Positions 1 through 64,000 of a stretch of DNA of 64,000 bases are shown here, piece after piece. Positions within the stretch are counted from its first letter, which is position 1; each line of letters opens with the position of its first letter. The translations under genes and the position numbers were made by a program. The notes below the pieces were generated by a model. That model did no database searches. It was given only the letters and a program-made list of their open reading frames with translations, and was not told the DNA's origin. This DNA is from Rhodosporidiobolus odoratus (Eukaryota > Basidiomycota > Microbotryomycetes > Sporidiobolales > Sporidiobolaceae): assembly GCA_034387635.1 (NCBI GenBank), contig JAOANU010000005.1, positions 558,001 through 622,000 of the forward strand, read 5' to 3'.

Positions 1-2639
1 CCGCAAGGTGCAAGGACGGACCCGAAAGTCAAGCAAAAGTTGGAGCAACCCCTCAGCTTGTTGCGGGCGTGGGAGTATCTCCCCTTCTTTGCCAAACAGA
101 GTGCGTTCCCCTTCCTTTAGCCCTTTTCGCAAGGCGGGCAGAAGAGGCGCGAGCGATTCTTTCACGGTCAACTTTGCTGATCCGCCATTCTCGCTGTCTT
201 CCCTCCTATATTCGCCAATGGTCGAGCGCACAGGCACTTCCCTAACGAAGGCGTTCGTCAATCATCATCTATACGGCCCACCTAAGCCATCATGGGGCGT
301 CGAGCTCACTCTTTTTACCACCTTCCTTCGCGAAGTGTCCAGTTATTCGCACCTTTCCTCTTTAGCCCGGTTGCGGTGCGTCCACTTTCCAGCTATCTCC
401 TGCGTCACGTAGGGACATGCGCTTATCGATTGATGACCTGCAGGTCTATTCTCGAACTCGGTACTCTCCTGCCTGTCCCGAAAGACGGCATCGTCACCCC
501 AATATCCTTCAAAGTCAAGCGACGGAACTTGCGCGGCTTCCTTGCGGAAGCAGACGCAAAGGAAGATGGCACGCGGGAGCTTTCGGGCGAATGGGTTACA
601 AACAAGCGGCTTTGGCGAAGAATGACCCGAGAATGGACGGTCAACAAGGCAAAGGAAGCCAGCGCACCCGGTATACCGGGGACAGAAGGAGACAAGAGGG
701 ACGGCCTTGTTTGCCTCTACTTGCACGGCGGGTGTGTTTTGCCCTCCTTCTACCGCCTGCATTGACGTTGACCTAACTTTTACTACATATTGTACAGCGC
801 GTACTACATGTTCTCCGCCGAAACACATCGCTACCTCACCATCTCAGTCTCAAGATACTGTGAAGCTCGGGTGTTCGGTACATCTATCCCTCCTTGCTCG
901 CACGAAAGATGACCTTCTCACCTCACCTCCCTTTCCTCGCTCAGCCGTCAACTACCGTCTCGCGCCCGAGACTCGCTTTCCCGGACAGCTTCACGATGCC
1001 GTCTCCGCTTACATGCGCCTTACCGTCGATCTCAAAATACCGCCCGAAAATATCGTGAGTTTCCAGCTTGCAGTTTCCTCTCTTACCCGACGCTTACTCT
1101 CCTTGTGAATTCCTTTCACGCTCTGGCCTTCCTTCTGGTTGCGACAAACTGCCACTGCTGACCAGATCTTCGCGGGCGACTCTGCCGGAGGAGGCTTGTG
1201 TCTAGCTACTCTCATGTACCTACGGGATCAGGGCTACCCGCTACCCTCTGGCGCCATCTTCATGAGCCCTTGGGTCGATCTGACCATGAGTAGCTCAAGG
1301 TACGTCTGTCTTGACTGCCCTTCTTTGTCATCGTAAAGCTTACGACTTCTGCCTCGCAGCTGGGAAACAAACCGAGTAAGCGCTTCTTGCTTCGCCATAC
1401 ACACGTTCTTGTACTGACTGCTTCGTCCTCGTAGCCATATGACTACTTGCCCAGCCCAAACTCCGAGGACGATCACCTTCACCCGGTCAAATGTCTTTTG
1501 GGCGACTCGATAGAAGAGTATCTTACTCACCCCTACGTTTCGCCTCTCTTCGGCGACTTCACTGGCCTACCGCCCCTTCTCATTCAAGCTGGCGATGCGG
1601 AAGTCTTGCGGGACGAGATTACGCTCACCGCGCACAAAGCGGCGCAAGCGGAAGTCAAGGTTGAACACGAGGTTTTCGAGGTGAGCTACTCCCACTCGTA
1701 CCCAGGGAGTCGAGCAGAGTGCTCATCACCGGCCTGCAGGACTGCGTCCACGTCTTTCAAGCGTTCCTGTTCCTCGAAGCCTCGCGCAAAGCCTTTCAAA
1801 GCCAACGAACCTTTGTCAAGCACACCCTCCCCCGTCTCCGCCGCAAAGCCCTCGCTCCTGCCACGACCTCGCACGCGCCATCTCCCACCACCAGTCCTTC
1901 ACTCGCGGACGAGCGACAACCTCCTTCAGAAGTTGCTTCGACCCGAGACTTCGACTTTGCAGAGGTCGACCGCGAGGTTGTCACCGATGCGCACAAAGTG
2001 GACCAGAATGGGAAAGCGGAGAAGCAGAGCCTCCCGCCGACTCCAGATGCAGGCCGTATCGGGCTTGACCTGCCGAGCGAGTTCGATGACGGTGCAGACG
2101 GAAGCAGCGCGGAGGACGAAGTGCTGAGCGACGAGCGGTTGAGCGATGCAACCATCTCACCTCCAGCAAGCTCGCCTCAACTGGCCGCCGCACCATACCA
2201 GCACGAGTTCCCCTTATTGGGTCAACCCAATACTTTCGTCCCTTCGCCGCAAGCAATGACTCCATCATCTCCATTTCCCGCCGACCCTGCCATCCCAGCC
2301 AATCCTCGACGACCAGCACTTCGCGCCTATTCCTCCGCCCGTCATCTGTCCATGTCTAGCGTTCCTGCCGCTGCTAGCGGGTCCGGGCCCACCTCCCCCG
2401 CTTTGTCCCCCGCCTCCGGCGCGCCTACGACTCGCAAACGCCGCTCGTTGACCACCTCTACGCCTTGCTCCCCTCGCTTTTCCTCTCGACCTCTCGCACC
2501 CGATCAGTGGCCGAGGAGTCCGCATTCCCGCGCGCCGAGTCACCCCGAGTTTGCAGAGCTACTCAGGAGTTTCGACGCGGACGAGGGCGGGTGGCGGGCT
2601 CAGACGAAGGTCTGGAAAGCGGTTGATGAGGCAAGCTGA
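1..2639 (+). CDS. HSL-type alpha/beta hydrolase (esterase/lipase), 5' end incomplete
   Basis: Predicted carboxylester hydrolase of the hormone-sensitive-lipase family. Splicing joins an HGGAYY oxyanion-hole motif across an intron (exon ends 731, resumes 798), then VNYRLAPE, then the nucleophile elbow GDSAGG, a GDAEVLRDE segment with the acidic residue, and DCVHVFQAF with the catalytic His. Further junctions read as 877/945, 1054/1166, 1299/1360, 1375/1435 and 1680/1740; the exon at 1360-1375 is only 16 nt. A roughly 280-residue Ser/Pro-rich, probably disordered tail follows the catalytic domain up to the TGA at 2637-2639. The first bases are open in frame 1 and look coding (a Lys/Leu-rich stretch, then a possible donor near 105), so the start probably lies outside the window; exons before 440 are not resolved. 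Substrate unknown. The family call is firm, the 5' structure is not. Confidence 0.85.
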
Positions 2640-2944
2640 GGGAGAGTAGGTGAAGAGGACAGGATCTTCGGGCTCGTTCATCATTCGACTTTCTTGTAGC
2701 CGGTTTTACTTAATCATATCGTCTCTCTCTTCCCTGGTCTCCGCTCGATCTCGCTTTTCGTTATCAAGGTTTTACCCCTTCCGTGTTTGTTGTAGCATTT
2801 AGCGTCCATCTACTGCAAGTTTCAATTTGCTCAAGGTCTTTCCCTTTTCCCTCTGACCTGCGAACCGTCCCTGCTGCTTCGCGAGATGGCGCCAATGTCT
2901 GTCTCGCACTGCAAATATCCCCGGCCTCTCACGCGCGGTATAAG
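2640..2944. other. Intergenic, convergent 3' ends
   Basis: About 305 bases between the stop of the esterase and the stop of the minus-strand SRP14 gene. Pyrimidine-rich, with no open frame resembling a protein; presumably the two 3' UTRs. Confidence 0.6.
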
Positions 2945-3850
2945 CTATTCCGTTACTATACTTTTTCTGCTCTTGATAGCCTTTAAGCGTGCGACCGCTT
3001 TCTCCCTCCTCTTCTCCAACCGTCTCCGCTTCTTCACACCATTGCCCCGCCTTGGTCCAACGACCTTCGGTAACCGAGGCGAAAAGGCGCCCTTGGAGTC
3101 ACCCGCTGCGCCGCCTGCCGAAGCTGCAGCATTTCCACCTGCTTTGGCTTTCCGTTTTGCTGCTTTTGCCGAAGTCGTCTTCTTCCGCTTTGGTCGAAGG
3201 CCGGTCGAGAATGTGGACCGTAGAAGGGCGTGATAGGATTGGATGAAGGAGTCGTAGTCGGCTGGTCGTACCTGTAAGCATAAGGGGAAAGGGGGAACAA
3301 GAAGAAAGAGGCATGATAAGGTACTCGTCAAGCCGTCTCCTCAAATGCAAAAGAGGTGTAGCTACGTACGATTGTCGAAAACTTGACCTTCGTATCCTTC
3401 TTGCTGTCCCCATCCGTGGCTCGCAGGAACAATGGCCATTCCCTTTCCTGTCCGCTGGCCTGCTCGCTCATCTCGACATCCTCTTCTCCGTCTCCTGTAC
3501 TTGTTGTTGGCCCGGCAGTGGCTTCGTGTGTGTCTGCAAAGATGCGAGGAAACGTGCGAGCCGGTAGGGACGGGCAGCCAAGCGGGGAGGTCAGCCGGAA
3601 CGGTCGACGCGCATGGCTCGAGGCAAGTGAGGGAGAACATACACCGCTTCTGAGTGATGAAGACCGACCCCTTCTCCTTCTGCTTTGCAAACAGTTCCGC
3701 TAATCGCTCGAGGAACTGATGAAGGAGCATTCGCGCGAGTTGGGGCAAAGCGAGGCGAGGGCGACAGGCGAGGGCGAAGGAATGTCTGTCAGCCATAAGA
3801 ATAAAGCTGAGCAAGCGACGAGCTCTCACCTGTTCGTTCGTGAGCGACAT
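2945..3850 (-). CDS. SRP14: Signal recognition particle subunit SRP14
   Basis: Alu-domain subunit of the signal recognition particle, which with SRP9 pauses translation of secretory proteins in the cytosol. Four exons: 3830-3850 (MSLTNEQ), 3643-3715 (FLERLAELFAKQKEKGSVF...), 3370-3533 and 2945-3271. The joined N-terminus follows the SRP14 pattern (a leading ...EQFL..L..LF helix, then a SVFIT strand). LFLRATDG and the later YHALLRS segment match the family core. The donor at 3642 is GTATGT and restores the QKRY codon across the junction. The C-terminus is extended by about 70 Lys/Arg/Ala-rich residues, as in several eukaryotic SRP14 proteins where the basic tail contacts RNA. The gene is convergent with the esterase and upstream of thioredoxin on the same strand. 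Confidence 0.93.
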
Positions 3851-4090
3851 GTTGTTGAGGGAAGTGGGGGAGAAGGCGATCGCTGTGACAGAGACGGAAC
3901 AAGCAGATGCTAAGTGTGCTTTGCTTTCGTTTGCGATCGCTTCGCTCTACCCGCAGAGGCTCACAAGTCGGTGGCGGTAGACTGCCGGCCGCGGCGGGTG
4001 AGTTATGCTGCTCTCGACAACTGCAAATCCCTTTTTTCTCATGTACTGCTTAGATTGCTCCGTATCGCTTCGTATCTACGGTCCCCAACT

Positions 4091-4618
4091 CTACAGACTG
4101 TTCTCCTTGTGGTGCGCAAGAGCGCTGCGAAGCTTGTTCGGGTCAGCGCCGACGACCGTGCCGACCTTGTCGCCGTTCTTGAAGAGGACGAAAGTCGGCA
4201 TGGCCTTGATTCCAACCTCGGCGGCAACCTCCTGCTCGAATCAGTGACAAGTCAGCATAGCTGATGTATGAGCAAAGAGAGAAGGGTACGGACCTCCTGT
4301 GAGTCGACGTCGACCTTGTAGAAGCCGATTTCGGGGAAAGAGCCCGCGAGCTTCTCGAACACCGGGCCGATGACCTTGCTGTTCACGCGGGCAGGCCCAC
4401 AGTAAGCCGTCGGTCCTAATGCCCCAAGATTGCCAGAAAGCAGGCTTACCAAGGTCCGCACCTGCCAGAGAATGCGAAGACGTCGGTCAGCCATCCGTTC
4501 GGCTTTGCTCAGCAGAGAGGACGAAGACGTACCAAGTTGCCCAAAAGTCGATGATGACAAGCTTGTCAGTGCCAGTGGCAGCCTTGAATTCGTCGTAAGA
4601 GTTGATGACGGTGACCAT
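4091..4618 (-). CDS. TRX1: Thioredoxin (cytosolic type) with a 12-nt micro-exon at the active site
   Basis: Small dithiol oxidoreductase. The protein begins [12 protein letters not shown], continues with the IIDFWATW strand, then the redox motif [16 protein letters not shown], the KVDVD strand, AMPTF with the cis-Pro, and ends [10 protein letters not shown]. The active site is assembled from three exons: 4533-4618 ends inside the Trp codon, 4450-4461 is a 12-nt exon encoding most of WCGPC, and 4378 downward resumes in the second Cys codon. The two flanking introns (4462-4532 and 4379-4449) are each 71 nt with GT-AG ends. A fourth exon after an intron near 4237-4293 carries [14 protein letters not shown]; its acceptor could be either of two adjacent AGs, which changes one Glu. 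Length (about 105 aa) is typical. No targeting signal is seen. Confidence 0.93.
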
Positions 4619-6071
4619 GTTGGGCTGAATCTGGAGAGGGACGGATACAATTGGGGAGGAAGCGCAGATTGCTAGTGAGTCTTTGGTGCTTCTAGCAGCG
4701 AGATACGTCTCCGCTAGAATACGCCGGCCCTTACTTGCGTGTGTGTCGTGAGGTTGACAAGGAGGCGTCGCCGCAACGCAATCATCTCGAATTTCGATTT
4801 GTAAGGCCGGGCCAGTACTGTTTCCGCTTACTTCATTTCGCACGCTTGGCCGGAAGAGGCTTATTGAGCAAGAAAGAATGCACTAGAGACCCTACATCCG
4901 AACACCTGCACCGCTCGTCGCAGCGAGGCGGCTCACAGATTTTTCTCCTTGATGTTGCATGTTCAGTCGCAACGGTGACGCAGGAGTGACCGGAACGCAT
5001 AGCGGGGGGCGCAGAGATACTGGCGAGACCCGCGAGAGAGTGGCTATCCGGCCAAGAGAGTGCCGGACGCGAGACCGCAGACGAGAGGCCTCGGCCGGTA
5101 GAAAGGTCTAACGCTCCGGTCGAGTGAGCTACGTTATTGCCTTGTCCATCAGTCGTGAGTCCACAGCGTGGCGCGAGGGTGCTGTGGGAATCCGTCTGCG
5201 CGCAAGCCAGTGCCTTGATTGTAACGCTTCAGCAAGGAGCAGGAAGAGCACGTACAACACGCTCCTGATGGTTTCTGGGATTCCTCGACTTGTTCTCCCA
5301 CCGATGAATAGCAGGGTTCCTCACTTCGAGTGCGGGCTCCCGGCTAATCGGCACCCCAGCTTGTGACGGAGGCGGAGGTTGTCCAGCCTGAATGGGTCCG
5401 CCGGCCTTTTGCCCAGGCTGCAGCGAATCCACCGTAGACGACCTTGAAAGGCGATCCGGAGCGCTTCTGGCGCCGCCGCATCATCCATCTCTTCTCAAGG
5501 GAGATAGCACTGAGAGGTTGGCCGGCGGAAGGCGATTGCGATCCGTGGTCAGGATCTATAGGATAGTTCTGCAGGTGAAGACCAGTTGATCTAAGCGGTC
5601 ATCGTAGACACCGAAGGGGTATCACGCACCTCCGCACCTCTTTTCTCATGCCGACGCCGCTGTCGACCCTGTGCAAGAGCGCGAATCTGCTGCAGGCCTT
5701 GGTGTCGACCGCTATGGGTGTCGTGGGACCCGGAATGACCCATAAATGCATAGGGCGTTAACTTAGAGTGCGAGGTAGTGACGTCACGAAGCGAAAAGGA
5801 CGCCTGGTCCAGCAACTTGCTGACACCGCTTGTGGAATAAAAGGTAAACCCAAAGAAGAAGAAAAAAGGGAGAAGTGTCCGGAAGGCGGTACTCGAGTGA
5901 GGTACAGTCGGCACAGACAAGTCTAGCGCGGTTCGATTGTCGCGGTAGAGACGCAGGCCAGTGCGACTGGCAGGGACGAAGGACGGTTCGAGGAGGCGGC
6001 GGTCCATAGAGAAGCAACCTCCGCGAGTCGTGCTCAGACTCCGAACGAACCCAGTGTAAAGAACAGAGTTG
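4619..6071. other. Gene-poor stretch with small unassigned minus-strand ORFs
   Basis: About 1.45 kb between the thioredoxin start and the PEX19 stop. Two minus-strand frames look faintly coding. One at 5229-5432 starts MDSLQPGQKAGG and is Pro/Gln-rich. The other, at 5591-6007, starts MDRRLLEPSF and has one hydrophobic stretch (LLPFFFFFGFTFY). Either could be an exon of a small mitochondrial or membrane protein, but I recognise no family and cannot join them convincingly. The rest appears non-coding. Confidence 0.35.
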
Positions 6072-7574
6072 TCATGAGACTACACAGTCTGGCACCTTGG
6101 GTACGCCGTCCGGCCCAAGCTCCATTCCTGCAAGTTGTCGCAGCGGTCAGGTCGGAACGGCACCGCTTTACAGGGTAGATGAAAAAGGGAAAGCGTACCC
6201 GGTGGCATTTCGCCCATGATCTCCGGCGGAGGAGCGCCGCACTCGTTCATCTGCACAAGAAGGCTGGAGGATCAGGGCCCCGGCGCTAGCACAGCAAAGT
6301 TCGAATACGGGACTGACCTTCGCAACGAGCTCGACCACAGCTTCTGTACGCTTCGAGCGTTTCTCCTCTTCTTCTGGTGGATAGGGCGGCTGTGCATCTG
6401 CACCAGGTTCTTCGAACTTCTCCACGATAGCGCGGACGATGTCGTTCTGCTTGTTGTACCGTTCGAGGTCGCCGGGAGGGAGTGAGGAAGCATGTTCCGC
6501 GAGATAGGCCGGGTACTGTAGAGTGACAAGGTTTGAGCGGAACATCAGAAGCAATCAGACGACGGATCTTCGCACAAACGCCAAGCATGCTGGTGATGAG
6601 CAGGGAGAGTAGGGACAAGAAAGGATTCGAAGTACCTTGTCTGACAGTTCCTTGAGCGGGTCATAGAGCATGTCCCGACTCATCAACTGCTGCATCATCT
6701 CGTCCAGCATGCCTTGCATTCCCTCGTCGCTGCCGTCCATGTTGCCCAGATCCGGCATTCCCGCTAGCTGGGCAAGCATCGTCGCCATTCCAGCGTCGCC
6801 TCCTTGCCCGGCTGTGCGAGAAGATTCGGCGGCGGCATCGGCGGTTGTCGAGGAATCGCGCATCTTGGACATCGAGGCAGCGATGGCATCTTGAAAGCTC
6901 GCGGGCGGAGCGGGAGGAGCGGCAGGTGATGAGGACGACGACCGGGGTGCTTCGCGTGCTTTCCCCTTGGTGCAGAAGCTCGGCGTCCCAGTACTACTGG
7001 CAGCGCCTCCTAGAGCGAGGGAAGCCATCAACCCACGCAGCTGTTCGTCGTCCGTACCTTCTCCTGCTGCGCCAGCCAAACCTCCCAAGTCGCCGCGCAT
7101 CAACTCCTCCATGACCTTCCGGAATTCTCCCTCGTCGATCTCTTCCCCTTCTCCTCCCGCTCGAGCGTCGGCAGAAGGATTGAGGCCCGCGAAGAGGGCC
7201 TTCATGCCTTCCTCGAGGTCTTTGGCAAGTTGAGGGTCATCGAAGGTGGGCAAAGGCTCGTCGTCTGGATCGGGAAAGTCGTCTGTCGCTGACCGAGTGG
7301 CGGAGGAAGGGGGAGGTGCGGGGGTACGGGAGGAAGACGGTTTTGGCGGAACGGGTGCTGTAACGACTGGAGGATTGAGTTTTGAGGAAGACGGGGAGAA
7401 TTGGTCGAGTACATCGTCCAGATCCGACAAACTACAGCGCGAGTTTTCAGTACCAGCCTGGTCCGGTGGGACAGCGTGCCAGAGCACGAGGGAGGTTTAT
7501 GTGGGGAGTGAGGAGGGGAACGTGGGAAGGTGGACTGACTCGTCTGCTTCGTCTTGGAGGGTAGGGGGTGCCAT
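6072..7574 (-). CDS. PEX19: Peroxisomal membrane protein import receptor Pex19
   Basis: Cytosolic chaperone and receptor that delivers peroxisomal membrane proteins to Pex3. Five exons: 7540-7574, 6636-7431, 6318-6515, 6199-6250 and 6072-6127. The N-terminus is acidic (DLSDLDDVLDQF, the usual Pex3-binding region), followed by a Pro/Ser-rich linker and FQDAIAASMSKM. The conserved C-terminal domain includes a Met-rich MLDEMMQQLMSRDMLYDPLKEL helix split over exons and YPAYLAEH. It closes with the family signature PPGMELGPDGVPK and ends ...PDCVVS. That CVVS is a CaaX box, so farnesylation is expected as in other Pex19 proteins. The junction at 6199/6127 rebuilds the Gly codon of PPGME, which fixes the splice site. 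Length near 380 aa is normal for a fungal Pex19. Confidence 0.95.
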
Positions 7575-8362
7575 TGCGGTGTGTTCTGATCGTGTTCAGG
7601 CTAGATTTGGCCAGTGAATGAGGGATGTGAGGTCGACACATCTTCAAGTTGCCGACTTACCCGGCTGGCGTACTCTCGCCGATAGCTTCATAAGGCCTGC
7701 GCTTGCATCAAGGCTGACTGCTCCTCTAGACTACGGCGCCATTCGGTCGCCGGGCCCTCCGCCTGCCAGTCACGTTCTGCTCCGAGTCGTTCTGGTCAAG
7801 ACGGCTTTCAGCTTGCTCATCCCACGGAACACGATTTGGCTACGAGATGCGCGACCGGATTACCTGTGTAACGCGCGGCATAGTCGTGAGATAGCCCGGG
7901 CATGTGCATGCAGCGTGCGTCCTCCCTTTCTCTCACTCCTGTTAACTTTCCCTCAGCGTAGCTTACCTTGTCCTTCACAGACCTGATGCGCAGTTCACAG
8001 TAGCCTTAGCTCGGCGGACTCCCCGGCCCTCTCGGACGGCGGCAAAGGATGGAGCTTTTCTCGTTCGCCATTTTCTCCCCCTGCAAAAATGGCGCTGGCA
8101 ATTATGCGGCGCTGGCTGCAAGGTGGGCTGCCTCAAGTGCTGTCACTACGCCGTGTCCGCTGCATTCAGACCGAATCCGCCATTGATTCGTAGCTCGCTA
8201 GTCAGGACCTATTTTGAGGGATGGCATTCTGAGTTGTCTGAACGCTCTGCGGCTGTCCATTATGCAAGTGCCTCTCGATCACGGTTGGACCGAATATTCT
8301 ATGGCAACAAGAAAAGCCCTACTAAGCTATGGCGTGCTCGGCTTCGCAAACGTTCCTCTCCG
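7575..8362. other. Intergenic, PEX19 upstream region
   Basis: About 790 bases between the PEX19 start and the stop of the 2H phosphoesterase gene, both on the minus strand. It should hold the PEX19 promoter. The plus-strand open frames here have no domain-like features. Confidence 0.5.
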
Positions 8363-9028
8363 TCAGCCCTCGAAGGCAAACTCCCGCTCTGGCACCCAAT
8401 GTCCGCGATCGTACCGCCAAAGCTCCAGCCCGTCAGCCACACCCTGCGCGCCCTCCTCTTTCGCCCACTTCCGAACCTCTGCATACGTCTGCTTCACTTC
8501 CTCCTCATCGTCCACCTTGTTCTGCACCGTCCAATGCGCCTTGAAATCCTTCGCGTCCTGCTTCGACAGGAAGCTCGCCCACTTGGCTCGTAGCGCTGCG
8601 TGTACGGCTGCTCCCTGCTCAGTCCCTTTTCCAGGCGAGACGGCGACGCCCTGTTTTCCCAGCATGAAAACTCCGCCAGTCTTGACCTCGAATACCCTCG
8701 TTCGCCCGGCGACCTCTTGGATCTCTTCGACGATTTCAGAGAGTTGCGAATGAGGAAGTGCGTGGAAGAGGGTGAGGTGGGCGGCGACTTTTAGGCGGGA
8801 TGAAGGGAAGTAGCGAGTGCGCAGGGCGTTCAGTGGATCGTGGAGGGAAGGGGAGAGGCGGAGGGTGAGGACGTAGACGTGTTGCTCTGCATGGGCAGTC
8901 GCTGGTCGGTGTCGATCGGGCTTTCCGTGCTGACCGGGAGTTGCTGCAGCGGCAGAATGAGACGAGGAGGAAGATGGGGGAGCCGGCCAGCGGGGAGGAC
9001 ACGCGCGTGATGGAGTTGCAGTGCTCAT
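8363..9028 (-). CDS. 2H phosphoesterase / 2'-5' RNA ligase family protein
   Basis: Single-exon protein of 221 aa from the ATG at 9026-9028. Two HxT motifs define the family: HLTLF (His about residue 84) and HWTVQ (His about residue 165), about 80 residues apart as in LigT/2'-5' RNA ligase-like enzymes. Members open or form 2'-5' or 2',3'-cyclic phosphodiesters; the substrate cannot be told here. The first 45 residues are Pro/Ser/Ala-rich. An in-frame ATG 16 codons further upstream (9076) is possible; the shorter start is preferred because the extra segment shows no conserved feature. Confidence 0.85.
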   Translation of the reverse strand: MSTATPSRACPPRWPAPPSSSSSHSAAAATPGQHGKPDRHRPATAHAEQHVYVLTLRLSPSLHDPLNALRTRYFPSSRLKVAAHLTLFHALPHSQLSEIVEEIQEVAGRTRVFEVKTGGVFMLGKQGVAVSPGKGTEQGAAVHAALRAKWASFLSKQDAKDFKAHWTVQNKVDDEEEVKQTYAEVRKWAKEEGAQGVADGLELWRYDRGHWVPEREFAFEG

Positions 9029-9350
9029 AGTGTTCCGTAAGACAGATTGGAATGCTTGTCGATGCCTGTGCAGCATTGCGAGGAGAATGACAAGAGTTGC
9101 TTTCCCTCATCGGCTTTCTCGAGAGGCGACGTCATTATGAAGGGAAAGTCGAATCGGCGAGAGAAGGAAGAGCGCGGACGACAGCGCTTGACCGCAGTGC
9201 ATGATAAGCTTGCGCCGAGAGCGACTGAGTCGAGTATAGCCCGATCGCGGCGAGGCAGCAATGACCAAAAGTGCAGAGTGGCAGTCAATTTCGAATGGAC
9301 GACTGAAAAAGTCCCACTTCGAACCCGCTTTAAATCGGTCTTTTTCGACC
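9029..9350. other. Intergenic, no recognised gene
   Basis: About 320 bases upstream of the 2H gene. A minus-strand frame (9107-9469) overlaps it and may be a downstream exon of the interrupted gene at 9351-9765, but no splice model is certain. Confidence 0.3.
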
Positions 9351-9765
9351 TCAAAATTGACTACATTTGGGTTTGCACTTTTTCTTGCTCTGTTTGTAGT
9401 CCGCTTTTTCGGACTTGGAAAGAGATTTCCTGCGTCTTGCTCTCTCGCTAGTACGCTCACCTCGCTCAATTGATGCCTCGCCGCCGCTGTGCTCGGCTAG
9501 GATCTCATCCTTCAGTGCAGGCAGTTGTACAAGTAGAGAGAAGAGCCTCTCTCCCGCCCCTTTGGCCCACCCGATGTTACCTCCTCCTCCTGCTCCACCT
9601 CCTCCGCCCCGTACTCCCTCCTTCGATTTCGCTTCCTCTCTTCCCTCTGTATCATCCCGGAGACGCTTAGGCGGACGTCGCTCTCGTTGCGAGAACCGAG
9701 TACCGTCTTCATCCATGATCGAACCATCGGTATTGAGGGTGAGTTCGGAAGTAGCGATGTGGTCG
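9351..9765 (-). pseudogene. 3' part of a host gene split by LTR element 1
   Basis: Minus-strand open frame reading IATSELTLNTDGSIMDEDG, then a basic RERRPPKRLRDD stretch, a Gly run, and a Lys/Arg-rich C-terminus. It abuts the 5' LTR exactly. Removing the retrotransposon and one copy of the target duplication puts it in frame with the short MPSSRRTTD start at 15084-15111, so element 1 sits about nine codons into this coding sequence. The product looks like a small, charged, probably nuclear or disordered protein; I recognise no family. An intron starting near 9450 is possible, so the true 3' end is uncertain. Confidence 0.6.
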
Positions 9766-10030
9766 TGTAAGGCTAAGTGCCTCACCCAAGGTCGGAAAGG
9801 ATATAGGAGGAGAAAAGATGAGACACGGATCCATGTTGAAGGATGAGCACGGCGCATTCTGGTTCTTCTCCTTACGCTCACGCTTACCGGAGAACGAACC
9901 AGGTGTGTGACTCTCTTTATAGCTCTCCTTACGCTCACGCTTACCGGAGAACGAACCAGCAATACACTTGGTTCCCTTGTCTACCGTTGCAGCGTCGAGT
10001 CGAGTGTTGGTCGTTATAGGCGACCTTCCA
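9766..10030 (+). repeat. 5' LTR of element 1
   Basis: 265 bp, TG...CA ends. Contains two near-identical 36-nt units (about 9890-9925 and 9940-9975), each able to fold as a hairpin because CTGGTTC/TTCTCC and GGAGAA/GAACCAG segments are complementary. Nearly identical to the copy at 14819-15083. Confidence 0.95.
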
Positions 10031-10248
10031 CTTTTTGACAAGGCTTCAAGCTGGCTAGCGGTACTCGTACGGCCACCAGACGACTGGGCTACACCCTCCC
10101 CGACCCCTCTATCTACATCAACGAGCGTCGGCGACAACCTAGTTCACTCAACTCCGATCTCTCTCCCTCCGACGAAGACGACGCAGCCGCCTCTTCTTCC
10201 TCCGAGCCCGAAGATCTCTTAACCTCACAGTCACGGAAGCGTATCAAC

Positions 10249-13200
10249 ATGGTCACCCTTCTCTCCTCCACCACTTCGACACTGTACCAACCCGGCAAGG
10301 CTCCCCTTCTCCTCGACGATTCTCCCGCCGGTCTCACCGCCTTCACCCGTGCGGCCCGCCTCTTCTTTCGTTCCAAGAAGATTACCGAGGATGAGGACAA
10401 GATCGCCTACGTGGGTGCGGGTTTAGCGTCTTTCCAAGACCTTTACCAGTGGTACCTTTCGGCGGCGGAGGAGCACGAGGCGAAGACGTACGATACCTTC
10501 CTCGTCGAGCTTCAGAAGCGCGCTCTTCCCCGCAATTACATCTGGGAAGCTTGTGGACGGATTCGTACGGCGAAGCGAGGGGAACGGGATTTCGAGGATT
10601 GGTTGGAGGACATGCGCGCCGAACACCTCTCGTTAACGGAGAAGATCCTCCCCACGCGCGACTTCGTCGAGTCGCTACTCTACGGAATGGACGGCGAATT
10701 ATCCTCGGTTCTACGTCAAGGGTCGGCACTCAAGAACTCAGGTTTACATCGCAACGATATGGAACAACTCGCAGTCTCCACTACGGCCATCGTTTATCCT
10801 CCCCTCCTCGACTATCTCGCCTTCGATCGAGAGGCGCGCGACGAATGGAGCAAGATCGCCGCTCGCCGTCGTTCCAATGCGGCTCAACTACGGTCCCTCA
10901 GCAAGAAGACGGCGGCACTCTCCCTTCCCTCTTCTTCTCGTACCCCATCTGTCTCGGCTCGTTCCTCGTCAGCTAGAACGGCGTCCAGCAACGTGACGAC
11001 AACGGACAATCCCGCGGCGAAGAATGGAGGCGGTCGGACTCGCCCTAACAAGCTCACGGAGTTGGAGAAGGACTGGCTCTCGGCTAATCAGGGATGCTTC
11101 CGGTGCCGCAAGGCCAACGTGGATCATCGAGCCGAGGGTTGTACGGACTGGCCCGCCCCCGACCACGTCGTCCCAGTTCCTCCAGGATGGACCAAGGACA
11201 CCCTCGCCGTGACCCCAACCACCACCACCCGGGTCGGCATCGCCGCAGTTCACGGTTTCGACGATGAAGAAATCGACCTCCCGGAGTCGTTGGCGCAAGA
11301 TTCGGATTCGGACGCGTACGCTCTTCCTCCCCTTTCCTTCCTTGTCGGTTCGAGACAGTCTGGTCTTCTCACGGACGCTCTCGCTGACTCTGGTTCATTC
11401 GTCTCGCTTATCGCAGATAAGCTGGCGTCTAGACTGGGGTTAGTGAGGCAGAAGTTGAGTAGACCTAAGACTTATCGACTTGCAATTGAAGGAGGAGAAG
11501 AGTCAAAAACGATCACGGAGTTCGTCCGCGTCCCGCTTCAACTCGCCAATGGTAGCTGGTCAGCCGGACCGACTACTCTCCTCGTCGCTCCGCTCAAAGA
11601 ACCGTTCGGTATAATTCTCGGCACTCCCTTCCTTCGGCAACACCGGATCTCTATCTCCTTCGGCCACGATGTCCAACTTGTCATCCCTCAACCGGCTCCC
11701 CTGCTTCCGATCGATCTCTACGCTGAAGCCGAAGGACCGTTGACGCAACGTGAAGCTCTGGAAGAGTTGGACGACGCCGAACGCGACGACATGTTGGACT
11801 CGGCGATGGAAACGATGATTGCTCGGGTAGAAGCAAGGACGGACGAAGAGAAGGAAATGGCGGAGAGAGCAGCGAGAGTCATGGCCGACTACGACGATCT
11901 CTTCCCCGACGTACTTCCCGCCCTCACTCTCGATTACCTCAAGCGGACGGCGACTCGACACAAGATTAGGTTCGTCGACTCGGGCAAGACGCACAACATG
12001 CGCGGCTTCGACGTCCCTCGCAAGTGGAGGGAGCGCTGGAAGAAGATGCTGGACGAGCACCTTGTTTCAGGCCGACTTCGACCCTCCACATCACCCTTCG
12101 CCTCCGCCGCCTTCATCATTCCGAAGAAGGACCCGACGGCCGATCCGCGATGGGTGAACGACTATCGTGTCCTCAACGCGAATACGGTCAAGGATAGAAC
12201 GCCGCTTCCGGTCCCCGACGTGGTTCTAGGGGACGCTGCTTTGGCGAAGGTTTGGGGCAAGATAGACATGACTAATGCCTTCTTCCAAACGCCGATGTCT
12301 GAGGAGGATATCGCCAAGACGGCGATCAAGACGCCTTGGGGACTTTTCGAATGGACAGTGACGCCTCAAGGGCTCTGTAACGCGCCTGCGACGCATCAAG
12401 CGCGGGTCAACGAAGCATTACGGCATCTCATCGGAGTATGCTGCCAGGCCTTCGTTGACGATATCATCATTTATTCCTTGACTCTCGAGGAGCATGAGAA
12501 GAACTGTCGGGCGGTACTTGACGCATTACGAGCAGCAGGACTTTATTGTTCTCGCAAGAAGACTGACTTGTTCACTCTTTGCACAGACTTCCTCGGGCAC
12601 ATCATCTCTCGCGAAGGGCTTGAGGCGGATCCATCCAAGGTAGAGAAGATCAAGAACTGGACAACACCTACTACGGTGACTCAGGTGCGCGGCTTTCTTG
12701 GCGTTGTTCAGTACTTGACGAAGTTCATTCCGTCGTTGGCGGAGCATACTGCGGTGTTGACCCCCTTAACGAGGAAGGGTCTCACGAGGATCGATCATTT
12801 ATGGCGAGACAAGGAGAGGGCGGCTTTCGAGGCGGTCAAGAGGATTGTCACCTCGTTGCCGGTCCTTCGTCCCATCGATCAGGACTCGGACGAGCCTATA
12901 TGGCTTATGACGGATGCTTCCAAGGTCGGCATTGGCGCGGTACTCTTGCAGGGGAAGGACTGGCGCACAGCTTTACCCTGCGGATTCTACTCGCGTCAGT
13001 ACATCGCCGCGGAGAAGAACTACCCCACGCATGAGCAGGAGCTCTTGGGCGTGGTAGCAGCTATGAAGGCCTGGCGGTTGGATTTGTTGGGGGTCAAGTT
13101 TCAGGTTCTTACGGACCACGATACCTTGAAACATTTCAAGACTCAGTTGACGCTGTCGAAAAGACAGGCGCGATGGACGGAAGTTCTGGCGGACTACGAT

Positions 13201-14783
13201 TTTGAGATATCGTACATTCCTGGTCCACAGAATGCGGTAGCGGATGCTCTAAGTCGTTTCTCTTTCGGAGACAACGAAGGGGCGGTAGCGGTGAACGGGA
13301 TATCAGCAGTTTCTCTCTCTCCTTCCTTTGTGAAGAGTCTGGGCAGTAGCTACGCTGATGACCCTTTCTGCTCACAGCTCCTGAAGAATCTGGCGTCGTC
13401 TCCAGGTTTCTCACGAGGGGCCGAGGGTCTCCTTCTTTTTGAAGGCGCAAGGATTGTGGTTCCCAAGGTCAATGAGGTGCGCGAAACTCTCCTTCATGAC
13501 GCGCATGACGCGCTTGGACATCTGGGTCCCAGGAAGACGCTGTCGAGTCTCTCGCAGTCGTTCTACTGGCCTGGCATGTCGAAGGACGTTTTGCGTTACG
13601 TCTCTTCATGCGACGGATGTCAACGGTTCAAGGCGAGGACCACGAAGCGGGCCGGGTTGCTGCACGCACTTCCGGTACCGCTTCGACCGTTCGAAGACGT
13701 GGCTTTGGATTTCGTGGGCCCGCTCCCTCTTCGGAGGGGAAGGACATGTTGCTCACAATTACGTGTTGTTTAACGGGGTACTCTCGTCTCTTAGCGTGCC
13801 GTTCAAAGGACGGCGCTAAGGAGATCGCGGACTTAGTTTACCGTGGGTGGTTCGCGCTGTTCGGTCTTCCGAAACGTTTGGTCTCGGACAGAGACAAGCT
13901 TTTTACTTCACGTTTCTGGCGCTCTCTCCATGAGCAAGTGGGTGTAAAGTTGCAGATGTCGACCTCCTTCCACCCAGAGACGGACGGGCGAAGCGAGCGG
14001 ACCAACAAGACGGCGGTTCAAGTTTTACGACAGTATGTCTCTCGTCAACAGAAAGACTGGGTACGTTATCTCTCTTCGGTTGAGTATTCGATGAATACTG
14101 CCGTGAACGTCTCTACAGGTTCGTCACCCTTCGAGGTCGTTCTCGGTTACAAACCGTCCCTTCTCCCCCCTTCTTCTTCCATGCCCTCGCCCCTCCCCGC
14201 CGTCGAGGAAGTCATCGCGGAGCGCAAGAGTAAGATTGAGGAGGTCAGGGACGCCCTCGCGGCGTCTAAGGTCAGACAAGCGGAACAGGCGAACAAGCGA
14301 CGCGGTCAGGATCAGGGGTTTAAGGTCGGTGACTCGGTGATGGTGGATTCAGCAGACAGGAGGGCGAGGTACAAGACGCGGGGCGGCGATACCCGGGCGG
14401 CAAAACTCTTTCCTCGCTGGGACGGTCCTTATACAGTCAAGGCGGCTTTCCCCGACACTTCAACTTATCACCTCGACCTTCCTTCCTCCGACCATTCTCA
14501 CCCCGTCTTCCACTCTTCTAAACTCAAGGTCTACAACATCAACGATCCTCTTCTCCACCCTAACCGCGAACCCCCTCGACCGGAACCGATGGATGTGGAG
14601 GGGGAGAAGGAGTATATCGTCGAAGCGATTTTGGACGAGAAAGGGAAAGGGCGGAGTCGGAAATACCTGGTACGATGGGAAGGGTATCCAGATTCGGATA
14701 ATACGTGGGAAGCGGCGGCGAACGTGGAGGATACGGAAGCGCTGGATGTGTGGGAGGAAAGGAAAGGGAGGGGGGAAGTTTAG
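10249..14783 (+). pseudogene. Gag-pol of element 1, frameshifted in integrase
   Basis: Single gag-pol frame from the ATG at 10249, interrupted near 13731-13745. Gag is followed by a knuckle CFRC...DH....C (near 11095), the protease motif ADSGS (near 11385), reverse transcriptase with FVDD (near 12453), RNase H with MTDAS (near 12908), and an integrase HHCC zinc finger with HDALGH and CDGCQ. At the start of the integrase core one base is missing relative to element 2, so translation shifts and stops at 13773. The remaining integrase and the chromodomain (IVEAILDEKGKG, YLVRWEGYPDSDNTWE) continue in the next frame to 14783. The core also reads TITCCLTGY where element 2 has TVTDRLTGY, so the first DDE aspartate is absent. 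This copy should not make active integrase. Confidence 0.93.
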
Positions 14784-14800
14784 CGAGAAGGGTTCTCGCT

Positions 14801-14818
14801 GGAAGGGGAGGGGGAGGG
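14801..14818 (+). other. Polypurine tract of element 1
   Basis: An 18-nt all-purine run (GGAAGG, then G-runs broken by A) ends exactly at the first base of the 3' LTR, the expected place and composition for the plus-strand primer. Confidence 0.85.
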
Positions 14819-15083
14819 TGTAAGGCTAAGTGCCTCACCCAAGGTCGGAAAGGATATAGGAGGAGAAAAGATGAGACACGGATCCATGTTGAAGGATGAG
14901 CACGGCGCATTCTGGTTCTTCTCCTTACGCTCACGCTTACCGGAGAACGAACCAGGTGTGTGACTCTCTTTGTAGCTCTCCTTACGCTCACGCTTACCGG
15001 AGAACGAACCAGCAATACACTTGGTTCCCTTGTCTACCGTTGCAGCGTCGAGTCGAGTGTTGGTCGTTATAGGCGACCTTCCA
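14819..15083 (+). repeat. 3' LTR of element 1
   Basis: 265 bp, identical by eye to the 5' LTR except one A/G difference. The element ends here at ...TTCCA. Confidence 0.95.
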
Positions 15084-15111
15084 CGTCGGTGGTGCGGCGA
15101 GAGGAAGGCAT
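15084..15111 (-). pseudogene. 5' part of the host gene split by LTR element 1
   Basis: ATG at 15109-15111 followed by PSSRRTTD, reading straight into the element. An in-frame upstream Met at 15282 would give a longer Ser/Pro-rich start; the shorter one is preferred because the upstream part looks like leader sequence. Joined to 9765 downward after removing one target duplication, the frame is preserved. Confidence 0.55.
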
Positions 15112-16113
15112 GGTGGAGTTTTGGTGCGGTAGCAGAGGGAGAGACGTCGCTATTGACGGGGCAGAGGTAAGACGAGGCGAAGAGAGAGGGAGAGACACGT
15201 GCGAGCGGTGAGGAGAAGTGTTCGTGCTCGAGGAGTTCGCAAAAGAGAGACGAGAATGGGCGAGACGAATGGGCATTCTCACGAAAAAGTCCTAGCTAGC
15301 ACTTTTTGAAAAATGCCCATTTCGCTACCGAACGCGCTTTCTCGTCGCTCTTCCGATCACACTTTTTCTCGGAAAATGCCCGTTTCGGCCAAAATTGACT
15401 GCTACTCGCTAAGAAGGTCAAGTGGAAAGTCCACCTTTACTGCTTATGCCTCTCGCTGACGACAGTCTCATGGAGATGAAGTCGGTACAAGCCATGAGTA
15501 CGTAGGAGTGCAACGAGCGGTTTCGCAGAGACGCTAACAAATTAGAATAACCATGTCTATCCTTCTATGCTTCTATCCTTCTATCCTTCTATCGATCCTT
15601 CTACCCTCTCAGTCTATATCCGCGATTCAATCTATGTTTCTTACCTTTCCAGCTCACCTGAGCGCGGCCTGCCCATCCTCTGCTCCCTCTCCCGCTAATC
15701 CTCCTCTCCTGATCCTGCCTCCCTTCCACACTTTCTGCAAGGATTTGCTCTCCTCGCACTTCAGTCTCTCCGCTTCTAAGTCTCATTTCGCTTCTTTCCC
15801 TCAGTAGTACTTCCTGATCCATCCCCCTTGCGCAGTATCCGTGTCTTCCCGACTGGTATATGCGTGAAGAGGAGAAGTAGATGGATCATTCAACTGAGGG
15901 TGGACTTGTAGCATACTTTGGCCTTCTCTTTCTCTTTAGCGCTCTACACCCCTATCTCTCCCGTTGTACGGAATACACCCGGTTCACTATCTTTGGTTCC
16001 GATCGCCCTCGCCGTGACGCTCCGGCTCCATCCCTCCAGATACTCCCGCAAGATCCCTGTCCTCGTCGCCCGACTTGAAGACGGTGCCTCTTGCACTTTC
16101 TTCCCCCCCGATC
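15112..16113. other. Intergenic: leader/promoter of the interrupted gene, repeats, no gene
   Basis: The first 300 bases carry repeated GGGCATT-type boxes (see findings). 15553-15605 is a CTTCTAT microsatellite. The plus-strand frames at 15553-15807 and 15881-16121 are pyrimidine-rich and show no domain. The stop of the next minus-strand gene is near 16114. Confidence 0.5.
15553..15605 (+). repeat. CTTCTAT microsatellite
   Basis: Imperfect tandem units of CCTTCTAT/GCTTCTAT, about six copies. Confidence 0.8.
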
Positions 16114-17622
16114 TTACTTGAACGCCGTCCCCGCCTGAAACGCCTCGCAAGTTGTGCCCAACCTCGCCGCCGTCCTCAACCCAATACGGCGATGATCCCG
16201 CGCGAGACTGTAACCGTCCCGCGCCCGAGTCTGCGCCTCTCGCAAACAAAAATAAGGTTTGGGCAGATCGGCTTCTGTATCGTTAGGCGCAGCTACTCGA
16301 GAGGGAGCGTCGGAATAATTTAGGTTGGGTAGGATCGGAACGGGAGAGTAGGTTGAGGTGGTGGTGGCTAGCAATACAGGGTCGACGAGGGGATGTGGTT
16401 GATAATTGGGCGGGAGGAGAATCGCTGCTCCGGGTGGCAGGGACTGAGCAGGGCTGGAGATCACGGTGTCCTCGAACGTTTCCGGGTGGGCCGCATTTCG
16501 GCTCTGATGCTGAGTAGGGAAGTGCTTGAGTCGTCGTGCCGTCCGTATTTAGAGACAAAGACGGCGAAAAAGAGTTCAGGACGCACCGACGTTGGAATAG
16601 TACAAGGAACTTGTCCTGTCATGATCTGCTGCCATGTTGGCTGAACCATGGCGACTGCTGTTGAGCTCGGGAGATGGAGAGGCAAATGAAGCGTGATACG
16701 CACCAGAGCATGCCGATACACGAGACCTTCGTAGCTTCGTATCAGGTTACGAGTGATCAGAACCCGTTGACCCAGGTTTAGTGAGTCCCAGTGACCGGCA
16801 GTGACGACGATGTGCTCGGCGTACTGCTTGACCCGCTCGACGAGCTCCTCTCGTCGAGCTGTCTCCGCGCCGGCAACTTGCTCGAGAGAACGGATCGATT
16901 CCTCGAGCTGTTTAAACGTGAACGCCTGCCGATCGCCTTGTCTGAAGGAAGGGGGAGGTACCCCTGTGGTCAAGGAGGGAAAGGCTCGCGGAGCGAATTC
17001 GCGCGGTGGACGGCCGCGACCTCGGGAAATTGGTCGTGGTGGTGCAGCGGCCTCAGGCCGATCGGAGGAAGATGACGAGTCCGTTGGGTAGGGGGCATGC
17101 CACAGTTTACTTCGGGCTTGAGATCGGTACCGGTCGCCGTCCTACAAGATCAGGCAGACGTGTCAAAAGCCGATACCATCCAGACGTTCCTGTCACCGTC
17201 CGAGAGAGGCTCACCCGAGTAGTCATTGCTCCGCGCAGGATCTCATTGACCTCTTGCTGCGGTTGCAATAAGCGTCAATCAATGGAGACCGTGGAGAGGT
17301 GCTAGGAGAAGCTCACCGGCGTCCGCCCCTCCTGAATAGCCCCTCCTGCTTCCGTGATACGTTGCAAGACAAGCTTCCACATTGTGCTTTCGCGACGGCT
17401 TAGTAGCCTTGCCCATTCCTCGTCGGGCAGAAACTCCTCAAGGCGTTCCGCACGCAGCATTAGCCACTTTGCTTGTTCCAAAGCCAGGCTTCGCTCTGCA
17501 CTTCCGTCAGGTTGCTGCTGCGCGAGACGGGTCTTCTCGTTGGCGGGCTCGATGAAAGCGACGTAAACTGCCCGGCGGTAATCGTTGTTGTTCCAAGGCC
17601 AGGGGGGCGGGACGGTGTCCAT
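16114..17622 (-). CDS. Unrecognised nuclear-type protein with an AT-hook-like motif
   Basis: Multi-exon minus-strand gene. The first exon (from the ATG at 17620-17622) reads MDTVPPPWPWNNNDYRRAV and a helical, charged segment (EQAKWLMLRAERLEEFLPDEEWARLL). The middle exon, upstream of and including 16973, has a Ser/Asp run, then RPISRGRGRPPREFAPR, which contains the GRGRP core of an AT-hook. It is followed by a likely coiled coil (FTFKQLEESIRSLEQVAGAE...). The last exon ends EAFQAGTAFK at the stop near 16114. Exact junctions between 16460-16520 and 16690-16720 were not settled, because two frames stay open there. A longer start at 17730 is possible. A DNA- or chromatin-associated role is an inference from the AT-hook only; no known family is claimed. 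Confidence 0.55.
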
Positions 17623-17730
17623 TGTTACAGAGAGTGTAGTCGATCGATTGTGAGGGAGCGGAGGACACGAACCATCAGTGGAAGCTGCATACCGCGGGTT
17701 GTCCGATTCGAGGAAGGCAGTGTTGGGCAA

Positions 17731-18187
17731 ATACCATTAATAACTTGGTAGCATTATAAAAGCATTCTGGCCCCCATTAATACCACCATTATTAACTCCA
17801 CACTTAATAGCCAGCAAATGTAATCAATACAAGAAAGGTGTAAGGCTGAATACAAAAGCCATCTTTTTTGAGAAGTCGTTCTCCCGCATTGCTTCTTGCC
17901 TCCTGTTACACAGTAGTGGCATTGTAGGCTGTTACAACAAGGTCGTGTCAGCAGAGGAGAGACCGTTCCCTAAACTTTCTTCCTACCAATTAAGACCCAA
18001 ATCTGCCTCGACGTGAAGAAGCCGGGTACAAGCCCTCTTCTCTTCCTCCTCTCTTGCGCGCCATCTTGGCTCCTTCAGGCGCAATTTGGGGGCACTTTGG
18101 ATATTTATACTTTTCCGGAGAATCTCCCATTAATACCTTCATTATTAACTAATAATAACCATTTATACCAATACTAATCTTAACTAA
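17731..18187. other. AT-rich block with internal direct repeats, possible mobile-element remnant
   Basis: About 460 bases that are strikingly AT-rich at both ends against the GC-rich surroundings. A 25-nt segment at 17773-17797 recurs at 18126-18150 with 23 of 25 bases the same. TGGGCA near 17724 and TGCCCA near 18186 are inverted. There is no coding frame. Confidence 0.5.
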
Positions 18188-19183
18188 TGCCCATCACTGG
18201 AGGAAGGCGCCAGAACACAGCTTCGCAAAGTTCTGGAGCGGATACGCAGCAGCGCCGTCGCCGACGAGCCAGCTTTATAGGCAATATTGCTAGACCTGAG
18301 CGAAATGAAAATGTGGAAAAATTGCTCGCCGCCCGGATGTAGTGTGCGAGCCTGCGCGAGGAACGACAAAGACTGACGGTACAAACGGCTGCGGTCGCAT
18401 CTTGGTCACGTGCCAAAGTGAAAGGCGAGACAGGAGAGAAAAGCGTTGCGAGGCGAAGGGGAAAAAAAGCCTGAGCGAGGAGCGGCGAGTGCAGATGGGG
18501 GGAACCTAGCGGTACCACGTATAGACCTGTACGGCCTCAATCAGCAAGATACTGACATGAAGTACTCGAGGTTGTGGCTGGAACAGGACAGAGCAAGGAG
18601 AGCCGAACAGGAGAAAAGTCGGATCCTCCACTGCGCGGCCCAGCCGAGCGTCACAAGCAGCCACCATATGCAGACTACGCTGATCTGCTGACCCACGCAC
18701 TCGAGAGCTTGGTTATCTTGGAGGGAGTGCTTCGTCCGAGGCGGGTTGTAGAGCGGTTGTCGGAAAGGGTCGAGCGAGTCGAGGAGGTCGCCTGGGGAAT
18801 TCCTCGTACCCATGGGCCTGGCAGCAGTCGCAACGGCGAACGGGCAGATGCGAGGCTGTATCGCGGGTTGTAGCAGTCGGATGAAGGCGGTCGATGGGGT
18901 CTCAGGACAGCGAGGAAAGGTAGAGGACGCGGCGTTCGGCTTGAGCGGTCATACCGGAGCTCGGAGCTCGATGGTCGGTCATGATCTAGACAACAGCTCG
19001 TAGTCGTGCGAGTGTAACAAGGCGAGACGTTGAAACGACGACAGCGATTTGATCATTTCCCATTCTCGTCGGACGTTGATAGAGGCCGGTAAGCTCAACG
19101 CACTCCAAGCCGGCGCACGACACTGACCTCCCACCTAATCGTCGCGCGAATCTCATCTCTTTGCCCTTCTTACAGTTACCGAC
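18188..19183. other. Unassigned stretch upstream of MIC60
   Basis: About 1 kb with short open frames on both strands, for example plus-strand 18446-18691 and 18574-18873, the latter with an amphipathic ALESLVILEGVL segment. No family recognised and no convincing splice model. The last 150 bases should be the MIC60 promoter. Confidence 0.3.
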
Positions 19184-21561
19184 ATGCTCCGCCCTTCCTC
19201 CTCGCTCGCTCTCCCTAGAGCTTCATTGCGGTCGAGCAACCTGTCTACGTCGCTCTGCAATCCCCAGTCGACCGTCCACAATCGGTCCGCACAGCTCGCT
19301 TCACGTCGAGTTCGTCCTTTCCTGCTTCATCTCTCCCCCGCTCCTTTCCGCAATCAATCTGACCTTGCACTCGTTCTGCAGGCTTATGCGACCGCGCCGG
19401 CCAAGTCTTCCGCTCTTCCCAACATCCCGCCCCCTAAACCCCGCAAATCCCTCACCCGCCGCATCGTTTCGCCTCTCATCCTCTTGACCATCGCCTTTTA
19501 CGGTGCTTCCGTCCCTCTCGGCTACTTCTCCCTCCGCTACCGCGATTTCCTCGTCGAAACCGTTCCCGGCGGTGAACAGCTCGGCGAGCTCCTCGATGAA
19601 CTGCAAATCCAGCGCGCCTCGGTCAAGCTTCCACAAGGCGTTCAGCCCGCTCCAGCAGGCAAGGGGAAAGAGACCGAGTTGACCCGCTACGCCGAGAGCC
19701 GTGCTCGCGCCGAAGGATGGAAAATTAAGAAGGGTGAGCCAACCAACCCGGAACAGGCCCGCCTCGAGATCAAGGAGAAGCTTGAGAAGGAGGCCAAGGC
19801 CGTCGTCTCGGCGACCAAGGACAAGGTCTCCGACATTGTCGAGGCTGCGAAGGCGAGGGCATCAGATGTCAAGACTGTGGCGGTCAAGGCCGAAGGTGCT
19901 GTTGAAGAAAAGGCCAAGGAGGTTACCGCCGCTGTCAAGGAGGCCGTTCCCGAGATCCCCGCCGTCCCTGCGTCTGTCGTCGAGTCGAAGCCTGTCGAGC
20001 CAGCGTCCACTCTCCCCGTTTACGCTCAACGCCCGCGTCAGCTCGACGCCACTCCTATTCCTCCGAAACGCGCCGCCAAGGAGGTCTACCAGGGCCCGCC
20101 TCTGCCCCTCGGCTTCGAGCCCGCGCCGGGTTACGAGCTCCCTCGCGGTGCCCCTGCGCCCAAGGGCGACCTCAAGCCCGCTCCCCCTCCTCCCATGCCC
20201 CTTCCCCTCCTCGCCCCGGCCGTCAAGGACGTCGTCACGTCCGAACCGCTCATTGGCGAGCTCGCTTCGACCATCGACTCTCTGGCCAAGTATGTCGAGA
20301 AGAACGATGCGACCTCTTCCGCTGGAGCCGCTACTGTCCTCAGTGGCGCTCAGAAGGACATCAAGAGTTTGGCGGCGCGTCTCGAGGCTATCAAGAAGCA
20401 GGAGGAGGACAAGCTTCAAGCTCAGCTCAAGCAGCAGGCCGGCGAGTACTCGTCTTTGCTGCTCAAGGCTGAGAAGGAGCTTGTCGAGCGCCTCGACACG
20501 CAGGAGGAAGACTGGAAGAAGGCGTTTGATCAGGAGCGCTCCAACCTCGTATCGGCCTACAAGGAGAGGCTCGACAAGGAGCTTTCAACCCAGCAAGAGA
20601 TTATCAATCAGCGTCTTCGGGAAGAGGTTGTCGCGCAGGGCATTGAGTTGCAGCGCCGATGGGTACAGGAGATCAAGCTCCGTGTTGAGCAGGAGCGCAG
20701 CGGTCGGTTGGCGAAGCTGGAGGAGCTCGAGAGCGGTGTGCGCAAGCTGGAGAAGGTGGCAAAGGACAACGAGGAGGTACGTCCGCCAAGTGCTTTTTCT
20801 GCTCCGAGCGACGATCTAATTGACTGCCTTTGCTTCCTCAGGTTCTAGGCGAGGCTGTCCGCGCCCGCCGTATCTTCACGGCTGTCCGCGCTCTCGAGCA
20901 CAAGGTCGAGACCGGCCTTCCATTCGCCGCTGAGCTCGCTGCCCTTCAGCGCCTCGCTCAGACCCCGTCCACCCCCAACTCTCCCGTCGCCGACTCCCTC
21001 CTTACCCTCGCCCTCTCCTCGATCCCCAGCCAAGTCGCTTCCTCTGGCGTCTCCTCCTTCTCCGCCCTCGCCGCCCGCTTCTCCCAATCCGTCGCCCCGC
21101 AGCTCAAGAAGGTCTCCCTCCTTCCGGAAAATGGCGGCGTACTGGAATACCTCACGAGTTACGTTGCGAGCCATGCTCTCTTCGAGAAACAGGGCTGGGC
21201 CGATGGAGAAGATGTTGTCAGCACGGTCGCGCGTGCCAAGTTCTGGCTCGCTAACAAGGACCTTGACTTGGCTACCCGTGAGGTCAACTCGTTGAAGGGT
21301 GCGTTTGTGGTCTCTCCTTGTATCGCTGTACACTTGACTTCCTCGGTAGACAGTACTGACTCTTGCGATCGTCTGCATAGGCTGGCCTAAGGCTCTTGCG
21401 GCGGACTGGCTCAAGCAGGCGAGAAGTCACCTCGAGGTGAAGCAGGCGCTTGAGGTGCGTTTCCTCTGTATCCCTGTCATAGCGGTCAGTCCGTACTCAC
21501 ATTCCTCCTGCTGCAGGTTGCCGAGCGGGAAGCGACCGCTGAGAGCTTGAAGGCGGTCTGA
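19184..21561 (+). CDS. MIC60: MICOS complex subunit MIC60 (mitofilin)
   Basis: Inner-membrane protein that organises cristae junctions. Exons 19184-20776, 20842-21298, 21381-21454 and 21517-21561. The N-terminus is Arg/Ser-rich with no acidic residues, a typical mitochondrial presequence. It is followed by a transmembrane segment (IVSPLILLTIAFYGASVPLGYF), a long Ala/Lys/Glu-rich and Pro-rich linker, and a coiled coil (about residues 390-530). The mitofilin C-terminal signature follows, including GEAVRARRIFTAVRALEHKV and ARAKFWLANKDLDLATREVN, then GWPKALAADWLKQARSHLEVKQALE. Length, about 720 aa, is within the fungal range. The 5' ATG is the first in the frame and directly precedes the presequence. 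Confidence 0.95.
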
Positions 21562-21924
21562 AAGGGGTCAGGTCGAGGGCAGACGCAGATGACTGACTAG
21601 GCGGGACGGAGGCTAACGCAGCGCGCATAGCTCGACATGAAAAGCTGTTACTAGATTCTGTACCAATGCGGTTTCGTTGCGCTTTGTCAGTGACGAGGCG
21701 GGAAGGGGAAAAGCCGCTCGAGTCTTCACAAGTGCTCGGTTTCACCGTGCTCGCGACCAGTCAACGTCTCTTCAAGTTGAGCCCGCTGGACTGTGTACGC
21801 CCGCCTCTCGCGGCGTCCGACGTGCACAACCCGTTACAACCCCCTTTCGATCCCGGCCTTTCTCCTCCCCCTCGCTTTGCCTGACGCTACGTCTCCTTCT
21901 GCTTCCGTCCCGCCCTGTTTAATA

Positions 21925-22173
21925 CCTTCGGAGTCTCTCGACAGGTCTGCAGGCCTCCCGCAGCTCCTCGACAAGTTCGACGGTTGGTTATTGTCCTTTC
22001 CCCTGATTCGTTTCATCTTCCGCCTTTGTCAACACAACTCAGTGGGAACGTTGCTGAAGTCGTCGTAGACTCGCATTGGCTGCTGCTGCACACCTTGAGC
22101 TACCTGCGATGGACTGTGCTGCTGATCTCGCTGCTCATGCCTTTGCGCACCCCGTCAAAACCGCTTTGTACGT
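21925..22173 (+). repeat. 249-bp block shared with P450 copy B (inverted copy at 43405-43653)
   Basis: Covers the leader and first exon of P450 copy A and stops at the first donor. Against the reverse complement of 43405-43653 I count four substitutions and one single-base indel, about 98% identity. Confidence 0.92.
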
Positions 22174-24587
22174 TCTTCCTGCCCTCCCTTCCGCCCGTCA
22201 AGCACATCGGCACTGACAGCTTGGTTCCATACAGCTTCTCTACCACAGCCTGTATAGCTCTCTTCACCGCCTACTGGCTCTACCGCATTTTCCTCTCGCC
22301 TTACTTCTCCTCAATCCGCTGTCTACCGGGTCCGCCGCCAGCCCATCCTCTCTGGGGCAATGCTAGCGAGGCACTCGACAATGAGCCGGGCGTGGCTTTC
22401 AGGAAGTGGACTGACGAGTACGGGGGAGCTGTACGGTTCAGGCATTTGTTAGGCGTATGTTTTCCCTTTCCTCGCAGAAGGGGCAGATCGCTTATATTTC
22501 TCGCAATATCAGGAAGAGCGACTGCTCATCACCGACCCCGTGGCGCTCAACTATGTCCTGAATTCGCACGTCGACTCGTATCCGAAGCCTCCGGTACTTC
22601 GCGCCGACATCCACATGCTGCTCGGAGGCGGACTCGCTTGGGCGGATGGTGCGTGTCCTCCCCTTCCGGAATCAAGCCGATAAGCTGACTGTGAGGCTGC
22701 GCAGGCGACTCGCACCGGCGGCAACGGCGGTTGATGGCGCCTGCCTTCACTCCCGGTCCACTGAAAGCCTGGGTACCTCTCTTCTTCGACTTGTCGTACC
22801 AGGTGAGCGGGTGCTCTCGCAACTGTCACAGATCGCGTCACTCACGTCTTCTCGTGTCACAGCTGCGCGACATGTTTCGCGCTCGGATTGACGGCGGCGT
22901 GATTGAGCCTATAGCTTGGAGCTCGAAGGAGAAGGCGGAAGAGTACGCAAGTACGAAGCGGGACGGAGAGGCAGTGATCGAAATGACGGACTGGGTGACG
23001 AGGCTGACGCTCGATGCGTTAGGCAAGAGTAAGTTCTAGCCGTCCACCTTACCTGAAGATAAGCTCACCCCGCTACGTACTTTCCTTCTTTTCAGGCAGT
23101 TTTGGTTACGAATTCAACGCCATGCAGAATGAGCGCAATGAGCTTGCGCAAGCCCTCTACGCTCTCTTCATTCCGCATGGTCCTCCGGAAAAAATGCATC
23201 CCGCCGGTCTTCTCCTCACCAACGCGGCCGTCTGGGTCATTCGCAACCTCTATCAACGCAACCTCCTCCGCTTCGTCCCGCACCCTGCAGCCAAGTTCTT
23301 GGTCAAGACCTTCAAGCAGCTGGACGAGGAGAGCGGTAAAATTATCGATTTTAAGACGGGCGAGAAGACGGATGAGAAGTATAGCGATGATCCAGCTGCG
23401 AAGAAGCGCGATTTACTGTCTATCTTCCGTCAGACCCTCCTTTGCTATCTTTTGCGTCGTTGGTAGCGCTGACTGTCTCCAAACGCAGACACGCCAGCGG
23501 CTCGGGACGCGATGAGTCGAGAAGAGCTGTGTGCGCAGCTCAAGGTCCGCTTCCTTCCTCGCTCCTCTCCCCTTCTCATTGAGTTAGGCTGATCGGGCTT
23601 GCACTATACAGACCTTCGTCTTCGCTGGACACGAAACTGTCTCCACCACGATCACCTGGGTTCTCTGGTGGCTCGCAGGTCACCCGGAGAAGCAAGATCG
23701 CCTTCGTGCGGAGATCCGGGCGGCAAGACGGAAAGCAGTGGCTGAAGGGAGGGAAGAGCTGACTGCGGACGAGCTGTACTCGCTGCCTTACCTCGATGCG
23801 GTCCTTGTACGTTTCCTACCTCCAAGCTTCAAGCATGCGGAATCCGTTCTGACTGATAGTCCCCGATTCTAGCGTGAGGTCCTCCGCCTTGAAGGCACTA
23901 TCACCTCCGTACCCCGGATCGCCAAGTATGACGACCTCATCCCGCTCGCCATCCCCATCCGCTCAGCCATCGACCCGAGCAAGACAATCTCGCACGTCCC
24001 CGTCAAAAAAGGACAATACATCGAAATCAGCATCTACGCCTACAATCGCACTTCGTCCGTGTTCGGCGAAGACGTCGATTCGTTCCGTCCTGAACGATGG
24101 CTTGACTCGGAGAACAAGATTGAGGGAAAGGTTGGGGTTTATAGCTCGATGTTGACTTTCTTGCATGGGCAACGGGCTTGTCCGGGTTGGAAGTATGGGT
24201 GCGTTCGTCTTTCGCTCATTGGCACATCGGAGCAGACCATGCTGACTTAGTCATTTATCCTCCCCCTCCCCCTCTTTTTCCTCTTTTCCCCCTTTTCCCC
24301 TTTTTTTGGCCTTCCTCTCCCTCCGAGTGTGCAGCATGTACCAGATGAAGGCGTGCGCCTCTTCCCGCATCCATTTCTGCGCGCCAAGCCCTGACTAAAC
24401 CTTCAATCCTCGCAGTATCCTCTCCGTCCTCCTCGACGACTTCGAATTTCAACCCCGTGAACCGGGCATGAAGATCGAGCACCGCACGCAGATGATCGCT
24501 CGCCCATTCGTAGTGGGGGAACAGCATCTTGGCTCTCGACTTCCGATGAAGGTGTTGCTGGCTAGGGAGAATGAGGCGGAGGAGTGA
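22109..24587 (+). CDS. Cytochrome P450, copy A
   Basis: Heme monooxygenase, microsomal type. The first exon (22109-22167) encodes MDCAADLAAHAFAHPVKTA; the second opens with a membrane anchor (TTACIALFTAYWLYRIF) and a Pro-rich hinge (LPGPPPAHPLWG). Family motifs in order: I-helix AGHETVSTT, K-helix EVLR (ExxR), FRPERW, and heme loop FLHGQRACPG matching FxxGxRxCxG. Donors and acceptors read at 22167/22235, 22454/22513 and others. A long pyrimidine-rich intron follows WKYG. The short exon MYQMKA and the last exon ILSVLLDDFEF join in the same phase as in copy B. TGA at 24585-24587. About 10 exons. Substrate unknown; the body resembles copy B at roughly 60% by eye. Confidence 0.92.
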
Positions 24588-24868
24588 GGGGCATGACGGC
24601 GTACTGTAACTCCCGGGCGCCTGGGTCATGATTCTTGTAGCATTCTGCGTATAGACTCTTGGTCGCTGTAACCTTGTTTTTTTCTCTTGCCCCGCCCTCA
24701 CAAGCCGGCGTGACCTTCTCAAAGGGGATGCATCAGCAGTGCGTCCAGCTGATGGACTTCGGCACGCAAGCAGCAGCACTAGCAGCGGCACGCTCACCCT
24801 AGTCCGCTTCACTACTTGCAGGATTGAGAACAGCGATACATCCGTTTACAATTCAACCCAAACAATTA

Positions 24869-25697
24869 TTACTGGAAATTTTGAGGGAACCCAAAGGTAG
24901 ACCGGGAGAAGTCGACGTCGCGATCGAAGGCGGGCATGTTGAACGAGAGGGAAGGAAGGGAGGACGGGCCGCAGATGGTCGGGATGTGTCTGTGCCCGGG
25001 TGGGCTAATGACGATTCGAGGCGCGATAACCTGGGCCTTGGGCTCGGGGGTGGGGACGACGAAGGCGGCGCGAGAAGTTGCTGACTTGAGCGAGGCAGAG
25101 ATGATCCCCACGACGAGGAGGATGGCCGCGGGAACGATGTATGCAGGCCGGATGTCGACGTAGAGGGCCTTTAGGAGGAAGAACGCGAACAAGGTCGTGT
25201 AGTCGAGAGAGGGGTTCACAGGCGCTCGGCTATGAAGAGGTAGAGGTGGTCAGATTACGTCGCGAGCGTGCGTGAGAGGAAACGGAAAGATAGACGTACG
25301 CGGAGTTGACAGTCTCGACTGCTTGCTTCTCCACCTGTTTCCTACCGACGACGGCCATGCGCTCGCGCACGTCCCTCTTCGCAGTAGAGACCGCCCGAGC
25401 CGCCGCCTTGCCCTTCTCGACGGTCTGGGTGGACTGAGTTGAGTTGCCTGTATGTCGGGCGGGTTCTAGGTAGGTCGAGGAGGAAAGGCGGTTACTACGA
25501 CGCCGGGTGCCGCTGTTCTTAATCACTCTGCCCGCGTCACTGCCGACCGCGAGGTCGTTGTATATGGGCGAGGAGTGGTCGACGGTAGTGGCGGCAGCAA
25601 GGGAGGAGGTGGAGCCGACGGCATGAGTGGAAGAGAGAGCACCGGGAATGAGGGTAAGGACGACGAAAGGAAGGAGAGCGATGGGAGACGCGCGCAT
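24869..25697 (-). CDS. Predicted membrane/secretory protein, family unknown
   Basis: Two exons. The ATG at 25695-25697 starts a signal-peptide-like MRASPIALLPFVVLTLIPGALSS, then a Ser/Thr-rich segment and a basic, Ala/Lys-rich helical region. The donor GTACGT near 25301 joins the acceptor TAG near 25233, giving NSARAPVNPSLDYTTLF. Exon 2 has two hydrophobic stretches (LFAFFLLKALYV and YIVPAAILLVVGIISASL) and a Pro-rich tail ending FGFPQNFQ. The architecture suggests an ER or cell-surface single- or double-pass protein. No homologous family recognised. Confidence 0.6.
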
Positions 25698-27321
25698 GGT
25701 GTATAAATTAGGAGGTGTGGCAGGGCTTGAGCAGTAGCGAGCGGGGGAAGAGGGTGGACTGAATGAGACAGGAGGAGAAGCAAGACTATCCGCCTGAAAT
25801 AGCTCGTGAGACGAGGTTTTCAAGGGGGCACAGGCATGAAGAAGTCTTCCCCCGCGTCCTGTAGCCTACCTCCTCGGACGCGCCTGTTGCCTGAACTCCC
25901 GTCCACACCATAACGTGGCTGGAGGAGGGGGAATGCCGTTCGCAGGGGGTGTTCTTGCAGGAATGGGAGACTTTGGAGTGATCGTAGCTGATAGATCGGG
26001 GCCTGCTGGACCTCGCAACGCCCTCTATGCTTGCGGAGGAGCTTGGAGCGGCAGAAGGAGGATAGGCGCGGCAGGAAGAGGATTTGAAGGTTTTTCCTGT
26101 CGAGAAGGGAAAGCGAAGGGCAGCTTGCAGTTGACGTAAGGACTCGTCCCAGCACTATACCATCACGCTGCGATGCTGTGAATTGTAACGCTGTGGCTTA
26201 GACTGACTCGAGAAGCGGCATCTTCTGCAACCCCTGCGGCTGCTTCGACGACACCGACATCAGTCGACTCCACGCCATTCAGGCTACAGATGCCAACTTG
26301 CCCATATCTCGAAGGCTGACAGACTCAGCAACTTCTACCTCGAGCACGCAATCTGATGCGGTTGCCGAAGTCGGAAGATGAGACATGAGAGGAGGAAGAG
26401 GGTCGACGGGATGAATACGCCGGGTTGGGGCGGGAGAGCGCAGGCAAGGGTAGCCGAGTTGTCAGAGCACGGCCGTATGCAGCCACGACAACACTCAGCG
26501 GCATCGACGTCGTCAACCCTCGCCGGTCACCTTCTCCTCCTCCTTGATCTTGCTGCGGCACCTCGGGCCACCCTTCTTTCGCAAACGACCCCAAGACTGC
26601 TCGAGCACTCGTCGCGTCAGGCGGACCGAAGCGATGCTGGACTGCGCTGTACCAGATGCCAGATGGCTCGCAGCTCATCATCCGACCGTCTTTTTTACTA
26701 AGACTGTCCGCTGGCGTACGTAAGCCCGTCAGCTCTGCGATAAAGGGTTAATGGACCGGAGCTTCGGGTACTCCCGCCCGAGGTCGGACTGCCGGTATCC
26801 TCGAAACACACAGGTGCGGTTGTCGTCCTTTCTTCCACTTGGGAGAAATCGCTCATCCGGCCCTTGACATGCAGCTCAGCGGCAATAACGCTCATCACGC
26901 GACTCTTAGCGCCGCTCGCCCGGACTGCGCGGATATGCGCTCAGCAGGCGTCATGAGAGGCTTCTCTCCATCAAACAAGCAGCGAGAACTGACTTCTCAA
27001 GTTGAAGAGGCACTGATGTCGGCAGGTCATCGGCGCCCTAGCTCCACCGGGATCATGTAGCGGATTTGTCTGACTGTGGCGTGACGTACAAGGGACGGTA
27101 ATCGAGGGAAGAGGTGGGCTGGAACAGCAGTAGGCACAAACTGCACAAGTAGGGCTTCTTGCTTTCCTGCACTCGTCGGCCGATCTATAGCTTTACACAG
27201 TCTTGTGCTGTTCTGCTAGTAGCTCTGACGGCCGATGGTAGGCCGACTTGTTCTGAGTTGACATTCGGAAGGAGAGGGATCTCCACTTCTGCCTCCTGTT
27301 CTTTTTCCTGCGATCCCCAAC
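25698..27321. other. 1.6 kb without a recognised gene
   Basis: Between the unknown membrane protein (minus) and PNKP (plus), so a divergent promoter region. Short frames on both strands (such as minus 26325-26681) show no domain or signal. A small non-coding or lineage-specific gene cannot be excluded. Confidence 0.35.
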
Positions 27322-29173
27322 ATGGCTTCGTCTACTGGAGCAGCAGCTGCTCTGAGATCAATGTCGATGGTCGCTGTTACGTCTGAACGCCCAACCAAGC
27401 GCCCCGCCTCGCCACCTGAAGGTTCTCCGCCTTGTAAACGCAGGGAGGACGACCAATCTTCTCCCACCACGTCGACTTCGCAAATATTCCGCTGGTTGAC
27501 TCCGATAGGTCCTACCAAGTCTTTACTGCACGCTGTGTACGGCCATCCTTCACCGAGCGAGAAGATTGCCGCTTTCGATACGTTGACTTCTTTTTTCGCA
27601 ACCTGTTCCTCCTCGTAACTTGCTGATCTCAACGGCTTGCAGACCTCGACCACACCCTCATCAGACCGCTACACGGGCAGCGCTTCTATCATGACGCTCT
27701 TGACTGGGAATGGTGGACGCCGAGCAGGCCGGACAAGGACAAAAAGAAGGAGGAAGACGAAGACATGGTGATCAATAGGCTAAAGCAGCTGCATGCGCAA
27801 GGGTGCGTCACGCCGTCTCTCGGTAGCTTGGGCTTCGTCTGAAATTCTCGTGGATTTGCAGCTACGCCATTGTCGTGTTCACCTCGCAACGTCTCGACAA
27901 AACCGAGTGGTGGTCAGCTTACAAGAAGCGTCTCGCTATCGTCGCCAACAAGCTAGACGTTCCCGCTCGCTACTTCACGTCGACAGATTACGACATCTAC
28001 CGCAAACCGGTTCATGGTGCCTGGCTCGCATTCGTCAACAATTACAACGGCGGAAGAAGCGTCGGTGCGCCTGGAATTACTTGTCGCAGCTCACGTGGCT
28101 CACACTCGATTGCAGACTTGTCTCGCTCATTCTTCGTGGGCGACGCAGGCGGCTTCGGGACGAGTGAACTAGACTGGGACAGGAGTAAGCTCGTTCTCTG
28201 TTGCCATTTACCTTCTCAGATCTCAGACCTGCTGAGCCTCCTGCCAATGTTTTCAGAATTCGCCCACAACATTGACATACCCTACCTTAGCCCTCGACAG
28301 TTCTTCCTGAAGGAGGAACCGAGCAGCAAGTGGTCGTACAAGGGGTGGGTGAGCTCAAGAGTGAATCAGTCGGGTTGAGCTGTCCCTTTGATTGCCTATC
28401 CATCGCGCCAGCTGACTCGCCGGCGACGCTCCTCGAGCTACAGTGCCGTTGTACACTCCGACGAACACACCCCTGATTCCTCGACCGCTCGGCGAGTTTG
28501 ACCCGCCCGTCCTCGATATCGTCGTCTTGCTGGGCGCGCCGGGAGCTGGAAAGACGTCGTTTGCCCAAAAGCATTTCAGGGCAGCTGGCTATGTCTATAC
28601 CGTCTGCAGCCATTTTTATCCTACTTGCTGCTGGTATTCCGAGGCTGACCCAGAATCTTCAGCAGTCTTCAAGCGACCCTATATCGGCCGTCCAGAAGGC
28701 TCTGTCTTGCAAGCCACCGCCATCCCTCGTCATCGATGCCCCGATAAACAAGGCTGAAGCCCGCCAAACCCTCATCAAGACCATCCGCCAGGCCTCCCCC
28801 TCGCATCGAGTTCGCCTGCTCTTTTTCACTGCCCCTGAGATGCTAGCAAAGCACAACAACGTGGTCTCTATACTCTTCGATCAGAAGCGAGCACAGCAGG
28901 AGGGGAGGGAACGAGCGTTCACCACGGAGATCGACTACCGTCGCTATTATGCTGACTTCTCGCCGCCGACGATCGCGGAGGGTGGGTCTCGTGCCCTCCC
29001 TCTTCCTTCTTGATACTTGGGCAACCCGCCTGACGCTCTTGGGAGCTGCAGGATGGGATGAGATCAAGCACATCAACTTCAAGTTTGACGCGAGCGGAGA
29101 GGATGGGCCGCAAAGGCTCAAGCAGTGGAGGCTGTTCCTCAACTGCTACCCGAGGGACTCGACGAAGAAGTAA
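27322..29173 (+). CDS. PNK1: Polynucleotide kinase 3'-phosphatase (DNA end repair)
   Basis: Bifunctional end-processing enzyme of single-strand-break repair: a HAD-type 3'-phosphatase followed by a P-loop 5'-kinase. The N-terminus has a basic KRPASPP...CKRR patch (nuclear localisation) and no FHA domain, as in fission yeast Pnk1. Phosphatase motifs: AAFDLDHTLI (DxDxT, split between exons), VVFTSQR, and DLSRSFFVGDAGG. Kinase: GAPGAGKTSF P-loop, then INKAEARQ in place of the usual DNTNP region, and the C-terminus WDEIKHINFKFD. Exon 2 starts at 27643 and ends 27802; exon 3 starts at 27862. The exon 1 end that restores the DxD motif (27577) is followed by ATACGT, not GT (see findings). The intron at 28371-28442 uses donor GTTGAG. 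Confidence 0.88.
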
Positions 29174-29791
29174 AAACCCTGTAGCTTGGCGCAGATACAT
29201 CGTTCCATCATCATGTCCAGTCGGTGCTCACAAGGGGCGAAAGAGAACGGCTGACCTTCTCAGTTCAGGGTTTTCACTTGAAGACGATATCTGTGGCCCG
29301 CGAAGACGGTCGTGCTGCAAGGCTACGAAAGAGGCGGTTGTCGATACGCCTCAGGCCGTAAGGGAGAGAGCCCCAACTTTACTCTTTTTGCCCAGTGATG
29401 TGCCAACAGAGTCAGGACGAGTCGTCCTTATATTGTCAAAATTGTATGTCAAACAAGGCTCATTGGCCTAGGCTATATCTCGCGCTGTAAGTGCGGCGGT
29501 GGAAAGGGAGAGAAAGAGAGAAAGGGAAGGGAAAGGCAAGGTAAGGCAAAGAGTACGGACAACATGAAACCATTATATCACCTGTAGACGAGACACACCG
29601 GGAGAGATAGAGAGAAGGAAAGGGAACGAGTGAAAAGAGTGGTACACGGGGAGGAAAGGCGAAGAAAAGAGACAACGGGTCGTTATCGTGAAAATGAACT
29701 CAAGAGAGGGTAAAGTGCGTTCAAGATGTATCCATCCGTCCATCCATCCGTCCGTCTGTCCGTCCTGAGCGAGAACGCTCGATTGCGACGC
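29174..29791. other. Intergenic, purine-rich and tetranucleotide repeats
   Basis: Convergent 3' ends of PNKP and the PX-PB1 gene. 29490-29700 is GA-rich low complexity; 29731-29765 is an (ATCC/GTCC) tandem repeat. No gene seen. Confidence 0.6.
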
Positions 29792-32755
29792 TCAGCAGAT
29801 AACTTTGAGCACAATCTTGCCCTGCCCCTCCTGCTCCTTGAGGCATCTCTCCAAATCCTCCTGCCCAACAATCAACTTGGTAACCAACGCCCCCTCGCTG
29901 TCACCGTTCGAAGCAGCGCTCTTAGTCGTCCAACCAAGTCCCCACTCCCCTCCCGCCTCTGCGAGAGCCACCCCACAAGCTCTGAACTTGGCTTCGACCT
30001 CGGAGCGGAAGTGTTCCAGGTCGAGGTCGACGTCTGGGGTTCGAGAGAGACGGAGGATGACGTTCTCGTCCCTGTGCAGGAGTTTGAAGGTTCGAGTCTT
30101 ACCCGCCCCGCCAGCGCTGGTACGAGGCGACGACGAGGCAGCGGAACTTGCAGCCGGAGAGGCTAGGATCGGATCGAGCGACGAGCGGACGTGACGGGAT
30201 GAGGCGATTGAGCCGGTACGAGAGTGAGAGCGGGAACGGGAGCGCGAAGAAGAGGAGGCGGTGAGGTCGGAGGAGGATTTGCGGCTGTGGCTTGAGGGGT
30301 GGGAGTGTGAGCTCGAGGTGGTGGTGGTGGATCGGGGAGTGTGAGGGAGACCGTCTTGCGAGTAGGCGAATTGCATGGGAGGGGGGACGGGCTGCAAGGA
30401 ATTCCGGCAGAGTCAGATTGGGAAGCAGGGAACGGAGGAGAAGGTTTAGGAAACGTACGAAGAAGGGCGGAGGCGGAACCATGTTGTTCTCGAGCAGTAC
30501 TCCATTCTCAACGTAGTACTTACCAGCCGAGAACTTGTCTCCAGCCCATTCCGTTTGCGGCGTAGGTGGCGTCGGGCAAGCCTCACTCGGCGCGCTCCAC
30601 TCCATACTACTCCTTCCCGATCTCGACGGCGCCGAACTTTCCGCCGAGCCATTCGAACCGATGGAAGAGATAGAAGCTGAAGAGGCACGTTGACCCGTTC
30701 CACGGTGCAGAGGCGGGCGATTGAAAGACGAGGACGAAGCTGCAGGACCGAACGAGTTGTTGCGTCCGAGACTTTGACTGCCGAACGTACCGCCCAGCGA
30801 CGGGCGACGGTGCTCCTCACCACGAGGAACGCATTCGACGCGACCCGAGGGGGTCTGGCGGAATGAAGGGAAGGGAGTGCCCCAGAGGTCTTCGATTGAC
30901 GAGGTGGAAGATTTGGAGGAACCGGTGCGGCGATGGCGAGAAGTGGTCGTACCGAGAGGGGCGGAGTATGGAGCAGGAGGAAGGAAAGGAGATGCGCCAG
31001 AGGGTCGACGGGAAGAGGAAGCGAAAGGGAGAGGAGGAGGTGCAGGACCGCGAGAAAGAGGCTGAGAAGCGGCTCGTGCCATAGCTGCAGCGGCAAAAGC
31101 GGGTGCGAGAGACGGGACCGGTTCCTCCGGGACCGCGGCCTGCTGCTTACTGCTGCCTCGCAGATCCTGCAACGAGCGGAAGTGTCGCAGTGGACCAGAC
31201 CGCTTCTTCTTGATCGTCTTGGCCTGCTCCGCAACCGCCGAAACAGCTGGAGGGAGCGGCGACCGTGTTTGTTCGCGTACCGTCTGAGCGCCGGGGGTGA
31301 TCGTCATCGAGCTGGAGCTGGTCGCCATCGAGCACTTGGAGTCCGGTCGAGGGAACTCGCCCAAGTCGACCGCAACGCCTCGGTTGGCGAGAAGTGGTCG
31401 CAGCAGATTGGAGCCTGCTCCGGCGCTACCACCCACAGTCGACAAGGGCGTAGGCGAGTAGACTTCGTCCCCCGTCGAGGTGTTGCCGCCGCCGCCAAAC
31501 CCTCGAATTGCGCTGCGAAGATTTGGGCTTGAAATCTTGACCGCGAGCGAGGGACGAGGCATTTTAGGCTTCGGGGCTTTGAGGGTTGCATTCGGCGAGT
31601 AGGGCAAGGCGAGGTCATTGGCAGGGTCTCCAGCGGAGTACCAATCCTCCGCCATGGCGAGAGATGCGGAAGCAGGAGGGAATGCGGGAGCTTCGAGAGA
31701 CGATGCGGAACTCATGGCCGATGGGGACGAGCCGAGCGTATCTTGCGGGCGGACGCGAAAGAAGTCGCGAACGATGGACGAGTATTTGACTTCGCTCGGC
31801 ATGTGGAAGAGTCGGCGGCAAAAGGTTTCGAGCTCGGCCTGGCGCTGAGAGAGGGTGGAACGGGTCATGAAGAGAACGAGCTTCTTATTGAGGCGGGGAA
31901 CATGGTTGTCGAGAGTGGAAGAGGGGAGAGCGGTGAGCCCAGTAGGAGACTGCTTAACAGCACGGTCGTCGGGGAAAGCCTCAACAAGCCTGCAAGAGTC
32001 TTCAGCTAAGCGCGAACAGTCAACGCAGAGGAAGGTACGCACCTTGAGCTGAACTCGACAAACTCTGACCATGTTCTCCAGACCGTATGCGGCTCTCCTT
32101 CACCCGCCAGCATCATTCTTCCCAAACTTTCCCTTCTCACGTGCGCTGGTCGGTATGCACCATCCTTCTGAGCTACCACGTCCGGTACTACCCGACACGC
32201 AAAGAGGGCGTGTTTGCCCGACTTTGAAAAGTGAGGGATCGTCACGTTCTTGATGGGCGGGCAAGTCGGTACCGAAGAGGTAGAAGGGAGAGCCTCCTGT
32301 GACTGCGAAAGGTAGTCGACGTGGAGAGAGGCGGACGAAGCCGAGGGAAAAGAGGCGAGACTGGGCATGGGAGGCGGAGGACTGGCGGATCTTCGAAGGG
32401 AAGAAGGGACGGAGGGAGCGGACGAGTGTAGGGAATTTGAGCGGAGACGGCCAAAGAAGCTCGACGAAGACGAAGTCGGAGAGACAGCGCTGACAGGGGA
32501 CGGGATGGAGTCAGACGAGGAGCTTGGGCACGATGTGAAATAGTCTAATGAGGGCGTTGTAGAGGGGAGAGGGGTAAGATCGTTGGGCGTTGGTGGGATG
32601 GTCTGGAAGGTCGTATTGAGTTGCGGCAGCGGGTCGAAAGGCGGGAGAAGGGATCCTGTGGTAGTAGTCTGCGCTCGGAGATGGGAAAGAAGGACAAACA
32701 GCAGGAGTGAGCTTCAGGGTCAAGATGCGAGAAAAGGCTGACGAGCACGCACCAT
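29792..32755 (-). CDS. PX-PB1 scaffold protein (Bem1/Scd2-like C-terminal half)
   Basis: A phosphoinositide-binding PX domain is split by an intron near 31993-32042: IKNVTIPHFSK...HTVWRTWSEFVEFSSR joined to LVEAFPDD...LSQRQAELETFCRRLFHMP. A long Ser/Pro-rich linker (about 450 residues) follows. A C-terminal PB1-like domain begins TFKLLHRDENVILRLSR and ends KIVLKVIC. Bem1/Scd2 scaffolds of Cdc42 polarity have SH3-SH3-PX-PB1; no SH3 was found, so this may be a different PX-PB1 protein. The coding frame extends upstream to an acceptor at 32668/32669. The nearest start is an ATG at 32753-32755 directly followed by a GTGCGT donor. A long open minus-strand frame up to 33311 could hold further N-terminal exons, so the 5' end is uncertain. 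Confidence 0.75.
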
Positions 32756-34708
32756 TTTTCAGAGAGCAGTACCGAGCCGGTCTAATCGAAATTCAGGAGA
32801 TGCAGGGGAGGAGTTCGAGGAAGATGAGCACGATCGCCTTGTCGGAAATCGGGTGAAAATCCGTTGACGATGTGAGACGCGACAGAGGAGGTCGAAGCGG
32901 AGCTGGTCGTTGCAGGGACCGTCTTTCCTGGTTGGGTCGCAGAGCTGAGAGGCGGTACTGGATTTCTCCCTCGATGCACAGGCGTAGCACTCTGAACGGC
33001 GGGGCAAGTTTGGGAAGGTCGGGAAGGTTCAGTAGTCGGCGGAGAAAAGTCGGACAAGTCTGGTTTGTTCTGTTCGTGGTGATGGTGTTGTCCAGGTCCA
33101 GCGTCTGCAGGACATGTAGAGGCGCAGAAAGGCAAGGAGGGCAGGGATGCAAGGAGAGAATCAGCATTCCTGGCCTCATCGCTCGAAGCAGTCGACAACG
33201 CCTCAAACGCCTGTCGCTCGCGCCTGATGAGAGGTTGCGCGGCGAGACTAGGCTGATTGCCGACTGTTTGACGCGTCCGTGCGGTCCTGAGAGCCCCTGG
33301 CAATAACGCAAACAGTATGACCTGTCTGAGCGAGTCGGCGTCGCTGGTTTTGACCCCGACGGGTGCTACAGTCTGTGTGAGGAGGTGAGGACGTACCTAG
33401 TCACCCGTTACAGTCGCTCCTGTTGTGTAAAGCAGTTGTTGTGTTGTTGGATCGCGAGGCCGGAGCGGGTGAGTGAGATCGGGCGAAGAGCTTGATCGAG
33501 TGAACTGATCAAGGGAGGTCGGCAAGTCGTGGTAGTCGTGAGGTGGTCGTAGTTTGTGTGTCGAGTCTGGCTAGAGGTGTCCCAACCCACACAACGGTGC
33601 AGCAAACAGAGTTGAACGGGAAAGAAGGAGACGAGGTTCCAAGAAAATTAAGCGAGACGCAACTTCGATCACCGCCGCCGCTGTTCTTCCCCGCGCGTTT
33701 CGACGCGTGCAGTCTTCTTCTCCGGCTCCCACCTCCTCTCGTTCGTTTCGAACCTCTCATTCACAGAGTCTCCCTCACACGCGCTGGAAATCACACTTTG
33801 GGTTCCTCACCGGGCACACTCACTCAATCTTCAAGCTTGCTTCACGGGACAACTCTCTCTTGGAGCTCTCCGAACTCTCCGACGCCGTTCCAGCCTCTCC
33901 CTTACTGCTCCCTGCGCAACACACTCACCGGTCGACGCATGGACCCTCGCATCAAATACGAAAAACATGAATCGCGCTCAGTGCAGTCTTCGTAGGCGCT
34001 GCAACTCGGCACCGCCCACCGCGCCTCTCCTACTTCCCGACCGTGTCCAACCGTTTCACGGGGGAAGCACAGCCCAGCGCAGGACACATACACACCACGC
34101 ACGCATTCACCAACGGTGCAGCGAGCGCAGGACAAGGGTACGCGCTATGCACTCACAGCTTGTCTCTTTTCCCTATCCTCATTGCGAACCGCTCGCCGTT
34201 GACTTCGAGGCACAACCTCACGGCTCGTCCCGAAGGCCCGATCAGGTTGCAGCTGTTCTCACACGCCTGACGGACCTCTCTACGTATCGCTGCGGCTGCC
34301 TGCGCGCGGACGATGCAAGTTCTCACAAGAGCAGGCGACGTGACTATATTTGTGAAAGGTTGCCGCCTGTTTTCTCTTTCTCGTCGTTCGACTGCGCCCC
34401 CGACCCGCCCTGCGCCCCACAACAGCCGTTCGAAGGGTTCGAAGCATTCGTTGACTACCCCCTCAACAGCTCCGCTAACCCTCTCAACCCCTCTCCCTCT
34501 CCATCAAGTACCACATCCACCTCCCCTCCCTCTTGTTTGGTTTTCACGGCGGGACCGGCGTTCGGGACATCCACATCTTCTGTCGAACGGCGGATGTAGA
34601 TGGTGCGTAGCTACAGATGGGCGTGGGGATGGAACGGTCAGCTCAAAGCTTCCACCGACAACTTCCAGAGCTTCTCCTATGAGCAAAGCGTCTGCTTGAT
34701 GAGAGCGC
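32756..34708. other. Unresolved region: possible 5' exons of the PX-PB1 gene and divergent leaders
   Basis: The minus-strand frame at 32782-33303 is Ser/Thr/Pro-rich and may be an N-terminal exon of the PX-PB1 gene, but no splice junction with the right phase was found. The plus-strand frame at 33967-34599 (211 codons, Ser/Pro/Arg-rich) shows no motif. 34504-34708 may contain the true C-terminus of the HAD gene. Confidence 0.35.
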
Positions 34709-35920
34709 TCACAAACCCCCGGGCCTTTCTCGAGCGTCGCTCTCATCCTGACACGAGGAAAGCTCAGCACTCACTCCATGTCCCGCCGCCGCGTTCAAAT
34801 CTCCCGAATGACTAGCGACCATCCCAACCTCCCCCCTCCCCTTCCTCTGCTCTTCGTCCCCATACCCGAGCAGTCCACAAGCTCCGAGATACATCTTCGG
34901 ATTAGGTTTGTAAGACTGGAGAATATCACCGGAGAAGTGGGTTGAGAAGGGGAGGGAGGAGTGCTTGGCCTGCGTCGAAGGGTTTAGAAGAGTCGGGTGA
35001 GTGAGGGATATCGTCGTGCGGGCAGAAGGGGGAAGGAGGACTCACGAGGTCGATCAGTAGTCGTAAGGTCCCGTTGCTCAATGTTGCGAGGATTACGGGT
35101 GGGTTGAGCTCCCGCAATGCTTCAAGACCGGGCTTGACATCGGGCCAAGCTGCAACGAAAGGTCGAAAGCCATGTTGGCGTCCTGTGTACTCCCAGATGG
35201 TGAGCGTAAAAATAAGGCCAAGAGCGAACCATTCAGTCTGTGCCACATCTGACACAGGTCTTTCCGTTTCTCCTGCGTCGACCATGTTTCCGCAATGGAG
35301 GTATACATAGGAGCTTCTAGTAGCGCATTCAGAATCTAGGAGAGCGAAGGGAGACTGTCGTCAGTACAAGGGCAGAAGAAAAGGACTCTAGCAGTAGAAG
35401 TAGTGGAAGGAACAGGTACGAGAAAAGAAAGAAAGGAACGGCGCACTTCCAGGTGTAGATCGTCGATGTTTCCCGGTCCAGATGCACCCGCGGCTATCTC
35501 GCGTCTACATACATGAGTGATAAGATTGGTGAGTTCGCGGCAGAGGCCCTAAGGTGACGGGCAGAAAGAAGGAAAATCGGCTCACGTTCTCTTCATGTAC
35601 CCCCCTCTCCACCGCCTCGTAAATTTCAACCAATCGACCTCTGCACCCTCCCAGCATCACAAGCAAAGGTTCAGCCGCTTGTATCCCTTTCCGCCGCCGA
35701 AAGAGGTCCTCCCCGACCCTGGGACAAGTAGATAACAGGGATCCGCACCTTTATCAGCCTCTTGTTTGCCACTCCCCTCTTCTCCTCCTCCTACCTGACT
35801 AGTCTTCTCCCATTCCTCCTCCAACATCGTCGTCACGCTCCCCTCCCAATCTACCAGAGTCCCGAAAGTGTCAAACAGCAAAGCACGGATGTTGGTCAGC
35901 GGTCGAGGGTCGGTAGACAT
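34709..35920 (-). CDS. Haloacid-dehalogenase-like hydrolase (type II HAD)
   Basis: HAD phosphatase/dehalogenase fold. The start at 35918-35920 gives MSTDPRPLTNIRALLFDTFGTLVDW with motif I DxFGT. Later exons carry MYTSIAETW, WPDVKPGLEALREL, LSNGTLRLLIDL (motif II), then SYKPNPKMYLGACGLLG (motif III Lys) and VGMVASHSGDLNAA (motif IV). This order matches L-2-haloacid dehalogenase-like fungal proteins; the Asp-Thr-Phe-Gly start fits the dehalogenase-type subgroup. At the C-terminus the frame from HG reads through to a stop at 34709. A different frame (34504-34770, ATLEKGPGV...EALEVVGGSFEL) looks more like the family's usual ending, so a frameshift or unusual splice is possible. An upstream Met (36055) would add a hydrophobic anchor. 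Confidence 0.82.
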
Positions 35921-36239
35921 GCTTGACGATGCCACCAGCACGAGCGCGAGACCGAGAAGGGCGAGAAGCTGGTGACAAGGCAAAAGATGGAGAGAGAGAG
36001 GTGGAGGTGCTTGACCAAAGTGGGGCCGAAGCGCTTCAGGGGAGGCGGCAGGCAAGAATCCCGCGCGCCTGGATCAGTACCAACCAAGACAACGGGGTCA
36101 AAGGTAACGAGCAGCAAGCGCGATCAACTGGCGACGGCAGCAAAACGCGATGACAAACCCGCCTGGAACATGGTGCCTTTGGTGGGAAAAAGTGGTAGTT
36201 ACAGGGAGAAAGGGCCATTCCTACATCGACCAACCCAGC

Positions 36240-37076
36240 TCAGAAGTCGTCGTCCGAGTCGTACGCACTCTTTCGAGTGAACTGCCAACGTAATCGCGTT
36301 AGATAAGCAACTTGCTATCCACAAAGAAGCGAAAGAGGCAGATAACCGTACAGTGATCTTTCCCGCCGTCTTTTGCCCACCCGCCTGACCTCCCTGACCC
36401 TTCTCCATCGCCTCGACCTATCCCGACACGATGTATCAGATCTAAGACGAAACGCACAGCGGAAGAAAAAAGGGAGAGCGGGACGGGGGAGGAAAGCCGC
36501 ACCTGATCCAGCACATCAATCAGTTGGTCCTCGCTTACCCTGCCGCGCAGTTGTCCTGACTGGGCCATGCGCATGAGGAGCTGTTCGATGGCGCGTGCTC
36601 GGTCGGGTTTGACAAGGGCTATGCGGGAAACTGTGAGGCAGGTAGAAGGGGACAGTGCGGTGTGAGAAAAGGTCAGCAAAGGACGACGATCGAGTGGTAC
36701 CGCGAGCGATAGGGTGACTGAGGAAGCGGCCAGAGTGTCGGGAGGTCTGAAAGATGGTTCCAGCAGCTGGTAAAGGTAGAGAAGAGACGGAGCGAGGGCA
36801 GAAGGAAAAGGAACGTACGCCTTTCCCTGGCTTCTGCGCTCAGGATCTGACTCATGGCGCCGCGTCTCCTCTCATCCTCTTGAGCCACTTGCTGGGCCTG
36901 GTCTTCTCCACCTTGACCGCCTGCTGCACCCGGTGCACCTCCCATTCCTGAAGGTGGTCCTCCCGAGGCTTGTAGTTCAGCCATGCGTTTCTGCGTACGG
37001 AAAGTGTGAGTCCAGCTACAGGGAAAGGAAGAGCGAAGGGACGTACGGCGCGGATTGCTTCGAGGTCAGAGTCCAT
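36240..37076 (-). CDS. PDCD5 / TFAR19 family protein
   Basis: Small conserved DNA-binding-like protein related to human PDCD5. The start at 37074-37076 gives MDSDLEAIRA, spliced to KRMAELQASGG. Then come a Gly/Gln-rich insert, a helix with QVAQEDERRRGAMSQILS, the strongly conserved ALVKPDRARAIEQLLMRMAQSGQLRGRVSEDQLIDVLDQ, and GKIT joined to FTRKSAYDSDDDF. That last exon (36240-36281) is 42 nt and ends in the acidic tail typical of the family. The Gly/Gln-rich insert after residue 20 is also seen in other fungal members. It is divergent from the RING gene, sharing a 238-bp promoter. Confidence 0.92.
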
Positions 37077-37314
37077 TGTGAATTCTGTCTTGATCAACTC
37101 GATCAACCGGAAGACAGTCGAGAAGAGGGAGCTGTAGCGAACTCTTGGCAGGGTTGTGGGAGAGTCTAGGTGCCTTGTAGACTGACTTGAGGTGTGCCGA
37201 GTGTTGTACAAACGGGAACAGCCATCGACTCTCCCTTTCCTTCTTACTCTCACTACAACTCCGTACAAGCCAAGGTCAAGGTCAAGGTCACAACAGATAG
37301 AAAGCGCAGCCAAC
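37077..37314. promoter_or_regulatory. Shared promoter between PDCD5 and the RING gene
   Basis: 238 bp between the two divergent start codons. Contains an AAGGTC tandem (near 37270-37290, three copies). No TATA box evident; the assignment is positional. Confidence 0.6.
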
Positions 37315-40300
37315 ATGCCTTCGCCTCCGACCAAGCGCCGTCGGACAGTGTCACCTACATCTGCTCGCTCTCCTTCCCCACCTCGATCTCATCAATCTCC
37401 GCAACCATCACACCAGCACAGTCCCCAGCAGTCTACCACCACTCACAGACCTCACATAGCTGGTTTCGACGACCAAGAGGAGCTGCCAGACGACGACGAG
37501 CAACGCAGCAGAACCCTTTCCGCTCACAGCGACCCACCTGACACCGACCCCAACGAACTAGACGAGGAACACTGCGCCATCTGCCTCTCTCCCATACAGA
37601 ACAAGGTAAGCGACCCCTGACCTCGATGGGGTGCGGCCTCGTCTAAACTTACCTCGCCGTTCCTTCCTTTTCCTCCACTCGCCATACATCATCTCGCAGA
37701 CGGTCGTCTTCCCCTGTCACCATGGTCAGTTCTGCTGGAACTGTATCCGAGCCTGGACAGACCAGAGTCGCAAAGTAAGCCTCTCTTCGCATTCTTCCTC
37801 CTTCTTCCTCCTATGCTCATTCTCTCCTGCTGCTTCCGCCAGTGCCCACTATGCCTTGGCCCCATCGAGCACCTGATCCACAACATACGATCAGCAAAAG
37901 ACTATCAGACGCATTACCTCCTCCCGCTTTCGTCCCTCACTTCCACCTCACCTTCCGACTACCTCCCGCCTCGAGGTACTCGCCGCCCTCAAATCCAACA
38001 ACCTCTTCCTCGTCACGCCCTCTACGGACGCAATCGCCATTCTTCTGCAGCGCGACTGAACGAAGCCGACGAGACCACCTGGAGGGAGAGGGAAGAGGAG
38101 AGGGCGCTCGAGCGGAGAAGGTACATTTACCGCGAAGGCTTGTTCGCCAAGCACGTCGCCAGCAATCGCTACACGGGGTTCAAGACGTTCACTCCTCAGA
38201 CCTTTGCCAATAACCCTGAGCTGAAGAGTCGGGTCATCAAGTTTGTCAGGCGAGAGGTGCGGCCTGTCTCTGTCTTCTTTCGCCTGTCCGCGTCAAGTTC
38301 TGACGTTCCACTCGTTGGTTTCCGACGTGTAGCTTCAAATCTTCCCGACAGTCGACATCTCCTTCCTGACCACCTACCTGATCAGCATAGCCTCTCAACT
38401 AGACCTCCGTTCCGCCGCCGCCATCCGCCTCATCTCTGACTTTCTCTCCGAGCAGGACGCCCAGCACCTGGTACACGAGATTACGACCTTTGCCCGCTCT
38501 CCCTTCACCTCTCTCGAAGGCTACGATCGATTCGTGCAGTATGGCAGACCGGAGAGGGCACAGCCCAAGGAGAGGGAGAATGAGGAGATGATCATTGATA
38601 CGGTCGAGTTGGATAACGAGCCGAGGTTTGCGGAGAACATGAAGAGGAGGAAGAGAGAGGAAGAGGAGGAGCAGGAGCGGAGGAGACCGAGACCTTTGCC
38701 GCCTCTGGGACGGGGGACGGGATCGAACAACCTCCCTCCAAGGCCTAGCGACGACGTTCGTCGCGACTCGGCGAGTCAAGACGAGCTATTCAGGCGAAGA
38801 GAAGGAGATAGGGGCTACGGAGGAGGACCTCCACCTCGCACGAGAAGGGGGAGCTCACCGAGAAGAGGTCCGCCGCCTCACCTCGCTCCAGGGAGGGGGA
38901 GGTATCGGTCACCTTCGCCTCTGCCTCCTCCGCCCCCGCTTCACGAACCGAGCTGGAGAGATCGAGATGAGAGGTATACAGGGTCGTACTATGCCTCGAG
39001 CTCGAGTCGGAGGGATTATCCTCGAGGTAGAAAAGGTGGAGGAGGCGGAAGAAGGTATAGCTACGAGAACCGTTCGCCGTCTCGTTCTCGAGACAGGGGT
39101 GGTCGAAGGCGGTCCGCCTCTAGATCTCCTCCGCCTCGTCGGCCCAGCCCACCCCGCTCACGAGGCAAAGGAGGAAGGTCCAGTCGCTCGCCCTCTCCTG
39201 CCCGCTCTCCTCGCCGTTCTCGTTCTCGCTGCCGTTCCCTCCCCCACTCCCACTCTCCGCCACCTAAATCACGGTGCCGCAGTCCCTCCCCCGCTCATTC
39301 TCCTCGCCGCCGCTCACTACCACCTCGACAATGCTCCCCCTCCCTTCACCGCTCTACCTACTCCCGCTCTCGCTCCCCCCATCCCGCACCTTCCTCTCGC
39401 CGCGGCCGTTCCCGGTCTATCACGCCTCTCCGCCGTACCGCCTCTCCTACTCCACCTCCCGACGACGACCCAGAATCCCATTCACAAGAAGCAAACTCTC
39501 ACAAGGAGTTGAACCCCGAACTAGAAGACGCCATCTCCCTCGGTGCTCCTTCCCTCTCCTCCGTCAATCCTACTCCAAGACCTGGAACGCCCGCTTCTGG
39601 AACTAAAGGCGGAAGAGGAGGAGGAGAAACTGAGAGGAGGAATCGCCCCGAACCTCAACAGTTGAGGATCTTTGGAGCTGCGAGGCGGATTTTGGGTAAT
39701 GGGAATGTGGTAACTCTGAGGGAAGGAGGTGGAGCGAGTTTGTCGGCCTCCGTTTCTGCAGGAGTGCCGATTCGGGGCCAAGACTCAGGGAGAGGAAGAG
39801 GAGGTATGGGTGGCAAGGGTAAAGGACCTGAATTGGTTGCGTCGACGCCGCCGAGGGGACCAAAGGCACAGGAGCAGGAGCCGTATGATGCCGTGCCGTC
39901 TTCTTCTTCTTCGAGACCTGATACCCCGGCGGCAGCGGCAGCGGTGGGGGGAAAGAGCCTCCTTGCTCGACTAGGGGCGTTTGCCCCACCTTCGCCTGGT
40001 CCTTCAGCTTCAACTTCCACCTCTCATGTCGAGGGTGAAGCGACTGGTCGAGGCGCCGGCGGAGCTGGGGAGGACCTCCGCTCAAGATTGAAGGAAAGGT
40101 TAATGGCCGAGTATCGGGAAGCGTTGACATCCCGAGCGAATGGGCCGACTCTCTCTACCACCACCGCCAAGGCAGTCGCCGGTGCAGGCGTAGAGAAGGA
40201 TCTTTGCGCCCTCCTTCGATCTCGGTTGCAGGCGGAAAAAGCCCTCGCCCAGGATTCGCGCCCGTCTCCCTCGTCGTCGTCGGGTCTTTCAGCTGCAGCA

Positions 40301-40840
40301 CCGGCTTTCACTCCTTCCTTCCTCTCATCTTCTCCTGCCGACGGCCAATTAAGCGGTGTAGGCGCAGGAGGTAGTGCACGAGCGACCTTTTCGCAGGCGA
40401 CGAGGGATCTGCTCATGGCTAGGTTGGAAGAGGAGAGGTTGTTGGCGCAGGAGCAAATTGAAGTCGAGGCGGATGAGGGCTACTACGAGGACGAGGAAGA
40501 GGTATGGCGAGATGAAGACTCGCAAGTCAGAGCCGAGACGAGCGGATCCTCCATGCAACCCCCTGGGAATCTCCCTCAGCAATCATCTGCTTTCCCCGCC
40601 GCTACCTCGCTCTCTACCTCGAATGCCAGCGCACCGGCCTCGACTACGACTCAGCCGAACGCTTCAGCATCAGATGGGACAGGCGCCGAATCAGCCCTCC
40701 GAGCAGCGTTGCTCGCGAAGCGTCAAGCAGCCGTCGAGGACGAGTTGAAGAAGCGGAGCGGGGAGCTCAAGGAGAAGTTGATGAGGAAGAAATTGGAAGA
40801 GTTGAAGAAGAAGGCGCAGGACAAGGTGAAAGCGGGCTGA
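37315..40840 (+). CDS. RING finger E3 ligase with RS-rich tail (Topors-like)
   Basis: Exons 37315-37605, 37700-37774, 37843-38256 and 38333-40840. The N-terminus is basic and Ser/Pro-rich (PPTKRRRTVSP), with an acidic stretch before the RING. The C3HC4 RING is built from three exons: CAICLSPIQNK, TVVFPCHHGQFCWNCIRAWTD, and CPLCLGPI. After the RING, a conserved helical region (YRYI...TPQTFANNPELKSRVIKFVRRE; FLTTYLISIASQLDLRSAAAIRLISDFL) resembles the post-RING part of Topors/ICP0-like ligases of animals and fungi. The rest is Arg/Ser-rich and low complexity with a Lys/Glu-rich C-terminal helix. Predicted nuclear ubiquitin or SUMO ligase linked to RNA-processing speckles; substrate unknown. Start chosen at the first ATG after the shared promoter. 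Confidence 0.85.
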
Positions 40841-41067
40841 GGAGAAGAGGGGCAGTGGGAAGTCCATAATCATGGAATAAGAAGAAGTCATCTCGCTGTC
40901 TCCAGGATTGCCTCCGAGATGTCGCCTGTTGACGCGGGAACCAGGGAAGTGACGAGCATCGGAGCAGTACCGGCAACCTCGCAGATTTCGGAAGCAAGAC
41001 CGAAGAGACATGGTGAAAAGTCTGCGATAAGCTACACTCCTTTCCGCCTTCCCAACACGCTCTCGAT

Positions 41068-43470
41068 CTACCTCGCTAGACTGACCCTCAACGGAAGCTT
41101 CTGTCCATCATCTTCCTCTCCCACCACGAACGGCCTTGTGATCATCTGAGTGCGGTGCGAAACTTGCAGGTCGTCGGTCCGAAGGCGGAACTTGAAGTCA
41201 TCAAGAAGGACGGAGAGGATGCTACCGAACGGAAGTCGAGGAGCAACGGCGTCAGTGGAAGGGAGGACAGTAAGACGAGGGAACAGGAAACGAACGCTTT
41301 CATCTGGTACATCCTGTGTCGAGAAGGTCGACGAAGACACAGGGCAGAGTCAATCTTGGCTAGTGAAAAGCCATTTTGGGCGGGAGAAGTACGCACCCAA
41401 ACTTCCACCCGATACAAGCACGTTGACCGTGCAAAAAGGTCATCATCCCGCTATAAACCCCAACCTTTCCTTCAATCTTCCTCTCCGGATCCAACCACCT
41501 CTCCGGCCTAAACACATCGACGTCCTCTCCATAGATCGCTTTGTTCATATTGGCAGCGAAGAGGCTGATCTCGATTCGTTGACCAGCTTTGACGGGAACG
41601 TGAGTGAGGGTTTTGTTCGGATCGATGGAGAGGATGGGGACAGAAAGGGGGATGAGGTCGTCGTGCTTTGCGACTCGGGGGCAGGTGGTGACGGTAGGCT
41701 CGAGGCGAAGGACTTCGCGCTGATAGGGAGAACAAGGACGCCAAGTCAGCGAGGGGAAGGGAAAAGCCCTGATGAGTGGGAGCCACTGACCATGGTCGCG
41801 TCGAGGTAAGGCAGGTTGTACATCTCATCTGCTGTCAATTCGTCACGTCCTGCTTCCCTCGCCTTACTGCGGGCTTCGCGCAACTCCTTTCGCACGCGCT
41901 CTTGCTTGTCCGGATTTTTCAAGAGCCACCACAGCGTCCAGTTAATGGTCGCGCTGACGGTGTCGTGACCGGCAAAGACGAAATTCTGCGTGAGAGCAAC
42001 ATGAGTTCGATCCACTGTGGTGAGCCAAACTCGATCGAAGGCTTACCTTAAGCTGAGCTCGCAGTTCCTCAGCGGTAAGCGCGCCTTTTGCAGCGGGATC
42101 GGCTGCGCTCCAGCACTCGAGTCAGAGATACCCTAGTCAGGCGAGGTCGGAGCAGAACAACGTACTGAGAATAGAAAGCAAGTCACGCTTCTTCGCAGAA
42201 GGGTCGTCTTCCGCCTGATCCACCTTCTCCTGAATAACCTTACTACTCTCCTCCTCAAGCGTCTTCAGAGTTTCATAGAGCTCCTTGATCGGTCCGATCG
42301 ATAAGTAGCGGAGCCAGTTGCGCTGGAAGAGATTGCGAATGACCCAGACGGCGACATTGGTGAGGAGAAGACCGGCGGGGTGACCGTCGACTGGAGCACC
42401 GCTAGGAGAGAACAGGGCGTAGAGAGATGTCGCGAGCGCGTTCTCCTTGCGCGCCATGGCTTCGAAGTCGTAGCCGAGTGCACCTGCGAGACAGGGGTCA
42501 TTTGGGAAGGTCAGAAAAAGCAGGAAGGAATTAACGCACTTTTGCCCAGGGTATCCAACGAGAGACGCTGTATCCACTCGGTGACCTCAATCACAGCCTC
42601 TCCCTCTACCTGTTTCTCCCCATGCGTCGCAGCGTCTTCATCGGTCGCCCAAGCCTTCTCGTCGACGGTACCGTTTTCGATACTGGACCGGAAGATGTCG
42701 CGAAGCTATGCAGGGTTGAACGTCAGCGACAGTTATCGAAGCATAGAGAAAGTAAGGCGTACCTCGTAGGTCATGTTGAAGAACATGGGCACCCAGGCTT
42801 TGAGCGGGCCAGGCGTGAAAGCGGGAGCCATCAAGCGACGTTGGCGGCGATGAGCGTCGCCTGCTCGTTGTGTGCGAGGTCAGTCTAAGTATGACACACT
42901 CAAGGGTTATGTCACGTGCCGTCAGCCCAACCAACACTCTTTCCCAGCAACATGTGAACGTTCTCCAGCAAGACTGCCGGTTTTGGGTATTCGTCAACGT
43001 GCGAGTTGAGGACGTAGTTGAGCGCTACCGGATCCGTCAGGAGAAGGTGATCTTCCTGCGAGTCAAACATTTAAAGATCCATTTGTGCTGCTCCACAGAA
43101 AGAGGGAACGGAGACGCGAAGAAAAACGCACGCCCAAGATATGCCGATACCGCACAGCGCCGCCATACTTGTCTGTCCATTCCCGATAAGCTACACCTGG
43201 TTCCTTTGTAAGCAGTTCACGAGCGCTGCCCCAAACCGGATGTTCGGATTTCGGTCCGCGAAGTACACGAAGGGAGGAGAAGCGGTGGCCGACATAGATG
43301 TAATACAGCCAATACGTGACGAATGCGATAGCACAAGCCGAGCTGGAGAATCTGTAGAAGGACGACCCGTGAGCTTTCTCAGCGAGGGAAGGGCGAAGGG
43401 GGAAAACGTACAAAGCGGTTTTGACGGGGTGCGCAAAGGCATGAGCAGCGAGATCAGCAGCACAGTCCAT
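41068..43470 (-). CDS. Cytochrome P450, copy B
   Basis: Paralog of copy A on the opposite strand. First exon 43412-43470 encodes the same MDCAADLAAHAFAHPVKTAL as copy A. The anchor follows (SSACAIAFVTYWLYYIYV), then GDAHRRQRRLMAPAFTPGPLKAW. Key motifs: I-helix FAGHDTVSATINW, EVLRLE, FRPERW, heme loop FLHGQRACIG. After WKFG come the short MYQMKA exon and the last exon ILSVLLDDFKF, stop at 41068-41070. Exon boundaries match copy A where checked. The body is clearly diverged from A (many replacements such as GHETVSTTI to GHDTVSATI), unlike the first exon and leader. Confidence 0.92.
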
Positions 43471-43653
43471 CGCGGTAGCTCAAGGTGTGTAGTAGCAGCC
43501 AATGCGAGTCTACGACGACTTCAGCATCGTTCCCACTGAGTTGTGTTGACAAAGGCGGAAGATGAAACGAATCAGGGGAAAGGACAATAACCAACCGTCG
43601 AACTTGTCGAGGAGCTGCGGGAGGCTTGCAGACCTGTCGAGAGACTCCGAAGG
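43405..43653 (-). repeat. 249-bp block shared with P450 copy A
   Basis: Reverse complement of 21925-22173 with about 98% identity; includes the leader and exon 1 of copy B. Similarity drops right after the first GTACGT donor and upstream of CCTTCGGAG. Confidence 0.92.
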
Positions 43654-44107
43654 CCTGCAGGCGAAGGTTGACGAGGTCCTGTATGTAGTCTGCGTATCGC
43701 TTATAGGGATTTGCGCCCTCGAGGTCACGAGCGGTCGTTTTGCATTGTATCGTCTGAGAAGGCTGTCGCGAGTCGCTGGCCGGGTATCGGCTCGTGCAGT
43801 GCGCGAGAGAGCAATCGTCAGAGCAACACGCAGACGAGCAGGAAGGAAGCGATTAAGGAGAAGGCTTGAAGGCACGCAGGAAATGAACAATGAAGCAGGC
43901 GAATCGAGATTGAATATCGCGGTTCGTATAGTCTGGTCTCGCGTTGCATCATTGGCCAAGTCGCGGGTGTGCATGGAGGGAAGAGGAGGTTGTTAAGAGA
44001 GATGGAAAGGAGGAGGAGGAGGCGAGAGTTGTTGAACCTCACCGCTTCTATAACTCATTGTTGGCTATCGGGAACCACCTTACTCTCCTTGTACTTGATC
44101 TTTAATC
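43654..44107. other. Divergent promoter region, P450 copy B and GAL10
   Basis: About 450 bases upstream of both genes with no recognised gene. A minus-strand frame (43510-43974) extends through it but is leader sequence shared in part with copy A. Confidence 0.5.
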
Positions 44108-45767
44108 ATGGCCTGTCAGTTCCCTCCCATTCCCCGCTCCAGATTCCACTCTTACTATCGCTCATCTTGTTTCCCACTTGACCCGACAACGCAGCTCCAC
44201 GAAAGACTATCCTCGTCACGGGCGCAGCCGGTTACATCGGTACGCAGTCCCTCATATTTGCACACACGGCCACTGCTCACCTGCTGGTCCCCAGGTTCCC
44301 ACATCGCCCTCTGCTGCTTGCTTAGCGGAAAGTTCTCCGTCGTCACCATCGACAAGTTAGTCCTTACCTCCCAGTCACCCATTTTCCCTCATGTGACGGC
44401 GACAAGCGACGCGACCATCCCGTCGGGTCAGCGAGAACTGCGATGTTGACTTCTGCCCTCTTCCCCACCTCGCCAGCTTCTCAAACTCTTTCCCGACTGC
44501 CCTCAAGCGCGTCTCCAAGATCGCCCAGGACGCCCTTCCCGCCGACGCTTCCGAAGACGAGAGGAAGGCATGCGAGATCGACGTTGTCCGCGGTGACATC
44601 TCCCTCAAATCCGACATCGACAAGGTGTTCAAAGACTACGAATCCAAGGGCGGCATCTGGGGTGTCATCCACGTCGCTGCGTTGAAGGCTGTCGGCGAGT
44701 CTGGCGAGATCCCGATCAAATACTACGAGAACAACATCACCGCCACCATCAACCTTCTCGACGTGTGGCCTTTTCACTTCGTCTCGTCTTCTTGCCATGC
44801 TCATCTTGTTTTCGCCCTGCAGGTCATGGACAAGTACAAGGTCTACAACGTCGTCTACTCGTCGTCCGCCACCGTCTACGGCGCCCCCAAATCCGTCCCC
44901 ATTCTCGAATCCTTCTCCCTCCAACCCGAATCGTGCTACGGCCGCACGAAGATGATGTCCGAGTTAATCCTCAAGGATGTCTGCGATTCTGACCCGTCCA
45001 AGTGGCGCGCGATCGGTCTCCGCTACTTCAACCCGGCAGGCGCTCACCCGTCTGGTCAGATTGGTGAGGACCCGAGGGGCAAGCCCGGTAACCTTCTCCC
45101 GCTTTTGGCTCAGATGGCGGTTGGAAAATTCCCCGAAGGTCTCAAGGTGTTTGGTAACGACTACCCGACGGTTGACGGTACCTGCGTCCGCGACTACATC
45201 CACAGTTCGTCCCGCTTTGCCCTCCTTTTTTGTGCCTTCGATATTGTACTGACACCCTCCTCGTAGTCATGGACCTCGCACAAGGTCACGTCGACGCCCT
45301 CGCTGCCCTCCCCAACGACGACATCTACTCCAACCAGGCCGCCGGCTCTGGCTTTGGCGGATCGGGAGGCAAGTACAAGGCTTACAACCTCGGAAAGGGC
45401 AAGGGTATGAGTGTCCTGCAAATGGTAGATGCCATGGAGAAGGCTTCTGGCTTCACCTACAAGAAGGAGATTGTGGGCCGTCGGTGCGTTGCGCTCTTCA
45501 CGTCCGGCTCACCCATGATCCCGGGTCTTGATCTGGTTTTTCGATTACCTGCAGCACTGGTGACGTTCCCGAGCTTGTCGCGGACCCCGCCCTTGCGGAG
45601 AAGGAGCTTGGCTTCAAGGCCAAGTACAACCTTGAGGAGATGTGCCGGGACCAGTGGAACTGGCAATCGTGCGTCCTCTCTCCTCCTCCCCCCCCTTCTC
45701 CTCCATATGCTGACAGCACATCACTGCGTATAGCAACAACCCGCAAGGTTATGAAGGCCAGGAGTAA
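44108..45767 (+). CDS. GAL10: UDP-glucose 4-epimerase
   Basis: Leloir-pathway enzyme that interconverts UDP-galactose and UDP-glucose with bound NAD. The first exon is only 7 nt (44108-44114, ATG GCC T); exon 2 starts at 44195, giving [20 protein letters not shown] with the GxxGxxG NAD motif at residues 12-18. Later: [32 protein letters not shown] with the catalytic Ser/Thr, and CYGRTK with the YxxxK pair. Next come [36 protein letters not shown] and the ending [13 protein letters not shown]. Stop at 45765-45767. Length about 375 aa: an epimerase only, without the aldose 1-epimerase domain fused to Gal10 of budding yeast. Confidence 0.96.
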
Positions 45768-46160
45768 ACCCCCTCTTCCTCAATCCTTCTCTTCTTCTCG
45801 CTTCCCCTCGTCCCATCGTGTTTAGCCCTCTCTTCCAAAGCTGTGCATCTTTTTGTGCCCCATCCCCATTCTCTCATCTCTTGCCCATTCTTACTCAAAC
45901 TCAGCGTGCGTATTACCCCACTCCCCTCCGCCCCTCTTATACAGGCAATTGCAAGAAAGACCGATTTGCGGATCCGACTGCGAGAGCCTCAACATCGTCT
46001 CGATGACGAAAAAAGGAAGGAGCAAACGTGTATCGATGCATCCGCTTCACATAGAGCTACACAACAGACCCAAAAAATAGTGGTGCAAAATACGGAGATC
46101 GGCGAATCATACAAATGCTTGTGACTGAGCAGCTATGTAGTCGATACCAGCTCGACTGTC
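45768..46160. other. Intergenic, convergent 3' ends
   Basis: About 390 bases between GAL10 and the senescence-domain gene; no gene seen. Confidence 0.6.
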
Positions 46161-48395
46161 CTAAGCGGCCTTCGCCTTTCCTCCCCATCCTCCTGTCATG
46201 CCTCCCCCGTTCGCCAGAAGGGGCGACTTCCTCCCACTCGCACCGTTAGCAGCAGCGTAAGGCAGGGTGCTACCGCTGGCGTTTCCCTCGATCGCCAGGG
46301 GCGTGCCGTTATTTCCCATCGACGTGGCAGAGGCTTCGATTTGGTGCAGTTCGCCATTCGAGTTCGAGAGGATCACTTCGGAGCCGTCCGCCTGAGCGGA
46401 GCGACAACACAGGTCAGCAACGAAGGGTAGGTGGTCGGAAGGAGGCGGCAGAAGGAGAAGGCGGATTGAGCTTACCATCTTGGCTCGCAAGGCGCTCTTT
46501 CCTACCGACTTGAGCAAGGCTTTTCGGCCGACACCGCGAGCGCTACAAGGGAGAGTGCGGTTACGATAAGTACGTGCCTGATTATAGAGAAGCAAAGACG
46601 AAACTAGACGCACTCGATGTAGACCAGCGCGCAATCTGAATATCAAGAGGGTTGACAGGAAAGGGCGAGAGCAGATCTATGTCAGCTTGAATCTCCGGTT
46701 GAAAGACGCTGACTAGCATCGGACAAGGGAGAAGCTCACGTTTGACACTACCGCCGACATCGTCGGCGACGCCACGCGCCTCGCCACCGTACTTGTGGTG
46801 GATCACTTGCGACGCGCTCTTCGAGCCAGAGTCGAGGAGGGTTTTCCCGCTAGACGACGTGAAGAACGGATTGAGTGTAAGGTGGCGATAAAAGACAGCG
46901 GTTACAAAGGATGTTCAAGGCGGAAAGCGAAGAAGGAAGATCAGGAAGGTCAGCCAGATCGAGGAAGAGCAGATTGAAGCGGGACTCGACCTCACCCCGA
47001 CTCCAGATGATCTGCCACGGTACTGACTGCTGTCAGAGAGGAAGCGAGAACTCCCCTCCAACCCTTGGGAGCAGGACCGCCTGCTTGGCCTGTCATGCGA
47101 TGGAGGTTAGTGCATCCTCTTCGACTGAATTGTCACACCAGTCACACAGGAAAGATGACTGGAAGAACGAGAATGCGCAAGATGAAACACAACGCACTCT
47201 GGATGCCCGCAGACTTGCCGATTCTGTCCCCAATCTTGCTCGCCACATTTCCCACCGCCTTCGCCGCTTTGCCCGAGTAGACGGTAGCGGTCTGAGTCAT
47301 CTGGTTTCCTTCTTGTACTCGAGCCTTGGTCTCAGACTTGAAGACCATGGGCGTTGTCGTCGCCGGTCGGCTCGCGACGTATTTGCCTGCTCCGCTCTCA
47401 AATTGCTTGGCGAGCAGCTCGCTGCCAATAACGATCCCATGGGAGAGGAAGTTGGCGGCCGTGATGATAGACGAGCTCTGAGGGTTATCGGCGGGCTGGT
47501 AGTACGCAGAGACGGGTTTGACGGAGTAGGTGATCGAGGGAGAAAGGGCCGTTTCCGCCGAAGAGGGAGCGAGAGAATCAATAACGACAGGCTCGTGACC
47601 GTCGAGCGATACACGCCCTGGACCAGGCGCAGTCGAACCCGGCACATCGGCCATCTTGCCTGTTGCGACCTCGCCGCTTTCCTCGAGTACCAAGCCGTCC
47701 GCTGCCAATTCTCCCAGAACCTGGCCATTCCGCTCGTCGACGAGGTACAGCTGAGATGTAGGCGGAGGTTCATGGGGGTCGTCCAGCTGCTCGAGGTGGC
47801 CGGAGCTGTCTTGACCTCGGTAGAGCCCATAAAGGGAGGCTTCGAAGAGTTCCCTCGTTTCGGGATCGACTCCCCCGTCGCCGACGGACAGGGTAAGCTT
47901 GATCTGGCCATTCTCCGTTTCGTTCAGCGGCACTTTGCTGTCTTTCGTGCGGCCGAGGAACTTCAAGGAAGAAGGGTCAACGCCGGTAAGGTTTGGGATG
48001 AGGTAGGAAGCGGGAGGAGAGGCGACAATCGAGTTGGCGGGGTCGGCGAGCGAGACTGGCATCTCGAAGACAGGTTCATGGCTGGCCGGAGTGCTGAGTC
48101 GGAGTAGAAGGTATTGCTGGGGTGAAGGTGAAGTTGATGTTGACGTCGATGGATTCGAAGAGGAGGCGACGTTCAACGACGAATACGACGGCGGGAGAGG
48201 CGTAGTTTGCGTGGAGGGCCGAGGCGGTACTGCTGGTGGAGCTCTGCCTGCTCCTCCAGCTGCTCCCGGGGTGATCGACGGTTGATGAAGGGTCGCAATC
48301 GAGAGCGAGACGATGCCGTCAAACAAGAGTGTGTCCGCACCATTGGCGCGGTGGAAGAGCTCGACATTGGGTATACTGACTAGGTGCTGCTCCAT
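46161..48395 (-). CDS. Senescence/spartin domain protein
   Basis: Start at 48393-48395 (MEQHLVSIPNVELFHR). The first ~400 residues contain an N-terminal beta-rich region with Ser/Pro-rich inserts, then the senescence domain (IITAANFLSHGIVIGSELLAKQF, TVYSGKAAKAVGNVASKIGDRIG). Later exons add GPAPKGWRGVLASSLTAVSTVADH and SGSKSASQVIHHKYGGEARGVADDV, the usual continuation of this domain in spartin-like proteins. They end with GALRKALLKSVG-type basic helices and a Gly-rich tail (MTGGWGGKAKAA) at 46161. Spartin relatives bind lipid droplets and move lipids; fungal members are poorly studied. Four or more exons; junctions between 46480 and 47160 were not all fixed. Confidence 0.85.
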
Positions 48396-48573
48396 CGCCC
48401 GAGTAGAAATAGGGTAGAGGTGGGAGAAGCGAGAAGAGGAGAGGAACGAGCGAGAAGCGACGCAAAGTTCGACACGATCGAGCCAAGACTGAAAACATTC
48501 CTGCTATGCTTGCTACAGAGCTCACCGCAGACCATGCGCGAGGAAGTGAACAGCGCAGTTGAGCCCTGCCTCT

Positions 48574-50350
<1,777 letters not shown>

Positions 50351-51693
50351 GCTGTCGGACTACGCTGAGTACGCGAGTTGTTGATGTTGTTGGTATAACT
50401 GGAGGGCGAGTGAGGTCGATCTCGCGGTGAGCAGGGCCAAGGAGGGCGTATGGGTGTTTTATGGGGTTCTCTAGAGCGAGTCAGATGCTGACGTACGCTT
50501 CACGAGCTAAGCGACGAGAGCCGTATGCGGTTTAAGATCAACCTCGCCTCGCTGAGCTCGCATTTCATGCATTTTGGGGCCCGTCTCGCCCGGGCCTGAC
50601 ACACCCAAAACAGGACCAACTACAACAGCCTGCATCCACGCTGCACCTCCTCTCCATGCCGGCTGTTCCTGCTCCTTGGCAAGCGCCGACGTCCCCAATG
50701 CACGCATCAGGGCGAAGATTCGGTGTTGACCAGCGCTGGTCGTCGGATCGAGTTTACCATGGAGGATATTCAAGAAAGCGAGAGAAAGGAGACAAGGGAA
50801 GGGGGACGTTGAGAAGGCGAAACGCTGGAGCAGAGCTGCGGCAGACGCATCAAAGTAAGCTTGTGGGAGACTGAGAGACTAGGGCAGAACAGCGTACGAG
50901 GCACAGGTGAGCCATTCCTTCTGCGGGGAGCATGTGGAGGCAGATGGAGGGCTTGACTGCAGGCAGCAAAGAAGATGAGCCAAGCAGTCACCTGCAGTGT
51001 AGAGTAAGAATGTCACACTTTGGGACTCAGTGTTCCTTCCTCATCTCCCTCCGGCCTGCGATACTCCGAAGCTTTCGCGACATCTGTCAAATCGAGATGA
51101 TCAGCCTACACAAGCTGAGGGGGAAAAGAAGGAAAGAGCACGCACGTTTGTCCTCATAAAGAATGAAGGTGATTAGGGTGGCAGACTAGGGTTCAAGCGA
51201 AGTACCGAGTCGGTGAGTGTAGGAAGAAAAGCAGAAGAGAAAGAAAATCAGCTTTTCATGTGCGTGAACTCGCTCGGCAGTGCTGCGCACAGGCACGCTC
51301 TGTCAGCTGCGCGTATATCGGCTGCGGGCTGCGCGTAAATCCGAGGGCGACTGCAGTGCACCTCCTATCCCCTCTCCCGTCATCAACCCAGTCCTTTCCG
51401 TAACTTGTCCAGCTTCCCTCGCGCAACCTCACTTCAGTACCCATTGAGCTCTACCACGACTTGAGAAGGTCCCACGAACGTGTGTGATACCTCCCCCTCC
51501 TTCTCCTCCCCCGCCGAGCCTGATCTCCCGTGTACTTTTCATTCCTTACCATCTCGATTGCTCCTTTACTGCAGACCACACAGCCCAAATCCTCATCTCG
51601 ACCATACTCCAGTTCCCTCCATTCGACCCTTTCCTCCCTCTCTCTCATTCCCCATCTCTCACCCTCTTGCCCCACCTGTTCACTCCAGGCGAG
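50351..51693. other. 1.3 kb with weak coding signals only
   Basis: Between KRR1 (minus) and the coiled-coil protein (plus). Apart from the small exon pair at 51013-51185, only scattered frames (minus 50507-50773, minus 51256-51444) are seen, without domains. Confidence 0.35.
51013..51185 (-). CDS. 3' exons of a possible small unrecognised gene
   Basis: Two exons, 51146-51185 and 51013-51083, join across a GTGCGT...GACAG intron to read SATLITFILYEDK then HVAKASEYRRPEGDEEG and a stop. A short hydrophobic segment followed by a charged tail is typical of small mitochondrial or ER membrane proteins. No start codon or upstream exon could be fixed. Confidence 0.3.
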
Positions 51694-52182
51694 ATGTCTC
51701 AGCCCACAACTCCACCCCTCGCTCAGCGCATTCCTTCAACGGCTGTAGAGCCCTCAGCCATGCAGCCTGCGACGCCTCAGCATAGGCCACACTCCGCCTC
51801 GCCTTCTGTTTCTCCTACTCCGCCCGCTATTCCCCTTCACCAGGACCAGCTGTTCACACCCGTTCCCATGACCAATCAGCAGCTTATTGCGTCCCTTAGT
51901 GACCTTCTTCCGCACAACAACCCCCAGACCAGCCGCGTCCTGGGTGCGGTTCAACGCCTTGTGCAACAGCATGAACACCTGTCGCGCCAAGTCTTGGGTC
52001 TCAACGCCGATCTCACAGAGCAGGCCGAGCAGATTGAAAGTATTGAAGAACTCTTTGGGTCGGCGCTCGATGAGATAGACAGGGAGAATTTGCCCGAGGA
52101 CATGCACGAAGCCTTTTCCACATTCCTTCGCTTGCGCCCGCAGATGGAGGCGTTCGTACATGAGCATGAAGCTCGCGATTGA
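51694..52182 (+). CDS. Small coiled-coil protein, family unknown
   Basis: Single-exon frame from the ATG at 51694, 162 aa. The first 55 residues are Pro/Thr/Ser-rich; the rest is strongly helical (LIASLSDLLPHNNPQTSRVLGAVQRL, then heptad-like LNADLTEQAEQIESIEELFGSAL and an acidic ENLPEDMHEAFSTFL). Probably cytosolic and oligomeric. A Mediator- or kinetochore-like small subunit is conceivable but nothing decisive is visible. The frame stays open upstream to 51484, but the ATG right after a pyrimidine-rich stretch is the best start. Confidence 0.6.
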   Translation: MSQPTTPPLAQRIPSTAVEPSAMQPATPQHRPHSASPSVSPTPPAIPLHQDQLFTPVPMTNQQLIASLSDLLPHNNPQTSRVLGAVQRLVQQHEHLSRQVLGLNADLTEQAEQIESIEELFGSALDEIDRENLPEDMHEAFSTFLRLRPQMEAFVHEHEARD

Positions 52183-52561
52183 CTTCCTCCTTCCTGCATT
52201 TCCTCCCCTCCTCCCGTCTCCCCTCCCTTTCAGCCGCCTCCTGATTCTTGACGATTTTCTTCTCCTTGACTCATACCCTCAACCTTATACCTTTACTTCA
52301 ACACTACGGGCTTGGTGAATGTGCACAGGGGGTAATGGTGTACAGTTCAGTCGAAGGGTTCGGGAATGACAGGCAGTGTAGCAACTAGCATACGATGTGC
52401 AATCTTTCTTCTGCTTCTCCTCATATCGACCCGAGACCTCATTACACAAAGGAGTACGTAAGAGAAGCAACAAAGCAAAAGCAGCGAGAGAGAGGACCTG
52501 AGCGCGCAACTAAAGAAAGGCAACTACATGAACAAAATGAGGGGTGTGAAGAGGTATACAA
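52183..52561. other. Intergenic, convergent 3' ends
   Basis: About 380 bases between the coiled-coil gene and the stop of the FEN/TnpB-like gene. No gene, and no inverted repeat matching the other side of that gene was found. Confidence 0.5.
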
Positions 52562-53288
52562 CTAAGGTGGCTTGGGCTTCTTCCCCTCCCGTCCGACTGG
52601 GTACCCCATTTCTGCCATCTCGGCAAAGCGCTGTCGGAGAAGGTGGTAGTCGAGTCCCAGGCGGATGTAGGTCCAGAAGACTGCCGTGATGTTCTGCGCA
52701 CCGACAACATCCCGATCTTCCACCTCGCCGCAGCCTGGGCAACACTTCAAGCGCATGAGTTCATCCTTGCCGAGGAAGAGCGAGCTAAGGCTGCAGTCAT
52801 CCATGACAAAAAAGCTCAACTTGCTACCCTCGACCATGACAAGACGAGAGAGAGTAGTACGTACACATCGTCTCCATGCTCCTCGCGGCAATGAATGTCC
52901 GTACACATACTGCTTGTCCTGAACTCGTCCGCGAACACGATCTCGACCTCGTTGATGTCGCTTCGAGCTCCTGCGGCCTTCTTGATCGCATTGACGAAGA
53001 CACACTGCTTTGACCGAGCGTACCCTCGAGCATCCAAGCCACCGTCTTGACCAAACACGAAGATGAGATCGCGCAATTTCGGTGAAGGCGGATAGATTTG
53101 GTTCAAGAATTCGGCGGCAGTCATGTGGAGCTTGCTCTGGTAAACCTGTTTCGTTTTGAAGTCGAATCGATCCTCTGCAAAAAAAACTGTGTGAGCTAAA
53201 CACTCTGAGTGGAGGTGATTGAGGCACTCGCCTTCGTAACCTCGTATTGCTGGCCCTGACCCTTTCTCCTCCGGCCTCCCAAACTTGG
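52562..53288 (-). pseudogene. C-terminal, TnpB/Fanzor-like part of the interrupted FEN-TnpB gene
   Basis: Continuation of the gene at 58595-63305, cut off by LTR element 2. Exons 53241-53288, 52865-53174 and 52562-52790, with donors GTTACG and GTACGT and acceptors TTGCAG and CTGCAG. In joined numbering the segment covers residues about 1464-1658: FGRPEEKGSGP, then SKLHMTAAEFLNQI, FVFGQDGG, a RGYARSK stretch and VEIVFADEFRTSSMC. C1570 and C1575 with C1600 and C1603 form a zinc ribbon, followed by EDRDVVGAQNI. TnpB and Fanzor nucleases share exactly this order: DE-x-TS before the first Cys pair, CxxC, then DRDVNAA carrying the last RuvC Asp. The protein ends REGKKPKPP. Confidence 0.75.
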
Positions 53289-53533
53289 TGTAAGGCTAGT
53301 GCCTTACTCACGGATGGAAGAGTGAAGAAGGAAGGAACGGAATTGTTGAGTGATGGTAGTCGAACCTCCGGAGGCAACATCTGGTTCTCTCCTTACGCAT
53401 TTGCTAACGGATTGAACCAGGTGTGTTGCTCTCATTTTGTAGCCTTACGCATTCGCTAACGGATTGAACCAGTAATACACAACGGTTCTCCTAAGCTAGC
53501 GCCCAGTGTTGGCGGATCCATACCCGCCTTCCA
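53289..53533 (+). repeat. 5' LTR of element 2
   Basis: 245 bp. Contains two copies of a CCTTACGCATT.GCTAACGGATTGAACCAG-like unit; CTGGTTC and GAACCAG are perfect inverted 7-mers around the first. Nearly identical to 58350-58594. Confidence 0.95.
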
Positions 53534-53763
53534 CTTTTTTTTAAGGATCAACCGCAACTGCCAAGCTGGCTTACGGTACACGGTCATACTACAGTCGCCA
53601 CTCGCTACCCCTCATCAACCCCTCCAACTACCCGCACGAGCGAGCGACTCCTACTCCTCATCGTTCAACTCAATCTACCCCAGAGCACCCCGATTCTCCC
53701 TCTACCGGCTCAGCTTAAGGCTCAGCTCCACCTTCACCAACGGTAACGGCACGGCATCTCCCT

Positions 53764-56700
53764 ATGGCAACTATTCCTACCCTCCTCCCGGCGTACCAGC
53801 CGGGCAAACCTCCCTTCCTCCTCAACGCCTCCCCTTCCGGTATCAGCGCCTTCACACGCTCGGCACGTCTCTACTTCCGACAGAAGAAGATCGATACGGA
53901 CGAGGACAAGATTTCCTACCTCGGAGAAGGTCTCGGCGCATTCCCGGAACTCTACAACTGGTTTAACGCCTCAGCGGAGATCCACGGGGCCAAGACGTAC
54001 AAGGCCTTCATCGCCGACCTTCAGAGGAAGGCTTTGCCGAGGGACTACATCTGGGAAGCGAAGGGTAGAATTAGGAGCGCGAGACAAGGCGGACAGGATT
54101 ATGAGGAATGGTCGACCATGATGAGGACGGAACATCTGGCGTTGACGGAAGCGGTCATGACGACGAGGGATTTCGTCGAGTGCCTGCTTTACGGCATGGA
54201 CGCCGAACTCTCGGTAATCCTCCGCAGCGGAACCTCGCTCAAGAATTCGGGCTTCCATCAGGACGACATGGCCAACTTAGCGTTCCCCGCCTCTACCCCG
54301 GTCGTCTACACCACCACCGTCGATTACTCGGCCTTCGACGTCGAAGCGAGGAACGAATGGTCGAAGATCGCCTCACGCCGACTCGCCAACGCCGCTCAGC
54401 TCAAATCTTACGCTAAGAAGTCGGCCTCTACTCCTACCTCCAACAACCCTTCCACCCGTCCTTCTACCCCGTCGAAACCGAACAGTACGCCGAACAACGC
54501 GACGAAGAAGACTGGCGGCGAGGTACCGACTACTACGGCGCGAACGGCGAAACTCACGGAGTTGGAGAAGGATTGGCTTAATGCTACTCAAGGGTGTTTT
54601 AGGTGTCAGCAGTCGTGGGTGGACCACTCGTCGGCCGACTGTCGTACGTGGCCCGCACCAGGCTACGTCGTCCCCGTTCTGATGGGCTGGGATCGAAGCA
54701 AGGACGTCCCTTCAACCGTCAAACCGTCGGCCGCTACCGAGGAATCTAAGGTCGTCACCGGCTTCCGCGCCCTTCACGTATACGGCAGCCACAGCGAGAT
54801 CGACCTCCCGGAATCGTTGGCGCAAGGAACCGACTCTGAGGAAGAAGGGTGCGTCCTTCCTCCGCTCTCTTTCCTGGCGGGTTCGAGAAGAAGAAGTCGC
54901 TTAGCAGACGCCCTCGCTGACTCTGGCTCTGGATTGTCGCTCATCTCAGATAAGCTAGCAACCAAGTTAGGGTTAGTGAGGAAGAAGCTGAGTAGACCGA
55001 AATCTTATCGACTTGCAATTCAGGGAGGAGACGAGGTTAAGACGTTAACGGAGTTCGTCCGAGTACCTCTGAAACTCGCGAACGGATCATGGGAGGCAGG
55101 AGAGACAACGCTCGTAGTGGCACCACTTGAACCTCCCTTCGATATCATCCTCGGTACCCCTTTCCTTCGTCAACACCGCATCTCGATCAACCTTTACCCG
55201 GAACCCTCTCTACTTATCGCGCAACCCTCACCTCTCGAGCCGCTCGACTTATACGCAGACCTCGAAGGACCCGTGACGAGGTTGGAAAGGATGGAGCAGA
55301 TGCCGGATGAGGAGCGGGACGAAGTGATTGGAGCGACGGTGGAACGGTTGGTGGCGAGCGTTAACGTTCGGACGAACGAGGAAAAGGAAATGGCGGAAAG
55401 GGCGGCGAAGGTCATGGCGGACTACGAAGAATTGTTCCCTTCGACTCTCCCCGCTCTCACCGCCGACTACCTCAAGAAGACGGCTACGCGACATCGGATC
55501 AAGCTCACCGACATCGACCAGGTCCACAACCAGCGTGGGTTCAACGTCCCGCGGAAGTGGCGTGAGAAGTGGAAGCGGATGCTGGAAGAGCACATCGCGG
55601 CAGGTCGACTCCGACCATCCACCTCGCCCTTTGCATCCGCCGCCTTCGTCATCCCCAAGAAGGATCCGGAAGCTGACCCTCGATGGGTCAACGATTACCG
55701 TGGACTCAACAGCAACACCGTCAAAGATCGAACTCCCCTCCCTATTCCTGACGAGGTCCTCGCCGACGCCGCCCTCGCCAAGTATTGGGGGAAAATCGAC
55801 ATGACGAACACATTCTTCCAGACACCGATGGACGAAAACGACATCGCCAAGACCGCGATCAAGACGCCCTGGGGCTTGTTCGAATGGACCGTCATGCCTC
55901 AAGGATTATGCAACGCACCGGCAACGCATCAAGCTCGAGTCAACGAGGCGCTTCGACATCTGATCGGCGTCTGCTGTCAAGCATTCGTCGACGACGTCAT
56001 CATCTACTCAAGCACCTTGGAGGAACACGAGCGAAATTGTCGAGCGGTTCTTTCCGCTCTCAGGGATGCAGGTCTTTACTGTTCACGCAAGAAGACTGAC
56101 CTCTTTACATTGCGGACAGACTTCCTTGGTCATGTTATTTCCCGCGACGGTATCGAAGCCGACCCGAGCAAGGTGGACAAGATCAAGAATTGGACGCGTC
56201 CGCGTACTGTTACCCAGGTGCGCGGTTTCCTTGGTATCGTCCAATACCTCCAAAAGTTCATTCCGCAACTCGCGGAACACACTGCGGTCTTGAACCCCTT
56301 GACGAGGAAAGGTCTGACCAAAGTGGACCACCTATGGACGGTGAAGGAGGAGAGGGCGTTCGAGGCGATCAAGAGGATTGTTACCTCTTTACCCGTACTC
56401 AAACCGGTGGACCAGGACTCGGGAGTCCCCATATGGCTCATGACGGACGCTTCCAAGGTGGGCATTGGAGCCGTCCTGCTTCAGGGGGAAGATTGGAAAA
56501 CCGCACATCCCTGCGGGTTCTACTCCCGCTAATATATCGCGGCGGAGAAGAACTACCCAACGCATGAACAAGAACTACTGGGGGTCATCGCAGCGCTAAA
56601 GGCCTGGCGGATCGACCTCCTTGGAGTACGGTTCAGAATCTTGACGGACCACGACACCCTCAAACATTTCCAGACACAAGGGACGCTCTCGAAACGTCAG

Positions 56701-58386
56701 GCGCGATGGACGGAAGTCCTTGCCAATTACGACTACGAGCTGTCTTATGTGCCTGGAAAGTTGAACGCGGTGGCGGACTCGATGAGCCGTTTCTCCTTCT
56801 CAGACGAAGCGGCGGTAGCGGTCTGTGGGATCTCCAGTGTCTCTCTCTCAACTTCTTTCTTAGAATCTCTGAGCCGAGGCTACGCTGAAGATCCTTTCTG
56901 TTCACAGGTACTTTGCAATCTCGAATCGTCGCCGGCGTTTGAGATGCGCGAAGGTACACTCTACTTTGAAGACTCAAGATTGGTGGTCCCGGACGTAAAA
57001 TCGGTGCGCGAGACTCTTTTACACGACGCGCACGATACCCTCGGACATCACGGGCCCAAGAAAACCCTAGCGAGTCTAGCGGCGTCTTTCTACTGGCCTG
57101 GGATGTCGAAGGCAGTGCTGCAGTACGTGGGGTCGTGTGACGGATGCCAAAGGCACAAGTCACGGACGACAAAGAGGGTCGATCAGCTACATTCGCTACC
57201 GATCCCTCCTCGAGCGTTTTCAGACATCGCACTAGACTTCGTGGGCCCTCTACCATTATCGGAGGGGAAGGATCTCTTACTAACGGTCACCGACCGTCTG
57301 ACGGGTTACATTCGACTCCTTCCGTGTCGTTCAAAGGACGGCGCAAAGGAGATTGCGGAAACGGTTTATCGAGGGTGGTTCTCTCTTTTCGGACTGCCGG
57401 AACGTCTAGTCTCGGATCGAGACAAATTATTTACCTCTCGTTTCTGGCGAGCCTTGCACGAACGTATCGGAGTAAAGTTGCAGATGTCTACAGCCTTTCA
57501 CCCCGAAACAGACGGTCGCAGCGAGCGGACGAACAAAACGGTGGTCCAGGTGCTTCGACAAGCAGTCACGAGGCAACAACGGGACTGGGTGAGTCATCTC
57601 TCTTCTACCGAATATGGGATCAACTCTGCCGTCAATGCCTCTACAGGACGCGCGCCGATCAATCTCGTATTAGGTTTCGTTCCCACCTTGTCCCCTCTTC
57701 CCTCCTCGCCTCCCTCATCCCTACCCGCCGTCGAATCCCTCCTCGCGACTCGGACAGCAAACATCAAGGAAGCTCGCGATGAATTAGCGGCGGCGAAGGT
57801 CCGACAGGCGGAACAAGCGAACAAGAAGCGCGGAGCGGAAGTGGAGTTTAAGGTGGGCGATTTGGTGATGATGGACTCGTCGGATAGGAGGTCGAGGTAT
57901 AAGTCGCGTGGGGGGGATGTGAGAGCGGCCAAGTTATTCCCGCGGTGGGATGGCCCATACCCGGTGAAGACCGCCTTCCCGTCGACTTCCACCTATTGAC
58001 TCTCTCTCCCTCCGTCGGATCGTGCACACCCAACATTCCACGCCTCCAAACTCAAACGATACATCCCGAACGACGCGGCAATCTACGCCAACCGGGAGCC
58101 GCCTCGACCGGAACCAATCGACGTCGACGGAGCCGAAGAATTTACGGTCGAAGCAATCGTGGACGAGAAAGGGAAGGGGAGGACGAGACACTTTCTGGTA
58201 AAGTGGGCAGGCTATCCGGACTCCGACAATACGTGGGAGCCGCTATCGAACGTGGAGGACACGGCTGCGATGGATACGTGGGAAATGGCGAAGGAAAGGG
58301 GGGAGGGGGTTCAGCAAAGAAGGTCTTCGCTACTTGGGGAGGGGGAGGGTGTAAGGCTAGTGCCTTACTCACGGATGGAAGAGTGA
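53764..58386 (+). pseudogene. Gag-pol of element 2, two premature stops
   Basis: Frame from the ATG at 53764 (MATIPTLLPAYQPGKPP). Gag, knuckle CFRC...DH....C (near 54592), protease ADSGS (near 54916), reverse transcriptase FVDD (near 55987), RNase H MTDAS (near 56440). A TAA at 56530-56532 falls in RNase H where element 1 has Gln. The same frame then carries the rest of RNase H and the integrase zinc finger. The core has TVTDRLTGY, VSDRDKL and ETDGRSERTN (DDE residues visible). A TGA at 57997-57999 falls just before the C-terminal region. The chromodomain (FTVEAIVDEKGKG, FLVKWAGYPDSDNTWE) follows in frame. The frame ends 37 bases inside the 3' LTR. Confidence 0.93.
58336..58349 (+). other. 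Polypurine tract of element 2
   Basis: G/A-only run ending at the first base of the 3' LTR; same composition and position as in element 1. Confidence 0.85.
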
Positions 58387-58594
58387 AGAAGGAAGGAACG
58401 GAATTGTTGAGTGATGGTAGTCGAACCTCCGGAGGCAACATCTGGTTCTCTCCTTACGCATTCGCTAACGGATTGAACCAGGTGTGTTGCTCTCATTTTG
58501 TAGCCTTACGCATTCGCTAACGGATTGGACCAGTAATACACAACGGTTCTCCTTAGCTAGCGCCCAGTGTTGGCGGATCCATACCCGCCTTCCA
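58350..58594 (+). repeat. 3' LTR of element 2
   Basis: 245 bp, three substitutions relative to the 5' LTR, followed by the CTTGG target duplication. Confidence 0.95.
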
Positions 58595-61500
58595 CTTGGC
58601 TACCCTCTTACTGGCCCTCTTCGACACCGTATCGAGGGTCGCGCTCTTCACCAGGGCACAACGACCAGGCTCCTCTCCCACCATGGGCTCGTAGTAACCC
58701 ACCAGAGCCCGACAGAAACCGCCATCTCTCCCCCAAACCGCCGCTGAATCCTCGCTGAGAGCTCCCTTCCCATCCTTTACGTCGATCTTGAGCATGTGTC
58801 GGCACTTTTCAAGGAGAAGTGGACACTGTTGCTCCTTGACTCCCGTCAACATCGTCAATGGGCGGCCGTCCGGAATCAAGGGGAGAACGGAAGAGCGAGG
58901 GAAACCGCGAGGATGAAGGGTACGCGTGTCGGAGCCGTCTGGGATTAAGGCGTGGGTCGGATTGGCGGCGAGATGCTTGAACAGTTTTGGTGCTCAATTG
59001 ATGGCGAGGCTGAGGAATTTGTGAACAGTGTCTACTGTGCTGGTGGGAGAGCGGATTGCGTCGACGGTCGATTGGAGTGGGTGTTTTGTGTCGAGCATGA
59101 GGTAGTTCACTCTGAATGCATCGAGAGAGAAGGAGCCGTAGAGGAGGTCGGTCTTGTGGGCACCGGGAAGCAACCACTTCATGAGTATGAGACGTTCCTG
59201 TCAAACTTTTGTTCTGAGGGTAGTTCGCGGCGCTTCGTCACCCAGTCCTACCAATTGCCGCACCTCTATCATCGCTTGATCAAACGCGGTTGCCAAGGCT
59301 TCTGGGGGTTTTGACCGGCGCAGGAGGATGTACGGATCCGGTTGACCTGGCGGTGGATGTAGGAGGATTTCAGGAACAGAGGCAGGGAGGAGTGGTAGGG
59401 GAGCATGAGGTGTGTCGAGATCTGGGGTGAAAGCGCGTCTCGCGTTGATGATCGCACTGGCGTTATTGGACTGACGAAGGGTATCGAGGACCTGTATGCT
59501 TTCGGGTTGGAAGTGATTGTGGGTCGGGTTGTAGCGCTGTTGAGCTCGAGTGGCCGTCAGCCCTCAGCCGGCACTTGCAAGATCGGAAGGGATACAGACT
59601 CACAATCGGCTGAACCAACAGCGAATTCCCCCTTAACCAAGCAACATCGCTCTCGCTTACCTCACACTCATTTCCCTCCCTCTCATTCTCCGACTCCAGC
59701 CTGACCACGCGCTCCACATACCGCATCGTCGTCTGTACTGTACCTGCCCGCAAACGCCCCTTGCTCTTCCCTTCCACAATCGATCGCAACGAATTCCCCT
59801 CCAGCTCAGCATCCCGGAGTGCCGTCTCCACCTCTTTCGTTCGCCAATCTGCGTTCCATTCCCCCAACCCAACCCAGGTCTGCATACCCGCCCCAGCGTC
59901 AATCCGCTCCGCTTCGTCTGCTGCCGCTTCCAGATCCGCTTCCTCCGCCTTCTTCCCCTTCCCCTTTCCCTTCCCCTTCCCCACCGCTACCTTCCTCGCC
60001 TTCTCATTCTCGAAAGACCTTTCAACCTGTCGACGATCCTCGATCCCAAACTCTGCCGCCACACGTACCCACACCCGATGACGAGGGTCGACTCGCTGAG
60101 AACCGGCGTTCGTGCTGGCCAGGCGTTTGAGGTGGCTGCTGTCGTAGTCGTTTCCGACCTGTCGAGCGAGAGCGAGCTGGAGCAGACATGGAATCACACT
60201 GCTAAGCAAGGCGGCGATCTGTTCAGTGGCTGCGAGGTGTAGGTCGCTGGTTGTGGGCAGAACTGTCGCCATTCCCGCCTGCAAGTCAGTGTCGAGTTTC
60301 TGACGGTAGGGCGCAGGGACTGAGGTTGAGTTGAGAAGGCTCCAGGCGAAATCGGCAAAGTGCTTGACCGCCTGGTTCAGCCCGCGCTCGCTGCGGCTTA
60401 GTGCACGGTTCAGCACCGAGATTGCCTCGAGCGCGGCCGGCTCCAGAACAAAGGGCGGGGCAGGAAGGAGAGGCGAAGGAGTTTGATCGGTGCCGAGATC
60501 TTGCGAGCTACTACGGTGAAGCGTGGGAAAGATAGTGTCGTTCAGTAGTGCAACTGTTACGGCGGGGGTGAGGAGGAGAGACCGGATGAGAATGTGCAGC
60601 GCCTGCTTGGTCGACTGCAGCTCGCTGACTTCCCAGTTGGTCGTCATCTGCTGAATGAGCGGGTCAAGATGGTGGCGTAATGGAGCACTCTCAGCGAGTG
60701 CTGCCATGGTTGCAGAGTACATAGGGTGCGACGTATGACGCTCGATGGCGTCAATGAGCTGGATCGGGAGCTGCAATACGCCAAGTCCTTGTCAGCTTCC
60801 TACTCTAATCTTGAGGAGGCGCAGGGAACGGCGACTGACTCCACGCTGCGTCAAGCCTTGAACATAGCTCGCCGGCTCTCGCTGACAGCCCTCTTGCATA
60901 ATCACCTCCACCTTCTGCCACTCCTCCGTCCCGGCCGCCACCCCTAAAGACGCCCGCAAGACCTCTGCCATACTTTCACCTCGTAGCCGACCATTCGGTT
61001 TTGACGTCATGACGTTACAAACACGCTTGAAAAAGTCGTCGGCTTGACCTTCGCCCATCAAGAGGAGATGGGAGTGCAGCGGGTTGAGTTGGCGAAGGAC
61101 GGAGATCGTGATGCTGATGATCCCATGAAGGAGAGGAGCCGCGAGCGTGGTCGTGAATGCGTGGAGGAGGGCGAGGTAGGGTGCGACAGCTGATTGGACG
61201 ATGCGGGCGATGCTGCCGGTCAAGGTCTTGCAGTCCAACGTCTTCATCAAGCGCCTCGGATCCGTCGACGAGGCTACCACCTCCGTAGTACCCTTGCCGG
61301 CCTCCTGCTCTCCTCTGGGCACACCCGCTGCGAGCTTCTGCGCCGTTCTCATCCGTTTGCGAGCAGTGTCGGGAGCGGGGGCCGGTCGCTTCTTCTTCTT
61401 CTGCTGCTCCTTGTCCTCTCCTTCCCCCTCCTTTCCCTGATCTCCTGCACCTCGGTCTTTGCTCCCGGAACCCCCGGGGGCCTGCTTCTGGTTGTTGAGG

Positions 61501-63305
61501 TCGTCCTTCGCGGCAAGGACCGAGCAGAGGAGGCGGTTGAGGTCTCGTAGTGGTGTCGACTGAGCGTAGCTGAGGCGAACGTTGTCGGCGGGGGGAGGTC
61601 TAGGTTGACGGTGCCGGCGAGATGTATAGGCGACGCTGGGGCGGTCTGGGTTTGGAATGACGGGGTTTGCAGTCGGGGGGGGGGGACGAGTACCGGGAAA
61701 ATCAGGGCGAGGAGGTCGAGTGTGCCGCCTTCCCCCGGATGCGACGCGGTTCTGGCGGGCAGGTCGAGCCCGACCGCCTTCGAGCGTGAGGTTACGGGTA
61801 ATGACCGGCTGAGTTCGAGTGGACGGGCCGAGACCTGGGGAGTTGGTCGTTGAGCCGGTATTGCTCTTGACAACCGCCCAAGTCCTCCCGCTGCGCAGCT
61901 GCTCGAACACCTCACTCGCCAACTCATGCTTGCTGACCAACTCCTCCTTCCGTACCTCCCCGCCGGTAAAGGTCCTCAGCGCAAGCTCGAACTTGGCAAC
62001 GTCGCCCCGTAGCTGCAGTTGCCCTCCTCGACGAGATCCCCGACTCAACACGTGACGCCACTCCTCCCAGACCTGCTCTGCGGCCTGCGGATTCCGACGG
62101 TACACCTCGAGCCAGTCGTACTTGGCTGGTCCCGTAACTGTCTCGATAGCCTGCAACGCATGCGCCGTTCCAAACCCCACCAAGAACCCCCCCTGCCTGT
62201 AGTCCTGCCCCGCGAGAAGAGCGATGACGGCGCCGGCTCTTGGTTGATCGAGGACTCCAAGCTCGGTCGCGAGCTTTGATCGGGAGAAGAGGCTGACCAG
62301 CTTCTTGTCCTGTCTCAACATGCCAGTCGTTGTCCGTGTGAAGTGTAGACCGTTGAAGATGTTGTCGCTGTCACCGCCAATGACTGCGACGTCTTCTTGA
62401 TAGGCTGAGGCGCGCTCGAAACTCGTCTTCAAGTCGGCGAAGGGAGTGACAAGTGGAAGTTGTGTAGGGAGAGAGGCGGGAGTGGAGAGTGGAGGGGGGC
62501 GACCTTGAACGAGAGCGGTGACAAGCTCGGCGGTAGCGGGATCGCCTTCATGGCTGGGCGTCGAGAACGTGCACATGCCGTCGAGGGCGTGGAAGAGCTG
62601 TGGAAGATGGTGTCAGAGAATGCTGCTGAGGGAACATCGAGATGGGGCATACCTCCTGCTTGGAGCAGTCCTGCAGATCTTGCAGACTTGGCGCCGGCAT
62701 GTAGAGGGAGGAATAGGCGGGAAGGGATTTGAGCGCTTGACGACCGTCGCCGCTGTGAAAGAGCAAGTCTCCCTCGTACTTCCCTAGCCGAGCATCTCCA
62801 CTGCCCTTTCCTCTGACCTCCCGCACCCCTGCATCGAACAACGCAAACACCTTGCCCATCACTCCCGTTATCCTGCCTTTCTCGGATGCCTCCTTCGCCC
62901 GACTACGTTCTTCCGCACCCGGCAGGATGATCAAGAGGCCCGTCGGCCAGACTGACCGGATTGCGACAACAAGGTCGCAGATCGCCTCGAGCACTGCACA
63001 GGCGACGGTGTCGGGGTAGGAGTCGGAGCGCCAAAAGGGGTCCTGCTTGCGGAGGTGGCCGGCACTGGTGTGGAAGGTGGAACCAGTCGAGCTGCCCATA
63101 TCGACCAACACGACTGAAGCAATGCATAGTTGAGTATAGCGTGTATGCGAGCGAACTGAGGGATGCACTCACCATCTTTCGCACCATCCTCCTCCAGAAT
63201 TGCCCTCATCAATCTCGAGCCTTGACTAGAATCCTGGTCATTGGTCTGAAAGGAGAGCACCGCCTGGGCTTGGTGTGCGAGGTCGGCAAAGTCGGAGATG
63301 CCCAT
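58595..63305 (-). pseudogene. FEN/XPG-like nuclease joined to a TnpB/Fanzor-like C-terminus, interrupted by element 2
   Basis: Start at 63303-63305 (MGISDFADLAHQAQAVL). Exons: 63173-63305, 62653-63113, 60840-62597, 59604-60770, 59264-59536 and 59197 down to the element. With the exons at 52562-53288 and one CTTGG copy they total 4,977 nt, a multiple of three, with every junction in phase. The N-terminus resembles FEN/XPG nucleases: VLVDMGSS (D49), HEGDPATAEL (E215, D217; compare GEADAQ), GGDSDN (D274, D276) and AGQDYRQG (D330; compare GCDYLPG). The acid corresponding to FEN1 D86 was not found. The middle (about 400-1180) is unrecognised, with basic stretches and a Lys/Gly repeat. From about 1270 comes AFRVNYLMLDTKHPLQ and a KIDVKDGK segment that could hold the first RuvC Asp. 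One TGA (58994-58996) lies in frame unless a 60-nt intron 58976-59035 is removed. Function unknown; transposon-derived nuclease is the working guess. Confidence 0.7.
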
Positions 63306-63616
63306 GATGAGCAGGGGTAGGGAGGAGGAGGTTCGGGTTGCAGGGGGAAGGAAGAAGGGAGAGAGATGGTGAGCAAGGAACGGCTCCGGCTGGTGATGGC
63401 AAGGCTTATAGGTAGCGTCTTGTTGTAACAGTCTCTGAGATAGCAACAGGGGAAACAAGCGGTATCATTTGAGGAAGAGAGGGATGCTCAACTCGACTTC
63501 TCACTGTCACTACTTGTTTGTCGCAAGACTGTAGTATGATTGTGGGAGGTGTGTCTCACTCAATGTTCATACCGCTACTGTAAGCGGGGCCGAACAGATT
63601 ACACAACTATGAGAAA
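63306..63616. other. Promoter region of the FEN-TnpB gene
   Basis: 311 bases between its start and the stop of the next minus-strand gene; no gene seen. Confidence 0.5.
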
Positions 63617-64000
63617 CTAAGGCCACAAGTTCCCCCCAAAGTTGATCAATCCAACCTCCCCGTCTCCGAGCCAATCCTCGATCTCAATCCCTTTCCACTC
63701 TGCCCGAATGATCTTGCAGAGCATATTCTCGAGCAGGATCGGACACGAAAGGTCGATGTTGAGAGAGAGTAGGGCCTGCAAGGAATGGATCAGCACGGGT
63801 CAAGCGGAGCTCGAGATCCAGCCCCAGGTCCTCAGAGCACTATGATCGAATACACCACGCTAGTACACGGAGGTAGGAAAAAGGGGACGTACCGCGCGTA
63901 TACCGTTGGAGATTCCCCCCTCTGCCTCACTCGCATTCATGGCGTCGAAGAACTGTCGGGAGGCCTCCTCGGTGGCAGCATCGACCTCCTTCCTCGTGCT
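63617..64000 (-). CDS. 3' end of an unrecognised gene (runs off the window)
   Basis: Two exons, 63893-64000 and 63617-63776, joined over a GTACGT...GCAG intron. They read EVDAATEEASRQFFDAMNAS and GISNGIRA, then ALLSLNIDLSCPILLENML and EWKGIEIEDWLGDGEVGLIN, ending NLWP. The in-phase splice and the amphipathic helices support real coding. No family recognised. Confidence 0.6.

What the first reader, a model, noticed from the sequence alone, without database searches (positions are those of the whole stretch)
52562..63305. A ~1,658-residue protein joining a FEN/XPG-like nuclease to a TnpB/Fanzor-like C-terminus
Seen: nine exon blocks on the minus strand join in one frame that closes exactly when the LTR element is removed. 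The N-terminal 330 residues carry the acidic pattern of FEN/XPG (VDMGS, HEGD, GGDSD, GQDY). The last 100 residues carry ADEFRTS, CX4C, CX2C and EDRDV in the order found in TnpB/Fanzor. Known: TnpB and Fanzor are RNA-guided RuvC nucleases spread by transposons, and Fanzors are reported to use a relocated glutamate, which the DEFRTS Glu could be. Inference: either a new large transposon-encoded nuclease or a domesticated fusion. I know of no described protein of this form.
Basis: partly seen in the sequence, partly recalled or inferred. Interest (0 to 1): 0.95.

Follow-up and report, generated by a model that had tools for sequence, protein, structure and literature searches.

The report
Broken Fanzor-like gene with FEN domain
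In a red-yeast genome the window holds one of three damaged copies of a long gene whose protein appears to join a flap-cutting nuclease domain to the RNA-guided nuclease type called Fanzor or TnpB, a combination I could not find described, although each of the three copies has been broken by retrotransposon sequence.

Summary
Real and mostly as described, with corrections. The gene is on the minus strand (63305-52562). Its C-terminal part is a TnpB/Fanzor-type RuvC nuclease: Pfam TNB PF07282 over its cut-off, and the DEFRTS Glu lies on the DEYKTS Glu of SpuFz1 in a weak PDB match. The N-terminal part is probably a FEN/XPG nuclease, nearer GEN1/RAD2 than FEN1: a GEN1/RAD2/XPG profile ranks the C9 copy first and the window copy second of 457 frames. 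Six of seven acidic positions are kept here, seven in a paralog. Both halves lie collinear at three loci, so this is one gene; C9 keeps in one frame what the window LTR element separates. dN/dS between these copies is 0.355 over 1,567 codons: past constraint.

Corrections: the window copy also has an in-frame stop, so LTR removal alone does not close the frame. The three FEN-bearing copies are each broken by LTR sequence. No terminal repeats were seen; C5 and C9 share a segmental duplication. RuvC-I is D-x-G, not DPG. A second subfamily (948 aa) lacks the FEN part. The searches made found no description of such a fusion. RNA guidance and flap cutting are inferred.

The parts
63173..63305 (-). 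exon 1, begins MGISDF (FEN-type MG start)
   Evidence: the C3 paralog has a frame that begins MGVKYG
62653..63113 (-). exon 2: first half of the FEN/XPG-like domain (VDMGS; ILPG where FEN has FDG)
   Evidence: C3 paralog has CDFNA and VMFDSD here
60840..62597 (-). exon 3 (could end at 60804): second half of the FEN/XPG-like domain (HEGD, GGDSD, GQDY, then FG-x-A-x-AL), then linker
59604..60770 (-). exon 4: middle region, homologous to the C3 paralog
59252..59536 (-). exon 5
58616..59197 (-). exon 6 up to the LTR element; RuvC-I candidate WGRDGG; in-frame TGA at 58996-58994
   Evidence: no stop at this place in the C9 copy
53287..58604 (+). Ty3-type LTR element inserted in the gene; LTR repeat 53287-53536 / 58348-58597 at 99%
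   Evidence: the right end is approximate, judged by eye
52865..53286 (-). stretch after the LTR element: ADEFRTS (alternative RuvC-II Glu) and CX4C; probably holds one more small intron, about 53227-53175, judged by eye
52562..52790 (-). last exon: CX2C, EDRDVVGAQNI (RuvC-III), stop

Best explanation
A decayed member of a small gene family of a Rhodosporidiobolus-like red yeast that encoded a two-nuclease protein of about 1,650 residues: an N-terminal FEN/XPG-type (GEN1/RAD2-like) domain, a long middle region, and a C-terminal TnpB/Fanzor-type RuvC domain with its zinc-ribbon TNB insert. Shown: the gene structure, homology along the length across three loci, the TNB domain, the conserved D-x-G / Glu / Asp and Cys residues, past purifying selection, and breakage of the three FEN-bearing copies by LTR sequence. 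Inferred: that the RuvC half bound a guide RNA and cut DNA as TnpB and Fanzor do, and that the FEN half trimmed the 5' flap or branched DNA made during repair of that cut, so that one protein both opened and processed a target site. The window copy itself should make no full-length protein.
For: TNB PF07282 on the C part, E 8e-8, 32.8 bits, cut-off 26.3, and a match in 5 of 5 family members. The A4 profile against 177,635 PDB sequences gives only 4 matches at E up to 10, all weak: two are LaTranC (E about 0.02), one is the S. punctatus Fanzor (E 1.5) with DEYKTS aligned to DEFRTS, one is an unrelated SKP1-like protein (E 0.45). FEN half: a GEN1/RAD2/XPG profile ranks C9 1st (E 8.9e-5), window 2nd (E 0.001) and C3 7th (E 3.6) of 457 frames, aligned from the DxD motif to the GxDY stretch; hhalign against the mixed FEN-family profile P 0.0068, reached by 0 of 60 column shuffles. 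Acidic positions conserved between paralogs 32% identical; C3 adds MG start, D and FDSD, and a genome search with that C3 piece finds only itself and the C9 and C5 copies (E 0.002 and 0.04). One gene: window N aligns to C3 34-841 (window 149-1046), E 2e-33, and the M and C pieces align further on in the same C3 model; C9 holds both sides of the window LTR site in one frame. dN/dS 0.355 over 1,567 codons.
Against: No Pfam or NCBIfam hit for the N part; the A1 profile found no FEN in PDB; a FEN1-only profile does not find it, and hhalign with FEN1 alone is reached by 15 of 60 shuffles, with the GEN1 set by 1 of 60. C3 reaches only E 3.6, rank 7, with the GEN1 profile and E 4.8, rank 4, with the mixed one; its 5' piece is not found by either profile. 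Ten pairwise shuffle tests against single FEN-family proteins are mixed, best 3 of 500, worst 279 of 500. AlphaFold2 on single exons gave useless confidence, mean pLDDT 32.6 and 40.1. RuvC-I is D-x-G and not DPG. The window copy lacks the FEN FDG aspartate. Only one genome was examined; no RNA, guide RNA or activity data. Two protein searches found no relative (one search scored only the 7,986 candidates sharing most words).
Confidence: 0.72

Rival explanations
1. The C part is a genuine TnpB/Fanzor-like RuvC protein, but the N part is not a FEN/XPG nuclease; the acidic motifs are coincidental or belong to another fold.
For: No database family match for the N part, none in PDB, FEN1 profile negative, C3 5' piece not found by the FEN-family profiles, AlphaFold2 uninformative.
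Against: C9 and window copies rank 1 and 2 of 457 with a GEN1/RAD2/XPG profile; the DxD, GxDY and FG-x-A-x-AL blocks are conserved in the C3 paralog and in the order of GEN1; the C3 5' piece supplies an MG start and FDSD.
Confidence: 0.18
2. Two neighbouring genes, a FEN-like one and a Fanzor-like one, read together by mistake.
For: No RNA evidence; the 948-aa subfamily exists without the FEN part.
Against: Open spliced frame through the middle with dN/dS of 0.22 to 0.51 in each of the eight stretches compared; same order at three loci; window N matches C3 across the FEN/middle junction (149-1046).
Confidence: 0.06
3. The gene is the cargo of a DNA transposon that spread it, as for many Fanzors.
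For: Eight loci in one genome; Fanzor-like proteins were reported in diverse transposable elements (PMC3627910, start of abstract seen in the listing).
Against: The C5/C9 duplication of about 9 kb includes a neighbouring gene and shows no terminal inverted repeats by eye; the C16 copies share 1.7 kb beyond the gene; no long terminal inverted repeats in the stretches tested around one C16, the C7 and the C4 copy. Target-site duplications were not searched for systematically.
Confidence: 0.12

Closest known systems
Fanzor / TnpB (SpuFz1 of Spizellomyces punctatus; LaTranC)
   Same: C-terminal RuvC with split D...E...D, zinc-ribbon TNB domain between RuvC-II and III, alternative Glu with six residues between it and the first zinc Cys (pattern from PMC10711439 passages)
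   Different: CX4C instead of CX2C in the first Cys pair, D-x-G instead of DPG at RuvC-I, more than twice the length of SpuFz1 (638 aa, recalled), extra N-terminal nuclease-like domain, no transposon ends seen
GEN1/Yen1, RAD2/XPG and FEN1 (FEN/XPG 5'-nuclease superfamily)
   Same: MG start, acidic positions in order, GxDY followed by FG-x-A-x-AL, profile similarity to GEN1/RAD2/XPG
   Different: Below all curated thresholds, an insertion between the E-x-E/D and DxD blocks, one acidic position lost in the window copy, fused to RuvC

Membership tests
Fanzor/TnpB | Cas12f1-like TNB zinc domain | tested here: met
   PF07282 32.8 bits vs cut-off 26.3; match in 5 of 5 members at E up to 10; C3's RuvC-II exon alone is below the cut-off (14.8 bits); exon by exon in the whole genome, 5 of 5 places found are of this family and below the cut-off
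Fanzor/TnpB | Alternative RuvC-II Glu, ExxxxxxC | tested here: met
   Invariant in 5 of 5; aligned with SpuFz1 DEYKTSSVC (weak match)
Fanzor/TnpB | RuvC-I motif DPG (near exclusive in Fanzors) | tested here: not met
   DGG (window, C9), DTG (C3), DLG (C16, C4) in alignment A3, D and G invariant in 5 of 5; in A4 MAFFT gapped the C9 Asp, so D is not invariant there. The C16 and C4 copies also have an LDPG nine residues earlier, which could be the motif instead
Fanzor/TnpB | RuvC-III Asp after CX2C | tested here: met
   RD invariant in 5 of 5
Fanzor/TnpB | Guide (omega) RNA beside the gene | tested here: inconclusive
   No Rfam match in 50000-64000; no dedicated test
Fanzor/TnpB | Carried by a transposon with defined ends | tested here: not met
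   No ends seen: C5/C9 by eye, C16/C7/C4 by a search for inverted repeats; target-site duplications not searched systematically
FEN/XPG 5'-nucleases | XPG_N / XPG_I Pfam match | tested here: not met
   no match at E up to 10
FEN/XPG 5'-nucleases | Seven active-site acidic residues in order | tested here: inconclusive
   Six in the window copy, seven over the two pieces of C3, read by eye from alignments; FEN1 residue roles recalled
FEN/XPG 5'-nucleases | Profile similarity to superfamily members | tested here: met
   not with FEN1 alone
FEN/XPG 5'-nucleases | PIN/FEN fold | tested here: inconclusive
   single-exon models, mean pLDDT 32.6 and 40.1

The most novel reading that the evidence does not exclude
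A lineage of fungal RNA-guided nucleases that carries its own flap/junction nuclease: the RuvC half makes the guided cut and the GEN1/FEN-like half resolves or trims the resulting DNA, in one polypeptide related to a FEN-less Fanzor-like protein still present in the same genome.
Probability: 0.45. Interest if true: 0.85.

Novelty: new variant of a known kind. Interest (0 to 1): 0.7.

Why it matters
Described Fanzors and TnpBs have a single nuclease centre (established knowledge, recalled). A natural fusion with a FEN/XPG-type nuclease would show a eukaryote coupling guided cutting to processing of the cut, and would give a starting point for editors that control the repair product. It also shows a Fanzor-like family kept under selection without visible transposon ends, then lost to LTR insertions.

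Tried and rejected
Tried without result: protein search with the window N part (the 7,986 candidates sharing most words) and with the C3 RuvC part (330 candidates), no relative; profile of the N part against PDB, no FEN; viral contig scans with A2 and A1 and a genome-contig scan with A2, no relative; Rfam on 50000-64000, nothing; AlphaFold2 on two single exons, too poor to search folds; an attempt to find further FEN-family genes of this genome in loci L002 and L003 gave nothing usable. Terminal repeats for the C5/C9 copies (by eye) and in stretches of L035, L034 and L032, none convincing.

Literature (PMC library only). Fanzor with TnpB: 54 papers, 25 listed. At least two of Fanzor, XPG, flap endonuclease, PIN domain: 234 papers, 15 listed, none of the 15 holding Fanzor. 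Fanzor with XPG: 0 papers. Fanzor with flap endonuclease: 2 papers; PMC11071296 was read in passages and describes no such fusion, PMC12719977 was seen in the listing only. Fanzor with Basidiomycota: 0. PMC10432273 and PMC10711439 were read in passages; PMC3627910 and PMC11423790 were searched for terms that did not occur, so I saw no text of them beyond the listing.

Rejected: the idea that the C3 paralog is intact. Its 1,398-aa model looked intact, but its first predicted exon lies inside a copia LTR, and its 5' exons lie beyond that element. The DNA-transposon reading is disfavoured for lack of ends.

Full report
What was checked. The window is C5:558001-622000 of an unnamed 24.8-Mb genome in 45 contigs. 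The FEN1 of that genome is 93% identical to that of Rhodosporidiobolus odoratus, a red yeast of Pucciniomycotina. On the minus strand the exons 63305-63173, 63113-62653, 62597-60840 (or 60804), 60770-59604, 59536-59252 and 59197-58616 join in one frame through ordinary GT-AG introns, except for an in-frame TGA at 58996-58994. An LTR element with 99% identical repeats and a Ty3-type gag-pol frame on the plus strand follows, and then the last exons to 52562.

One gene. Searches of the same genome found the two halves together at three places: the window, C9:894993-900585 (76-92% identity piece by piece) and C3 (22-38% identity). In C9 the residues on the two sides of the window LTR site (KRVAK and FGMPEEKG) are adjacent in one frame. 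The window N part aligns with the C3 model over window residues 149-1046 (E 2e-33), the piece before the element with C3 1063-1164 (E 0.003) and the piece after it with C3 1218-1309 (E 1e-18). dN/dS between window and C9 is 0.355 over 1,567 codons: 140 synonymous and 162 non-synonymous changes over 1,148 and 3,541 sites. Exon 1, the stretch between the LTR element and DRFDF, and codons with gaps or stops were left out. In the eight stretches the value lies between 0.22 and 0.51, in the FEN part as well as in the RuvC part.

C-terminal half. The window C piece matches Pfam PF07282 (TNB domain) at 32.8 bits, above the cut-off of 26.3, and 5 of 5 members match it (member 1, from C9, at E 3e-9). 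D-E-F-R-T-S, four Cys, and the R-D of RuvC-III are invariant in 5 of 5. Fanzors are described as having the RuvC-II Glu six residues upstream of the zinc finger (PMC10711439, passage). A profile of three members finds only four PDB sequences at E up to 10, all weak: two LaTranC (about 0.02), an SKP1-like protein (0.45), and the S. punctatus Fanzor (1.5), where DEFRTSSMC lies on DEYKTSSVC. Counting back in the printed chain puts that Glu at 935; with a Fanzor of 638 residues (recalled) at the end of a 1,032-residue chain, this is residue 541, which Saito et al. report as a metal ligand (E541, passage). The RuvC-I candidate is D-x-G, invariant in alignment A3 though not in A4, where the C9 Asp was gapped, with 150 residues between Asp and Glu in C3. 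It is not the DPG said to be near exclusive in Fanzors, so I call the half Fanzor/TnpB-like and not a proven Fanzor. In a genome scan with PF07282 the five places found all belong to this family, each below the cut-off, where exons are scored apart.

N-terminal half. Curated libraries are silent, the A1 profile finds no FEN in PDB, and FEN1 alone gives nothing. A GEN1/RAD2/XPG profile built from the own GEN1 and XPG plus solved relatives (fragments printed) ranks the C9 frame 1st (E 8.9e-5), the window frame 2nd (E 0.001) and the C3 frame 7th (E 3.6) of 457 frames of 120 or more residues from the window and ten 10-kb stretches; a mixed profile that includes FEN1 ranks them 1st, 2nd and 4th (E 0.012, 0.013 and 4.8). 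The alignment runs from the DxD block through GxDY to the G-x-x-x-A stretch that follows. Profile against profile, the mixed family gives P 0.0068, which 0 of 60 column shuffles reach; against FEN1 alone 15 of 60 do, and against the GEN1 set 1 of 60; of 20 other window pieces none scores as high, the best being part of this same gene. Ten pairwise shuffle tests are mixed: best 3 of 500, worst 279 of 500. H-E, P-A, G-G, D-x-D-N, G-Q-D-Y and the FG-x-A-H-A-L block are identical between window and C3 at 32% overall identity. The 5' exons of C3 add MGVKYG, CDFNA and VMFDSD, so the FDG-type aspartate absent from the window copy is present there, although neither FEN-family profile finds that piece by itself. 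Searched against the genome, that piece finds itself and, weakly, the C9 and C5 copies, E 0.002 and 0.04. I put the FEN/XPG assignment at about four in five.

Family and history. Eight loci carry the C part: three with the FEN part (C5, C9, C3) and five where none was found (two on C16, and C6, C7, C4); a ninth place on C1 is weak (E 4.7e-4, five stops). One C16 copy has a spliced frame of 948 residues without a FEN part in the prediction of my own simple gene finder. C5 and C9 share about 9 kb besides the element, including a neighbouring gene, without terminal repeats that I could see, which points to segmental duplication; its left break falls at the edge of a fetched stretch, but the adjoining stretch shows no match. 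The three FEN-bearing copies are each broken: the window by the Ty3 element and a stop; C9 by an LTR-like insert in exon 1, a frame break and a deletion; C3 by a copia element with 95.9% identical LTRs inside the FEN domain. C6 also holds a Ty3-type element, and one C16 copy has one just before its 5' end. Of 69 reverse-transcriptase places over the cut-off (73 listed, lower bounds), three lie in the 10-kb stretches around these loci. By hand, eight stretches of 10 kb in 24.8 Mb would expect about 0.2. This was noticed after the fact, so it is a lead only; the reason is open.

Mechanism, and what is inferred. By analogy with SpuFz1 and TnpB, the RuvC half would cut DNA under guidance of an RNA; no Rfam match lies nearby, and a guide RNA was not tested for in a dedicated way. 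By analogy with GEN1 and FEN1, the N half would cut 5' flaps or branched DNA arising at that cut. Both steps are inference, and the window copy should be inactive. Decay in the three copies argues that the function is dispensable in this strain.

Novelty. Searches in the PMC library for Fanzor with XPG found 0 papers, and with flap endonuclease 2 papers, one read in passages without such a fusion, one seen only in the listing. Protein searches with two different pieces found no relative, but the method misses distant relatives and I had no other fungal genomes to scan, so the distribution is unknown. I rate it a new variant of a known kind.

Noticed in passing
L030:6155-6388 and L062:1632-1874 (C3): A Ty1/copia element with 95.9% identical LTRs splits the C3 paralog inside its FEN domain.
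   Followed up: partly
C5, C9, C3, C6, C16 family loci: LTR-element sequence lies in or just beside five of eight loci of this family; three of 69 reverse-transcriptase places of the genome fall in these 10-kb stretches against about 0.2 expected by a hand estimate made after the fact.
   Followed up: partly
window 50562 to C5:622828; C9:893001-902213: Segmental duplication of about 9 kb shared between C5 and a place about 19 kb from the end of contig C9, including a small neighbouring gene.
   Followed up: partly
window about 9860-15060: A second Ty3-type element in the same window, with LTR-like similarity to the one in the gene (reverse transcriptase at C5:570118-570606).
   Followed up: no
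L032 (C16:492501-502500), spliced frame on the minus strand: A predicted 948-residue Fanzor-like protein without the FEN part, the one copy of the family for which I saw no damage.
   Followed up: partly
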